Positions 1 through 64,000 of a DNA stretch of 64,000 bases are shown piece by piece (the stretch's first letter is position 1; each line of letters begins with the position of its first letter). The notes beneath the pieces were generated by a model, which worked only from the letters and a program-made list of their open reading frames with translations, was not told the origin of the DNA and did no database searches. A program made the position numbers and the translations under genes. The stretch is from Sphaerolaimus hirsutus (Eukaryota; Nematoda; Chromadorea; Monhysterida; Sphaerolaimidae): NCBI GenBank assembly GCA_964036195.1, contig OZ038454.1, positions 7,192,001-7,256,000 of the forward strand, in the 5' to 3' direction.

Positions 1-343
1 GAATACTTTTAACAACTCTGATGCTAGCCAGCGTCTGATAATTCCTATTCATCGCATAAAATACAATACAAACACCAACCATGACGGTGATGTTGATTAT
101 TCTGGACACTGAAAATTGTCACTGTGCAGATAATTCCCTAATGGAGGGACGGCGCCAGAAAAATAAACAGTAGAAATTTTCAACGGCACTGTGTATCTAC
201 TATCCACGACAACCATGAAACAGTGTGGCAATGCGTCGCAACAGAAGACTATTTACCCAACTGCATCAATAACTGTAGTTTTAGCCGCGGAGATTTGGGC
301 ACACTGGGGGATTTGTACTTTGATTTGAAACCTGGATTCTGGT

Positions 344-536
344 TATACTCGGCGGATCACAAAGTATGCGCAGAATCCGACCATAATTTTATGAATAAAA
401 TGGGGTGATAGATTTCGTAATTTTCATTCCATGGTAAAAAATGAAATATTATGATGAAAAAACTGTCTAATTTTTTATTTATTTTTCAGATAGGTTATGG
501 TAAGTTTCCATGTCCGGCTAGTATACCATATTACCT
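344..536. mobile_element. MITE, TACTCGGCGGA-end family
   Basis: The left end reads TATACTCGGCGGATCACAAA and the right end closes with an inverted GGCTAGTATA. The interior (ATGAATAAAATGGGGTGATA and the AT-rich stretch after it) closely matches the element at 45575-45779 inside globin intron 2. No protein is encoded; the short ORF overlapping it is inside the repeat. Confidence 0.55.
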
Positions 537-638
537 CTAATGGAATTGCCCTTCACATGTTGCCGATACTGCATCAATGATGCGGTGATGTTAAGTGTGT
601 GAAGAAGACACGTGTCGTAAACATCTTGCAGGTGCCAA

Positions 639-766
639 TCCCAGACCCTGTAAAACGCCCTGTAAAATGTCAAATGTCATGCAAAGTGTCGTAAGTCATG
701 GAAATCTCCCTGCAAAATGGCAAACGTACGTTTGCCATTTTGCAGGGCATTTTACAGGGTCTGGGA
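639..766. mobile_element. Palindromic MITE, CCCTGTAAAA family
   Basis: The terminal inverted repeats are TCCCAGACCCTGTAAAA and its complement. The element folds around a central ACGTACGT near 725-730, and the arms contain GCAAAATGGCAAACGT and its reverse complement. Related partial copies lie at 12229-12317, 18543-18590 and 27229-27386, and inside the duplicated block near 4700 and 7724. Confidence 0.75.
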
Positions 767-783
767 CTGCCCCCAGGGGGCAG

Positions 784-992
784 TCCCAAGCCCTGTAAAG
801 TGTCAAGTAAAGTGTCAAATGTAAAGTCAAATGCAAAGTAAAGTGTCAATCAAAACAAAAAAGAAAAGATTTTATTACTGAACTTTGTATGACAATTGAC
901 AGTTTACTTTGCATTTGACTTTACATTTGACACTTTACTTTGCATTTGACTTTACATTTGACACTTTACTTTACACTTTACAGGGCTTGGGA
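784..992. mobile_element. Palindromic MITE with internal TTTGACTTTACA repeats
   Basis: The terminal inverted repeat TCCCAAGCCCTGTAAAGTG is mirrored at the right end. Each arm holds short tandem units (AAAGTGTCAAATGTAAAGTC and relatives) with an AT-rich centre. It abuts the element at 639-766, and the ends are related in sequence, so the two may be sister families or a tandem insertion. Confidence 0.75.
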
Positions 993-1433
993 TCGCCACC
1001 AGCTTGTGGATCGTGAATACGAAAAGGCTTCACGCTTCTCCAAACTGACTTTCGCAGCCGATCAGCAAAAGTTTATCCCATAATCTGCACAATTTATCAT
1101 CCCCTCGTGCGTGCATATTCTTCCCGTGCGGCTGGGGAACGTTGAATCGACATTAATCTTTGTCTGAATTTTGAAAGATTGAGTAAACATCTAAACCACC
1201 AGGTTCTTGAAATGTGAGAGTGTGGGAGGAAACGGAAACTAGGGGAGAGATTTATGTTGAGAAAATTAGTAACACAACACGTTTTTTCCTGCTGAGTGAC
1301 TCATCATGACATCATGTCATAACTTTTACGGTGTCCGATTCAATGTGGTCCTAATTGGCAGTTGGAAATGGAAATAAACTTACTTGCTTCTCTAACGTTT
1401 CTCTCTCATTAAATCTGTCCAGTGGGTGGGTAG

Positions 1434-1513
1434 TAGTGATGGAAAAGCACCAGAAAATCGGGTGCCATGGCGCGATGTCCTCAAATCAAATGGGGCCAGC
1501 ACCTTCCATCACA
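1434..1513. mobile_element. Very short hAT-like MITE (about 80 bp)
   Basis: It starts TAGTGATGGAAAAGCACC and ends with a partial inverted match, GCACCTTCCATCACAG. The tips resemble the TAGTGATGTAAAGGCACC element at 9776-10696. No clear target duplication was seen. Confidence 0.4.
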
Positions 1514-1526
1514 GCAAGTGTGTAGG

Positions 1527-1615
1527 TATACTCCAGTGACATTACACCTTACAATGAAATCTACCATATCCAATCAGAAAAAAAGAAAAACATTTGAAAA
1601 ATTTCTCATCATAAA
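1527..1615. mobile_element. Half copy of the TATACTCCAGTGACATTACA MITE
   Basis: It matches the left half of the palindromic elements at 26991-27182 and 48235-48425, including the internal AATGAAATCTACCATATCC. The mirrored right half is absent here. Confidence 0.6.
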
Positions 1616-2004
1616 TATTTAACACATTGTTGCTATTTTGGGTTAAGTTGGTGCATTTTTTCACGTGACCATATTCATAGTGGATAGTGATGTCTCTGTT
1701 CGTATTTATTCAGTGATCAGTTGACATAATTCGTATTTATTCATCTTTTTTGATTTTTTTTCAGTACTTGTGATTTGGGATTAGTAAATATTTTTTAAGA
1801 AACTTGAAAAAAAGTTTTTGGATGCACGCAACATCAATAAGTAAAATATCTCCTGGAACCAATTGTGCATACACACTAATTTCTTATCGACATTTCATAT
1901 TTTTTTGCAGAACTCACAAATCAGCATTCAACACTTGAGATTTTCAAATTAGCTGTGAATCGCCCAATGCGCAAAGTGAGCAAAAAGCGCACATTTCGCA
2001 CTTA

Positions 2005-2435
2005 CCGTATTTCCTCGAAATACCCCCCCCCCTCGAAATACCCCCTCAAAATAGGCACTATGCATTTATACCCCCCCTCGAAATACCCCCCCCCCAAATT
2101 TAGTGTATAGAGAACGTAAATGATAATAGACGCGGTTTGTGATCCGGACAACGCGGAACAGACGTCAAAAACAATGACTGTGTTATGTTAAAGCAGGGTT
2201 GATACCACCTACATACATGCTTATATAAGTCTACAAAGTCATTGTTTTGACTGTTTTGGTTGCATTTTTATATATCTGCGTACGTTACAGACAACGATTT
2301 AGTACTGGGATTTCGAAAAATTTCTGGCAAAAAAATATCCCCCCCCCGCCCGAAATATCCCCCCTCGTTTAACCCCCCTCAAAATTTTCACTCTGAAAAA
2401 ATAACCCCCCCGGGGGGTAATTCGAAGAAATACGG
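2005..2435. mobile_element. TA-flanked C-rich element, family A (431 bp)
   Basis: The inverted ends are CCGTATTTCCTCGAAATACC and a diverged copy ending GAAATACGG, flanked on both sides by TA. Subterminal C runs (CCCCCC with CTCGAAATA between) alternate with a conserved interior containing AACAATGACTGTGTTA. Copies with the same ends lie at 28449-28879 (opposite strand), 37064-37491 and 43719-44143 (opposite strand). The TA duplication suggests Tc1/mariner-type mobilisation, but no transposase is present. Confidence 0.75.
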
Positions 2436-2437
2436 TA

Positions 2438-3229
2438 CATCCATTTTTACTAATGCACTCGCAATTTGCATAGATTTTGGTTTGTGCACTTGCACTTTAC
2501 ATCATTAATTACAATTAGCAAAGTGTTTATGGATAAAACTTTCACAAATGTGAAAAACGCTGCGGGTGACTGAATGGGGACACAAGCAGAGCACTGCATT
2601 TTTGCATAGCCCTGCTTAGATGTTTGAGAGGCTCACGTGAATTTGCAATGCCCAACGCAGTTTTTGCGCGACACAATTTTGTTGTGCGTTGGAACTTATT
2701 CTGACCCCGTTTGAGAAGCTGTTTTTGTTTAATTTGTTTTAATCAATTTGAGTGTCACTTTTTACTGACTTTCTTCAGCCTAACCTTGTTTTTCTGTAAT
2801 ATTTAAATGCACGCTAAGCCGACACAGTGCATTTTATTCAGTAATTTGCGCAATAGCCAATGGTTATAAAAAATAGCAATGAAATCTACCATATATGATC
2901 TGAATGAAATGAGAAAATTTATAGTTTTCGCTACTCGCTACATTGCTGTGGATTCGGTGCATAATATTTGTGTGGTTTGATTAAACGAAAAACATGGTAA
3001 AACTCTTTTTATATACCGTATTTCCTTGTATTGACATTGTCAATTTGACAACAGTTAATAAGAACTTCAGAATCAATAATAAGAAAGTATTTGTTGCCGC
3101 CTTGTTGATTAGTCTGTTGACTGGTTTGTGTATTTAATTATATTTACATTTCGATTTGAAATGTTTACAGGATTCACATTTGATTACCCTTATTTATGTA
3201 AAATAATTATTATGGACATAAAGAAAATG
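2438..3229. other. AT-rich sequence with no recognised gene
   Basis: I see no coding signal or clear element ends here. The stretch from 2877 (ATGAAATCTACCATATATGA) may be a decayed MITE fragment. Confidence 0.5.
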
Positions 3230-3706
3230 CAGAGTGGTTAAAAGTACTAAACTTTTTTGAAAGTAAACATAAACATAAAGTATTTTTACTCACTGCTGAG
3301 CACAGAAAACGTCAAGTTATTTTTACTCATCAGTAAATTACTTTTCTTCCTGGAAAATGGATATTTTTGAGGAATATTGCCACAATTTTCGCTCAAAAAC
3401 AATTTCTGAAACTGTTACATTTTTCAAACTTCTCAAATTCACTAGTTAATGTGTTTTGCCCATTTTCAAGCTATTTTGAATATTTTTCTCTGTTTTCAGC
3501 TTTCTGATCCCTTTTTTCTTTTATGCCTTGAAAAAGCCAATAAAAAGCCTATCTGAAATACGTTTTCTGAACTCGCGTAATTACAAAAGTACACGAGTAA
3601 GTGAGTACCGGTATTATTTCCAAAATGAAACATAGACGTATTTACGCAGTACTTGAGTATAGGTACATTTTTATCGAGTAAACATAAATACGTTTTAACA
3701 ACTATG
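3230..3706. mobile_element. Non-autonomous hAT-like element with exact 8-bp TSD
   Basis: The ends are CAGAGTGGTTAAAA and TTTTAACAACTATG, an imperfect inverted repeat. The element is flanked by AGAAAATG at 3222-3229 and again at 3707-3714, an exact 8-bp target duplication as expected for the hAT superfamily. The interior contains GAGTAA/TTACTC-type repeats (GTAAACATAAAC, ACTCACTGCTGAG) shared with 12520-13023, 30717-32076 and 37878-38325. No transposase is encoded. Confidence 0.85.
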
Positions 3707-4130
3707 AGAAAATGCTGACAAAATAATAATTTCCCCCTGGAATACAACCTCCCCTCGCAACGTAAATAGTTGTATCCCCAACACCGTGTAGGTGTAACGT
3801 CTGTGATAAAACCCGTGGGGGGTATAAAAATATATATCTAGTAGGTAAAGTAACAAGTGAACCATAAGTGATCTGTCATGTTGTAAACACCTCCCCAGCC
3901 AAGTTTGATACCCATTTTTTGTTTCACTTTGGATGGAATATCTCTGGCCATCGAAGCATTGGCAAGTTGATAATTTGGTTTTGTTTAAATGGATGCTCGT
4001 ATAATATAATGTCACTCATACCTCACCAAAGATACTAGGTATGTTCAAATGAAAATCGTGTGAAAAAGTTCGATTAAAAAAATAGAACGGCACCTCCAAT
4101 AGAACGGCAGGTAAAAAAGTTGACGAAAAA

Positions 4131-4152
4131 AATAGAACGGCGCCGTTCTATT
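4131..4152. repeat. 22-bp perfect palindrome next to a TACGGTA end
   Basis: ATAGAACGGC faces GCCGTTCTAT with no spacer, 14 bp before AAATACGGTA. It is probably the terminus of a further TA-flanked family; a diverged relative lies near 15573-15630. It is repeated at 7155-7176. Confidence 0.55.
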
Positions 4153-4515
4153 AGAAGAAATACGGTATACTGTGTTTCCTTGAAATACTTGATTATTTCG
4201 CCAAAAAAATTTGAAATTCGACTTGTAGGCGGCTTATTAGAGGGGTTATTTTTTCATCAGAAATTTTCATGAAGGATAATAGCAAAGAATAAGCTTCACA
4301 CGCAGAACTGCTAAAGCTGAGATTACAGCTTGACGGAGAATAGGTAACAGAAAATTTCAACGGAAACTTGATTACATGACAGTGGATGATGGTATAATAC
4401 AGGACTCAAATTTTTTATGGATAATATATGTATCAATACTTGTATTGCGTCCAAAACACAGCGTCAACGGTCACATCTGGATCGAACTAAAAATTTGAAA
4501 AATGATAATTTTCCG

Positions 4516-4535
4516 TTAAGCGGCGTTTACACTGC
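4516..4535 (+). mobile_element. Harbinger-like terminus (TTA + AGCGGCGTTTACACTGC)
   Basis: TTA followed by AGCGGCGTTTACACTGC matches, in reverse complement, the end at 11421-11440, which is itself followed by TTA. Three-bp TTA duplications are typical of PIF/Harbinger elements. The sequence downstream (GTCGGCAATGG, GTGCCGACAAAA) also resembles 11040-11430. The matching right end is missing, so this copy is truncated or rearranged. It is repeated at 7540. Confidence 0.5.
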
Positions 4536-5030
4536 GAGCTGTGCCAGCAAACTTTTTTCTGTCGGCAATGGACATTTTGTCACGACAACGCACAAATTTT
4601 ACAGAAATTTTGCCTGTGCCGACAAAAAAGCCTCGTTCAACAGAAACCGAATCGACAACAAAAAAAGCCTCGTTGGAACCGAAGCAAACCGACAACCGCT
4701 GACATGTCATACAAAGTGTCAAAAGTCATGTAAAACGTCCTAAATTATGTCAAATATGCAGTAATAAAAAATTGACAATTTACAGGGCTTTTAGCATGAC
4801 TTTAGACAGTTTATTGTTCACTATCACCCACAAATGATTACACATGCTTGACTGTGGCGCCCTTGGCACCTGGCGCCACGTTTCTGAATGGTTCAATGGT
4901 GACATTGTTTCTTGCGCAAACAAATTGTCATCACAATATTGTCGTCACAGAAAACACGTTCGCAGCTTGTGACGGCAACACAACGATGAACCGAAACATT
5001 ATCGACGCGCTCAGCGTCGTTTTTGCTCAA

Positions 5031-5072
5031 TTTGTCGGTTTGGGTCTCGTTAACGAGACCCAAACCGACAAA
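5031..5072. repeat. 42-bp perfect palindrome
   Basis: Two 21-bp arms meet at GTTAAC with no spacer; the half-arm reads TTTGTCGGTTTGGGTCTCGT then TAACGAGACC and so on. The second copy is 8055-8096. It could form a cruciform or hairpin and may be the fused ends of two Harbinger-like termini, because GTCGGTTTG-like motifs recur in that element. Confidence 0.85.
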
Positions 5073-5214
5073 AACAAAATAAGACAAAAAATGCCCCACA
5101 AAGTAAAAAATAGGGTGGGCGCGCAAGGGGGACATAATAAATTTGTTTTTTAAATATAGGTAAACTCGGCAGCATAGCTGAAATCGAGGGTAGCATTTCG
5201 AGGGGGGGGGGGGG

Positions 5215-5880
5215 GTCGGCCTGCCGGCATGTGTTTATATCTCGGGAACCGCTGGGTGAAAATTGTTGATTTTTTAATATAATATGGTTTCAGGTTGGGG
5301 CTAGTTACAAGTCCGAGGAAATTTCGCTATGATGCCCCAAACCGGAGATAGAGTGGGTCGATAAAAAGATGGTCATTTGCGAAATTTTTGCGTGTAGCTC
5401 AGAACATGCAAACTTTGAACATCAATAACTCGACTATTTCTGGGCCGATTTTAGTAATTTCACTTTTAAAATGATGACAAATGCTTGGAGAGTTCATTTC
5501 TGAGGTCAAATAGGCGATACAATATTGTGTATATATCGATTTGGCCGGATTTCGAAATGCGAAATTTACGGGAAAATTTTCTTGTTGAACATGCTATCGT
5601 ATACTCCTGATCGAAAGAAACTCAATGAAACAAAAATGAGATCGATATCTTTTTCCGATCAAAAGTTATAGCGCTTCAAACTTTTCCCTCCCATCCACAT
5701 AAATAACCACATGCATGCAACTTCAAAACTCCATATCTCAGCCATTTCTCTGCCTATTTGCACCAATGAACACTTAAAATGATCAGAATGACATGGAGAT
5801 ATCGTTTTTAGTACCAGATTATCCGTATATTTCAGCAGATTTCCCATACAAGAAATTTATGCGAACTCTTGAATTAAATT
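5215..5880. repeat. Diverged interspersed repeat (CTCAGCCATTTCTC family)
   Basis: The stretch TATCTCAGCCATTTCTCTGC with CACCAATGAACACTTAAAATG closely resembles 50330-50390 and more distantly 39520-39590. No ORF or ends were recognised. It is repeated in copy 2 at about 8239-8904. Confidence 0.5.
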
Positions 5881-6256
5881 GTCATAATGAAAATGCATAC
5901 AAATAGACTGTGAATAAAAACGTCTATAAAAAGCGTTAAAAAAATAAAAAGCGTGCAGCTTCCGACGACTCACTACAGTTTGTGCCGCTGTGTATAAAGT
6001 TGTTGTTTTTTTAAAAAACGACCCAAGTGTCCCAAGTAAGTTCACCACCTAAACGAATAAAAAATTTTTTTTGAGAACATACCTTCTATAAAAACTGAAT
6101 CAGGTTTTAACCCTAGTTCTGCTAATTCAATTTTTTCCTTTGTTTAGCCACCCCCACCATAAATGGCAGACCAAAAATTTCACTTTAAACCAATTTTTTG
6201 TTCCACACAATAAAAGTTGGTTTACAAAGTTCAGTAGAAAAGGGTCTAAGGTTCAA

Positions 6257-9200
6257 AGTGGTTAAAAGTACTAAACTTTTTTGAAAGTAAACATAAACAT
6301 AAAGTATTTTTACTCACTGCTGAGCACAGAAAACGTCAAGTTATTTTTACTCATCAGTAAATTACTTTTCTTCCTGGAAAATGGATATTTTTGAGGAATA
6401 TTGCCACAATTTTCGCTCAAAAACAATTTCTGAAACTGTTACATTTTTCAAACTTCTCAAATTCACTAGTTAATGTGTTTTGCCCATTTTCAAGCTATTT
6501 TGAATATTTTTCTCTGTTTTCAGCTTTCTGATCCCTTTTTTCTTTTATGCCTTGAAAAAGCCAATAAAAAGCCTATCTGAAATACGTTTTCTGAACTCGC
6601 GTAATTACAAAAGTACACGAGTAAGTGAGTACCGGTATTATTTCCAAAATGAAACATAGACGTATTTACGCAGTACTTGAGTATAGGTACATTTTTATCG
6701 AGTAAACATAAATACGTTTTAACAACTATGAGAAAATGCTGACAAAATAATAATTTCCCCCTGGAATACAACCTCCCCTCGCAACGTAAATAGTTGTATC
6801 CCCAACACCGTGTAGGTGTAAAGTCTGTGATAAAACCCGTGGGGGGTATAAAAATATATATCTAGTAGGTAAAGTAACAAGTGAACCATAAGTGATCTGT
6901 CATGTTGTAAACACCTCCCCAGCCAAGTTTGATACCCATTTTTTGTTTCACTTTGGATGGAATATCTCTGGCCATCGAAGCATTGGCAAGTTGATAATTT
7001 GGTTTTGTTTAAATGGATGCTCGTATAATATAATGTCACTCATACCTCACCAAAGATACTAGGTATGTTCAAATGAAAATCGTGTGAAAAAGTTTGATTA
7101 AAAAAATAGAACGGCACCTCCAATAGAACGGCAGGTAAAAAAGTTGACGAAAAAAATAGAACGGCGCCGTTCTATTAGAAGAAATACGGTATACTGTGTT
7201 TCCTTGAAATACTTGATTATTTCGCCAAAAAAATTTGAAATTCGACTTGTAGGCGGCTTATTAGAGGGGTTATTTTTTCATCAGAAATTTTCATGAAGGA
7301 TAATAGCAAAGAATAAGCTTCACACGCAGAACTGCTAAAGCTGAGATTACAGCTTGACGGAGAATAGGTAACAGAAAATTTCAACGGAAACTTGATTACA
7401 TGACAGTGGATGATGGTATAATACAGGACTCAAATTTTTTATGGATAATATATGTATCAATACTTGTATTGCGTCCAAAACACAGCGTCAACGGTCACAT
7501 CTGGATCGAACTAAAAATTTGAAAAATGATAATTTTCCGTTAAGCGGCATTTACACTGCGAGCTGTGCCAGCAAACTTTTTTCTGTCGGCAATGGACATT
7601 TTGTCACGACAACGCACAAATTTTACAGAAATTTTGCCTGTGCCGACAAAAAAGCCTCGTTCAACAGAAACCGAACCGACAACAAAAAAAGCCTTGTTGG
7701 AACCGAAGCAAACCGACAACCGCTGACATGTCATACAAAGTGTCAAAAGTCATGTAAAACGTCCTAAATTATGTCAAATATGCAGTAATAAAAAATTGAC
7801 AATTTACAGGGCTTTTAGCATGACTTTAGACAGTTTATTGTTCACTATCACCCACAAATGATTACACATGCTTGACTGTGGCGCCCTTGGCACCTGGCGC
7901 CACGTTTCTGAATGGTTCAATGGTGACATTGTTTCTTGCGCAAACAAATTGTCATCACAATATTGTCGTCACAGAAAACACGTTCGCAGCTTGTGACGGC
8001 AACACAACGATGAACCGAAACATTATCGACGCGCTCAGCGTCGTTTTTGCTCAATTTGTCGGTTTGGGTCTCGTTAACGAGACCCAAACCGACAAAAACA
8101 AAATAAGACAAAAAAGCCCCACAAAGTAAAAAATAGGGTGGGCGCGCAAGGGGGACATAATAAATTTGTTTTTTAAATATAGGTAAACTCGGCAGCATAG
8201 CTGAAATCGAGGGTAGCATTTCGAGGGGGGGGGGGGGGGTCGGCCTGCCGGCATGTGTTTATATCTCGGGAACCGCTGGGTGAAAATTGTTGATTTTTTA
8301 ATATAATATGGTTTCAGGTTGGGGCTAGTTACAAGTCCGAGGAAATTTCGCTATGATGCCCCAAACCGGAGATAGAGTGGGTCGATAAAAAGATGGTCAT
8401 TTGCGAAATTTTTGCGTGTAGCTCAGAACATGCAAACTTTGAACATCAATAACTCGACTATTTCTGGGCCGATTTTAGTAATTTCACTTTTAAAATGATG
8501 ACAAATGCTTGGAGAGTTCATTTCTGAGGTCAAATAGGCGATACAATATTGTGTATATATCGATTTGGCCGGATTTCGAAATGCGAAATTTACGGAAAAA
8601 TTTTCTTGTTGAACATGCTATCGTATACTCCTGATCGAAAGAAACTCAATGAAACAAAAATGAGATCGATATCTTTTTCCGATCAAAAGTTATAGCGCTT
8701 CAAACTTTTCCCTCCCATCCACATAAATAACCACATGCATGCAACTTCAAAACTCCATATCTCGGCCATTTCTCTGCCTATTTGCACCAATGAACACTTA
8801 AAATGATCAGAATGACATGGAGATATCGTTTTTAGTACCAGATTATCCGTATATTTCAGCAGATTTCCCATACAAGAAATTTATGCGAACTCTTGAATTA
8901 AATTGTCATAATGAAAATGCATACAAATAGACTGTGAATAAAAACGTCTATAAAAAGCGTTAAAAAAATAAAATGCGTGCAGCTTCCGACGACTCACTAC
9001 AGTTTGTGCCGCTGTGTATAAAGTTGTTGTTTTTTTAAAAAACGACCCAAGTGTCCCAAGTAAGTTCACCACCTAAACGAATAAAAAATTTTTTTTGAGA
9101 ACATACCTTCTATAAAAACTGAATCAGGTTTTAACCCTAGTTCTGCTAATTCAATTTTTTCCTTTGTTTAGCCACCCCCACCATAAATGGCAGACCAAAA

Positions 9201-9280
9201 ATTTCACTTTAAACCAATTTTTTGTTCCACACAATAAAAGTTGGTTTACAAAGTTCAGTAGAAAAGGGTCTAAGGTTCAA
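6257..9280. repeat. Tandem segmental duplication, copy 2 (3,024 bp)
   Basis: This is the second unit of the duplication, joined to copy 1 at TTCAA|AGTGG. The hAT-like element therefore lacks its first three bases here. The right edge continues AGTTACG, sharing AGT with the left edge, a 3-bp microhomology. Differences from copy 1 include C to T at 7095, G to A at 7549, T to C at 7677 and A to G at 8764. Confidence 0.95.
8055..8096. repeat. 42-bp perfect palindrome (second copy)
   Basis: Identical to 5031-5072, carried in copy 2 of the tandem duplication. Confidence 0.85.
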
Positions 9281-9590
9281 AGTTACGTAAACAACATGAC
9301 CTCCAAAATGGTGACATAAGGAAATTTATTTGGGGTGAATTCTATGATGTCATAATGATGTCATTGCAGGAACAAAATTTTACAGAATTTTCACTTTTTC
9401 ATTCCACCCAAATAAATTTGATTAGCAGAACTAGGGACAAAACCTGATTCAGTTTTTATAGAAGGTATGTTCTCAAAACAAGTTTTTAATTCGTTTAGGT
9501 AGTGAACTTGCTTGGGACACTTGAGTCATTTTTTAAAAAACAACAACTTTATACAAAGTGGCACAAACTGTAGTGGGTCGTCGGGAGCTG
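8981..9590. mobile_element. Inverted-repeat element with 170-bp arms
   Basis: The arm at 8981-9150 (AGCTTCCGACGACTCACTAC onward) is the diverged reverse complement of 9421-9590, separated by about 270 bp. The right edge of the tandem duplication falls within the spacer, so copy 1 has only the left arm (5957-6126). Flanking sequence at 9591-9775 and 10697-10990 is related to 41700-41960 (CCCAAG..TTTAGCTTT, GAGATA). Confidence 0.7.
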
Positions 9591-9775
9591 CGCTACTGGA
9601 GTATAGTAGGGGTGGGTGTGGCCAAGATACCCCCAAAATATTAGCTTTCTACCACCCCCACAACTGGAGATACAGCACCTTTAGTGTAGCTAATCAAGTG
9701 GGTGGTGTACTTGTTTGGGACACTAAAATCCTGGCAAAAAATTGTTGCATATAGGGCGACCCACCCTGTAGTGAG

Positions 9776-10696
9776 TAGTGATGTAAAGGCACCGGTGCCC
9801 CAGTGCTGGGCACCGAAGGGCACCAGCACTGGTGCTGGTGCGGTGCCATTGCAATCTTCAGGGGTGCCATGCCGGTGCCATTTTTTTCAGAAAAGCACCG
9901 GTGCCGGTGCGGTGCGGTGCCATTTTTTTGCCGGTGCCAAAGGTTCTAGCACCAGGGCAAAGTAAAAGGCACCAGGAAAGGCACCGGCCAAGGCTTCATG
10001 TGCTGTGCAATTTTGTCCATAGTATGTGCTTATCCATATTTCAAAAAACAGCGATATATTTACCCAACCGTTTTTGCCTATTTTGTAAACCTCCCATCAA
10101 AAAAATATACCTACTGTGAAATCCATTATACCCGATACATGATCTGATGAGCGAATCTAAAATTTTGTTGAATTTTTATCATTTTTATATTTTGTATTTA
10201 TCTTACTTTTTTGTTCAAAATTTGTTGTCAGTTTATGACAGAGATAGTTCCATCCTCTGTACAGCAACGACTCCGATCAGTAGACAATAGTGGCTATGGA
10301 CATTGTAGTAAATTAAATATTTTATCTTTCATTTGTAATCATTGTAATTGCTTCATAAAAGTGATTGCCACATCATTCTGATCATTTTAAGTGCTCAACC
10401 ATCAAAATCGGTTGAAAATTCCTGGAAATATGCACTTCCAAAGGTGAAACCACTGAGAAACTGCCCGATATTTACTTCAGAAATTCCAGCCCGGTGCGGT
10501 GCCTTTCGGTGCTAGCACCGGCAACCCGCCGGTGCCCTTCGGTGCCGGTGCCATTTTTTCCAAAAGGCACCGGTGCCGGTGCGGTGCGGTGCCATTTTCT
10601 GGCCGGTGCCCCAGGGTGCCAGGTGCCCTTTTCATGCGTTGGCAAAGGTGCCGGTGCGGTGCGATGCCATTTTTTCCGGTGCCTTTAACATCACTA
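9776..10696. mobile_element. hAT-like element rich in GGTGCC, exact 8-bp TSD
   Basis: The inverted ends are TAGTGATGTAAAGGCACC and GGTGCCTTTAACATCACTA, with GTAGTGAG at 9768-9775 and 10697-10704 as an exact 8-bp duplication. Both subterminal regions consist of dense CGGTGCC/GGCACCG repeats, which could act as repeated transposase-binding sites. The middle is unique AT-rich DNA. No transposase is present. Confidence 0.85.
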
Positions 10697-11019
10697 GTAG
10701 TGAGTCGCCATGCCTCCCCCCATTGATGCAGAGTAGAGGGATGTTACAACTATATATTCACAAAGTTTCAGCTCTATAGCCCCACCATAGCCCAAGATAT
10801 AGCTTTCGAAGTGAAATAAAAAAATGGGTGGCTTACTTGACCGGGAAGGTGTTTACGTGTTCCAAATTTTTTTATCGTACAATTTTGTGATTCCCGCAGT
10901 TTGGTGTGTCTGACCATGCTATGGGTGAGTGAGACAATTATGTCCTCCCTCGACAACCAGCCATAGTGAATATGCATTCCCCCTATCACTCACTATATAC
11001 TACTTGCTCACACACTTAT

Positions 11020-11440
11020 ATAAGCAACTGTGGTAAACTTCAGCACCTGTTGTAAAATTTACTCATTGTCGTCACAAAAAAATGAAAAAAACACGTTCGC
11101 AGCTCGTGGCGACAATCGACAACAAAAATCAGGTTCACATGACAACACTTTTTTTCTTGTGACGACAAGCGCTCATTGCCGCATTGTCGCCAATCAAAAG
11201 CTTGTGCCGACAACAACATTTTTTCGATCAAAAAAAGCGAACCGACAACGTGAAATTTTTAAAATGCTTATAACTCTGGAACAAAAAGGCCGATTTATCT
11301 GAAATTTGGCATGTGAGTGCACCTAACTAGTGAGTATACTGACCTGTTTTTTCTCGCAGATATGGAACTTTATTCTGGATTTATGGAACTTTTTCACTTT
11401 TTGATTTGTCGGCACATTTTGCAGTGTAAACGCCGCTTTA
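11020..11440. mobile_element. Harbinger-like fragment with one recognisable end
   Basis: The right terminus GCAGTGTAAACGCCGCT is followed by TTA at 11438-11440. The interior has repeated GTCGTCACAA, GTCGACAA and GTGCCGACAA motifs like those downstream of 4516. The left end was not identified. Confidence 0.45.
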
Positions 11441-11509
11441 GTTTTTTTCCGCCAGGGAACTAATTTTAATTTTCCGTTACCCGATTGCATGTAATTTTCG
11501 ACGTCAGAA

Positions 11510-12228
11510 ATCTTAGTCTGAAATATAAACCCCCAGGGCGTATTTCGGGGAAATACGGTAAATACAATTAGCTGTATTCAAAGTGGTACCCAAAATGTCC
11601 TTTGGAAAATGGAGAAGTACACAATCCACAATTTTTTCACCCGACATTCGATACCATAACCCGAAAGCTTTGCAAATTACTGTTCTACTAATGCAACTTG
11701 GTTATCAGCAGACATTTTCAGACATTCAAACTATACAATAATATGCAGTAGTTGATTGGAAATAGGTGCAATCAACGTCCGACTACACATATATTTAATA
11801 CGGCATATACCTACTATACTCGGCGGACATGATACTTTGCCCTCGCACTGATTTATGTCTCGTGCTGGAAGCGTGCCAATGATTATTAAATCATGCGATT
11901 TCCATAAAAAGGTGAAAAATTCATCGATGTGAATATGTTAATGAATATTGTATAACATTATAACAACAATCAATTTTGTCATCTTTTTATGAAACTCGCA
12001 CGCGTTAACCATTGTTGGCACACTTCCAGCGGGAACCACGCGTGCAAGGTGTAAAGTAACCGGAGTATACCATGCATTAATTTTATAGGTATTAAGTCTA
12101 TGCATTAATAATAAAATACCTTATATGCAGCCGCAACATAAATGTAACCATTCTGTTAATAGCTCAGTATACAGTTGATTGTAGAGAGCTGGTCTATGAA
12201 TAGTTCTAGTTGTGGAAGTCTGGCGGCA
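11510..12228. other. AT-rich sequence with element fragments
   Basis: A family A end (GGGGAAATACGGTA) lies at about 11547-11560, and a TATACTCGGCGGACATG tip lies at about 11816. The rest shows no gene or repeat structure I can support. Confidence 0.4.
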
Positions 12229-12317
12229 GTCCCAGACCCTGTGAAATGTCAAATGTCATGCAAAGCGTCAAAAGTCATGTAAAATGCCCGGTAAAATGGC
12301 AAACGTACGTTTTAAAG
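12229..12317. mobile_element. Half of a CCCTGTAAAA palindromic MITE
   Basis: It carries the left arm (CAGTCCCAGACCCTGTGAAA through GGCAAACGTACGT) of the family at 639-766 and stops at the palindrome centre. The right arm is lost. Confidence 0.6.
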
Positions 12318-12519
12318 GTCATTGTAATATACATAGATATAAAAACACACAAATTTGCTGGCGAAATAATACACCCCCTCAAGGTACCCATTTTGAAGAA
12401 ATACAGTATTTGTATTTTGATAATTCAATGTTATAAGTTCAATCAACTGCTACGTAAATCTTTCCTAGATGAGACCACATGCAATACAGGCTACAAAACT
12501 TATATTTTCAACTCTACAG

Positions 12520-13023
12520 CATAGTTGTTAAAACGTATTGACATTTACTTGATAAATACGAATAATCGATTACTGCGTAAATACGTTTACATTTCCTCCA
12601 GAAAAAATACCGGTACTCACTTACGTGCGTACTTTTAAAAAGTACGCGAGTACAGAAAACGTATTTGAAAACAGGCTTTTTTATCAGCTCTTTCAAGACA
12701 TAAAGGGAAAAAGGGAGGGAAAAGCTAAATACCTATAGGGATAAAAATTCAAAATATCACAAAAATAGGCATAAACAAATTAAATAGTGAATTCGATGGT
12801 GAATAAGTTCGATAAATAGTGATTTTGAGCCAAAATTGGGGCAAAATTTCACAAAATACCCACTTTTACGTTTTTCGAGGACAAAAGTAATTTACTCACG
12901 TTTACGCATGAGTAAAAGTAAAAAATAAATACTTTACATTTTCTGTACTCACCTGTGAGTAAAAAATAAATTCACTACGTTTACGTTTACTTTTGAAAAA
13001 GTTCAGTACTTTTTACAACTTTG
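12520..13023. mobile_element. Non-autonomous hAT-like element with exact 8-bp TSD
   Basis: The ends are CATAGTTGTTAAAACG and TTTTTACAACTTTG. CTCTACAG flanks both sides (12512-12519 and 13024-13031). The interior carries complementary ACGTGCGTACTTTTAAAAAGTACGCG and GAGTAAAAGTAAAAA blocks shared with the element at 3230-3706. No ORF of transposase type is present. Confidence 0.85.
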
Positions 13024-13031
13024 CTCTACAG

Positions 13032-15932
13032 ACGGATTATCAAATCAAGGCCAACAGCTTTGAAATCTTGCAAATTGCATGTTATTGGCATGCAAAGGTT
13101 CAACTCACACTTGTACTTTATTGACACCTTGTCTTATCTTTACTAATGATAGCAAACCTTCTGGAAAAAAAGTGTTTAAATTTTTAAGTGTCTTTTTTGC
13201 TAAAATGACTTCAAATTTGTGATTTTTTTCCAATAAAATGTTTCCAATTTTTTTTTGGACAAAGCTTACGCTGCCATTTGCATTTTTTGCTAGTACAAAC
13301 ATCTACAAAAGCATTTGTTATGAGCATTGTTATGTATGAAATTACATAAGCTATAGCATTATTTTTATTTGACACAAATAAAATGTAACACAATCACTAC
13401 ACAGTGTTAAATGTTACTCTGTAAGCACAAACATTACACATGTGTTGTCAACTAAAAACTTACTGACAAAAATTTGTGTCAAGTAACAATTCTGCCAATT
13501 CAGCCATGGCAATTTACCCTTACCTGTTCTAGGCCAAACTAGTATCTTCTACCACTTTCATATGAAATTTGAAGAAAAAAAATTGGAATAAAATTTGAAA
13601 AAAGAGTGCCACTATCATTGGATATGTCTGAAATTACTAGGTTTTAATCAATAACTTGATATCCCAAATTTTTCAAAATTTTTGGTTGACATAAACTAAA
13701 TTCATTTGTGTGTATCCCATTTGTAACAATAAAACTGTGTCAACTGTAGCAGTGCATGCAAGTTTAAAATTGATTTTTTTGCAACTACTAAGCAATTTCT
13801 AGCAGTGTGTGATCCAAAAAACTATGCATTTGTAGTCCAAAAATTAATCAAATGGCACCATTTTCCATCTAATAAAGCTATTATTAAATCAGTGGTGGAA
13901 AAATGGGGTACTCAGGAGAAACGCACAAAAAGTGTAACATTTGCATGATTTTGTGTGTAACCATGCACATTCATGCATTTGTGTCAACTGTGTGCCGATT
14001 CATTAGGAATTGGTCACCTGAACGTTTATCACTCAATAATTCTCATATTTTGCATTCCTTTTGCGACCTCAGACAGCGACCCGCGATCGACATTTCACTT
14101 GCATTCTCGCTAGCGGCTTTATGTTTCAATTAAAATGTAATGCTAAAGGTAATTACGTAAATGTTGTCTGCATTTGAAGGGTATATTTTTGCCAGTTAAA
14201 CGCGGGTTTTTGGTGTGTTCTCGTTTCAGTTGGATGATACAGTTTTTCGAGCATAATAAAGCGATTTGAACGATGTTGACTGGAATTCATCATTGAAACA
14301 AAACCTCACATTTTCTTAGAATCCTCACAATTCCCACAGGACATTCTTGTTGATAAGTTGTAGGATTTTACAAACTGCACGTGCATTTGTCACTTCAATT
14401 TTACAAAATTTGGTCAGTTGACACATTCATATATTCAATGTGTAAACTGAAACACTAGACACACAACTTAATGTGTACTAGAAATAGTAGCAGCGTGACA
14501 CATGAACGGTGTTACATTTTCCCAATTAGTGTGCCAAATTGATTGACTGTTTGATGTAGGTGACATGCCGAAACCTATTGACACATTTGTTTTATGGAAA
14601 TTATGTAAAAAACGTCCATGTGTCAACTGCACGCACATTCGTTATGCATTTTTCAATTGACAATTTTTTTGCTGTGTCAACTAGTGTGTGGGCCCCATTG
14701 TGATATTTTAAAACTTAATTTTTGAATTTTTTAAAGAATTTTTTCCATCATCACTCTTTACAAAATACCCATTGTTGAACACGTGCAGTGTTCAGTGTAA
14801 CAGTGCAGTTGATTAGATCACTTGACGTTTCATTTTTCTGAGAGCTCTTTCGATGTGGGTTTTTCATAGGACAAAGATATCGCTGATTTTATGTCTCGTT
14901 TAAAAATATAAAAAAGAACATTTTTGTGCATGTGGTATGGTATTATGATCAAAGTGGGCGGGCAGATCATGATTCATTTTTGTTGCTATTTAGTAGTGGT
15001 AATGGAGAGAATAACTCCATCGTTACTTTGCTGTAATAATTCTGGCGCCGGTCAGGTTCTTTCCTGTAATGAACCATTGCCAATTGTCATTTGTTATATG
15101 CAGTGTTCTTTTTACTAAAATTGTATTTTATTTTTATGTTATTTATGTCTCATTTTATTTTATGTTATTCTGCAATTTCGATAGTAAAATAGAATGGTAC
15201 TATTTGTCAAATATTTTACGAGTATTTTACAAAAAAATTACAAAAAAACCCCTGAATCTTGCATGCAAGACCATAAAACAATGTGCAAGTTAGAAGCAAG
15301 CAGACGAATACAAAAAATTTGAATGTTGACTTGTTTGTGACATGGGTTGCAACATAGGTAAAATATCTAGAATTTTGGCCCCCACTGGGGCCGAAAAGAT
15401 ACATATTTATTTTAGCTAATTAAGATATTTAAACAAAATTTTAGGGGGTGGGGCTTGCGGGGGTTCAATATATTGGTCCTTTCAAGGTATTGAATGAAGA
15501 AAATGGGAAAAAATCACATAAATCAGTGGTTTTAATGGTGAAAAAATCACATAAATCACAACAATGAAACAAATAGAATGTCAGCCTCCAATAGAGTGGC
15601 AGGTAAAGAAGTTGACGAAAAAATAGAAGATTACACACACTACAATTTTTGTAAAATTTTACTAAAATTTGAATTTTTTTACAATTTTATTTAAATTTTA
15701 ATTATTTTCCATTTTATTTTAATTTTATTTATTCTTAAATTGTCCATTTCATTTCCATTTTTACTGAGATTTTGCCAACCCTGGTCATATGAAACCATTT
15801 GTTCTACATATCACCATGAGCATGGGGTACTTTTTACGACATTTTCGATGAAGTATTACGCGGTACCGTTGCATGACTGACTAGTTAACTGTATCAAATT
15901 GACAATTCAACTGTCATAATTCAGCTAACAGG
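13032..15932. other. AT-rich noncoding stretch, scattered TGTCAACT motifs
   Basis: Between about 13440 and 14690 the motifs TGTCAACT, TGTGTCAA and CATTTGT recur, reminiscent of the Harbinger-like element at 18658-20366, so this may be a decayed relative. I could not define ends. 15550-15630 holds a diverged copy of the ATAGAACGGCAGGTAAA sequence seen at 4084. No credible protein-coding exon was found. Confidence 0.4.
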
Positions 15933-16200
15933 CAGAGTTGTTGAAATTATTGAACCTTTTTCAAGGTATCTGCATATTTGAAATACTTTTTTACTCACCC
16001 CTGAATACAGAAAATGTATACTACCTGTACTCACACCTGCAAAATATTTTTTTGTTGGAAAATGTAAACGTGAGTACTTTTGAAAAAATTAAACACAATT
16101 TCCACCCAATTCACTCATTCCCACACTTTTTGCTCATTTTCATCTTAAAATTCACCAGTTCATCTGCTTTTCTGCCAATTTTCAGCTATTCTTGACAACA
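15933..16200. mobile_element. Truncated hAT-like element (CAGAGTTGTT end)
   Basis: It starts CAGAGTTGTTGAAATTATTG and has the ACTCACNCCTG / GTAAACGTGAGTAC interior of this family. The right end is not found; the sequence runs into a TA-flanked family B end (CTGTATATCCTTGA) near 16203. Confidence 0.5.
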
Positions 16201-16202
16201 TA

Positions 16203-16335
16203 CTGTATATCCTTGAACCGGATAAGATCCCCTTGAATAAGATCTCCTTGAAAAACGTCCCTCCTTGAATAACCTGTTGGCCAGGTGACGAAAAAATAAC
16301 TCCCCCTTGAATAACTCCCCCACTAGGTACTTTAT
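16203..16335. mobile_element. Fragment of TA-flanked family B element
   Basis: Repeated CCTTGAATAA with C runs, as in 27824-28346, but with only one end visible. Confidence 0.5.
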
Positions 16336-16799
16336 GTGTGGCGACAATGTGTTTTTGAATGATTTGGAGGGCGATGAGCGCGAAAACCCTGTTAAAAGTA
16401 TATGTCAATGAACTCAAGTAGGTACTTCAACATGTGTATTTTTCTAATTACACACATTTTACGAACTGTGCTAACATGACATAGAATGATGATATTCATC
16501 AACTCCCGGTCGATTTACAATATTATTTACTGTGGTAATTAATTAGATTGTTGTGTTGACAGTTTTCTACCCGAAATGTCATGGAATGTATTTAAATACC
16601 CGATGTGGCGTGTTAACTAACCAGACAAAGTGACAATTACCTTAAATGATAAGGTTAATGTAGAAAATAGGTAATCATGGGCTTGTGTTCACCTTAAATT
16701 ACATACGTCCGAGTGAAAAGTGTTTTCTATTAAAATTCTTGTAAGCTTGAGTGACGCTTTGGCTGAACCAGGTCAAATGTAAAAATGTCAAACAATTTT

Positions 16800-17440
16800 G
16801 TCAAGTAAGATTTAAAATGTTAACTGCCGAGTAAAATGTTCTTTTGCGTTTTCCTTTACTTACCTTACCATTTACACGTTTTCCCTACTGGTCATCTTAC
16901 ATTTTACATTTTACTCGACTTAAATTTCGGCATAAAATTCCATCGCAAAATTTATTACATGAAAAGGGATGATATTTCAGGTCTGCAATTTTTCATGGAC
17001 AATATGTTTATCAATGCCTTCATTGTGTCCGAGGGTCATCGTCCACGGTCACTGCTATTTGATTGTGAAAATTTTAATTTCAAATTCAAAAATTTCGATT
17101 TTACATTAAAATTTTACGCCAGCTGAAGAAAAGTCAGGTGATTGCCAGGTGATTGCACGCAATGACATAGCGTAGAGTTGATTTTTCTTATAATTGTAAT
17201 TGATTCTTTCGCTGGCGTAAAATTTTAATGTAAAATCGAAACATTTGAATTTTCACAGTCAAATAGCAGTGACCGTGGACGATCACTTTTGGACACAATG
17301 AAGGTATTGATAAACATATTGTCCATGTAAATTTGCCGATCTGTATCATCATCCACTTTCATGTAATCAATTTTGCGATGGAATTTTACGCTGGAATTTT
17401 ACGTCGAGCTGTAATCGTAGCATAAAAAGCTGGTGATTTC
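16800..17440. repeat. Imperfect inverted repeat
   Basis: The segment around 16975-17115 (ATGGACAATATGTTTATCAA, GGTCACTGCTATTTGA) recurs in reverse complement at about 17210-17330. The arms are near 130 bp and the outer ends are marked by TTACGCC/GGCGTAA-like motifs. It is probably a foldback MITE of undefined family. Confidence 0.6.
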
Positions 17441-17504
17441 CACTTGCTCAAATGACCGCTTACACCAACCAAATTAGTTCTCAGACACAGTTCAAGGTAT
17501 GTGT

Positions 17505-18204
17505 TACATGTCAAAAACATTTTTTACGGAAAACAGAAAACGGAAAGGTAAAATTTTTTCACTTTACGGAAAACGGAAAACGGAAAGGTAAAAAAATTTT
17601 TGCTGGAAAACGGAAAACGGAAAGGTAAAAAAATTTCACTCAGTGGAAAACGGAAAACGCAAAGGTTAAAAAATTATCGGCTGGAAAAATGAAATGCCGG
17701 AAAACGGAAAGCAAAATTTTCACAGAAATGGAAAAAATAAAGCAAAATGCTCACGGAAATGAAAAAAAGAGCGACATTTGCATGGAAATAGAAACATTCT
17801 CTGGCTTTGATTGTGGTAGGCGGTAGCTGTACATTCCGCAACTATGGATCATGCCAGTAACTTCACTTGTAATTCAAGCTTAACTGAACCAACAAAAAGT
17901 CATCAAAACGTAGCAAAAGTACACTACAACAACAATAAGAATTTAGCAAATGTGAACTTTGATGTAACTGAACAGTAAAACGTATACTCAGTGGACTGCA
18001 AAGTATGTGTCCAGAGCCAGAAAACGGAAAAATGGCCTGGAAAAACAGAAACGGAAAGGTAAAAAATGTTCAACTGGAAAACGCAAAAATGGGCCAGAAA
18101 AATGGAAATGGAAAGGTAAAAAATTTTCAGCTGCCGGAAAATGAAAAACGGAAAAGTAAAAAATTTTCCCGCAGAAAAGCGGAAACGGAAATTTGACACC
18201 CTAG
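17505..18204. mobile_element. Element rich in GGAAAACGGAAA repeats
   Basis: Blocks of GGAAAACGGAAAGGTAAAAA occur on both sides, and the right end reads GAAATTTGACACCCTAG, matching the end at 21203. Its left tip is unclear (near CATGTCAAAAACA). The central part, about 17790-18010, is unrelated and includes a TATACTCAGTGGACTGCAAA motif. Confidence 0.5.
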
Positions 18205-18657
18205 TTACATGCATATTACATGTGTTTTCGCAAATGTCCTTCTTGGACAAATATTAATCTGAATATTTATAAAGATATGAATACAATAAAATGGTTGATT
18301 ACGCTATAGATAAACATATATTTATAGCTTCAAAGCTTCCGTGTTCGCAATCGCAAGGGACTTGTCAATGCGTCCTCACTGGTAATAATTACGAAAATAA
18401 AGCCTATACAATATTGCAATCATTTAACTGATATTTTAGTGGAATTCGGTTTCGAGTTTTAGTTTTAGAAAAGTATCGTTGTTTTTAAGCCTGTCACATT
18501 GTTTTGGCAGTTTTTTTACTGACATTGGTGCCTGCTGGCGGCAGTATCGAACCCTGTAAAGTTTTATGTCATGTAAAATACCAACCGGAAATTTTTTTTT
18601 GCATTACTGAACTTTTGCATTTTGATTTTTGAATTACGTTTGAAATACTGTATTTTA

Positions 18658-20366
18658 GGCGCTGCACACGCTAGTTGACATCGATTCCAGCGTCAACTCA
18701 GAGTCAACTCCATTTAGTTGACACAACCTATTTCTTAGTAGACATTTACGCAACTGCGTATGTGTTAACCTGTTTTTTGTTATTTTTTGGGTAGTTAGGT
18801 CTGTTTGTTAAACGATATTGTCAACTGCGAAAAATACATTTTCAGAAATGAGTTGACCCAGCCTTCTTTAATGCTATTTGTGTGATTTAAATGTTCCTAT
18901 GTTGTTAAGCAAAATCCATTTGATATTGTGGCACTCAATTATTCATGTTAAAGTAAAGTATGATAATTTTAAAATTTATTTTCTTGTTACACATTGAAAT
19001 TTTTTTGATTTATGACATGTGTAATTGTGTGAATATTGTTTTGGTGATTCATGTAGTATTAATATAGTGCAATTTTTTGATATAACAACATGTTTAAATG
19101 ATGCCTTAATGATAGATGAAAAAATTATTTTGCATCAAACCAAAATTTATTTTTTATCGAACACAACAAATGTATATCATATTGCAAACAATACCAGCAG
19201 AAAGATAAGAAAATTTGGAACACAGTGATCACTGAACAAAAAGAAATGCATACAGGAAACAAAATATATGATTTTTAGAAAATTCTATGTACAAATATTT
19301 CAAAGTTATGTTTTTACTGCAATTTAAATAATGTAATACATGTCATTTGATAGAGGAAAAATATTCAAACATATATTTTTTAATTGTTAAGAATGGAAAC
19401 ATATTTGACTTTCAAAAATGATTTTTGAAAATGAGTGAAAAATTGCTGAGTTGAGCATGAATTCATGAATTTGACAAATACAGTCATAATGATATGTCAA
19501 TTGAGCAATTTGGCCATTTTATCCATGACAGTCTGCATTTACCAGTCTTTATCCACTTTTTCACCTTTTCCCTCACTACTCCAGCATCAAATTACATTTT
19601 TAGTAAGTTTTGTGATAAATTTTTTTTTGAAGTTGACAAAGTTAAAAATTCATGGTTGTCAAGTGAGCGTGCGCGTACGATCAGTACAAAAACCTGATGT
19701 CAACTCAAGCAAAAAATTTGGACAAAAATGTTTTTCTAAACTTTATTATAATTTTTCATGTAAAAAGTTCTTCTATGAAAGATGGAGTAAATTTTTCTCT
19801 ATCAGAGTCTCAAATTTCATACATTTTCAATAAAAAATGAATTAATAAAGGTACTTTTAGAAAGTCGAGGAGTGCAGTGTCAACTAGCAAAAAACATACT
19901 TTTTCATACTTTTTTGCACTATTTTGGGCAGTTGACAATAAAGAGCAACTACTTGTGTCAATTGAATTTCTGTAAAATCAAAATGTCAACTAAAAATGTA
20001 CACTTGCATGCACTACATACACATTTTCACTAGTTGACATTTTCACTATAAAAATCAGTTATTTGAGTGCAGCAAAAATGTCAACTAAAGTTGATTTTTG
20101 CCTAATAAAATCACCCAATTGACAAAGGTGATCATCAAGAAATGTCAACTGAATGAAAAACGTTCACTTTTTAGTGCACGCGTGTCATTTTAGTTGACTT
20201 AACACTTTCTCAAAATTGTCAACTGTCCAAATTTTTCAGTTGACACCAAAAAAGTGCGCACGTTTTCAACTAAATAGGTTCTGGGGTCAACTCAAAAGAA
20301 AACAGTTGACTCTGAGTTGACTCAATCGACTTCTAAAAAGTAGCGTCAACCACCGTGTGGAGCGCC
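18658..20366. mobile_element. PIF/Harbinger-like non-autonomous element (1.7 kb)
   Basis: The inverted ends GGCGCTGCACACGCTAGTTG and CCACCGTGTGGAGCGCC are flanked by TTA on both sides (18655-18657 and 20367-20369), the 3-bp duplication expected of PIF/Harbinger. A second inverted block, GTCAACTCAGAGTCAACT, lies just inside. GTTGAC/GTCAAC motifs are scattered for several hundred bases inside the right end and could be subterminal transposase-binding repeats. ORFs of up to 122 codons inside do not look like the transposase or its Myb-like partner. Confidence 0.75.
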
Positions 20367-20636
20367 TTACGATGCATATGTAAAAAGTTGCACTAAACAT
20401 TTAACTTCTAGTACAATAAAAATAAACTCGTGAGCTTTGGGCACAATGAAAATCTGCATAGGTATAATGATGGCAAAAAAATATCGAAAATTTGAAAAAG
20501 TTTTCAAATTTTTGCATTTTTTTGGACTTTTTGAATTTTTGAATTTTACAACTTCTTGGCAACAAAACAAATGTGTAAAAAATGCAGAAACTCAGTTCAA
20601 AAAATCATGTTTGCATGAATTTTGGTAGCGGCAGAC

Positions 20637-21203
20637 TAGGGTGTAAAATTTTTTTTTACGGAAAACGGAAACAGAAACAGAAAAAAATGTCAGCAGCCGG
20701 AAAACGGAATGGAAAACAGAAAAAATTTTGCACTTGGCAGAAAACGGAAATGGAAAATGTTTTTCAGTGGCTGGAAAAATGGAAACCGAAAAATGAAATT
20801 TGCGTGGAAATGCAAAAATTTGCTGAAATTTTGCCAGAAAATGGATAAAATTTGCTGAAATTTTGCTGGAAGTGGAAAAAATTTGCAGAAATTTTGCTGG
20901 GAACAGAAATTTGTTTTACATAATCTGCATGAATTGTTTCCCAGTTTGGCTGGAACAGAAAACAGAAAGTTGAGCCAAAAAAGGTAAAATGAGGCAGAAA
21001 AACAGAAAATTGAGGCGGAAAATGGAAAAAGGCGGAAAAATTGGAAATTGAGCCAGACAATGAAAAAAAACAGAAAAACTTTGAAAATGAAAACAATGAA
21101 AATTTAAATTAAAAAATGTCAGCAGAAAACAGAACGGAAAACGGAAAAAATTTGCCTGCCGAAAACCAAAACGGTAAACGGAAAACTGAAATTTGACACC
21201 CTA
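20637..21203. mobile_element. Element with TAGGGTGT ends and GGAAAACGG repeats
   Basis: The ends are TAGGGTGTAAAATTT and AAATTTGACACCCTA. The body is built of variants of GGAAAACGGAAANAGAAAA and shares composition with 17505-18204, 44225-44470 and 46600-46795. No clean target duplication was seen, and the superfamily is uncertain. Confidence 0.6.
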
Positions 21204-21443
21204 GACAGAACCAACAATTTGCAATCGTGTCTCTGGTCACAACTCGGAAGGCTGTAAAGCGTTATAGTGTATTCAAAATTCACCAGAAAAATTTGAAAAT
21301 GCAGTAAATTTGCTGCAAAAAATTAGAAAAGTCCTAAAAAGATATGAAAATTTGGAAACTAAAATTAAAAGTTTGAAAACTATTTTCAGAAAAAATTTGA
21401 AATTCAAAAAGTCATTTTAGAAAAATACTTAAAAATTTCAATA

Positions 21444-21765
21444 CCTATTTGCTTGAATAATCCCCCTGGGAATTATTCTTTTGCCAGACTTTTTTTTTTG
21501 GGGGGGGGACTATTTGAGGGGGAATTTTTCTTTCATCAAAATTTTTGAGTATCTTTCTATCAAGTCATTTGACAAAATATGCATTTTTAACACAAAAACG
21601 TGCCAGTTTTGTCAAAATTTGGCACAACTAATTGATCAAATATCTTTCAGGGGGGATTATTCGAGGGGGAATTATTATTTCCTCACTCATCTTACACGGG
21701 GGGGGGGGGGGGAGGATTATTCGAGGGGGGAATATTCAAGGGGGGAACTTTTCAAGCAAATACGG
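21444..21765. mobile_element. TA-flanked G-rich element, family B relative
   Basis: The ends CCTATTTGCTTGAATAA and TTCAAGCAAATACGG are inverted and flanked by TA. The right half contains runs of G separated by TATTCGAG. Same design as 27824-28346. Confidence 0.6.
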
Positions 21766-21869
21766 TACTTTTTTCCAGAGGGTTTGCCATCGTTACACAG
21801 GTATAATATGTAATTCGCTTTCTTTGACTGAAATTGCAACGCCCTATCTTTATGTAATGCGATATTCGG

Positions 21870-22262
21870 CGGCGAGCCACAAAAGTGCCAGACCCACGTC
21901 TCTGGGACTGTGACCCAGCGTCAATTAACGCATACAAATCCTAATAATGGCGCTCTAGTCGCCAGAAACGCCATACTGACCACTTTTAGACCAAATGACG
22001 TCATTGTGACGTAACCCCATATGAAACCTAACGTACATGAGACTTACGATGCAGTCGGCGCCAACTACGGTAATTGGTGCCAAACCACAAAAGTGCCAGA
22101 TCTACGTCTCTGGGACTGTGATTCGGTGCGAATTACCTGTACATTGGGCGTCGATGGCGCTATGTCGCCAATCTTAATCAGTGAAACTATCTAATTAGCC
22201 ACATCTAGTCATGAAATGGCCAGGTGACGTCATTTGACACCACCTGGTATGATACCTAACTT
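21870..22262. repeat. Two diverged direct repeats, period about 208 bp
   Basis: CCACAAAAGTGCCAGA, followed by ACGTCTCTGGGACTGTGA, occurs at 21877 and again at 22085. Each copy ends with a GACGTCAT / ACCTAAC segment. It could be a short satellite remnant or an internal repeat of an element. Confidence 0.65.
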
Positions 22263-22699
22263 TTATGCAACTTGCGGCGCTTTCATTAAAAAAGAAAAGC
22301 AGCGCCGGTTAAAAATGGAGTTCCCTGAGTGCGGCGGCCGAACGAGAGCCGGCGGACGGCTTCGACGGCTGCGACAGCGCTGCACAGTTGCCACTCGACG
22401 ACTGCCAACCGCCGGAGCCAGGAATAAGGGGGGATTTTTGCTGTTTTTGGGAGGCTTTGTGGAGTGTCGAGTCGGCCACTCTTGGCCGAGTGCCAACTTT
22501 CGGAAAAGGGCACTGAGTGTATTTTTGAAGGGGGGTTAAGCACTGCCGCCGTGTTTTGGCGACAGTTTATTATTCAAACTTACAAACCCTCCCCTTAACC
22601 CAGTCCCTTTGACTGTTGATGACGGCGGCCGTCAGAGTTGCCTGCGGAGCTGACGAAACTCCGGCCGCTCAGAGAGTTTGGTGGGAGTGGCCACCGGAA
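22263..22699. other. GC-richer stretch, no recognised gene
   Basis: Base composition is clearly less AT-rich than the surroundings. Open frames exist on both strands (longest about 100 codons at 22234-22539, +) but they are Arg/Gly-rich, with no domain I recognise. Confidence 0.4.
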
Positions 22700-22754
22700 G
22701 GGAGCGGCCCTGATAGCTCCTGAGGTCAACGTCCCTCGGAGTAGAGATGGGTCA
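22700..22754 (+). repeat. Hairpin motif, copy 1
   Basis: GGGAGCGGCCCTGATAG leads into CTCC(T)GAGG, an 8-base loop TCAACGTC, then CCTCGGAG: an 8-bp stem with one bulged T. It is followed by TAGAGATGGGTCA. Copy 2 starts 87 bp downstream. Confidence 0.7.
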
Positions 22755-22786
22755 CCCCTTCTGGAGGGGTATGTGCCTTAATAATT

Positions 22787-22842
22787 GGGAGCGGCCCTGA
22801 TAGCTCCTGAGGTCAACGTCCCTCGGAGCAGAGACAGGTCAA
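22787..22842 (+). repeat. Hairpin motif, copy 2
   Basis: Nearly identical to 22700-22754 through the stem-loop, then CAGAGACAGGTCA. Together they form a short tandem repeat with an 87-bp period. Confidence 0.7.
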
Positions 22843-23560
22843 CCCCAAATTTGGAAGGTTGCCAAAAAGGCTATTTGTGCGTATTTATCTGTAACCCGGC
22901 GCATACCCCGTAGCCACTGCTGCCTCAGGGAGGATTTTTGTGTTGTTATAGGTTGTAGGTGTAGGGTTAGGATGTAGGTGCGCAGTAGGTGTCGCCACAT
23001 GTGATATATTGCGCATGTATTTGTATTTATTTGTATGTATTTATCCACCTAACCCCCCTTAATCCGTGATAATCGCATGTATTTGTGATTGTATTTGCGT
23101 TCGTATTTGTTCTTGTGTTTCGCACTAACTGCATTTGTTTTGCACCTTTTGCACTCTGTGTTTTGCTTCACGTCAGTCGAGTGGTACGCTGGTTTGGACG
23201 AGCTCATGGTTTGAGCAAGTACGGTTATTTTTGTATTTTTGTCCTTTTGTATTTGTTTGCAGTTCGAGTGGCCTGTGGATTCACTCAGCATGTCTTTAAT
23301 TGTATCACGTTTAGTTTTGAGAGTCTCGCTCAGTTAGTCACTTTAAGCTGTTGGTTTGTATATCTACATTCAGTAGGTTACTGTGGGTAGTTATTTCCTG
23401 GTTTGGCACAGTTCCAGGGCTGGTTTCATTAGCTGGCTGAGTGCCAGAAGAAAGGTGTTCCTGAATGTCAAGTCACCATTCCCTTTATTCCATTAAAAAG
23501 TAACCCTTGTGGTACATGGCTCTGTTCAGCTGAGGTCACTTATTTTTGTTACACTTTCAA
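22843..23560. other. Noncoding stretch rich in TGTATTTGT
   Basis: Repeats of TATTTGTATTTATTTGTATG and GTAGGTGTAGGG appear between 22940 and 23060. No gene or element ends were recognised. It probably belongs to the same unknown unit as the hairpin repeats and the promoter downstream. Confidence 0.35.
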
Positions 23561-23573
23561 ATGCACTCTTGTG

Positions 23574-23660
23574 ATTGGTTGGCTCCGCCCAGGCTGCAAA
23601 CCAATTTTGGGCATTTCAGACCTATAAAATAGAGCCCCAATCCTGTGATCTTCATCAGTC
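23574..23660 (+). promoter_or_regulatory. TATA-type RNA polymerase II promoter
   Basis: An inverted CCAAT box (ATTGG, 23574-23578) and a CCGCCC motif (23585-23590) precede TATAAAAT at 23623-23630. TCAGTC at 23655-23660 fits an arthropod-style initiator, 34 bases downstream of the TATA start. It lies about 680 bp before the ORF at 24335. Whether it drives a host gene or an LTR/element transcript cannot be told. Confidence 0.5.
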
Positions 23661-24334
23661 TACTCAACCCAATTCAATTTTAATTACTAAGCCAGTGATT
23701 TACCAGCTGAAATGAGCCTACCCTTGGTTATTCATTCTCTGCTAACTCTGGCATAGGCCTTCTCTTCCCTCTGCATGGTGACATTTAGGTTCACAGGGGC
23801 AGGAGTGGCCACACGGAGCTGCCGGTATAGCTAAGATAGGGTGTTGTATGGGGGAACCCACCATCTGCGATGCTTACTATACGTCTGGACCTCTGTGGAC
23901 TTGTTTTAGGTGTAGTATAAGCTAAAGTAGGCCGGGACACCTATTGACTCGCTCTAGGCTTTTGTATGGGGCCCAAACGGCTGTGCTACATCGTTGTAAA
24001 CTTTGTTTGATAGTGGGCTGTGCCAAGCTGGGACATAAGTACCTAGTCTTGTTTGGTCTCTTACCAGTGTACTGTGCTGCTATCCCAACCCGTTTGGTTT
24101 AGCTTTTAGGACTCTGAGTGTTATTTAGTCATTTTTATATTAGTGTTTTGATTTGGAAAGTTGAAAGGTAAATTGGAAATATTCAAATACTTGGGAAACT
24201 TTTAATTGCAACGTTATTCAAGAAATCCAACTAGTGTAATTCAAGCTTACTCCGGTACAACTAATACTCTACTTAATCTATTGGCTCATTCCAGCTAGTG
24301 GATCTTAATTACTTCTAATCTAATTTGTGAAATT

Positions 24335-24856
24335 GTGATGGAAGTTGATTTTGTTTGTTTGCATTCGAATGAGGTCAAATTGTCGGTTCTTGAGGCGTGG
24401 GCTAGTCTTGTTTCCGTTTCTGAAAGTGCGCCAGTTTTAGAGGGTTTTTGGGATGTTGATCATTTGGAACCGGGCCCTGTTTTTGATAGTTTGCCAAATA
24501 GTGATTTTGAATCTGAGTCGGAATTGTTTCACATCTGGCAAAGGGCCACGTATGCGGAAAAGGTTCAAGGCGCCGATGATTTTGTTATTGATTCTGTTTT
24601 GTCCACTGGTGAAATAATTAGTGATGCTTCCCAGCAGTGGTTGCTTGATCACTTGATCATGGAGCCAGCTTTTATTGAACCTGGAATTTGTGGCGTTTTC
24701 GAGAAAACTGCTGAAAGGTTGAAGAAAGTTGTCCAGCCCAGGAACCTTTGGTATTTGGTAGGTAAGAAGGGGAAATTACAGCCACACATAATTAGCCGCA
24801 GGCTTTTGCGTTTTGCGCGTCCGGACTTTGTTAGCTGTGGCAACCAAGTAGACTGA
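24335..24856 (+). CDS. Unrecognised protein, 173 codons, possibly first part of a broken ORF
   Basis: I do not recognise this protein. The frame opens at two consecutive ATG codons (24338 is the second) after an AT-rich leader. The product is acidic in its first half (E/D/S-rich, with several Trp) and basic near the end (RRLLRFARP). The stop at 24854-24856 lies at the left edge of hairpin copy 3, and the next ORF resumes in the same frame 54 bases on. A 60-base GT-AG segment (24848-24907) spans both intervening in-frame stops, so either a tiny intron or an insertion of the hairpin motif would explain the break. The setting (promoter upstream, cysteine-rich second half) is compatible with a gag-like gene of an old retroelement, but that is speculative. 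Confidence 0.4.
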   Translation: MMEVDFVCLHSNEVKLSVLEAWASLVSVSESAPVLEGFWDVDHLEPGPVFDSLPNSDFESESELFHIWQRATYAEKVQGADDFVIDSVLSTGEIISDASQQWLLDHLIMEPAFIEPGICGVFEKTAERLKKVVQPRNLWYLVGKKGKLQPHIISRRLLRFARPDFVSCGNQVD

Positions 24857-24895
24857 AAAGCTCAGAGGCCAACATCCCTCTGAGTAGCTAGGTCA
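24853..24895 (+). repeat. Hairpin motif, copy 3, at the ORF break
   Basis: CTGAAAAG, then CTCAGAGG, loop CCAACATC, then CCTCTGAG and TAGCTAGGTCA. Relative to copies 1 and 2 the stem has changed on both sides so that it still pairs fully, and the flanking TGA..AG and TAG..GGTCA are kept. Paired changes suggest selection on the RNA or DNA fold. Confidence 0.6.
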
Positions 24896-24907
24896 AAAGG
24901 CACCAAG

Positions 24908-25216
24908 CTAGTGAAGTTTGGCAGACAGGTCTCCCGCGCACGCGCCAAGCGTAAGGCTTGTAAGTTGCATAATGTGGTTGTTGAGCGTCCGGTGGACAGT
25001 ATGTCGCTTGTTGAATTGTCAAAGTTGTGCGATTATTTTGTGGGCGTGTTGCCATCGTTTGTTGTTCCCCGTGTGCAGGAGGTAACTAAGTCCCCTGTTA
25101 GGTGTTGTAGATTTGGTGTAATTGTGCAGGATGGGCTGCATGGGCGCATTGTTGAAAGTTCTGACGGGTATGGACATTGCCCAAGGTGTTGCTATTTGTC
25201 CCATGAGAAGAACTGA
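24908..25216 (+). pseudogene. In-frame continuation of the unknown ORF, Cys-rich C-terminus
   Basis: About 100 codons in the same frame as 24335-24856, with no ATG near its start, so it is unlikely to be translated alone unless joined upstream. It begins basic (SRARAKRKACK) and ends with cysteines: SPVRCCRFG and GHCPRCCYLSHEKN. The CPRC..H arrangement hints at a degenerate zinc-binding motif but does not complete a CCHC knuckle. Sequence to about 25355 ends in ACCGGGGGGTATATTGTA, a purine-rich boundary followed by an AT-rich flank, which could mark the end of the element. Confidence 0.35.
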
Positions 25217-25802
25217 AGGTACTGTAATGGCCTTGTCAGTCGTCCTAACACTCGTATGGTGCAAACACTCGTGCGCAATCTCCGGGAATTGGTGTGGAAA
25301 CGATAAATGGTGCAAACACCAGTAGGCCTATTACACCAGATAATTGCGATGTTGCAAGACCGGGGGGTATATTGTATTATATTTATCCATTCCCCTATAA
25401 GTATATTTTACTCACACATTTTACGTCATAATTTTTACGAAAACCACTTTGAGTTGTAATCGCACTTTTATTGTGAAAATTTGCTAGATATTCTCTAAAA
25501 ATAAAATTTGAAGTCCTTCTATCATCTCATCTGATATGCATTCCAATAAATGTGAGTCCATCCGTCTGCACCTACCTAATCATTTTCTGCTTACCTAAAC
25601 TATAGTACAGATGACACAAGTCTGACCAAAGCTTTGAGCAACGTTGCATAGCATCCTTTCGTCTGCAAGTACTTAACAATGCAATTACAGTATTTATACT
25701 TGATCACATATTTATGCATGCGAGATGCGATGGAGCTTGAAGCAAAATGTCATGAAAAATGCCAAGTGTCATAAGAAAGCAAATAGGCAGCAGAGGTATG
25801 TG

Positions 25803-26064
25803 CCGTATTTCCTCGAAATACCCCCCTCGAAATACCCCCTCAAAATAGACACTATGAATTTATTAGCCCCGTCCCTCGAAATATCCCCCCAAATCGTTTC
25901 TACCTTTATGTTTTTTTCTCCTCAGGCGGTCGCATTATTCGAGAGTGTCGCATTATACTCACACAACAAGGGTGTCACACTAATGGAGATGTCCCATTAT
26001 TGGAGACCTGTCGCATTATTAGAGAATTTACGGTACCTGGAGTTCAAGTTTCGAGGAAATACGG
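25803..26064. mobile_element. Family A element with chimeric interior
   Basis: The ends CCGTATTTCCTCGAAATACC and CGAGGAAATACGG are intact, but the flanking TA duplications have mutated. The centre (GTCGCATTATTCGAGAG, GTCGCATTATTAGAG) is unlike other family A members, so another element has probably inserted. Confidence 0.6.
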
Positions 26065-26084
26065 CATTCATTTTCCACTGCTCT

Positions 26085-26125
26085 GGGGCCAGTTCCGCAA
26101 GTGACAAAGTACTTTACTCTCAACA
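26085..26125 (+). mobile_element. End of the MITE family that forms globin intron 1
   Basis: GGGGCCAGTTCCGCAAGTG matches the left terminus of the element at 45134-45289 (17 of 18 bases from GGCCAG). The following ACAAAGTACTTTACTCTC is the expected AT-rich arm. The GCGCC-rich element at about 26126-26424 interrupts it, and TTAACTTTACTTTTACCC after 26424 looks like the remaining arm. Confidence 0.6.
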
Positions 26126-26424
26126 AATGATGTAAAAAGCGCCAAGAATTTTGCCGCCAAGCTCCAAAAGCGCCAGGGCGCTTTTACGACCTCTAGCACC
26201 GAGCGCCAATGGCGCCAGAGCAAAATGGCGCCAAGCGCCAGAAGCGCCATGGCATGGCGCTTTTTGCTTTGGCGCCATCGTCAAGCGCCAGCGCCAGGCA
26301 TTTTTTCCTGTCGCTGGGTTAAAAAAAGCCAGGCGCCAAAAGCGCCATGGCGCTTTTCGTGGGCATGGCGCCACAGCAAGTGAGCGCGAAGCGCCAAAAG
26401 CGCCACGGCGCTTTTACAGCACTT
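26126..26424. mobile_element. hAT-like GCGCC-repeat element
   Basis: It opens ATGATGTAAAAAGCGCC and closes GGCGCTTTTACAGCA. The body is almost wholly GCGCCA/TGGCGC repeats. Its design mirrors the GGTGCC element at 9776-10696, and a shorter relative lies in globin intron 2 (45366-45542). Confidence 0.6.
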
Positions 26425-26990
26425 CTCTTAACTTTACTTTTACCCTTTTATTTATTGTATTCTCCGTCAACCACCGGGGTGTAACGATGGCAAACCCTCA
26501 AAAAAAAGTATTTAAATTTTTAAGTGTTTTTTCCTAAATTAATTTTCGAATTTTCGAATTTTTCCTGAAATTAATTTTCGAATTTCGAATTTAATTTTCG
26601 AATTTTCGAATTTTCGAATCTTTTTTGGCAATTTTAGAATTTTTTTTGGCTATTTTTCAAATTTTGTCAAATAATTTTCGAATTTTTTTGGAAAAATATT
26701 GAATCTGAAGCTTTAAACACGATATGATTTATATCTTTGGCTGGCAGACAGCCAACTGAAAACTTGTGAAGTGATTCACCACTCCACACCATTTCATCCT
26801 GACTCCGAACCGGTTCAGTCAGCCGTAAGTTCACTGCTGACTGCAGTTATGACGTCATGATGGAGTGTTACCTCCAGAAAAATGTAGGCTGTAATGTCGC
26901 ACCAGTATAGCACACTGAGCGTACTCAGTGCATACAGTGCTAACTTCATAAAATACGGGTACTTCTCAAACCAATACTCAAAACCACTCT

Positions 26991-27182
26991 TATACTCCAG
27001 CCACATTACACCTACAATGAAATATACCATAACCCATCTGAATCAAAGAACAAACATAAAAAAAATTTCATCATATTTATCAAAGCAATTTGATTAATAT
27101 GATGAAAAAAATTTATGTTTGTTCTTTTATTCAGATGGGATATGGTAGATATCATTGTAAAGTGTAATGTCGCTGGAGTATA
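26991..27182. mobile_element. Palindromic MITE, TATACTCCAG family (192 bp)
   Basis: The inverted ends are TATACTCCAGCCACATTACA and the mirrored TGTAATGTCGCTGGAGTATA. The arms contain CCATAACCCATCTGAAT and its reverse complement, meeting at an AT-rich centre. Sister copy at 48235-48425. Confidence 0.8.
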
Positions 27183-27228
27183 TCTTTGACCACATATCTT
27201 TTACTTATAAATATGTGCAGTTTTTATG

Positions 27229-27386
27229 TGCAGTTCCTGTAAAATGCCCTGTGAAATGTCAAATGTTATGCAAAGTGTCTAAAGTCTTGGAAATGCTGTG
27301 GAAAATTGCAAATATGTTAGCCATTTTTCCAGGGCATTTTCATAACTTTTGACACTTGCATGACATTTCACATTTTACAGGGCAGT
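27229..27386. mobile_element. Palindromic MITE, CCCTGTAAAA family
   Basis: The left arm AGTTCCTGTAAAATGCCCTG and right arm CATTTTACAGGGCAG are inverted. The interior (GTCAAATGTTATGCAAAGTG) matches 662-690. Confidence 0.65.
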
Positions 27387-27823
27387 TTACATTTCAATGT
27401 TTTTGGACGTTTTTTCCTGTTTTGTTTCGCTTTTTCATAAGCACCGCGTATCAATTGTCGTTGTATTTAGTACGTTGAACTTAAAAGTGCGTTTTGTTGC
27501 CTTGAATTGCCTGAAAAATTCGAAAAGTATTTTCGAATTTTCGAATTTTCGAATTTTTTGAAAAATAAATCGATTTTTAAGTGTTTTTTCTAGGGGTGAA
27601 ATAAAAATTCGAAAATTCCGGAAAAATTCGAAAATTCGAAAACATTTTCGAATTTTCGAATCTTTTTTTGCCATCGTTACCGGGGTGTTGTACAAAATTG
27701 AGGCACTTTTCAGCAACCTTTTTTAATAACTTGTATAACGCTCGGCCGTTACTATGGGGGCGGGGGTTATATTTACATGGAAATGTTCAAATAGGTAAAA
27801 TATTTATTTACTATTTACACATA

Positions 27824-28346
27824 CCGTATATCCTTGAATAAGACCCCCCCCTTGAATAATACCCCCCCTTGAATAACACCCCCCTGTTGGCCAGGTGAGG
27901 AAAAAATAACGCCCCCCCCTTGAATAACTCCCCCCTCTTGAATAAGTCCCCCTCTGGGTAAAACGATCGATGAGCAACACACGAAAATGAAAACGAGACA
28001 AACAGAAAAATAAAGCTATGTCTGGGCTGATTCAACGAATGGGGTTTGGTGTGTGAAACGAAAAATACAAAAGAATGTTAGCCTATGATATTTTTTAGGT
28101 TTAGATGATTGAACACAAATGTTGTTCGGATGGATACGTTGTTTTGTTAGTGTTGAACTGGTCATTTTCTGCATTAGATGTGTTGGCGGGATGCATACAA
28201 ACAATGAATAAAGTGAAAGTTTTCCTGGAAGTTCTGAGGAAAAAATAACTCCCCCCCTTGAATAGTACCCCCCCTTGAATAACTCCCCCCTCCAAAACCT
28301 CTGACGAAATAATAACGCCCCTGGGGTCTTATTCAAGGATATACGG
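27824..28346. mobile_element. TA-flanked family B element (523 bp)
   Basis: The inverted ends CCGTATATCCTTGAATAAGA and TTATTCAAGGATATACGG are flanked by TA. The interior GATGCATACAAACAATGAATA is recognisable next to the BEL insertion site at about 51905-51924. Confidence 0.75.
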
Positions 28347-28448
28347 TATATATATATATATATTGTAAATACGTTCCGGCGTGCACCTAATTAAATGAAA
28401 ATACGTGCACGCACTCTTTATTTGACTCTTCACTTTACTCTTCACTTA

Positions 28449-28879
28449 CCGTATTTCCTCGAAATACCCCCAGGGGGTTTATTTTTTCAGAGTGGAAATT
28501 TTGAGGGGGGGGGGGGTATTTCGAGGGGGGGGGGGCTTTTTCGAGTGGGGGGGGGTATTTTTTCGCAAGAAATTTTAGTAATGGTGGTAGTAAAGAATGG
28601 GTTTTGACGTACCCAAAACAGTGATAAAGGTGACTTCACAAGATACTTCCATACATATCAACGTAGATAGGTATAGGTACACATACCTACACTAGTCTGT
28701 GTGTCGCTGCGATGCAAATTTACATCAATAAATACATCATGTACCTTATATACATGATGTACCTTTTTCCAGACCGGGGGTATTTCGAGGGGGGGTTATT
28801 TTTTTCCCAGCTCTAAAACACCTGGGGGTATTTCGAGGGGGGGGGGTTAATTCAAGGGGGGTAATTCGAGGAAATACGG
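28449..28879. mobile_element. TA-flanked family A element (431 bp, reverse)
   Basis: CCGTATTTCCTCGAAATACC and GAGGAAATACGG ends flanked by TA; same length as 2005-2435. It sits between CACTTTACTCTTCACT and ACTTTACTCTTTACTT, apparently within a copy of the CCAGTTCCGCAAGTG MITE whose right end is CGCCACTTGCGGAA (28905-28918). Confidence 0.7.
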
Positions 28880-29279
28880 TAACTCTTTACTTTACTCTTT
28901 ACTTCGCCACTTGCGGAAAAAATTTGATGAAAACCGTGCTTGAGGTTCACCCGCTGCAGAAACAACTTCTGTATTGTTTTGAATTGAAAAGTTGTCTTGT
29001 GTAATTGCTCGTGTCCCTGTTAGTGAAGAGTCTCATACGGAAGCAGTTGGTCAAACATATTTTAGCATAAAACCCCATCATATTTTCCAAGGCCTATTTC
29101 AGGCGCGGTTTGTGGGTGTAGGATCAATACGGTTAATAGGTTTTTAGAGCTCGGCCGGTTATATTTATCGTTGAAATTTTATGACACCACCCGCTGTTGC
29201 ATTCACAGTTTGCTGCAACAATATCCATATCGTTTACTAGCAGCATGCTCTCCGACCGTCGACTTGGTTTCGCAGTATT

Positions 29280-30340
29280 CTACCGTATATCCTCGAATAA
29301 GACCCAGGGACGGGATTTATTTTTTCCAGATGTTTTTGAGTCATTCAGGGGAGTTATTCGAGCGGGAGGTGTTATTCCGGGGGTTTTGTTATTCCGGCGT
29401 ATTGTCATCCAAATATTTGATTAACTTCCTGAACAATATATTGTATGAATCCGTTTACATCAGGTCCAAAGACCTGCAAGTCAGAATAACAATTCAACAA
29501 TTGAAGCCATGACATCAATACTAGTGAATCTCAGTTGGAAAATGACACAAATGTCGCATTTTATTGGTTTCATTTTTTCATTTCGTACACGGTTTCATTT
29601 TTTTAGGGACGCCCAAGCAATCATAAATGTTGTGGTGTAGCTGACTGACGCCCCATGGGGGAAATTGACCGCTGGTGGAAAGTGATCGAAATCGTTTGGC
29701 AAATGTTTACCATTTTTAGATTTTTACCTTTTTGATGGAAAATAATAAGGGCCTCCTACATAGTATAGTATAGTCCTATAGTTGTTATGACATACTCTAC
29801 AAGTTTTTCTGATTTTTTGGCAGCGCTCAACGGAGCATTCTGTGCATTTAAACATAGAATTTGGGAGAGCATTTTAATGATTTATCCTGAAATTTAAATG
29901 ATTTATCCTTCTTCCACGCTGGCAACATGCGCGGACATAAATTTCGCCACTTTTTGCCACTTTAAACATGAACAAAGTGCGTAAAACATCTCGGTCCGCC
30001 ACTGGCCGCAACTGCCGAATCTATTGATAAAATGTCTGGTGTTTCACTGCTGACGCATGAGCAATTCCATTTGCCAGTGTTGTGGAAGCATATTTACGTT
30101 TACCCAAAAACCCTGGGTATTTGGGTATTTATATTCATGCTTACGCTTATGCGTTCATAATGCGTTGTTATGCTTGAAAATAGCCGTGTACTGAGAATGT
30201 GTAAAAATTCGAAAATAGCCCTGTTTAATGCATTTTGAAATATTTTAAAACAGTCTGTACTGCCATGTACAAAACCGAACAGTATGCACACTTTTCCACT
30301 AAAACTAAGGACATGCCATAATTTCCCAAAATACCACCTT
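29280..30340. other. Noncoding, with a family B half element at its start
   Basis: CCGTATATCCTCGAATAAGA at about 29284 begins a family B element that loses its right end after about 29400. The rest shows no gene. Around 30100-30180 there are short TTATGCGTT-type repeats akin to 33640-34160. Confidence 0.4.
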
Positions 30341-30712
30341 GATCGAATATAACCCTCAAAATAACCCAATCTCTGTGCAAACTGGGGAACTCCCCCTTAC
30401 ACATGAGTGAAGTGTAAAGAGAATGTAGATGACAAAAACTGCTGTCTGTGATCCATATAAAGCAGAACACACATTACAAATAACGGCTGAGTTGCATAAG
30501 GATGGGGCTGATACCATCTATATACTTATATTGGGGTATTTATATACATGTCTGTTATTGTTGGATTTGACTACATCTGAGCATGTTATAAACAATGGAT
30601 AAATGATAGAATTTTTTTAAATTTATGGCAAAATAATACCACCCTTGAAGAAGCCCCTAGAATAAACCCACTCAAATCTGCTGGCTGAATAATAAACCCC
30701 TTGCGGTATTTT
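30340..30712. mobile_element. Decayed family A element
   Basis: The order of interior motifs (GTGTAAAGAGAATGTAGATG, GATCCATATAAAGCAGAACA) matches the family A interior, but the C runs and ends have eroded. Confidence 0.5.
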
Positions 30713-30716
30713 GAAG

Positions 30717-32076
30717 CAGAGTTGTTAAAATTACTGAACTTTTCTAAAGTAAACAAAAATGTAAAATGTTTTTATTTTACTCACACATGAGTACAGAAAA
30801 TGTAAAGTCATTTATTTTTACTTTTACACTGCATAAAAAGTGGGTAAAATACTATTTTTTCCAGAGAAAATGTGAAAATGAGTATTTCTTCCAGGGAAAA
30901 CATAAAAATGAGTACTTTTTCTCACAGAAAACGTATGAGTATTTTTCTCACAAAAAATAATGTAAAAATTGGTGTTTTTTTCAATTTTTACTCTGAAATA
31001 CATCAAAGATATGTGTTTTTCTCTCCTGATAATTATTTCTTAGGAAAATTTCCTATGCTTGTCACTTTCCATCTGGCAAAATGCCATTTTCTGTCCCCTT
31101 AAAATACGTTTTCTGTACTTGCGTACTTTTTGAAAGTACGCGAGTATGTGAGTACTGGTATTTTTTCGGAGGAAATGTATGTGTATTTATGAGACCCTAC
31201 CCATTTCCCATACGGCGTATTCCACATGCAAATACATTGCACAATTTTTCTCCTGTATTGCACAAACCTAACATTGCACATGAGTGCCGTCAGTTGCACA
31301 TGGCAGAACAAAGATTGCACATATATGGCGAGTCTCAAGTGGCAAAAATTGCACATGGCACCAGTAAATTCCCCATAATGCAAAGTATGCAGCAGTGAAA
31401 TCAAGGGGATTAGTGAGTATTGAGCTGAATGTGCAAACAAGTAAATGTCTAGGGCCATATATTTGCTGAAAATGGCTATTACTGGTTATCATTTGGAATA
31501 GATTCTAGTGATCTATTTAAATTCCCTTCAGAGAATTTTGAAGAAAAATGAGACAGTTTCATTCAAGCAAATAAAACAAATCGATGATCAATATTGGCTA
31601 GCTAATCAGCCAGCTTAAATTCATAGATTTTAATCAACCCCAAATACAACAGTAATAGATAGTGCCAATGGCCAGTAATATTAGGATAATCTGTATACTT
31701 GACACTATTATGCAATGAAGGGCAGCTGTGTTTTTGCATTAACTAGCATTATTGTATTTAAATACTGTGAATTTGGACACTTCACATCTGCACAAATTGC
31801 ACATGGACACAGAAGATTGCACATGAGGGCTGTGCATACTTTGTGTTATGGCAAATGGATACCCATTTTGGCGTTGAATCTTTGCCCGCCATGGGGAATA
31901 TTATGTCCCCATGTGCAACTTATCAATTTGTGGAATGTGCGGCACTTATGGGAGGTTTATTACAAATGTGCAATACGCGGTGATGGGGAATCCGCCATTC
32001 CCCGTATTTATGCAGTACACGATTATATGTATTTATTTATCGAGTAGGTATATGTAAATATGTTTTAACAACTATG
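30717..32076. mobile_element. hAT-like element carrying a nested insertion
   Basis: The left end is CAGAGTTGTTAAAATTACTG and the right end is TGTTTTAACAACTATG. The flanks TTTTGAAG and TTTCGAGG agree at 6 of 8 bases, a decayed 8-bp duplication. The body matches 3230-3706 and 12520-13023 except for the 812-bp insertion at 31192-32003. Confidence 0.7.
31192..32003. mobile_element. MULE-like non-autonomous element with 9-bp TSD
   Basis: GTATTTATG occurs at 31183-31191 and 32004-32012, an exact 9-bp duplication as in Mutator-like elements. The ends are imperfectly inverted: left ATTTCCCATACGGCGTATTC, right complement ATTCCCCATCACCGCGTATTG. TTGCACATG motifs repeat inside both ends. The host hAT-like element resumes after it. 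The open frame at 31099-31458 (-) is made of these repeats. Confidence 0.7.
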
Positions 32077-32604
32077 TTTCGAGGGACCACACAAGGAATG
32101 CATATCTGCAGAATTTTTAAATTAGTATTGGATTTGAATGTGATCTTGATAATATTTTGATCTTTTGATGATGATCTTTTTGATGATAAAATGTTAGATA
32201 ATGAATGGAAACGTAATTTTTTTTGTAAGTAAAAACAATGTTGTTACCAATGCCCAGAGTACTTTCAAGAGTACTTTCAAAAAATATTGATGCTGATGCT
32301 TTTTTACAGTATCCTTGGTATGTCAATATTTTTATAAATGTATAATGCTTATGCTTTAGTATAAATACTCAAAATTTGGAAAGTGAATTTATGCTTATGC
32401 TTACTGTTTCAAAAAGTAACAGTATTTTAACAACTCTGGTATTTACTTATCCACGCTGGTTTCCTTCCTACACATTTGACAACGCTCTTTTATAAACCCA
32501 GAAACTGAAGTTTTACTGAGCTGCACTGGACTGATATAAAGGCCTATCTGCAGAGACAGAATAAATTGCCCAGCACTGGTCAGACCCAGCTCAACTTAAT
32601 GGGC

Positions 32605-32975
32605 CTACCATGTTTTCTTGAAATACCCCAGAGGTTTATTATTTCACCAGAAAACTTTGAGGGGACAATTAAATGGGGTTTATCATTTTATCAATGTTTT
32701 CATGAAAGCCAATTACACATTTATTGCATTAACATACCCAGATATGAAGAATATCAACAGTAAATTTTTTATACTTATTGTGTATTGCATAAATACTCAA
32801 AGCTTTCAAATCGTTATCAAAATCAATTGGCGTTTTTAAATGCACACCTTTCTCATGTACATTTCACATTATTCACGTGCCTAAACCAATTTCAATGGGG
32901 GTATTTCGAAGAGGGGGTATATGATTTATTCAACACCAGGGGGAGTTTGGATGGAGTAGTTAAGGAGATACGGCA
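32605..32975. mobile_element. Decayed TA-family element
   Basis: CATGTTTTCTTGAAATACCC at the left and AGGAGATACGG at the right, with a GGGGGTATTTCGAAGAGG block, are recognisable family A features in a diverged copy. Confidence 0.4.
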
Positions 32976-33611
32976 AATGGATACAGTACAGTAGGAAGGA
33001 AGTTATCAAGTGACACTGTTGTTGTCTTTTGATCGTTGAATGGTAGTTGATCGTCGAACAGTAGTCAACTGAAAAGTTTACATATTTACAATGTTTTTGT
33101 ATACCCTACCACATTTGAAAAGTGTTTTACGTTTTCTGTACTCGGGTGTGAGTAAAAAATAAATACTTTACATTAATGTGTACCTTGAATTAAGTTCAGT
33201 ATTTGTTCAACTCTACAAAGATAAAATGTTCGAGCTAATTAAAATTGGATCATCAGTTGACTTTTGCCTGGCTATACACTGGATTTCTTAGGATTCTTGT
33301 TTAGGATGAGCATCCAATCAACAATAAAACAAACCATAAAGATGAAGGCAATATAGTCTGTTTTTTTCGTCATCCCAGTCTTGGTCCAGTTTATACTGTT
33401 ACTGGCATCTGTTTTCTGCGTTTGATTGCTACCATACTCAGCCGAATTAGGGGTCACTACAGTTTTACAGGGGATATTTTAAAAAAAACTGATTGTGGTA
33501 AACTCAAATGAGTTTAAATTTCTGATGCAAAACTCCGCAATTAATCAGGGCACCCAAAATACGGAAATTTACAACTGTCCCTGTTTTCGGGATTACTTTA
33601 TCGAGTCACTA

Positions 33612-34165
33612 ACAGCGTTGTTAAAATACCGGTATTTTTGGAAAGCGTAAGCGTAAGCATAAGCGTAAATACACTTTCCAAAGTTTGAGTATGGATACTA
33701 AAGCGTATGGTATTTTAAAAACACCTAGGAAAGCGTAAAAAAGCGTAAGCGTAAAATGTTTTGAGAGACTTTTTGCTCAGTGAAATCTTTCCTAAATCAG
33801 GCTCTCAGCGAACATTTTTTGGATGTGCACTTGGTAGTCTGCCCTTGATATTGATGGCAATTCATCGGCAGTGATACTTAAATCATCTTCATCTTCTAAC
33901 TCTGCTGTTGACAGCGACAACATTGTCGTCAGAATAGATTTTTGGCCATTTTTTTGTGGTTTTATGCTTTTTCAAAAGCATAAAACTGGATTGTGTGAAG
34001 TGCTTTTTTACGCTCTTAGTACCCGGGTATTTTTGCCAGGAAAGCGTGATAAAGCGTACTGGTATTTTATGAAAGCGTAAGCGTAAGCGTAAGTATAAAT
34101 ACCCATTTACCCGGGTATTTCGGGTAAGCGTAAATACTAAATACGCTTTCGCGATTCTCGTCACT
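33612..34165. repeat. AAGCGTAAGCGTAA repeats in a hAT-like setting
   Basis: GCGTTGTTAAAATACC resembles the TTGTTAAAA hAT tips. Blocks of GCGTAAGCGTAAGCATAAGC occur at both sides, at 33645-33680 and 34072-34140. A related ATGCTTATGCTTTAG block sits at 32340-32400. Confidence 0.45.
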
Positions 34166-35960
34166 AAGCACTTAAGAAGGCATACTTTCCGCTGCCAGAG
34201 TTATCGCTGGCAGTGGCAACAATTGTGTCCGCACAGGTATACCGTATTACCTCCGTTTGTAGTTGTACCTCTACAATTGATTTCTTCACTTTTTTCTGCA
34301 CATACAATTAGAAGGTATACTCTTTCGACTTAACTCCTTTCACGTGCAGTTCACGCTGGCAGTATGCCAAAGATACTTAATGCATGCGATTATGATAGAA
34401 CGTTGAGAAAATCGATTGCTATAATAACGTTTTTCTTTAATGTATTCACAACAATGAATTTTTTCACCTTTTTAAAAAAGTCGCATGCTTTTTTATCTTT
34501 GGCACATTTCCAGGTTGAGACATAAATCGTGCGAGTGCAAGGTATCAAATCAAGTCCTTATATACCTTATATTAGATTTTACACGATTGTAAATTTGGCT
34601 ATGCAGCATGTCGAGATGTATTTAGTTGTGAAATTTGAATGTTTATTATTTCCTGCATTTTCCCTATCTCTGTCTGTAGAAGCTTTGAATCTACCATTTT
34701 TGTGGACATTTTAGGAACATTCATCGCGGCGAAAGTGTTCGAGTATTTCGAGGGGGAGTTTTCTTATTTCGTCAGAAGTTTTCGTGAAATTCATTGTAAA
34801 GAATACGCCTTTAAGTACCCACAACCGGAAATAAATCTGTCCAAATATGATAGATTTGGTTGGACATATCAACGTAAAGAGCCGGACAAAAAAAAATGAG
34901 AAATCGATGAGAAAAGTTTAAATCAAATTTCATTCCGCCCCAGAGTAAATTTGGGACGGGCCACCGGCATCAAAAGATAGCGCTATCAATTCTCTACAGG
35001 AACCCTCGGGGGGACCCCTGTAGCTGCTTAGACGCGGCCGCAGGGGTGCCTCCCAAATTTTTTTTTCATTTTTGGGTGGGTCAAAAAAATGAGAATTTGT
35101 AAGTCATTTTTTTGAGAAATGAGAATGAGAATTCGTAAGTCAAAGTTATTGTGGGGCTCAGAAAAAAACGTCAAAAATTTAAAAAAATATTTCTCATTAT
35201 TTTCGTCCAGCTCTTTACATGGCTACACAAACTAGGTACCTACCTAGTAAATATACGTGTAGCTGCGTGCGATGCACATTGGCAGCCATAAATGCATCAT
35301 GTACATTATTCCAGATATACCTAAATAGTATAACCGATGATCGATGACACTGGCCAGAAAAATGTACAAGCCATATATAGCTCAGTGACCGCATAGAATC
35401 TAACATATAGAGCTTAGAATCTACCATATCCCTATGAAAAATAAAAAAGGGTATTGTTTCTCATCACCTAACACTAACCCGCACCCAATATCACTTTCTC
35501 GCACAATTTTCCACTTTATTCATCAACGCACAACTTTATTCATCAAAACACGGTAACTATCATTGTAAGCGTGCGGTCCGGTGATACATAACTACTGACG
35601 GCTTCATGTGGGTTTATCTGTCAATGGCACCATTCAAATACAGCGAATGCTAAAGTACTGTATCAATCATGGCATATTCATGCAATGTTTCTTTCCGGAT
35701 AGTCCTCCATGAATACTCGCTTTGAAGTGCGGCGCATGTAGAGACTGAGTGCAGTTTTAGTGTTTTAGGATTGACATGCGATGTTTGGCTGGCCGATTTT
35801 ATGACTCTTTTTTTTGAAACAATTCTGCTGGTTTGTTGAAATATTTTTGCAACTCGACACTCTAAATAGTACGCTGTTTCAAAATGAAATGCGACTTGCC
35901 AATTAAAAATGCTGTATTTTCTCTCGAATTACCCCCTTGAATACCCCCACTAACAAGCTA
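34166..35960. other. Noncoding, no supported gene
   Basis: Contains a TACCGTATTACCTCCG tip at about 34241, a TATTTCGAGGGGGAG fragment at 34744, and a GC-rich island near 35020 (GGGGGGACCCCTG, GCGGCCGC). No exon with coding character was identified. Confidence 0.35.
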
Positions 35961-36392
35961 CCGTAAATCCTCGAATAAGTCCCCGGGGGAGTCATTTTTT
36001 CCTCAGAATTTTTTGAGGGGGGACTTATTCGAGGGGGGGAGTTATTTCTTCGTCGGAATATTGAGTACAATACTTGATCAGTATATCATTGAATGGGGTT
36101 AAGTAGGCTGCATAAACGTGTGAGCCAGTGCAATTCATGCAATAATATCAATGCTAGTGTGCATAAACTGCAAAATAATGAATGCTTTTAATGATCATAT
36201 ACATACATACGTTTTTTATACGTGGACTTTGTTCCCACCCATAAAAGAGGGGGGAGTTATTCGAGGGGGGGAGTTATTTTTTCCCCAGTCAGTTTACAGG
36301 GGGGAGTTATTCGAGGGGGGGAGTTATTCGAGGGGGGGAGTTATTCGAGGGGGGGAGTTATTCGAGGGGGGGACTTATTCGAGGATTTACGG
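35961..36392. mobile_element. TA-flanked family B element (432 bp, reverse)
   Basis: The inverted ends CCGTAAATCCTCGAATAAG and CTTATTCGAGGATTTACGG are nearly perfect and flanked by TA. Five tandem GGGGGGAGTTATTCGAG units occupy the right half. A further G-rich tail with GAGTAGATACGGTA ends near 36515. Confidence 0.8.
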
Positions 36393-37063
36393 TAATTGTA
36401 ATTGTAATTATGTAAAGCACTGCGTTATCTTTCTTCCGTCATTGGGGGGGGGGGCATATACAGGTGGGGGAAGTTAATTAATCAAGTGCGGGAAATTATT
36501 CGAGTAGATACGGTACCTTTGTTTAGCGATTTTCCACCATATTTTTAGTTATTTTACACTCATTTTTAGCGTTTTTTCGTTATTTTTTTCTTTCTACGCC
36601 TTGAAAAAGCCTATAGGGTATATTGAACCCCCCCCCCACCCCCCCCCCAAACAATTGAATGTTTAATACACCCAGAGTGAACGACATCCACGCGTGCTCA
36701 CCAATGTGATATTTGTTTTTACGAAATTGAGCCCGGCAGACTGGGATTGACATGAGTGAGAGAAAACGGCAATTTGCTTTATTATTTGGTTTTGTTGGCA
36801 TGCTTTTCAAGTTAGGATATAGGTAGAGTAGTGTAAATATGGTTCTGCTGTTATAATACTATTGCATAGCCTGCTGCAATAAAGATTTGATTTGAGAATT
36901 CCATTGTGATGGAAAAATATTTATTTTGATCATGTGAAGTGAATACCGTGTATCTTTATACTAGATTCAAATTGACTGCCACATTGCCGCCACCGGTGAA
37001 CATTAAAAACATTTTACTGATGTGGGTTGTTACTAGAGTTGTTTCATACCGTGGCATGAAATA

Positions 37064-37491
37064 CCGTATTTCCTCTAAATTACCCCCCCCCCCGAAATAC
37101 ACCCCCTAAAAATACCCCCCTCACAATAGCCACTGTGAATTATTAAGCCCCCCCCACCCTCGGAATACCTCCTGTAATTGCAAAAAACTGCAGTTTGTGA
37201 TTTGTGTAATGCAGAACACACGTTAAAAACAATGACTGCGTTACGTTAGAGCAGGTTTTATACCATACTTACTATCTATTTATACGAGTCTATAGACGCT
37301 TATACAGGGCGGTTATTGTTGCATTTTTCCACGTCCGCGTATACGTTACAAACAACAAATAAGTACAGGGGGTAAAAGAAAAAATCTGTCGAAATTATAA
37401 ACTCCCTTGAAATATCCCCTTGTTTAACTCCCTTCAAAATCGCCACTGTGAAAAAATAACCCCCCGGGTGGGGTATTTCGGGTAAATACGG
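37064..37491. mobile_element. TA-flanked family A element (428 bp)
   Basis: CCGTATTTCCTCTAAATTAC and GGGTAAATACGG ends flanked by TA. Interior AACAATGACTGCGTTACG as in 2005-2435. Confidence 0.75.
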
Positions 37492-37839
37492 TATTGCTTT
37501 ATAGTGCAATCATGGAAGCAAATTGAACATTATATCTTTAAACGTATTTATTTCTGGACATGTGCGTAAAATGCACATACACATTGATGCACAGATAGCA
37601 CAAAAGCCTAACAGAAATTGTTGTTGTCTGTTTGTTTATTACATGCCTTTATATCATTTTGGTCTGATGTTTAAAAACCATTTGAATTTTTCCATTAAAT
37701 GTTCACTTTCTGTCATTTATTCTTTTGCGTTTTTCGGTTTAATGATATAAAGAATTATAGAATTAGGTATATCTAGCCCGCGCTTATATTTATGTCCCCC
37801 GCAGTATTGGGTATGGATAACCGGCGAAATCTCGGCCGT

Positions 37840-38395
37840 AAAGTAAGCCCGGCCGTAAAGTAAATCCGGCCGTAATGTTTTGTACTAAATACGTATACGT
37901 TTATGTTTCCTCCCGAAAAAATACCGGTACTCACTTACTCGCGTACTTTTTGAAAGTACGCGAGTACAGAAAACGTAATTGAGAACATTTTTTGAGTGCA
38001 TAAAAAGCAAAAAAATCACTCACACGAATATAAACGGTTAAAAAACTAGCGTAAAATAACAGCGGAAATTATAGAATTCGCGATGGGTAGGGATAGCGAC
38101 GACTCTCGCTGTCACCTATACTCATTTTTACGTTCTCCTAGATACAAAATCGAAAAATTTCTTACTTTCACGCTTTCCCTGAGTATTTACAGATATTTAC
38201 GTTTACTCACCTTTTACACAGCGTAAAAGTAGGAAAATTTTACTTTACATTTTCTGTACTCAGGTGTGACTAAAAATAAAATACTTAACGTTTACGTTTA
38301 AAGTTCAGTACTTTTAACAACTCTGCCGTAATGATGCCCGGCCGAAAGTAGGACCCTCTACTTTACGGCCAGGTTTACTTTACGGCCGGACCATC
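37840..38395. mobile_element. CGGCCGTAAAGTAA palindromic element
   Basis: CGGCCGTAAAGTAAGCCCGG with a second copy on the left and TACTTTACGGCCAGG, TTACTTTACGGCCGG on the right form an inverted pair. A hAT-like element (37878-38325) is inserted at the centre. Confidence 0.6.
37878..38325. mobile_element. hAT-like insertion with exact 8-bp TSD
   Basis: CCGTAATG flanks both sides (37870-37877 and 38326-38333). The right end TTTTAACAACTCTG is typical of the family; the left tip has lost the CATAGTTG part. The interior GGTACTCACTTACTCGCG with its complementary AAAGTACGCGAG is shared with 12520-13023. Confidence 0.8.
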
Positions 38396-38529
38396 CCCTG
38401 GATAACCCATCGTCTTGCGACGAGCAAACTCTTTTTAGTCAAAACGTGTTGTTATCACATAAATATCCACATTATCACCCATTGCCATGTGCATAATTTA
38501 CTATTATGCTGCGATTACAGCTCAGGCAT

Positions 38530-38960
38530 AAAATTGACTGGGCGTAAAATTGATTTTGGGCATAAAATTAATTACAGATGAATGGATAAAGATAGAACAT
38601 CGTTATTTCAGTCAAAGAAAGCTTAGACGCAGACGTTTCTTGTGTCCAAAGCTCATGAGTTTATTTCAATCATACTGGGAGTTATGAATTTTAGCACAAT
38701 TTTTTCAATTATGCGCTGTAAGTTGCGTAAAATTAGGGCGTAAAATTAAAAAAAATTGCGCCAAAATTGATAACTTCTAGTACAATTAAAATAAACTGAT
38801 GAGCTTTGGACACAGACAACATCTGCGTGTGTGCCTTCTTTGACTGAAATTACAACGCCATATCTTTATCTATTCACCTGTAATTAATTTGACGCCCAAA
38901 AATCAATTTTACGCCCGGTCAATTTTACGCCTGAGCTGTAATCGCAGCATTAGGTATATT
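38530..38960. repeat. GGGCGTAAAATTG inverted repeat
   Basis: CTCAGGCATAAAATTGACTG at about 38522 faces CCGGTCAATTTTACGCCTGA at about 38915, each followed by GCTGTAATCGCAGCAT or its complement (ATGCTGCGATTACAGC). The block looks like one MITE of about 430 bp; fragments of a relative are near 17400. Confidence 0.6.
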
Positions 38961-39220
38961 TATGATATTTTTCATGACTGTATAGTTGATAAAAATTTTT
39001 TATTGCATTACATCTACGCTGCTCATATGCATAATATAGGTACACCAATCAAGTAGATATTTTCATGACATGTTATGTATCATCATTAGCAACGATGGGC
39101 AATTTTTCTTAAAAACACCATTTCTGTGTTTTTTCAATTGAATATCTGTGTTTTGAGTTATTCTTCGAAAAAGTAGCTCTGTCTACTTATAAATCGATAA
39201 GACTTTAAATGAGATTTATT

Positions 39221-39485
39221 TATACTCAGCGGACCGCAATATGCACCCAAAATTATTTATGTCTTGGTCGATAACGCGCGAGCTGGATACTTATGTGTGC
39301 ACTTTCACAAAAAGAAAAATATTTAAAAAAGAAAAAGGCGGAGTGAGGAATGTTGAAATGAGGAATGTTTTTTTCCCGAAGTGTTTTTTCTTTTTTTGCT
39401 GGAATTATTTTTATTTTATTAATGATGACGTCAGGATGGAGAGTTTCCTTCAGAAAAATGCATAGCGTGTGGTCCGCCGATTATA
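39221..39485. mobile_element. MITE, TACTC(A/G)GCGGACCGCA family
   Basis: The ends TATACTCAGCGGACCGCA and TGGTCCGCCGATTATA are inverted. The right half (GGAGAGTTTCCTTCAGAAAA) is the reverse complement of 42616-42640 in the sister copy at 42592-42858. Confidence 0.75.
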
Positions 39486-39489
39486 CCTA

Positions 39490-41420
39490 TAATTATGTTT
39501 TGGTGAAAACTTGAATTTTTCATCAGATCTATTTCTCAACCGATTTTCACCAATAAACACATAAAATTGTCAAATTCACCTGGAAACTTTTTATGTTCAG
39601 ATTATGTGCATGCATTTTCATAATAATAATTTCATATAATAGTTCGGATAATTTCATTGTATGGGAATTGGAAAAGAATGGGACACAAATCCATACACGG
39701 GATACACATTTGTATGAGATCACAAAAAAAAAAGAAATTAATTTACAACCTAAAACATTAATTTTACATGTTTTTCAAAACCTTGTTGTCACCGATTTGC
39801 ACGTGCAACGGTGTCATCGAAAAAGGGCATCAAACATTGACATGAAAAAACATGACATTTGCGAGACTGTTTGTTTCATGGTTAGATGCTATTTATTTGG
39901 AATGATAGATTTTCAAAGCTACTATATAGATTTATCCAACCACAAGCTTTAATGCCAGAAAAATGATGAATTTTAATCACGTGTAAGTTCCAAATACAAT
40001 CCATAGAGGTAGAAATGTAACTGGCTTAATAAATTCGTAGGTATACAGAATAAAATAAAATTGAAAAATTTGAATTAAATAATTTGAACTCAAAGTGTAA
40101 GCATGAATATTGCAACTAGCAGGATTCTCTCTGATCACACATACCATATTTCCTCAAAATACCCCCTAAAAAGGGACCCTTTGAATTTATAAACCCCCCT
40201 CGAAATACCCCCCAAACACCCCCCCCCCCGCAAATACCCCCTCCCAATTTTGAGTAAATCGCATTTTAAGTTTCCAATCCAATTCCAGGTTTATCCTGCG
40301 TGTCCAATTTGGCTCTCTCGCGAATACCATTAAGTTTCAAATGTTGACAATAAAGTGTAAAATTTTCAGCCCCTTCTCTCAATGTATACGTGAAAAATGG
40401 GCTGTCCATAGAATTCCATTTGGACAGAGCAAAACTGTTTTGGGGAGGGAAATGAACTTGTCGACTTCTTGCACTAACAAATAAATATTTTTTTTTAATT
40501 CTGTTTTAAATTGTAGATGATGTCCGTCTCATATATATGTCCAGGTTTTTTTCTCTTTCATTTGATACCATGTTTTGCAATAGAAGTTCAAAGAGGATGG
40601 AGAAATTGTTGTGGTGCTCAAAACATTACAAAACATTTTTAAAATTACATCCCTGTATCTGTAATTATCGCATTATCACAGTAAAAAGCCCTTATTTTTT
40701 CACATAAAAAAACAAACAAACTGAATTTAATAACATTTCCGCAAAACAAATAATGATATTTTTATACGATCAACTTTATAATTTTAAAAAAAATCACAAG
40801 TGCAATTCAAACAGCTGATTTTGTATGTAAATGAAAGCCAAAAAAATGAACAACAAGTGAACACTGACTGTGACAGTTTTACATTCAATACACTAGCACA
40901 AAAAAATAAAAACAATTGTATTGTATTGTTTTCAGAAATGTTTTTTTATTTCATATAAAAATCTGTCATGAAATTTAACATAAACATGAACCTTTTTGTA
41001 AACTCAAAAGTTATCTGGATCTATCCATGCAATTGAGGAATTGAGTGAAAGTCTTGTAAAAGAAAAGTAAAGATGCGAAAAAAGGCTTGTAAAAATCACA
41101 TAGTCTTTTTATGTTTCCAGAGATTTTTTCAAAATTATTTACTGTATGTGCACAACTTCCAAGTGTCAGTGCAAAGGGTATAAATTAACTGCCAAGCACC
41201 CAGTAGAGGCCATTACAACACTCCAGCCTGCAGCAAAAACACCAAAAACTCCAGTCCAGCTGAGCCAAGCAGTGCAGCTGTAAAGCCAACCTGCATGTAT
41301 AAATCACTTTCACAAATATTGAATAAAAAGTATTTTATGTTATATGAATCCCAAGTTTTCTACGACCCCATCATTACATGCAGCATAAAATACTGCATGT
41401 ACACTCTTAATTTTACATTA
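39490..41420. other. AT-rich stretch with repeat fragments, no supported gene
   Basis: 39500-39600 resembles the CTCAGCCATTTCTC repeat. A family A half element lies at about 40142-40262. A TATA box and a poly(A) signal lie close together near 41179 and 41322. Open frames such as 39593-39952 are within repeats and show no domain. Confidence 0.4.
41179..41327 (+). promoter_or_regulatory. TATA box and close poly(A) signal, LTR-like
   Basis: TATAAATTA at 41179-41187 is followed about 140 bp later by AATAAA at 41322-41327. In a gene-free region this spacing resembles the promoter-R-polyA part of a solo LTR, but no LTR edges or target duplication were found. Confidence 0.25.
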
Positions 41421-42187
41421 ACCCATCCATCCAGTGTTTTTTAAAGGATTTTGGAGTAAGTTGGCAAAAATCCTAAACTAGCGATGCCTGGCCTGGATGA
41501 TTTTGCTACTTTTGGTGTGTACAGCGATGCATTTTCACATATGTTGCAAAGATATTGAAAACTGGCACATACAGTTTTCAAAAATGTTCTGCAAATGTGA
41601 ACTTTGAACAGCAAATGTGACTTGCTGAAACCAATATTCACATATGCTTTCACTTATTGAAAAATAAAAGTGCAAATTGCACACTTTTGAAAAGCTACAG
41701 CGACGCGTCGCCCAGAAGAGTTTTCAATAAGGAACATTGAAAACCAGCTTGTGTGGCCACAATGAGGAGTAGGGGGAGTTATGCCCATATATTGCCCAAG
41801 TTTTAGCTTTGCACCCCTCCCACAGCCAGAGATATGGGGGTCCTAAGTGAAACAAAAAATAGGGGGCAAAAATGTGTGGGCAGGTGTTTACTTTCATCGG
41901 TGACCGACTAATGGCAATCATTTCACACGTCTCTCCCAATTTAAAATCAAAATAATCCCTTAATCTCAGAAGTACAAGCGGATGAGAAACTGCTTTACTT
42001 TGTTTGAAAAATGCTTTGGGACTACTTAGATAAACTAAATTAGATGTTCATTATTTATCTGATAGTTCAGTGTTCATTATTTATCCGATGTGTTACCATC
42101 TCACCTCATTCAAAGCTAACACAATTTTCTTTTTTTTCGTTGTGTCCTGTTTTGTTCGCACAATTATATGCGTTTTTGATTAATATA

Positions 42188-42591
42188 CCGCAAATCCTCG
42201 GATAACACCCCCCTTAAATAACTCCCCCTGTTGGAGAGATGAGGAAAAATTAACCCCCCCCCCCTCGAATAACTCCCCCCTCTTGAACAACTCCCCCTCT
42301 GTATGTCAAGGATACAATACAAAAATACATAAGAATATTAGCGTACGGCAGCGACAGCATATACATGATGTGTATGCAGTGTATATGCATCTTTTTGTTG
42401 TTGTTGGACAATTAAATACCTGAATTACATGAGTTGACAGACTGCGCCCATACAATCAATTCAGTCCAATTTTCTGAGGAAAATATAAGTCCCCCCTCGA
42501 ATAACTCCCCCTCCCCCCTTTGAATAAGTCCCCCCACAAATACCCCTGACAAAATAATAACTCCCCTGGGGTCTTATTCGAGGATCTAGGG
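42188..42591. mobile_element. TA-flanked family B element (404 bp)
   Basis: CCGCAAATCCTCGGATAACA and TTATTCGAGGATCTAGGG ends flanked by TA. It directly abuts the element at 42592. Confidence 0.65.
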
Positions 42592-42858
42592 TACTCGGCG
42601 GACCGCATGCTATGCATTTTTCTGAAGGAAACTCTCCATCATGGCGTTATCATTAATAAAATAAAAATAATTCCACAAAAAAAGAACAAAACACATGACG
42701 GAAAAAGCATTACTAGTTTGTACGCGACTCCGCCTTTAAATTTTTTTTCTTTTTGTGAAAGTGCATACGTAGTATCCAGCTCGCGCGTTATCGAGCTAAA
42801 ATTATCGTTACAAAAATACGTTTAGGCGAATACCTTGCGGTCCTCCGGCTCCGAGTAC
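42592..42858. mobile_element. MITE, TACTCGGCGGACCGCA family
   Basis: GTACTCGGCGGACCGCATGC at the left and GCGGTCCTCCGGCTCCGAGTAC at the right. The interior is homologous, on the other strand, to 39221-39485. Confidence 0.75.
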
Positions 42859-43065
42859 CTAGTTTTCATTTAAACATTTTTGGCATATATCCAGAGCTAA
42901 CCCGTTGCAGAAGGTACCTGCCTGGATATCTGCACAAGATAAGCCAGTCAGTGCTGAATTATCCAACTAGCCTAAAAAATAATCATCAGCCAGAGTTTCC
43001 ACTGTTGGCTTAATTGGCCAAAGGTTTCTGACTTCAGCAGATGCTTCTTAATGAACTATTGTGGG

Positions 43066-43443
43066 CATAGGCGGCGCAAGGTCCCAATTTGTGCTTGTGA
43101 CATTCACATTAGCGAAAATTTCACCTTGTGACACCTAATTATCGGAGCCCTTGTGTGAAGTTGGCAGCCAGCCAAAAATTTCGAAATCGCTATAAATACA
43201 TATAAAATAGGCTTAAAATAGATATATAACCATGTAAATATATAGATGGAAATATTGATTATGAAGGTGAAAATTGGCAAAATGGAGCCAATTTTAGCAA
43301 TTTTGTGTTAATTTTGAGCTTTCACACTCGTTTGTACAATACACGCATGTGAATGTCACAATGTGACAGTGAAATTTCTGCTTGTGACCCCAAATATCCC
43401 TCTTGTGACATTCACAAGCATACAAGCACTTACGCCGCCTATG
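43066..43443. mobile_element. hAT-like element with exact 8-bp TSD (378 bp)
   Basis: The ends CATAGGCGGCGCAAG and CTTACGCCGCCTATG are inverted, and ATTGTGGG flanks both sides (43058-43065 and 43444-43451). CTTGTGACATTCACA motifs are repeated near both ends in inverse order. This family differs from the TTGTTAAAA group. Confidence 0.85.
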
Positions 43444-43718
43444 ATTGTGGGTGGCTAATTACATGTATAATGAATGTGGTTGCAATTTATAGGCAGGAGC
43501 AGCTGATAAATTGATCACGTTGTATAAGCGTTTGCCTAAATAGACATTCTTCACTGTTTGATGTTGAGGTCTTGATAATTTGTGGTATAATATTATGCTG
43601 GCTCTTGTACTCTTGTACTGGGGTACGTCACATTTCCCATTTTGCTGAATTCCGGGTATTTTTTTTTTAGTTTGTCGGTTATGTTCATATATTTACATAT
43701 TCACTTCAAGTAAATGTA

Positions 43719-44143
43719 TCGTATTACCTCGAAATACCCCCAGGGGGTTTATTATTTCGCCAGCAAAATTTGAGGGGGGGATAATTCGAGGGGGGGGTTT
43801 ATTCGAGGGGGGGGTCTATTATTTCGCCAGAAATTTTCAGAAATTCCGCATACTAAGACGTAGAAAAATCAAGCGTTTACATAGACGTATATGTGTTTTT
43901 AGGCATATATAACTGTATATACACATAAACCCTTCCCTAACATCACTCAATCATCAGTCTTAACGTGTGTTCTGACTTGTACAGATCACAAACAGCGGTA
44001 TTTGTCATGTACGTTCTCTTTACACTCAATTTTAGGGGGGTATTTCGAGGGGGGGGTTTATTATTTCCTCAGCCGAAATTTAGGGGGGGTATTTCGAGGG
44101 GGGGGGTTAATTCAAGGGGGGGGGGTAATTCGAGGTAATACGG
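43719..44143. mobile_element. TA-flanked family A element (425 bp, reverse)
   Basis: TCGTATTACCTCGAAATACC and TTCGAGGTAATACGG ends with TA on both sides. Long G runs separate GTATTTCGAG units in the right half. Confidence 0.75.
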
Positions 44144-44224
44144 TAGTTATGTAGTCAATAGTTTCAAACTGTATAGCTATCACAATCAAAACAAAATGGA
44201 CAAACACACATCCAAATTTCATTT

Positions 44225-44470
44225 CTGTAAATATTTCCTCTTTCCATTTTCCGTTTTTTGTCATTTCATTTTTCCGTTTTCCATTTTATAGCTGATAATT
44301 TTTCTACTATTCCATTTTCCAACAAGTGAAATGTTTTTACCTTTTTATTTTCCAGTTAGTAAAATGTGTTACCAGTCCATTTTCGGTTTTCCAGCTATTG
44401 AATACTATTCCATCTTTCCATTTTCTTTACCTTTTTATTTTATGTGAAGTAATGTTTTTATACCTTTGTA
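44225..44470. repeat. TTTCCGTTTTCC-type repeat tract
   Basis: Variants of CCATTTTCCGTTTTTTG recur, the opposite strand of the GGAAAACGG tracts at 17505-18204 and 20637-21203. No ends were seen. Confidence 0.5.
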
Positions 44471-44757
44471 TTTTTTATAATATACAAATATATATGTATT
44501 TGTATTTCATGGAGATTTATGGGCAGTACGTACGACTACCAATAAGCATTAATAATAACTAAATTATTCATCTGAATTCACAATTAGTTTTTTAGTATTT
44601 TTGTTAATCACAAAGCAAAACAAGTTCATAGAAGTCCTTGCGTCATCGTTTACCGATGTAAATATAAATACAATTTGTCAACCATTAATGAACAGCTCAA
44701 ATAATTTGATTAGGCTGTGCTTTGATTACGCTGTCTAACAAAGTTGATTTTGTATTC

Positions 44758-44800
44758 GTTTTATAAAATCTAGATTTACTGTGTATTTTTTCACTCACAG
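44758..44800 (+). promoter_or_regulatory. Possible globin promoter or 5'-UTR splice acceptor
   Basis: TTTTATAAAATC (from about 44759) could be a TATA box about 115 bp before the globin start. TATTTTTTCACTCACAG, ending near 44800, is a strong splice-acceptor-like sequence, so the 5' UTR may instead be spliced from an upstream exon. Confidence 0.3.
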
Positions 44801-44875
44801 GAGAATTCTACTCAAATACTACTTCATCGCACCATTTTCTATTCTATTTTAACACAAAACTGAATTATTACACAA

Positions 44876-46520
44876 ATGGGCAACAAAACATCCAAAAAAC
44901 GTTCAAAAAACATCCTCACTGAAGCCGAGTGCGCCTGCATCCAAAAAGCGTGGCGCGCTGTGTCCCGAGCATCCCAGTCAAACGCAGATGGTCAAATAAC
45001 ATCCTTCGGCTTGGATGTTATGTGCACACTTCTGAGCAGTAAGCCGCAATTGGCCAAAGTGTACGTGATCGACGAACACACTTGTTTGCACGATCCAGTC
45101 GCTTTGAGGCACGATATCAGAGTGCAGGACCAGGTGCCAGTTCCGCAAGTGGAGAAGTGAGATGCAGAATGGCAAGGGCGAAGTGAATTGGCAAGCAAAT
45201 TGGCAAAAGCGAAGTAACAAAAAAGAAAAAGTGATTTGCCTTCGCTTTTGCCATTTTACTTATCACTTGTCCACTTGCGAAACTGGCCCCAGGCTGCCAG
45301 GATTGACCAGTTTGTGGAGAGGACAGTGGACATGCTGGACACAAAGGAAAGGGTTGGTCACTGTTGGTGATGTAAAAGCGCCATGGTGCTGGCGCCTGGT
45401 GCTAGCGCCAAAGCAAAAAGCGCCATGGCGCTTGGCGCTATTTTGCTGTGGCGCCATTGGCGCTTGGCGCTGAAGGTCGGAAAAGCGTCATGGCGCTTTT
45501 GGCGCTTGGCGCCAAAGTTTTGGCGCTTTTTCTATCACTACCCAGGACACTACTGTGACTCTGTGTATGGTTCGGTACTCGGCGGACCGCAAAGTATTTA
45601 TGTGCAGAATCCTACTATAATTTAATGAATAAAATCTTGTGATAAATTTTGTAATTTATTATTCCACAGTAAAAACGAAATATTATGATGGAAAACTGTA
45701 TAATTTTTGGTCCATTATTCAGATGGGTTATGGTAGGTTTCCACACTAAGTGTGATGTCCTCCGAGGCTCCGAGTATACTCAAAATTTGTTACTTGTTCT
45801 CCAATTTTTTAATTACGCGTTATTCGTACTCAATGCAGGCTGCACATCTGTGTCAACGGGTTGGCAGAGTGCACTTTTACAAAGCTGTGAATTTGGACAC
45901 TGAGAATGAGAGCAGTGTGAGGGACATATTTCTGCACAAATTGCAGAAGCCGGCAGGTGAGTGAAGTGCAGCTCGGTGATGATGTGCCACACACACCATT
46001 TTTGTGTACAGCCACCACCTGTATACAGTGTTTCGTACTGTTTTGTGCAAACGGTTTGCCAAAATGGTCGAGAATTTCATAATTGTAAACAAGTGTGTTT
46101 GAATAATTCGTAAAAAGAAACAATATATTTATGATGCCAATATTTTGTGGCATTTTTGACAATTGGCATCTGGTGCCATTTTTCTGAAAGTTTTTCTTTG
46201 TGTGTTGTGTATTTTGAAGGTTCATTTTTACTGGCCTGTACCTTCATTTCACTACATTTGTTCCTTAATATTTTTTAATGCAACCTCAATTTGGCTGGTA
46301 CTTAATCTTGGTATTATAATACAATGTATTTACGCGTCTGTTCATACGATATCGCTTTTATGCATTTGTAGCGGAATGGAGTACGGTAGAAAGAGAGATG
46401 GCGCATCAGGCGTGGACAAAATTGATAGACTTCATGGTTGTGGAGATCAGAAACGGCTACATGGCAGCCATGATGGAATCGTTTTATGATCGAGACCACG
46501 CAAATGTTACCGCCATGTAA
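44876..46520 (+). CDS. Globin, four exons, probably N-myristoylated
   Basis: Exons 44876-45133, 45293-45352, 45839-45956 and 46372-46520 join in frame (phases 0, 0, 1) into 194 residues, and all three introns are GT-AG. MGNKTSKK is a myristoylation-type start as in membrane-linked globin X-like proteins. Globin landmarks: A helix LTEAECACIQKAW (residues 14-26), C-helix Pro in SSKPQ, E/EF segment ARIDQFVERTVDMLD in exon 2, proximal (F8) His in VGRVHFYKAV of exon 3, and G/H segment ending AWTKLIDFMVVEIRNGY in exon 4. By eye the CD1 Phe aligns with Tyr and the distal E7 residue with Gln, both departures from the norm, so ligand chemistry may differ. Intron positions avoid the classic B12.2 site. 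Introns hold transposons. No AATAAA lies just after the stop. Membership is well supported; the subfamily is inferred. Confidence 0.85.
45134..45289 (+). mobile_element. Palindromic MITE forming intron 1 of the globin gene
   Basis: The inverted ends GTGCCAGTTCCGCAAGTGGA and TCCACTTGCGAAACTGGCCC bracket a 156-bp element whose arms (TGGCAAAAGCGAAG and complement) pair over most of the length. CAG precedes it (45131-45133) and follows it (45290-45292). Intron 1 (45134-45292) is therefore the element plus one CAG: the donor GT is the element's first two bases and the acceptor AG comes from the duplicated CAG. The same terminus occurs at 26085 and, inverted, at 28905. Confidence 0.75.
45366..45542. 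mobile_element. GCGCC-repeat hAT-like element in globin intron 2
   Basis: It opens TGGTGATGTAAAAGCGCC and closes GGCGCTTTTTCTATCACTA. The body is TGGCGCTT repeats as at 26126-26424. No clean target duplication. It fills most of the first half of intron 2. Confidence 0.6.
45575..45779. mobile_element. TACTCGGCGGACCGC MITE in globin intron 2
   Basis: GTACTCGGCGGACCGCAAAG at the left, CTCCGAGTATAC at the right. The interior matches 344-536. With the GCGCC element it accounts for most of the 486-bp intron. Confidence 0.65.
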
Positions 46521-46599
46521 GCATTGGTATATACTCGAATAATTCACCATCTTTGAAAAATACCCTCCCCCCCTGAATGATCCCCCCCTACAAGTGATC

Positions 46600-46797
46600 C
46601 ACTTCTGGCAAAATTTTGCTTTTCATTTTCCGGCATTTCATTTTTCTGTTTTCTGTTTTCCAGCAAGTGCAAATTTTTCCCATGTCAGTTTCTGTTTTCC
46701 GGCAAGTGCCCAAAAATTTCCATGTCTGTTTCCGTTTTCCGGCAATTACAAAATTTTTGCTGTAACAATTCCGTTTTTTTCCGTTTCCAAACAACAC
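46600..46797. repeat. TTTCCGTTTTCCGGCAA repeat tract with an ACACCCTA end
   Basis: Four to five units of TTTCCGTTTTCCGGCAANN lead to AACAACACCCTAAT, which corresponds to the right end of 20637-21203. The left end was not found. Confidence 0.5.
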
Positions 46798-46999
46798 CCT
46801 AATCACTACTACTGTAAATCCTGCACACAAATACATAAAGCCAGTATAAAAGTTGTCATTTCGCTGCGCAGACTTCTGCAGAACTGCCTTGGTGTGTTAT
46901 CGGGTATGCCTACAGAAAGAAGCCCCGTTAACAGTGGTTTGGCAACCCCTTCAATGTCAAGAAAGACAAGTGCCCAGTTGGTTTATGTTATTTTACGTT

Positions 47000-47228
47000 G
47001 ACATACCCTATTTCCTCAAAATACCCCCCCCCCTCTCGAAATACACCCATCAAAATGGTCACTATGAATTTATAAAACCCCATCAAAATGCCCCCCCCCC
47101 CCCAAAGTGAGTGTAAATGACAAAAGCTGCGGTTTGACGTCTGGGCAACGCAGAACAGGCGTTAAAAACAATGACTTTGTTATGTTAGAACATGGTTTAT
47201 TTTATACCATCTACATACTTATACTAGC
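47000..47228. mobile_element. Half of a family A element
   Basis: CCCTATTTCCTCAAAATACC, C runs and the AACAATGACTTTGTTATG interior are present; the right half is replaced at about 47228 by unrelated sequence (TAGCAGGATTCTCTCCGACC) that also adjoins the half element near 40125. Confidence 0.55.
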
Positions 47229-47330
47229 AGGATTCTCTCCGACCTTCGGTCGGGTTTATCATGTTTTACTATACTTTAACAAATACTAATGGACACTTGT
47301 TACCACATCAATTATGAATCCCTTTGAAAA

Positions 47331-48138
47331 TAAAGCCCGCGGGGTCCACCATCTAATTATTTGCCAGTTTTTCCCATTGCTTTCTATTTCAGCCTATGGT
47401 AATGTCGTGTCAAAACTGGTGCATTATCTACGCCACATAATAAGACCCCATTATTTGAAATATTGTAAGCACAAGGGGTTCTTTTTAAAATTTATGGTAA
47501 TGTAGTGACACGATGCAGTGCAAATTACCATCAGCAATATCAGAAACCCCTGTAGTCACTGCATCAAAAAACCCACATGGATCATGTCATGATTTGTAAT
47601 TTGGTATTGTTATTGTTTGTATTGTTGGTACATTACATATTGCTTTTCTAAAAACATGGCTAGCATGCGGGCAAGCTGAACTATAAGATATACAACCACG
47701 GGCTCTGTATGGGTTAAATGGAAAAGAATTGAGTGCTTTATTGATTTTGGACTTCTATACCTCCACTTTCGACTTCCATATCTTATAGTTCAGCTTGCCT
47801 GCATGCTAGCCATGTTTTTACAAAAGCAATATGTAATGTACCAACAATACAAACAATAACAATACCAAATTAAAAATGATGACATGATCCATGTGGGTTT
47901 TTTGATACAGTGACTACAGAGGTTTCTGATATTGCTGATGGTAATTTGCACTGCATCGTGTCACTACATTACCATAAATTTTAAAAAGAACCCCTTGTGC
48001 TTACAATATTTCAAATAATGGGGTCTTATTATGTGGCGTAGATAATGCACCAGTTTTGACACAACATTACCATAGGCCGAAATAGAAAGCAATGGGAAAA
48101 ACCGGCAAATAATTAGATGGTGGACCCCGCGGGCTTTA
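47331..48138. repeat. Foldback element with 361-bp arms
   Basis: 47331-47691 and 47778-48138 are equal-length, roughly 95% identical inverted arms (TAAAGCCCGCGGGGTCCACC at the outer edge, CTAGCATGC near the inner) around an 86-bp spacer. A transcript would fold into a long hairpin. The mirrored ORFs on both strands are by-products of the symmetry. Confidence 0.9.
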
Positions 48139-48234
48139 AAGCCTTTAAACAGCAGCTGAACATCTTGGTGCATGTTCAGAATTGCAAAATTCATCTGTTT
48201 GCAAAATGATTGCACGGGAGTGTGTAATTTCACA

Positions 48235-48425
48235 TATACTCCAGTGACATTACACTTTACAATGAAATCTACCATATCCCACCTGAATAAAAGAACAAAC
48301 ATAGAAAAATTTCATCATATTTATCAAATGTTTTTGATAAAGATGATGGAATTTTTTTATGTATGTTGGTTTTTTCAGATGGGATATGTTTGCTTTCATG
48401 GTAAGGTGTAATGTTGCTGCAGTAT
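48235..48425. mobile_element. Palindromic MITE, TATACTCCAGTGACATTACA family
   Basis: TATACTCCAGTGACATTACA and the mirrored TGTAATGTTGCTGCAGTATA. The arms carry CCATATCCCACCTGAAT and ATTCAGATGGGATATG-like sequence. Same as 26991-27182. Confidence 0.8.
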
Positions 48426-48489
48426 ACACATTATCACTGGTAGTAGTTTTCATTGGTTTTGTGGCAGTTTTAACCATAGTTGGCAAAAG

Positions 48490-48685
48490 TTATTTATGTT
48501 TGTACTCAAAATAATATGCGTACTCACTCGAGTACTACATAAATACATTTACCTTTCCTCCAGAAAAAAATACCAGTACTCATTTACTCGTGTACTTTTT
48601 AAAAGTATGCAAGTACAGAAAACGTATATGTTTTATTTTACACTTTTTTAAATACCAGTATTATTATAACAACTCTGATTTCTGC
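48490..48685. mobile_element. hAT-like fragment (TTATAACAACTCTG end)
   Basis: CTTTCCTCCAGAAAAAAATA, CTCGTGTACTTTTTAAAAGT and the terminal TTATAACAACTCTG match 12560-12680 and 38310-38325. Left end missing. Confidence 0.55.
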
Positions 48686-49059
48686 ATTCTACCATGAAAT
48701 AATAATCTGTGATATGCTCCTGTAGTATGAAATATCACAAAGTATAGAAAATGTAAAATACTTTTTTTTTACTCGTACGTACGCGTAAATGTGAGTACAA
48801 AATTTATTCCCAGTAAATTGCAAAAGCGAGCACTTTTCTTCATAGAATATGTAGAACTGGGTACGTTTTTGGAAGTACCCCACTCAAAATGGCCACTACG
48901 AATTACCTAATAGACCCCCGTCCAACCCCCCCCCCCCAAATTGAGTGTAAAGAGAACGTAAATAACAAAACTTTCAGTTTGTGTTCTGTGAAATGCAGAT
49001 CACACGTTAAAACAATGACCGAGTCACGTTAGTACAGGGTTCATACCATTTATATTATA

Positions 49060-49506
49060 CAGGGGTGGGCATCTTCAGTTACCGCTGGGAAAATGCGGGT
49101 GTTGTGGAACACACGGTTTTTAGTGTAATTTTGTGACTTGGCTTCACCCATAGGATAAATCGAGGGTGGCATTTGAGGGGGGGGGCATCGGTCGTTGGTG
49201 TCGTCCCATTCTGTCGTACATCGGCCGATTTTGATGCCCTTTGAGTATGTTGTGGTCGCGCCTACTACCAAATTCTTTTTTTACTCGAATAGTCCCCCAG
49301 TCCCGAGATAAGGGGGGTGAAGTCACAAAATTACACTAAAAACTGTGTGTTCCACAACTCCTCCAAACTGTGGCCGTTTGGGTTGCAAACTTCAGCATAG
49401 GTGTCCTATGGAGTCTACTCTATTGTGTTAAAATTTCATTGTGATAGCTCAACTGTAGCTCAAGCTATCGCGTTTTTCCAGCGGTAACTGAAGATGCCCA
49501 CCCCTG
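49060..49506. mobile_element. hAT-like element with 29-bp perfect inverted ends
   Basis: CAGGGGTGGGCATCTTCAGT plus nine more bases (to CGCTGG) is mirrored exactly at 49478-49506. The CAGGGGTGGGC start is typical of hAT. The 8-bp flanks (ATATTATA and TATTTACA) do not match, so no duplication is claimed. Confidence 0.75.
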
Positions 49507-49516
49507 TATTTACATA

Positions 49517-49773
49517 CTGTATTTCCTCGAAATACCCCCGGGGGTTTATTTTTTCAGAGTGAAGATTTTGAGAGAAAAACGTGAAAAATGCAACAATAAC
49601 CACCACCAACAAGTTTTTACACCCTTATATAAGGATGTAGATGGTATAAACGATGTTATAACGTAACACAATAAGAGTTTTGAACGTCTGTTATGCATTT
49701 CCCGGACCACTAATTCATAGTGCCCATTTTGAGGGGGGTATTTCAAGGGGGGGGGTATTTCGAGGAAATACGG
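49517..49773. mobile_element. Short family A element (257 bp, reverse)
   Basis: CTGTATTTCCTCGAAATACC and CGAGGAAATACGG ends flanked by TA. It lies inside the older family A element, directly after the hAT-like insertion. Confidence 0.75.
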
Positions 49774-50034
49774 TATATACTTATATAGGTAACTCTATAA
49801 ATATATAGGTATACTCTTGTACATGGTGAATATTTTCTACCTCAGCGTACATGACAAACAACAAATTATCACTGAGAGTTCCAAAACATTCTGGCGAAGT
49901 AATAAACACCCCTCGAAATACCCGCCCTTGTTGACCACCCCCCCCCCCCCCTCAAAATTAACACTATGAAACAATTTCGAGGAAATAGAGTATTTACATT
50001 GCAGCACCTTATGAATATGTCCCACATTGAATTC

Positions 50035-50190
50035 ACATAAATACGTTTTCTTTACGTGTATGCTTCAAAAACATACGCGTACACGTGAGTAAGTTAATTT
50101 TTTTTAAAGTATATGTAAACGTATTTACCGCGTACTCGCGTACGCGTATTTCTCGAGTAAACGTACATACCTTTTAGCAACTTTGCTATA
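50035..50190. mobile_element. hAT-like fragment with TACGCGTAC repeats
   Basis: AAATACGTTTTCTTTACGTG, ACATACGCGTACACGTGAGT and the terminal TAGCAACTTTGC are diverged TTGTTAAAA-family features. Confidence 0.45.
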
Positions 50191-50199
50191 GACAAAAAG

Positions 50200-51245
50200 A
50201 ATAAATCTGGCCCAAAAATTATTTCAATATCTCTCTCCGGTCCAAAGTTGTATCACTTTAAACATTCGCCTCCCAACAATAAATAGAAAAATCTGCATGA
50301 TGAGCAATGCATGTAACTTCAGAAATACATATCTCAGCCATTTCTCAGCCGATTTCCACCAATGAACACTGAAAATGATCAGAAAAACCTGAAAGTTTCA
50401 TTTTTATGCTCAGGTTATCTGTATTCATCGTTATTGATTAGTTATTTACATGTATGTGAGGCGGAAGTTTAAAGTTCTATTACTTCTGATTGGAAAGAGA
50501 TATTGAAATAATTTTTTGGTATATGAATCCCTATTGTCTAAAGTATATAATAGGATGTTCAGAAAAAAATATTTTTGGTGTTACAAAACTGGGTCAAATC
50601 GGCATACGGAATTTAGACATCACTAATCCGACCACAAAAATGGAATCTACAGGTTGTGCCGATCATTTTAAGTGTTGAACGATCCAAATTGGCCCAGAAA
50701 TAGCTGAGTTATTAAGCTTCAAGTTCAATGTGCATATTGGCCACGTAAAATGACCACCTTTTTATAGACCCCCCTTATCTCGGGACTGGGGGATTATTCG
50801 AGCGAACAAAAACATTTCTTCATAGCCCAGACCCCAAACCCCAACATACTCAAATGGCATCAAAATCGGTTGACGTACAACATAATGTGGGATGCATGAA
50901 TGTATATTTGTGTGAAATCGAAAAAAGACACTTTATTAGTTTACAACCTAATACTTACACATGTAAACTTTATTGTTTTCCGTGTATATTGTTTTTCTAT
51001 TGTTCAGCCAATTATTACCCGATACCCGGTTATTTTATTACCCGGAACCGAAATTTTGATCATTTGAGAACCGAACCGGAACCGAGTTTAAGAACCGAAC
51101 CGAGAACCGGAACCGAAAATTTTCAGGAACCGAGAACCAATACCCGAACCGAAATCTTTTGGAACCGAGAACCAAGAACCGGAACTGAAAATTTTGAAAT
51201 TCCCAACCCTAGGGGTAATTCCCAACCCTAGGGGTTCGGTAAACA
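50200..51245. other. Repeats: CTCAGCCATTTCTC family, then an ACCGGAACCGA tract
   Basis: 50210-50480 is a diverged copy of 5640-5860. 51030-51240 is built of GAACCGGAACCGA variants and ends CCCTAGGGGTTCGG, with CCCGATACCCGG at the left; it is probably another element with repeat-rich ends. No gene was recognised. Confidence 0.45.
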
Positions 51246-51554
51246 TTACCCAAGATCGCATGCCTTGACTATGGCGAGCATCAATTTTGCTAAATCCAAG
51301 AGCAAAATCCAGACAGTAGAAAGCGAGTGAGTTAGTAGGTCACGGCTGTAGCGTGTAACGTAGCGTGTAACTTTCGAAGCTGTTACAAAACTACCTTTAT
51401 TCACAGGACACTCCACGTGCAAATTAAAAGTGTCCGCATTCTGTGTGAAATCATTCACAAATCGGGTACAATGACCCTATGAACTTCGCGCCTCCTATCT
51501 TTTGCATTGGGCATACTTTGCATGCGGCATACTTAGCACGCAGCTCACTCAGAA

Positions 51555-51770
51555 ATATATAGGTTTATTGATAAGTCTATACACGGTGCTTGCTGTTGCA
51601 TTTTTCTATGTCTGTGTATGTTACAAACAACAAATTAGTACTGGCAGTTCTAAAAAAATCCTGGCGAAATAATGACCCCCCTCATATAACCCCCTCTCGT
51701 TTAACCCCCCTCAAAATCCTTTTTCTGGAAAAATAAACCCAAGGGGGAGAGGTATTTCCAGGAAATACAG
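51555..51770. mobile_element. Right half of a family A element
   Basis: GTTACAAACAACAAATTAGT, CTGGCGAAATAATG and TTTCCAGGAAATACAG followed by TA. The left half is absent. Confidence 0.55.
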
Positions 51771-51776
51771 TAGTTA

Positions 51777-51924
51777 CCCTAAATCCTCGAATAAGACCCC
51801 AGGGGAGTTTTTTTTTGGTCAGACGTTTTGGAGGGGGGAGTTATTCAAGGGGGGGAGTTATTCGAGGGGGGGAGTTATTATTTCCCCAGGAAACGTGGAC
51901 TTTATTCATTGTATGGATGCATGT
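51777..51924. mobile_element. Family B element interrupted by the BEL insertion
   Basis: It begins CCCTAAATCCTCGAATAAGA after TA and keeps family B sequence to TTTATTCATTGTATGGATGC (compare the complement of 28192-28212). It stops where the 5' LTR begins; the remainder should lie beyond the 3' LTR, outside the window. Confidence 0.75.
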
Positions 51925-53221
51925 TGTGCTGACCGTGGCAAAATGGATGGATAAAGAAATACAGAGAATTGATAATTAGGCTCATATTCGCATATTTACT
52001 TATTTGCACTATTTTACCTTTCATGCACTATATTTATTTACCACGCAAAATATCAAATTATATTTCTTGCACTATATTATTTATCCATGGAGAATATTTA
52101 ATTAGGAAAGTGTTTCATGAGTAATGGATATGTTTATGTGAAATATTTAGGTTAAAAAGTCAAATAAGTTATTATTAGGTGTATTAATATGAAATTAGGC
52201 TCATTCAACTCGCCATAATTTTCTGATCATTATTATATATACATTTACATGGTTTACTTGTAAGTTGGGAAAGTCAAAACTTGTAAATATTTACGTGCTG
52301 CGTAATTATCTAGGCTAGCGTCCTAATAGAGAAATGGTGCCCTGTGTGTAACTAGCATTTACTGTACAAAGCCCTTCGCATAGGCATAATTGTCATAACC
52401 TCGCTCACAACTATTTATATTTACTTAATAATTATAATACCCCGCTCAATCGAATATATTATAAACTCTGCTCAATTACAATACCCATTTACCTCAAATA
52501 AGTCCCAATTTGCTAGACTATTCAACATACGTTTCCAGGAAGTGATTATTATTATCATGTTGAATATACCTTATTCTATTCACGTCATTAGGAACATTTG
52601 CACTACTATTTACAGTTTCAAACCCTAATTTATTAGTTCCAATGTGCGTCAATGTTTTCTGACAAATTGAAGCAAATTAGTAAATCGGCCGAGTTTGCCG
52701 ACTTCGCGCCTCAAGATTAATAGTTTTTCCATTAGCCCAATTTGTACCTGGTATTTCTTTACCATAATTATTTGAATGTATGCACGCGCGGTATAAGGCA
52801 ACTGTTTCGGCTAGATGTGTTTATTTGTTGCATTCATGTCTTATTTGTGCATTTGTATTAGGAAATTACTGTAGCTGTTTTTCTATACGTGATTTCCGTG
52901 TCTTAGCTACTTTGAGAGTTTTTACTTCAGTCTGCGGACCCCAAGCTACTGAACGAAAATAAGCTAGCGATAGAAACTTCGACTAGGAAGCTCGCTAGGA
53001 TTTGCGCTTTGTAACACGCTGTATCTGATCGAAATAAAGTACCTGAAACAATTCGAACCCCCTTTTCAACACACAACTACGAAATAAACTCAACTTGGCT
53101 GTCGACAAGTGGACGTTCGGCAACAACGGGAAATCAACCACTCTAAAGGCCGTTTCTCACTACGGTCTTGGAGCTGCTGGATTCGGTGGTAGAAGACGCT
53201 GATTTCGGTGGCTTCAACACA
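51925..53221 (+). repeat. 5' LTR of the BEL/Pao retrotransposon (1,297 bp)
   Basis: It starts TGTGCTGACC and ends TTCAACACA, TG...CA as usual for LTRs, immediately followed by the primer site. The start is fixed by the 3' LTR at 63194 (constant offset 11,269). TATAAG at 52792-52797 is a likely promoter. AATAAA at 53033-53038 and again at 53083-53088 are likely poly(A) signals, placing the R region roughly between 52820 and 53110. The LTR is AT-rich, unlike the internal region. Confidence 0.9.
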
Positions 53222-53239
53222 TGGCGCAGCGAGCAGGGT
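53222..53239 (+). promoter_or_regulatory. Primer-binding site for tRNA-Ser
   Basis: TGGCGCAGCGAGCAGGGT is complementary over 18 bases to the 3' end of the animal tRNA-Ser(UGA) type, including CCA, as I recall that tRNA. It begins directly after the LTR. Confidence 0.8.
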
Positions 53240-54448
53240 GATTGCATGACATTGTGCTATCACCAAGCCGGAGCGGACATTGTGCGGCAGTTGGCAGAAC
53301 TTCAAAAGTCCTGCTGAACATCAATTGGCCTTGGCTGAGCGTTGGCTGTTGATTTGCAGACAGCATTGTGCCAAAGTCACGGCACTCCTGTCTACATCCT
53401 GGGAGCGGTTCTATGCTCACGCGCGGAGGACACTGGAGTTCTGACAAGCCTGTCAGGATTTCAGGCAGCTTTCACCAGTGTTCTGGCAAGGTGCTAGACG
53501 CTGGGCGGCACCGGCATTTGACAAGGAGTCATTGTCGGACGGTGGTCAAACTTTCGCTGGACGCTCCTGGATATCTGGACACCAGTGACCGCTCGCACGT
53601 CCTTCCTATGCCAAGGGAGGGTGACCTGACGGAGACAGGATCGCCACAAAGCCACGCTAGTCAAAGGGCTGTTTTTGGGCATTCGCGGAGGTCCCTCGCT
53701 CCACTGGGTAAGAGTGGACTCATACCTCGGAAGTGCAAAAGTAGGGGTATCAGTGTACAAAGGGCTGTAGCTGACAGAGGGCTGTAGCTGACAGAGAGTG
53801 GATTTGAAAACCAAGTATTAGGATACTTGGTAGCGTGTAGGGGCTTTGCGGAGCTCCCATCAAATATACACGCTGTGCCTGCTCGGTACCATCAGATCAG
53901 ACAGCACAAAAGTGCCAGAAAACTGCATTGCACAGGCGCAATTGCAGAGCAGTGTAAAGAAACACTGCCCAGAATCAGAAAGTGCACCAGAGTGCACAGA
54001 AACATGTCACGGGCGACACGGCAAGCGCAGCACTGCGCACAGCGGCACAGGAGCCGCTCAGGAAAGCAAGTGGCCGGCGTGGTCACGGGGCACACAGGCG
54101 TGCCAGAAAGAGCGCCAGAGCGCTCAGAAAGAGTGTGTACGGACCCTCTTTGGGCGCACACTGCTGGGCAAATAAATTGTTTATTGTCCAGGTGGATTTG
54201 ACCGGTGTGTTGAAGTCAACGCGTGTAAACAATCACGTCAGGGGCTTTAGGAACACACCTGGTGCCAGTGCAGTAAAGGTCAACGCGTGAGAACACGTCA
54301 GGGGCCTGTAGGACTGCATTGGTATTGTGCGTGGCACAACAAATCCGTGGTGCACAGAGCACTGCACAGAAAGACACAGAGAAGCGTCACAAGCGTCACA
54401 GGCGACGCACTATAAAGAGAAACAGTGAAGGAAAATTCATCAGCAAAA
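53240..54448 (+). other. Leader of the BEL element
   Basis: About 1.2 kb between primer site and polyprotein start, with less AT than the LTR. It has a 17-bp unit duplicated in tandem at 53763-53796 (GGCTGTAGCTGACAGAG) and a GTCAACGCGTG...CACGTCAGGGG module at about 54215 and 54279. Open frames on both strands overlap but none resembles a known protein. Packaging or translation signals may lie here. Confidence 0.55.
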
Positions 54449-57400
54449 ATGGTTTCGCCAACAGGTCACATCAGAAAGACCCTGGGGCCAGCAAAGCACA
54501 GGGTGGAAAGCAGATTGGCAAGAGAATTTGCCAAATATGACCTGGAGCTATTTGCGGAAGCATCAAAGGAAGATAAGAGAACAGAGATGAGAAGAGTGAT
54601 TGCAACTATCAAACAGGAGGGTGCAAAATTGGAAAGTGCAATGACTGCAGTGAGAACTCAATTTGACGCATGGAGGGACATCGTCAAGGACATTGACGAA
54701 CCCGACCAGTTGGAACAAGAACAGAAGATATACCAAGACTCATATGAGGAATATGCAAATATGTCAGACTTGGTGACACAGAAAATGGCAGCCATGAATG
54801 TATACATCGAAGAGTTGCAAGACATGATCCAGCAACAGAGCGGAAATACCATGTATGAAGTCAATACAGCATTCATACAGCAGATGGCTGCACAGATGGC
54901 TCTGACAGCTCAGGGAGCTGCTCCGGGAGCCAGTTCAACCAATGCAACCACAGCAAAGAGCGTCAAATTGCAGAAACTGGAAGTTGAACAGTTTACTGGG
55001 GAAATTGTCAAATTTCGATCATGGTGGCAAATGTTCGAATCCCACATTCACAATCGGACAGATTTGGAGGACATTTCCAAGTTTTCATACTTGAGGAGCT
55101 TGCTGAAAGGCTCAGCATTTGGCATGATCAGTGGATTGAGTGTGACCGCAGAGAATTATGCACCCGCAATTGCAATGCTCAAGAAGAGATATGACCAGCC
55201 AGTTGTGGTCAGAAACACGCTGATGAGTAATATCATGAAGTTGCGACAGGCCAGGAATACCTGTCAGGATATGAGAATTTTGTTTGATGCAATTGAAAGG
55301 CTGCTCCAGCAGTTGGAGTCACTGGGTGAATCAGTGGAACATCCAATGCTGTTGAGCCAGCTGCAACAGAAAGTGCCACCCGAGGTTCTCAGAGAAATCC
55401 AGAAGGAACAGGGAACTGAGGAAGCCTTGACGGTGGAAAATTTCAGAAAGCTGTTTGGCAAGCAGCTAGCGCTCAGTGAGGCTGTACAGCACGCACAGCA
55501 AACTGAGGCACCAGTTCAGCAATCGCGCCAAGGGTTTGGGAATAATCCCCGCGCACAGCAATTCAATAATCGGTTTCAAGGCAATGGGAACCGATTCAGA
55601 GGGCCAGAGAACCCAAGGACCAGCACAGGGAGCATGTCTGTGATCCAGAATGGACAGAGTGCACCACAGGCTGGATTCATGGATCCTGGGAGGCCGTGTG
55701 TGTTCTGCAATGACACACAGCAATTACACTTTAATGATAAGTGTCCAAAGTTCAAAACTGCCAGAGAAAGGAGAGTGATTTTGTCAAAGGCAGAGCGATG
55801 CCTGAGATGCCTGCAGAAAGGGCATTACATGAATCAATGTCAATTTACGAGAAGTTGCTTCTATTGCAAGTCCAATAGGCACCACACTGCGGTGTGCCCA
55901 GAGAAATTTGGTGACAATGGCAATGGAAACGCTGGACGGCAAATTCCAGCATTCAGACCGAATGGTCAACAGAATGGCCAGCAAGCAGCAAACAATGGCA
56001 GAAAGTCTGTGCCGACAGCCGGTCGACCAGCACAGAGCCAACAGAGAAAGGCCACAGTGAATTGTGTCACTGTGGAAGAAGCTGGACCAGAAATGGTAGA
56101 GACAGAAACCATATCCAGCACAGTGGTTACAGAACCAAATACAAAGCAACAGAATACGTCAGTAAACCTGTCAGTAAACAGGAACATGTCAATGTTGATG
56201 ACAGCCAGAACCGTGATTGAGGCTTCAGAAATGGATACAGAGATGGAGCCTGAACAGCCACCACTACAGATTCAAGCGTTCCTGGACACAGGATCCCAGG
56301 GAACGTACATGTCAGAGAAAGTGGCCAAGAAACTCAATTTGAAGAGTACAGGTGAACACCACATCCAGGTGTACACATTCGGAAATGAAAAACCGCACTA
56401 TAAAGTCGTACAGCAAGTGGAATTCAGAATGCGGCTCAGAAATGGCCAGAAAGTTGATATGGTGGCTGATGTGGTCCCGACGTTGACCACAGAACAAGTC
56501 AAAGTGCCTGTGTCAGAACAGGACGAAAAGTACCTGCAGAAGTACTTCCCGGATGAAAGTTACTTTGCAGACAGAATTCCCAAGGAAAAAGGGACAGAGT
56601 GCAAGTTCAAGCCAGACATTATAGTAGGCTTGAATTATTTCTGGGACTTGATGTCCAGAAACACCAGCACCACCAGACTTCCGTCAGGATTGTATGTCAT
56701 TCCATCAGAATTGGGATTGCTGATGGGAGGTGGGCAGCTGACGAGCAACAGAAATCAATGGACCACGGATGGCGCATATCCGGTGGTGGTCAACACAATT
56801 GTGCATCAAATTCAGAGAGAAAAGTGGTACGAGGAAGCACCGTTGTCAATTGCTCCTGTACCAAATGTCAAAGATATGGATAGACTGGATACCATTGGCA
56901 TAATGGACCAGCCAGACCTCGTCGAGGATGATGAGGCCATCAAACAATTCAATGAGAGTGTACAGAGAAACCCAGATGGACGGTACTCTGTAAAGTTCAT
57001 GTACAAGCCGAATTTGCATGAACTCCCAGACAACAAAGCAATGGCGTTCAAGAGGTTCAGGTACCTCACCAACAGGCTCAAAAGAGACCCAGAGTTACTG
57101 GAGAAAATTCAGGCAATCATGAAAGCACAAGAGGAGCAAGGAGTAATTGAGAAAGTCCAAGAGGATATTATGGATGGTAGAAAGTTCCATATATTGCCTC
57201 ATCAACCAGTGATAACGCCAGAGAAAACTACCACAAAGGTCAGAGAGGTATATGATGCCTCAGCAAAACCGCCAGGCATGCCAAGCTTGAATGAGTGCAT
57301 GTATCGCGGTCCAGTGATACTACCACAGCTGGTAGGGATGCTGATGCGATTCCGGTTGCATGGAATCGCCCTGGTCGCAGACATAGAGAAAGCGTTTCTG

Positions 57401-60400
57401 CAGATTAGTCTGCAGGACAGTGACAGAGATGTGACAAGATTTCTGTGGTACAAGGATCCCACGAAACCATCCATGGAGGACAACATTCAGATTTACAGAT
57501 TTGCCAGAGTACCATTTGGTATAATCTGCAGCCCAGCGCTGCTGGCGCTGACAGTCAGATACCACCTGAATCAAGCTGGCACAGAAAATGCAAAATTGAT
57601 CGATGAAAATCTGTATGTGGATAATTTGATCCTCAGTGTGGATACAGAGCAGAAAGCAATCGAATTGTACCAGGAATCCAAAGTGCTGTTCACAGAGGCA
57701 CAGATGAATCTGAGAGAATGGAACAGCAACAATAAGAGCTTTACTTGGCAATTGGCAGAGTCAGATGTAGCCAAGGAAATTGTCACAACAGTCCTAGGAA
57801 TGAAATGGGACACAGAGAGCGACCAGATGTGGCTGAAAACGCCAAAGACAGTTCAGCAATCACAGTTATCAGAAACTGACCAGAAAATCAAACTTCCCAC
57901 GAAAAGGACAGTTGCAAAGGTGACTGCGGGATGTTTTGATCCAATGGGACTCGTTAGTCCTGTCCTACTGCCAGCAAAGAGATTTTTGCAAACGTTATGG
58001 CATTCAGGACCAAGTGCCAAAGAGTGGGATTCACCCCTGTCTGAGGAACAGACAGCAATTTGGCAGCAATTAGAGATGGAATTGCTTAAGGTTGGACAGA
58101 TCAAGTTCAACAGAAATCTGAATTATCAGAGTGGTGCAGATGCACAACTGCACATCTTCGTCGATGCCTCAGCAATGGCATACAGCGCAGCGGCATACAT
58201 ATGCCAGAAAACAGAAAATGACAGCGGCACGTCAAGCCTGCTGTACTCCAGATTGAGACTAGCTCCAAAGAAACCAGAAGTGACAATTCCACGGCTGGAA
58301 TTGTTAGCGATGTTGATCGGCAGCAGAATGTCAAAGTTTATTCACAAAGAGCTCAAGGACGTCAAATTCAGTCAAACAGTTGTATGGTCAGATTCAACCT
58401 GTTGTCTGAAGTGGCTAACAACAGCGAAGCCACTGGCATGTTTTGTCAAGAACAGATTGGATGAAATCAGGAAAATTCAGAGTGAGACAGAGAACATGCA
58501 CATCAGACACATAGCAGGACTGGAGAACCCAGCTGACATGGCCACAAGAGGCATGAATATGTCAGAGTTGGAAGGCAGTAACCTGTGGTGGAAAGGGCCA
58601 GAATGGCTAATGACTGGAGAGTGGCCAGAGCCGAAAGTGGAGCCAGTCACGCCAGAAGTAATGGCAGAAATCAAGAGAGAAGAGCTCAAGTTCCCAAAAG
58701 CCAGTCCAATTTACCTGGGCGCCACACAGCAAGTGGTCAGGGACCCAGATGCCAGCAATGTGCAAGCTGATGAAAGCAAGCAAAGCAACCCATTGGGAAT
58801 TGAGATTCAGAGATTCTCATCACTGACAAAGTTACTGGATGCAACAGTATACGTGATGAGATTTGTGCGACAGATGCACAAAAAGCGCAGCAAAAATGAC
58901 AGTCAGAATGGATTGTCAGAAATCATGAAAAGTATCTGTGGTACAATGAAACCACAGGGAATTATCAGTATTGAAGAGAGAGAGAGTGCGTGGAAATATT
59001 GGATCAAAGTGACGCAACAGAATCATTACAAAGAAGTGGCAAAGATTCTGGCAACAGGCCACAGCAGAGGCAGCCAGAATGGCAAGAAGACAGCTGCAGA
59101 CCAGCAGTTGATCAAATGGCTCAATGTGCAAATGCATCAGGATGGAATCCTGAAGTGCCACGGCAGAATGGAGCATACAGACCCGCAGGAGGTCACAGTG
59201 CCACTCATACTGTTGCCAGCAACGGCTACAGTGACTCAGCTGATCGTCAGAGACCAGCATGAGAAGTTAATGCACGCAGGAGTGCAACATACATTGGCAG
59301 CGATCAGACAAAAGTACTGGATTACACAGGGCAGACGGGTGATCTACAATGTGACGAGAACCTGCCCAACCTGTAAGAAATTGGGAGCGAAGCCGTACCA
59401 GCTTCCACCAATGCCAGATTTACCGGAAACTAGAGTTCAGAGAGCCAGACCGTTCCAGTATACGGGCTTGGATTATTTGGGACCAGTTTGGTACAAAGTG
59501 GACAAAGATCACAGGAAAATGTGGATCTGTTTGTTCACATGCATGGTGACACGTGCAGTTCACCTAGAAAGTGTGCTAGACATGACAGCACAAGAATTCC
59601 TGAACGCAGTCAGGAGATTCATCGCCAGGCGTGGAAAGCCTGAGGCAGTGATTTCAGACAATGCGACACAATTCAAATTGACAGAGAAAGTGCTCAGCAC
59701 AAGCACTGACAAGGCCATCAATACTGGAAAGGAATGGTCAGAAATGGTCAAAAGTGGAGCAGTACAGACTTACTGCTCACAGCAACAAATCCAGTGGAAC
59801 ATGACTACTCCTATGGCACCATGGCAGGGAGGAGTCTATGAGAGAATGGTGGGCATCACCAAGAAACATTTCAAGGCAGCTGTGGGGCACAGAATGTTAA
59901 CCCTGCAAGAATTGTTAACACTTCTGCCAGAAGTCGAGGCAGTAATCAACAGCAGGCCAATCTCTTACATCTATGGTGATGTGAAGAGCCTCAGAGTGCT
60001 GACGCCGAAAGACTTCCTGACAGGGGAAGGTCAGATTGGAGCACCACAGTTTGACACAGACAAAGATGGAGAATTTGTGCCCAGAATGGATAATGCAGCG
60101 AAACTGCAGAAATATTGGGAGACAACCCAGCAAACTTTGGATAAGTTCTGGGACTTGTGGCATCAAGAGTATATCCCGAGCTTGAGGGAAAGAACTCAGG
60201 TGACGCACAAACATGGCAGATTGACAGCGACTCAAGAACCCAAAGTGAATGAAGTTGTGCTGATTTATGAAGAGAACATGCCCAGAGGTGCATGGAGGAT
60301 GGGTCGCATAGAGCAGTTAGAGCCCAGCAAAGATGGACAGATTCGCTCAGCAAAAGTCAGAACTGCCAACAGAAATGTGGTCAGCAGGCCACTCAATCAA

Positions 60401-63151
60401 TTGTATCCGCTGGAAATCAATTCAAAGACAATGGATATCCCAGAGACAGCAGTGACAGTCAAAGTAAATTTACTGGACCCAGCAATTGTCCAGAAACAGG
60501 TCAGAAATCAGAGCTCGAACAGAGACTCTGTACAAAACCCTGCTCAGAGGAACTCAGCATCGGATAGAGTCCTGAGAAGTGCAACAGGGAAAGCCACAGC
60601 AACCACCAGCAGTCTGGTGATTGGAATGCTGTGCATGGTGTTGATGCTGACAGGCATGTCAGAGTCAGCAACGCTGAAAGAAGCCGGCAAGGCTTACAGC
60701 GAAGTATTTTCTAGAACATACGTTCTAGAAACCTCGACAGTAAGGCCACCATCATTGGCAGCGCATCATGGATTGCCGCCTTTGCCTTCAGAATGGCCAC
60801 CAAAATCTGTCAGAGAAATGCAGACTTATGAGAGATTCAAGGATGCAATCAAGGACCATCCTGTGGAACAAGTGATCAGCTCACAAAGCCAGAAGTATCA
60901 GATTTGCACCAGTGGAAGACATGGACATGCGCTTACAGTTCCTGAAGAAGTGCAGTGCCATATCCCACCAAGGAATTTTGTCAAGGCAATGAAAGTTACA
61001 CTTTACGCACAGAGACAGATTCCACAGAAAGAGAAAGCATACAGATGCTACATCAGAATCAAAGAAATCATCACACACACCAGTTTCTGGGGAGCGAAAG
61101 GCATTACAGGCAATTTTGAGAAATACCAGCAAGTTGGCGTGGTAGCCTGTAACTATGCAAGAATTCACAAGATGTTCAGAGGAACACCTTTGGTGGAAAT
61201 GGAGCCCAGAGTGTGGACAACCAATCAAACCTTGAATGTGGAATATTCATGGTGTTGCCATGACAAAGAGAATGTCGTCAGTAACTTCTACATGGAAGAA
61301 GGAACCGTGGCTTCACTCGATGGAAAGACTGTAATCAGCGACTTGCAAGATTTCAGCCAGTGCAGAGCCATGATGGGACATTGCAGAGACCACAATTATG
61401 GAATCACAGTGTGGGATACAGAGAACTTCAAGCATCAATGTGCATATGAGAGAATTGGCAGATTCAAATCAGAAATATCTGGCCAGACAATTATTGTATC
61501 AAAATTGCAAGCAGCATACTCCCACAGCAACAAGACAAAGAGGCCAATTGGCTCAGAATGTGTTCCAGGAGACACATACTACACCGATCAAGGAGGTGTA
61601 TTCATCCAGTTTGACAGAAGAGAAGATGTGCCTGTGGAATGGGCAATGCCAGGAAAGATAGTGGAGGCGAGAGAGTCAACAATCAGTGGAACATTGTATG
61701 CCAGATTGGACGACAGAAACTCCAAGTTTCAGTTCCTGCAACATGTGGTCAGAGAGATGACTCAGGCACAATTTGCGATTGTATGGCATCAGTTATGTCA
61801 ACTTCGCAAGAACCAGCTGGACATGTTGACTCAGCTTTTCCGCATCGATCCAACACTGGGGATTCGAGCCATGCTGGGAAGACAGGATGTTCATGCAGAA
61901 TGGGCTGGAGAAGCAATTATGTTTTGGGAATGCAAGGAAGTGCAGCCATACATAATTTATCAAACGGGAAAAGTGGGAGAGACATGTTACAAATACACAC
62001 CAATGAGGTTGGACAAAGATGGGCCCTTGTGGTTCAAGAGCCCAGGCAGCAGAGACTTGGTAGAGAAATCACCAGAAGAGGACTGCAGCCACACCACACC
62101 GCACCTGTACAGAAATGAACATGGACAATGGAAGTCCGCACATGGAATGGTGCACGTCACAGAGACACCGATTGAAATGACATGGAAAGGACAATGGCAG
62201 GCCTTCACGTTTGATGCGCCTCACCTGTTCACCAACATTGTCAACAGAGCGACCAATTTCATGGATGTCAGAGGCCAGATTCAGAGACTACAGAATTTGG
62301 AACATGTGCAGAACCAGTTGATCGATTATACAGCAGATATGTCATTGGATCCCAGAGTGATCAGAAATTCAATAGAAGGCATTGGAGCTGGAATTGGACA
62401 GACAGCAGCAGGAATTGGCAAAGCATATGGTCATTATATATCTGGAGTGTCAAAAGGGTACACCAACTTTATGGGAGGAATGCTGAAAGGACCCTTTCAA
62501 GTGATCATCAACACAATCGCAATGCTGCTGGGAATCACAATCCTGATAGCTGGAATCGTAGCTGCAGGATACCTGTGGTACAATTGGAGAATTGCCACGG
62601 GGAAGCCAGTGATCCCACCATGTGTATACACATGCATATGGAAATGCATAGTGTGTCCATTCAAATGCATATGGCTATGCTTCAGAGCCATCAGATATAC
62701 TATCAAGAAATCAACTCAGAAAGAGACCAATTATCCACAAAGGAAAGTGCGCAAGACAGAGTTGAGACCAGCAATCAAGAGGAGAGCCAGATCCAACTCA
62801 ACACAGTCCGTCAGATTTGCCAGGAGAGCAGAAACAGAGGACAGAATGGCAAAGTCACTATCAGCATACGTTCAGCCAGATGAAAGTTCAGCTGATGAGG
62901 GACAAGTCAGAGCCAGGAACAGAGACAGTGTTCACATGCCCGATATCTGCAAATTCACCTCACGCGAATGCGCAGGAAGCGACACGGGCAACTACCTGCT
63001 TCATCATCAGGCTAGGTCGGCGTTGGCATCACCAGCAACCGGACCTGCAACTTCACGCACGCCCACGACTTCGCGCACGACCACGTTCACCACCGAGGCG
63101 ACTGTGGAAACGCCACTCATCACTTTGGCGCCCACCACCACCAGCATGTGA
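54449..63151 (+). CDS. BEL/Pao gag-pol-envelope-like polyprotein (2,900 aa)
   Basis: One uninterrupted frame; the first ATG is 54449. Gag: DUF1759-like core about 171-270, then knuckles at 417-483 (CX2CX6HX4C followed by two canonical CX2CX4HX4C). Protease DTGS at 613-616. RT: first catalytic Asp 978 (VADIEKAF), YVDN at 1056-1059, so the second Asp of the usual YxDD box is Asn. RNase H: Asp 1239, Asp 1315 and Asp 1363 (NPADMATRG). Integrase: zinc region with CPTC at 1639-1642, then Asp 1675, Asp 1737, Glu 1798; DUF5641-like tail about 1911-1990. A hydrophobic signal-like segment (about 2055-2073) opens an ectodomain of roughly 600 residues, then a Gly-rich stretch, a transmembrane helix near 2681-2712, a Cys-rich juxtamembrane run from 2725 and a basic, then Thr/Ser-rich tail. 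The pol order identifies BEL/Pao; the envelope assignment rests on layout. Confidence 0.9.
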   Translation: MVSPTGHIRKTLGPAKHRVESRLAREFAKYDLELFAEASKEDKRTEMRRVIATIKQEGAKLESAMTAVRTQFDAWRDIVKDIDEPDQLEQEQKIYQDSYEEYANMSDLVTQKMAAMNVYIEELQDMIQQQSGNTMYEVNTAFIQQMAAQMALTAQGAAPGASSTNATTAKSVKLQKLEVEQFTGEIVKFRSWWQMFESHIHNRTDLEDISKFSYLRSLLKGSAFGMISGLSVTAENYAPAIAMLKKRYDQPVVVRNTLMSNIMKLRQARNTCQDMRILFDAIERLLQQLESLGESVEHPMLLSQLQQKVPPEVLREIQKEQGTEEALTVENFRKLFGKQLALSEAVQHAQQTEAPVQQSRQGFGNNPRAQQFNNRFQGNGNRFRGPENPRTSTGSMSVIQNGQSAPQAGFMDPGRPCVFCNDTQQLHFNDKCPKFKTARERRVILSKAERCLRCLQKGHYMNQCQFTRSCFYCKSNRHHTAVCPEKFGDNGNGNAGRQIPAFRPNGQQNGQQAANNGRKSVPTAGRPAQSQQRKATVNCVTVEEAGPEMVETETISSTVVTEPNTKQQNTSVNLSVNRNMSMLMTARTVIEASEMDTEMEPEQPPLQIQAFLDTGSQGTYMSEKVAKKLNLKSTGEHHIQVYTFGNEKPHYKVVQQVEFRMRLRNGQKVDMVADVVPTLTTEQVKVPVSEQDEKYLQKYFPDESYFADRIPKEKGTECKFKPDIIVGLNYFWDLMSRNTSTTRLPSGLYVIPSELGLLMGGGQLTSNRNQWTTDGAYPVVVNTIVHQIQREKWYEEAPLSIAPVPNVKDMDRLDTIGIMDQPDLVEDDEAIKQFNESVQRNPDGRYSVKFMYKPNLHELPDNKAMAFKRFRYLTNRLKRDPELLEKIQAIMKAQEEQGVIEKVQEDIMDGRKFHILPHQPVITPEKTTTKVREVYDASAKPPGMPSLNECMYRGPVILPQLVGMLMRFRLHGIALVADIEKAFLQISLQDSDRDVTRFLWYKDPTKPSMEDNIQIYRFARVPFGIICSPALLALTVRYHLNQAGTENAKLIDENLYVDNLILSVDTEQKAIELYQESKVLFTEAQMNLREWNSNNKSFTWQLAESDVAKEIVTTVLGMKWDTESDQMWLKTPKTVQQSQLSETDQKIKLPTKRTVAKVTAGCFDPMGLVSPVLLPAKRFLQTLWHSGPSAKEWDSPLSEEQTAIWQQLEMELLKVGQIKFNRNLNYQSGADAQLHIFVDASAMAYSAAAYICQKTENDSGTSSLLYSRLRLAPKKPEVTIPRLELLAMLIGSRMSKFIHKELKDVKFSQTVVWSDSTCCLKWLTTAKPLACFVKNRLDEIRKIQSETENMHIRHIAGLENPADMATRGMNMSELEGSNLWWKGPEWLMTGEWPEPKVEPVTPEVMAEIKREELKFPKASPIYLGATQQVVRDPDASNVQADESKQSNPLGIEIQRFSSLTKLLDATVYVMRFVRQMHKKRSKNDSQNGLSEIMKSICGTMKPQGIISIEERESAWKYWIKVTQQNHYKEVAKILATGHSRGSQNGKKTAADQQLIKWLNVQMHQDGILKCHGRMEHTDPQEVTVPLILLPATATVTQLIVRDQHEKLMHAGVQHTLAAIRQKYWITQGRRVIYNVTRTCPTCKKLGAKPYQLPPMPDLPETRVQRARPFQYTGLDYLGPVWYKVDKDHRKMWICLFTCMVTRAVHLESVLDMTAQEFLNAVRRFIARRGKPEAVISDNATQFKLTEKVLSTSTDKAINTGKEWSEMVKSGAVQTYCSQQQIQWNMTTPMAPWQGGVYERMVGITKKHFKAAVGHRMLTLQELLTLLPEVEAVINSRPISYIYGDVKSLRVLTPKDFLTGEGQIGAPQFDTDKDGEFVPRMDNAAKLQKYWETTQQTLDKFWDLWHQEYIPSLRERTQVTHKHGRLTATQEPKVNEVVLIYEENMPRGAWRMGRIEQLEPSKDGQIRSAKVRTANRNVVSRPLNQLYPLEINSKTMDIPETAVTVKVNLLDPAIVQKQVRNQSSNRDSVQNPAQRNSASDRVLRSATGKATATTSSLVIGMLCMVLMLTGMSESATLKEAGKAYSEVFSRTYVLETSTVRPPSLAAHHGLPPLPSEWPPKSVREMQTYERFKDAIKDHPVEQVISSQSQKYQICTSGRHGHALTVPEEVQCHIPPRNFVKAMKVTLYAQRQIPQKEKAYRCYIRIKEIITHTSFWGAKGITGNFEKYQQVGVVACNYARIHKMFRGTPLVEMEPRVWTTNQTLNVEYSWCCHDKENVVSNFYMEEGTVASLDGKTVISDLQDFSQCRAMMGHCRDHNYGITVWDTENFKHQCAYERIGRFKSEISGQTIIVSKLQAAYSHSNKTKRPIGSECVPGDTYYTDQGGVFIQFDRREDVPVEWAMPGKIVEARESTISGTLYARLDDRNSKFQFLQHVVREMTQAQFAIVWHQLCQLRKNQLDMLTQLFRIDPTLGIRAMLGRQDVHAEWAGEAIMFWECKEVQPYIIYQTGKVGETCYKYTPMRLDKDGPLWFKSPGSRDLVEKSPEEDCSHTTPHLYRNEHGQWKSAHGMVHVTETPIEMTWKGQWQAFTFDAPHLFTNIVNRATNFMDVRGQIQRLQNLEHVQNQLIDYTADMSLDPRVIRNSIEGIGAGIGQTAAGIGKAYGHYISGVSKGYTNFMGGMLKGPFQVIINTIAMLLGITILIAGIVAAGYLWYNWRIATGKPVIPPCVYTCIWKCIVCPFKCIWLCFRAIRYTIKKSTQKETNYPQRKVRKTELRPAIKRRARSNSTQSVRFARRAETEDRMAKSLSAYVQPDESSADEGQVRARNRDSVHMPDICKFTSRECAGSDTGNYLLHHQARSALASPATGPATSRTPTTSRTTTFTTEATVETPLITLAPTTTSM
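60613..62760 (+). other. Envelope-like module of the polyprotein
   Basis: This part lies downstream of integrase in the same frame. A signal-peptide-like core (IGMLCMVLMLTG) is followed by many paired cysteines. A segment around 61890-62100 has the spacing FWECKEVQP...GETCYKYTP...LWF, which reminds me of the C-terminal half of class III fusogens found in chuvirus-type envelopes captured by BEL elements. A GIGAGIGQTAAGIGK stretch precedes the membrane anchor, and the short cytoplasmic part begins with clustered cysteines, candidates for palmitoylation. Structure prediction would be needed to settle the class. Confidence 0.6.
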
Positions 63152-63193
63152 CGTTGCTGCAACAACGGGGTGCAGCAACTCTTCCGCCCGGAG
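63152..63193 (+). other. Region before the 3' LTR, weak polypurine tract
   Basis: Only 42 bp separate the stop codon from the LTR. The only purine runs are CGGGG and the CGGAG directly before the LTR, so the plus-strand primer is short or atypical. Confidence 0.4.
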
Positions 63194-64000
63194 TGTGCTG
63201 ACCGTGGCAAAATGGATGGATAAAGAAATACAGAGAATTGATAATTAGGCTCATATTCGCATATTTACTTATTTGCACTATTTTACCTTTCATGCACTAT
63301 ATTTATTTACCACGCAAAATATCAAATTATATTTCTTGCACTATATTATTTATCCATGGAGAATATTTAATTAGGAAAGTGTTTCATGAGTAATGGATAT
63401 GTTTATGTGAAATATTTAGGTTAAAAAGTCAAATAAGTTATTATTAGGTGTATTAATATGAAATTAGGCTCATTCAACTCGCCATAATTTTCTGATCATT
63501 ATTATATATACATTTACATGGTTTACTTGTAAGTTGGGAAAGTCAAAACTTGTAAATATTTACGTGCTGCGTAATTATCTAGGCTAGCGTCCTAATAGAG
63601 AAATGGTGCCCTGTGTGTAACTAGCATTTACTGTACAAAGCCCTTCGCATAGGCATAATTGTCATAACCTCGCTCACAACTATTTATATTTACTTAATAA
63701 TTATAATACCCCGCTCAATCGAATATATTATAAACTCTGCTCAATTACAATACCCATTTACCTCAAATAAGTCCCAATTTGCTAGACTATTCAACATACG
63801 TTTCCAGGAAGTGATTATTATTATCATGTTGAATATACCTTATTCTATTCACGTCATTAGGAACATTTGCACTACTATTTACAGTTTCAAACCCTAATTT
63901 ATTAGTTCCAATGTGCGTCAATGTTTTCTGACAAATTGAAGCAAATTAGTAAATCGGCCGAGTTTGCCGACTTCGCGCCTCAAGATTAATAGTTTTTCCA
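63194..64000 (+). repeat. 3' LTR, first 807 bp (cut by window end)
   Basis: Matches 51925-52731 with no difference that I could find. The remaining 490 bp and the right target duplication lie beyond the window; the element should end near 64490 in window coordinates. Confidence 0.9.

Follow-up and report, generated by a model that had tools for sequence, protein, structure and literature searches.

The globin gene and its first intron

This locus raises the question of where the first intron of a globin gene came from. The window (the whole stretch of Sphaerolaimus hirsutus DNA that was analysed, 64,000 nucleotides) harbours a four-exon gene with all four exons open and with GT-AG borders on every intron (Table 1). 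Intron 1 (45134-45292) is 159 bp long, lies in phase 0 and consists of a 156-bp palindromic element followed by one CAG.

Table 1. Features of the globin gene and of the element family in the window
Feature	Position	Strand	Remarks
Palindromic MITE, 5' GTGCCAG...CTGGCCC 3'	45134..45289	+	intron 1 minus 3 bases; inverted arms and genome family
Left terminal inverted arm	45134..45187	+	its initial two bases are the predicted splice donor GT
Right terminal inverted arm	45236..45289	-	inward reading GGGCCAGTTTCGC
Lone GGG-type end of a probable related family member, CTG before it	26086..26110	+	terminus match; partner end not identified
Globin exon 1	44876..45133	+	86 codons; ends with CAG, Gln at globin E7 by alignment; open frame and globin alignment
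Left CAG, putative target-site copy and final codon of exon 1	45131..45133	+	sequence; CAG/CTG flanks in other family copies
Right CAG, putative target-site copy acting as predicted splice acceptor	45290..45292	+	reading-frame, Pfam and alignment tests
Globin exon 2	45293..45352	+	20 codons
Globin intron 2	45353..45838	+	has an unrelated GCGCC-rich inverted repeat, off the splice sites
Globin exon 3	45839..45956	+	includes the proximal-His position
Globin intron 3	45957..46371	+	no inverted repeat of at least 16 nt found
Globin exon 4 including stop codon	46372..46520	+	

The gene around the element is credibly a globin gene, judging by a weak match of its predicted protein to Pfam PF00042 (E=0.0043, 18 bits, under the cut-off of 22). 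The closest solved structure is a cytoglobin with E=0.052 only; its gapless alignment begins where the E-helix region starts, crosses the intron 1 junction and reaches the proximal His, and it places the intron just after the codon for position E7, which is Gln here. The protein search returned no homologues at E<=1e-3, and exons 1 and 2 together as the query gave zero candidate homologues. None of the ten nematode globin orthologue sets in Table 4 of PMC2576238 has an intron directly after E7; this is only suggestive, because globin introns differ widely among nematodes.

Checked together with the flanks, the inverted arms span 54 nt and are 81% complementary. The fold of the element is more stable than that of its shuffles by z -8.6 as DNA and z -7.2 as RNA with flanks. 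The initial annotation had read the intron as the palindromic element plus one CAG, with CAG on both sides, the donor GT as the first dinucleotide of the element and the acceptor AG taken from the right CAG. All of this can be seen in the sequence, and arms and fold agree with it, so that the predicted intron is confirmed as a whole palindromic element with one presumed target-site CAG. The unbroken in-phase globin reading claimed for the excised form holds as well: once 45134-45292 is removed, the codon CAG is followed directly by the codon GCT.

If the intron is retained, an in-frame TGA inside the element stops the reading. Near the element there are 13 candidate GT and 19 candidate AG sites, which form 27 open in-frame pairs at least 40 nt apart, and exact excision ranks first among these 27 readings in the comparison with the cytoglobin (score 83, against 80 for the next and 51 for retention). 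In the Pfam comparison, which covered exact excision, 9 of the 26 alternatives and retention, a Globin match (below the cut-off) was obtained for exact excision only among the 11 readings. It is conceivable that the true intron 1 uses other nearby sites, for example GTGAGA at 45157 as donor and the AG at 45300 as acceptor. This pair keeps the frame and its donor, preceded by GAA, is stronger than the CAG-flanked GTGCCA of the element, which is weak past +3; the runner-up pair 45140/45319 is also little under exact excision in the cytoglobin comparison. We consider such a shift highly improbable, however: 45157/45300 scores 63 against 83, the Pfam Globin match is absent for both pairs, and in the zinc finger gene L070 described below it is exact excision that yields the 12-residue C-to-H spacing of the adjacent fingers. 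As read from the sequence, the element would carry or recruit both splice sites, and its excision would restore the reading.

Intron 2 also contains an inverted repeat, the GCGCC-rich one at 45374-45530, which lies ~20 bp inside the intron and resembles the sequence at 26128-26430.

The element family across the genome

The genome searched comprises 348.5 Mb in 762 contigs. It is that of a nematode: it holds 56 matches above the cut-off to PF01484, the cuticle collagen N-terminal domain, a family not known outside nematodes, and 14 control genomes, among which animals are not evident, hold 0.

The initial annotation had inferred a dispersed family from two further termini in the window. Of these, the one at 26086 on the plus strand is weak and probably a real end (a 20-mer match with 3 mismatches where 0 are expected, nhmmer E=0.011), while the one at 28905 is at chance level (18 13-mer matches against 18.4 expected, nhmmer E=0.06). 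The dispersed family itself is borne out by the genome rather than by these copies. A search with the element gave 1,832 first-look candidates, 40 of which were scored and proved 78-100% identical, and CAG followed by GTGCCAGTTYCGCAAGTGG with at most one mismatch occurs at 1,755 ends (871 and 884 on the two strands), against 0 and 0 for the reversed control pattern. Copies that share the terminus differ in internal sequence and length.

The 40 scored copies, the window copy among them, were surveyed with 1-kb flanks. They have 76 recognisable ends, 29 flanked by CAG and 25 by CTG (CWG in 54/76); 35 of the ends start with GTG and 25 with GGG. The consensus of 35 aligned copies starts with GTGCCAG and ends with CTGGCCC, and the two family ends read GTGCCAGTT and GGGCCAGTT; the copies in this alignment were oriented by their GTG-type end, which leaves the asymmetry of the ends as the only independent evidence. 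Since GTG is a usual family end, the donor GT is a feature of the family and no private mutation of the globin copy. For the same reason we rejected the idea that it had arisen from a GGG end by point mutation.

Divergence of the window copy from the consensus amounts to 12.3% in the 35-copy alignment and 9.2% in a smaller one, which suggests that the insertion is not very recent.

CAG before an intron and CAG at its end are the ordinary intron consensus, and a target duplication in one copy alone is therefore weak evidence; the two CAGs of the window copy may nevertheless be such a duplication. Identical CAG/CAG or CTG/CTG flanks are kept in 17 of the 35 aligned copies. Within the 40-copy set the same CWG stands on both sides in 16 copies, the opposite one in 1 and another sequence in 17; in a left-CAG sample, the 49 places with a right end have CAG as the right flank in 24 cases and CTG in 11, the remaining 14 having neither. 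A left CAG is paired with a right CTG in 11 copies, namely L075, L084, L088, L091, L094-L096, L112, L132, L133 and L136, with L094 and L095 sharing their flanks. Opposite flanks are not expected from simple target duplication and could come from exchange between copies, and "CWG-flanked" holds better for the family than "the same CWG on both sides". With these exceptions to the duplication, the family shows the features of a MITE: it is short and non-coding, has inverted ends and a putative target duplication and occurs in many dispersed copies.

Several copies in the region C2:25387611-25746527 (L078-L080, L083) have an identical left flank and represent a local segmental duplication. Outside this genome, the collection viral_contigs has the terminus in 13 stretches, each limited to the terminus only (17-21 bases) and taken as chance, and a second end in the right order is absent from all 13; genome_contigs has one match, in a bacterial contig.

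Other copies as introns

From a list of 100 places, which were the first in contig order, 70 (L067-L136) were read. The right end was missing within 430 bp at 21 of them; 20 had a right end without a following AG (in 11 of these 20 CTG follows), and 29 had an AG after it. Three of the 70 places (L068, L070 and L093) are exact introns in the coding sequence of unrelated genes; most of the 70 are not visibly within coding exons.

The element of L068 (C1:11049482) interrupts a gene for a FANCJ-type helicase, whose joined reading is ...SSAWWQ^DELGRIVLQVC... (^ marks the junction). It aligns with the FANCJ chain of 9ej9 over 61 residues without a gap across the junction (E=1.1e-5), with QDE at the junction in both proteins; the Pfam Helicase_C_2 match is confined to the right exon and does not cross it. 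The element of L070 (C1:15453479) lies within a C2H2 finger, which after exact excision reads CNYCDFQGKDQ^RYLAKHMVMKH and has a C-to-H spacing of 12 residues, as its neighbours do. The best PF13909 stretch (39-64) runs across this junction and is no longer found in a protein truncated at the element; the Pfam total is 59.8 bits for the joined protein, which has one finger more, against 35.6 for the truncated one. L093 (C3:28252547) is a phase 2 intron in a probable Q-rich protein (...QSQGVT^RNPCMSAIGDQ...), the reading being bordered by a CAG acceptor with a pyrimidine-rich tract and by a GT donor; as a Pfam match is absent, the call is based on the open frame.

Among the copies ranked by similarity, L023/L062 (C4:14132667) is, by its reading frame, a clear further case: its predicted 163-bp intron is a 159-bp element plus CCAG and joins ...FYLAKQTP^DASISWEIK.... 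L027 and L061 are probable element introns, and stay so because their joined frames have no Pfam match; Pfam gave none for the joined frames of L023, L027, L050, L061 (two frames) and L026, nor for the right exon of L034.

End-to-end identity to the consensus over aligned bases is 84.7% in L068, 93.0% in L070, 75.7% in L093, 94.2% in L023, 95.5% in L027, 92.4% in L061 and 90.8% in the window copy. The predicted introns of these different genes are thus members of a single family, and their likeness reaches as far as the predicted splice sites at either end, L093 being the weakest member.

An antisense copy of the family (L034/L066, C13:16413174; 4997-5152 in L066) splits a gene for a rhodopsin-type receptor, the joined reading of which matches 7tm_1 across the junction with 19.5 bits, under the cut-off of 30.5. 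Here too the flanking CAG would act as acceptor, whereas the donor would be a GT in exon sequence, 10 bases upstream of the element. At L064/L050 repeats lie upstream and the exon begins directly after the right CAG; these copies and L120-L122 seem to have entered introns that were already there, at the acceptor end, and were left out of the intron count, as were L110, L104 and L097, which were also examined.

The initial annotation had held that this MITE family generates introns here, possibly genome-wide, and had regarded copies that never coincide with introns as contrary evidence. Copies do coincide with introns, in three of the 70 places read and in L023, with 76-94% likeness to the consensus, which speaks for the first part of the claim. 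The genome-wide part has to be scaled down: the introns are found in unrelated genes, but exact introns make up a small share of what was read (3/70). Provided that the places on the list are representative and this fraction holds for all 1,755 ends, the genome would have ~75 exact introns (95% range 16-211).

Coding potential of the flanks

A codon model was applied to the flanks of the copies. The model is crude; part of its training set were exons adjacent to other copies, and it fails to pick up L070 and L023. In a flank-swap null with 34 copies, the window copy included, a coding score of at least 7 on both sides was found in 5 copies against 1.1 expected. With the window copy excluded, 4/32 CAG/CAG copies have a coding signal on both sides in the sense orientation and 0/32 in the antisense orientation; for the other copies the sense figure is 0/49 (10 CTG/CTG and 39 other; Fisher p=0.022), and two antisense signals, L053 and L084, were seen among these 49. 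The cases being few and the model crude, these counts only back up the evidence from domains.

They bear on a reading in which the globin gene is a broken allele or pseudogene with an exonic MITE, the GT...AG being incidental since every sense insertion at CAG looks so. The retained element does give a stop, a GTG start and CAG flanks are common enough for the GT...AG look to arise without splicing, and the 70 places read are mostly outside visible coding exons. We find this hardly credible in view of the four open globin exons with their GT-AG borders, of the coding flanks in 4/32 splice-competent copies against 0/49 in the others, and of the helicase and the zinc finger protein, which are interrupted in like manner.

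When the window was scanned with a crude codon model trained on its retrotransposon and on the globin gene, globin exon 1 scored highest outside the retrotransposon (23.3); the window thus has too few introns for a test of the family. Coding-like codon scores of 21.5 and 16.9 were also seen at 22316-22720, without an assigned gene.

Origin of the intron

Most probably (we put this at about 0.86), intron 1 arose by insertion of the MITE at a coding CAG, and the family has done likewise in unrelated genes and thus behaves as an introner family. The element, the family and its CAG/CTG flanks are direct observations, and so is the exact fit of copies to introns as judged from reading frames and domain matches. 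The order of events proposed below and the splicing of RNA at these sites are deduced from the genomic sequence.

A CWG-targeting transposase would put the non-autonomous element into an exonic CAG. Duplication of the 3-bp target would result in exon-CAG^GTGCCAG...CTGGCCC-CAG^exon, where the initial GTG of the element may supply the splice donor and the second target copy, the right CAG, the acceptor. The right arm (CTCACTTCTCCACTTGCGGAACTGGCCC in the consensus) may provide a pyrimidine-rich stretch and possibly a branch site. Splicing would then take out the element with one CAG and bring back exactly the original coding sequence. The same process is presumed for several unrelated genes and a family of well over 1,000 copies; at each site, the flanking CAGs and the identity of the element point to a gain of the intron. 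The termini of the copies are GTG...CCC and their flanks mostly CAG or CTG; a copy that enters a CAG in the sense orientation would thus supply a GT donor itself and find its acceptor in the second CAG. With a CTG target or in the antisense orientation one splice site would be lacking. Because the arms are near-palindromic, an antisense insertion may still offer an acceptor where the gene strand reads CAG, and the receptor gene of L066 fits this.

Alternatively, the MITE entered a globin intron that existed already, and the old intron sequence was later lost until the element alone was left. Globin introns turn over rapidly in nematodes according to the parts of PMC2576238 that deal with them, and the copies L064/L050 and L120-L122 do seem to lie at the 3' end of existing introns. 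At 45131-45293, by contrast, there is zero intron sequence beside the element, and the exact fit recurs at L068, L070, L093 and L023; that the old intron should time and again have been trimmed to nothing on either side is not to be expected, and we regard this history as very unlikely.

Transposase group

By analogy, the transposase would belong to a NuwaI-like group of the PHIS superfamily. The NuwaI transposons as described by Han et al. (2015, PMC4482050) have 3-bp CWG target duplications and ends that usually start with GGG; the hosts reported there are fish, a beetle, a crustacean, a mollusc and an anthozoan, with nematodes not among them. Partly resembling these, the present family has CAG/CTG flanks (54/76 ends CWG) and GGG at one end. 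Unlike them, as far as the description in PMC4482050 goes, its other end starts with GTG and its arms are long, within a near-palindrome; a further difference from NuwaI is the sizeable minority of copies whose two flanks are CAG and CTG.

The genome has at least 163 matches to the PF13359 transposase. Of these, one copy (L137) was read, and family ends are absent within 4.6 kb of it; no autonomous partner of the family was found there, and the link of the family to NuwaI and PHIS is drawn by analogy. The PF13359 (PHIS-type) matches themselves are homogeneous and probably young; many have near-identical scores and four stops within the match, as an intron would give.

We lean towards the view that the family is a NuwaI-like introner family of Nematoda and was made so by its target preference. 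CWG targeting would put many copies on the CAG that flanks introns, so that a sense insertion on CAG is plausibly born with both donor and acceptor. The CAG target rule would then be a simple reason why some transposons turn into introners.

Relation to known introners

Introners with TIRs and TSDs were reportedly described by Huff et al. in 2016. The origin of introners from DNA transposons is treated as established by Gozashti et al. (2022, PMC9860276) in the sections relevant here: some introners have inverted ends and short target duplications and make introns by insertion into exons, and in some types one of the two splice sites comes with the element and the other from the duplicated target. 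Those of Chrysochromulina carry the 5' splice site and co-opt the 3' site, with a 4-bp TSD and no TIRs (PMC9860276). The present family is likewise a non-autonomous DNA element that would make introns by exon insertion. It differs from the introners presented in that paper in its mostly CWG flanks, by which the acceptor CAG would be set by the choice of target, in its long palindromic arms and in its nematode host. The introner elements of Amoebophrya have terminal inverted repeats, direct repeats of 3-5 nt over the exon/intron borders and predicted hairpins (PMC7789003). Inverted repeats at the intron ends and short direct repeats at the borders are common to both systems; in contrast to the non-canonical introns and varied repeats given for Amoebophrya in PMC7789003, the introns here have GT-AG ends and one family terminus.

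The origin of introns is a long-standing question, and introners were reported in only two animal groups in the survey of 835 animal and land-plant genomes of PMC9860276. For nematodes, a study of intron gain from 2022 discusses possible reasons why source sequences were absent (PMC9169325, in the passage on this point), and nematode globin introns were seen to have no similarity to other genomic sequence in the corresponding part of PMC2576238. No report of nematode introners appeared in the titles and the starts of the abstracts of the papers listed in our literature search, subscription papers and preprints being outside its scope. In the section of PMC10597677 concerned, Meloidogyne graminicola, the name of a nematode, is given as an introner-bearing dothideomycete fungus, which we take as a slip of name. 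Introners as such are already known; what would be new here is a nematode introner family with an acceptor set by target specificity.

If the NuwaI-like introner reading is true, it would offer a direct source for unexplained nematode intron gains and dozens to a few hundred such introns in one genome. The family still matches its introns end to end and the contigs are large, so that the mechanism can be put to the test in this genome: the predicted splice junctions, the choice of target, any bias in orientation and the age of the copies are all measurable.

Other features of the window

RNA families and tRNAs were searched for in the 64-kb window and none was found. A BEL/Pao-type LTR retrotransposon occupies 52356-63897, with an unbroken frame of 2,911 residues (54416-63151). 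Two identical frames of 90 residues, at 52356 and 63625, fit with LTRs, and a stretch of 400 residues matches Pao-domain proteins of nematodes, cnidarians, molluscs and insects. Near-identical frames at 3496-5234 and 6520-8258, 3,024 bp apart, represent a tandem duplication of ~3 kb. A further palindrome, with 48-nt arms that are 92% complementary, is located at 27013-27159 in a region dense in nested repeats. The frame at 24299-25216 (MEVDFVCLHSNEVKLSVLEAW...) resembles by eye the frame beside L072 that lies between two copies of the family, and this is possibly the gene of another mobile element.
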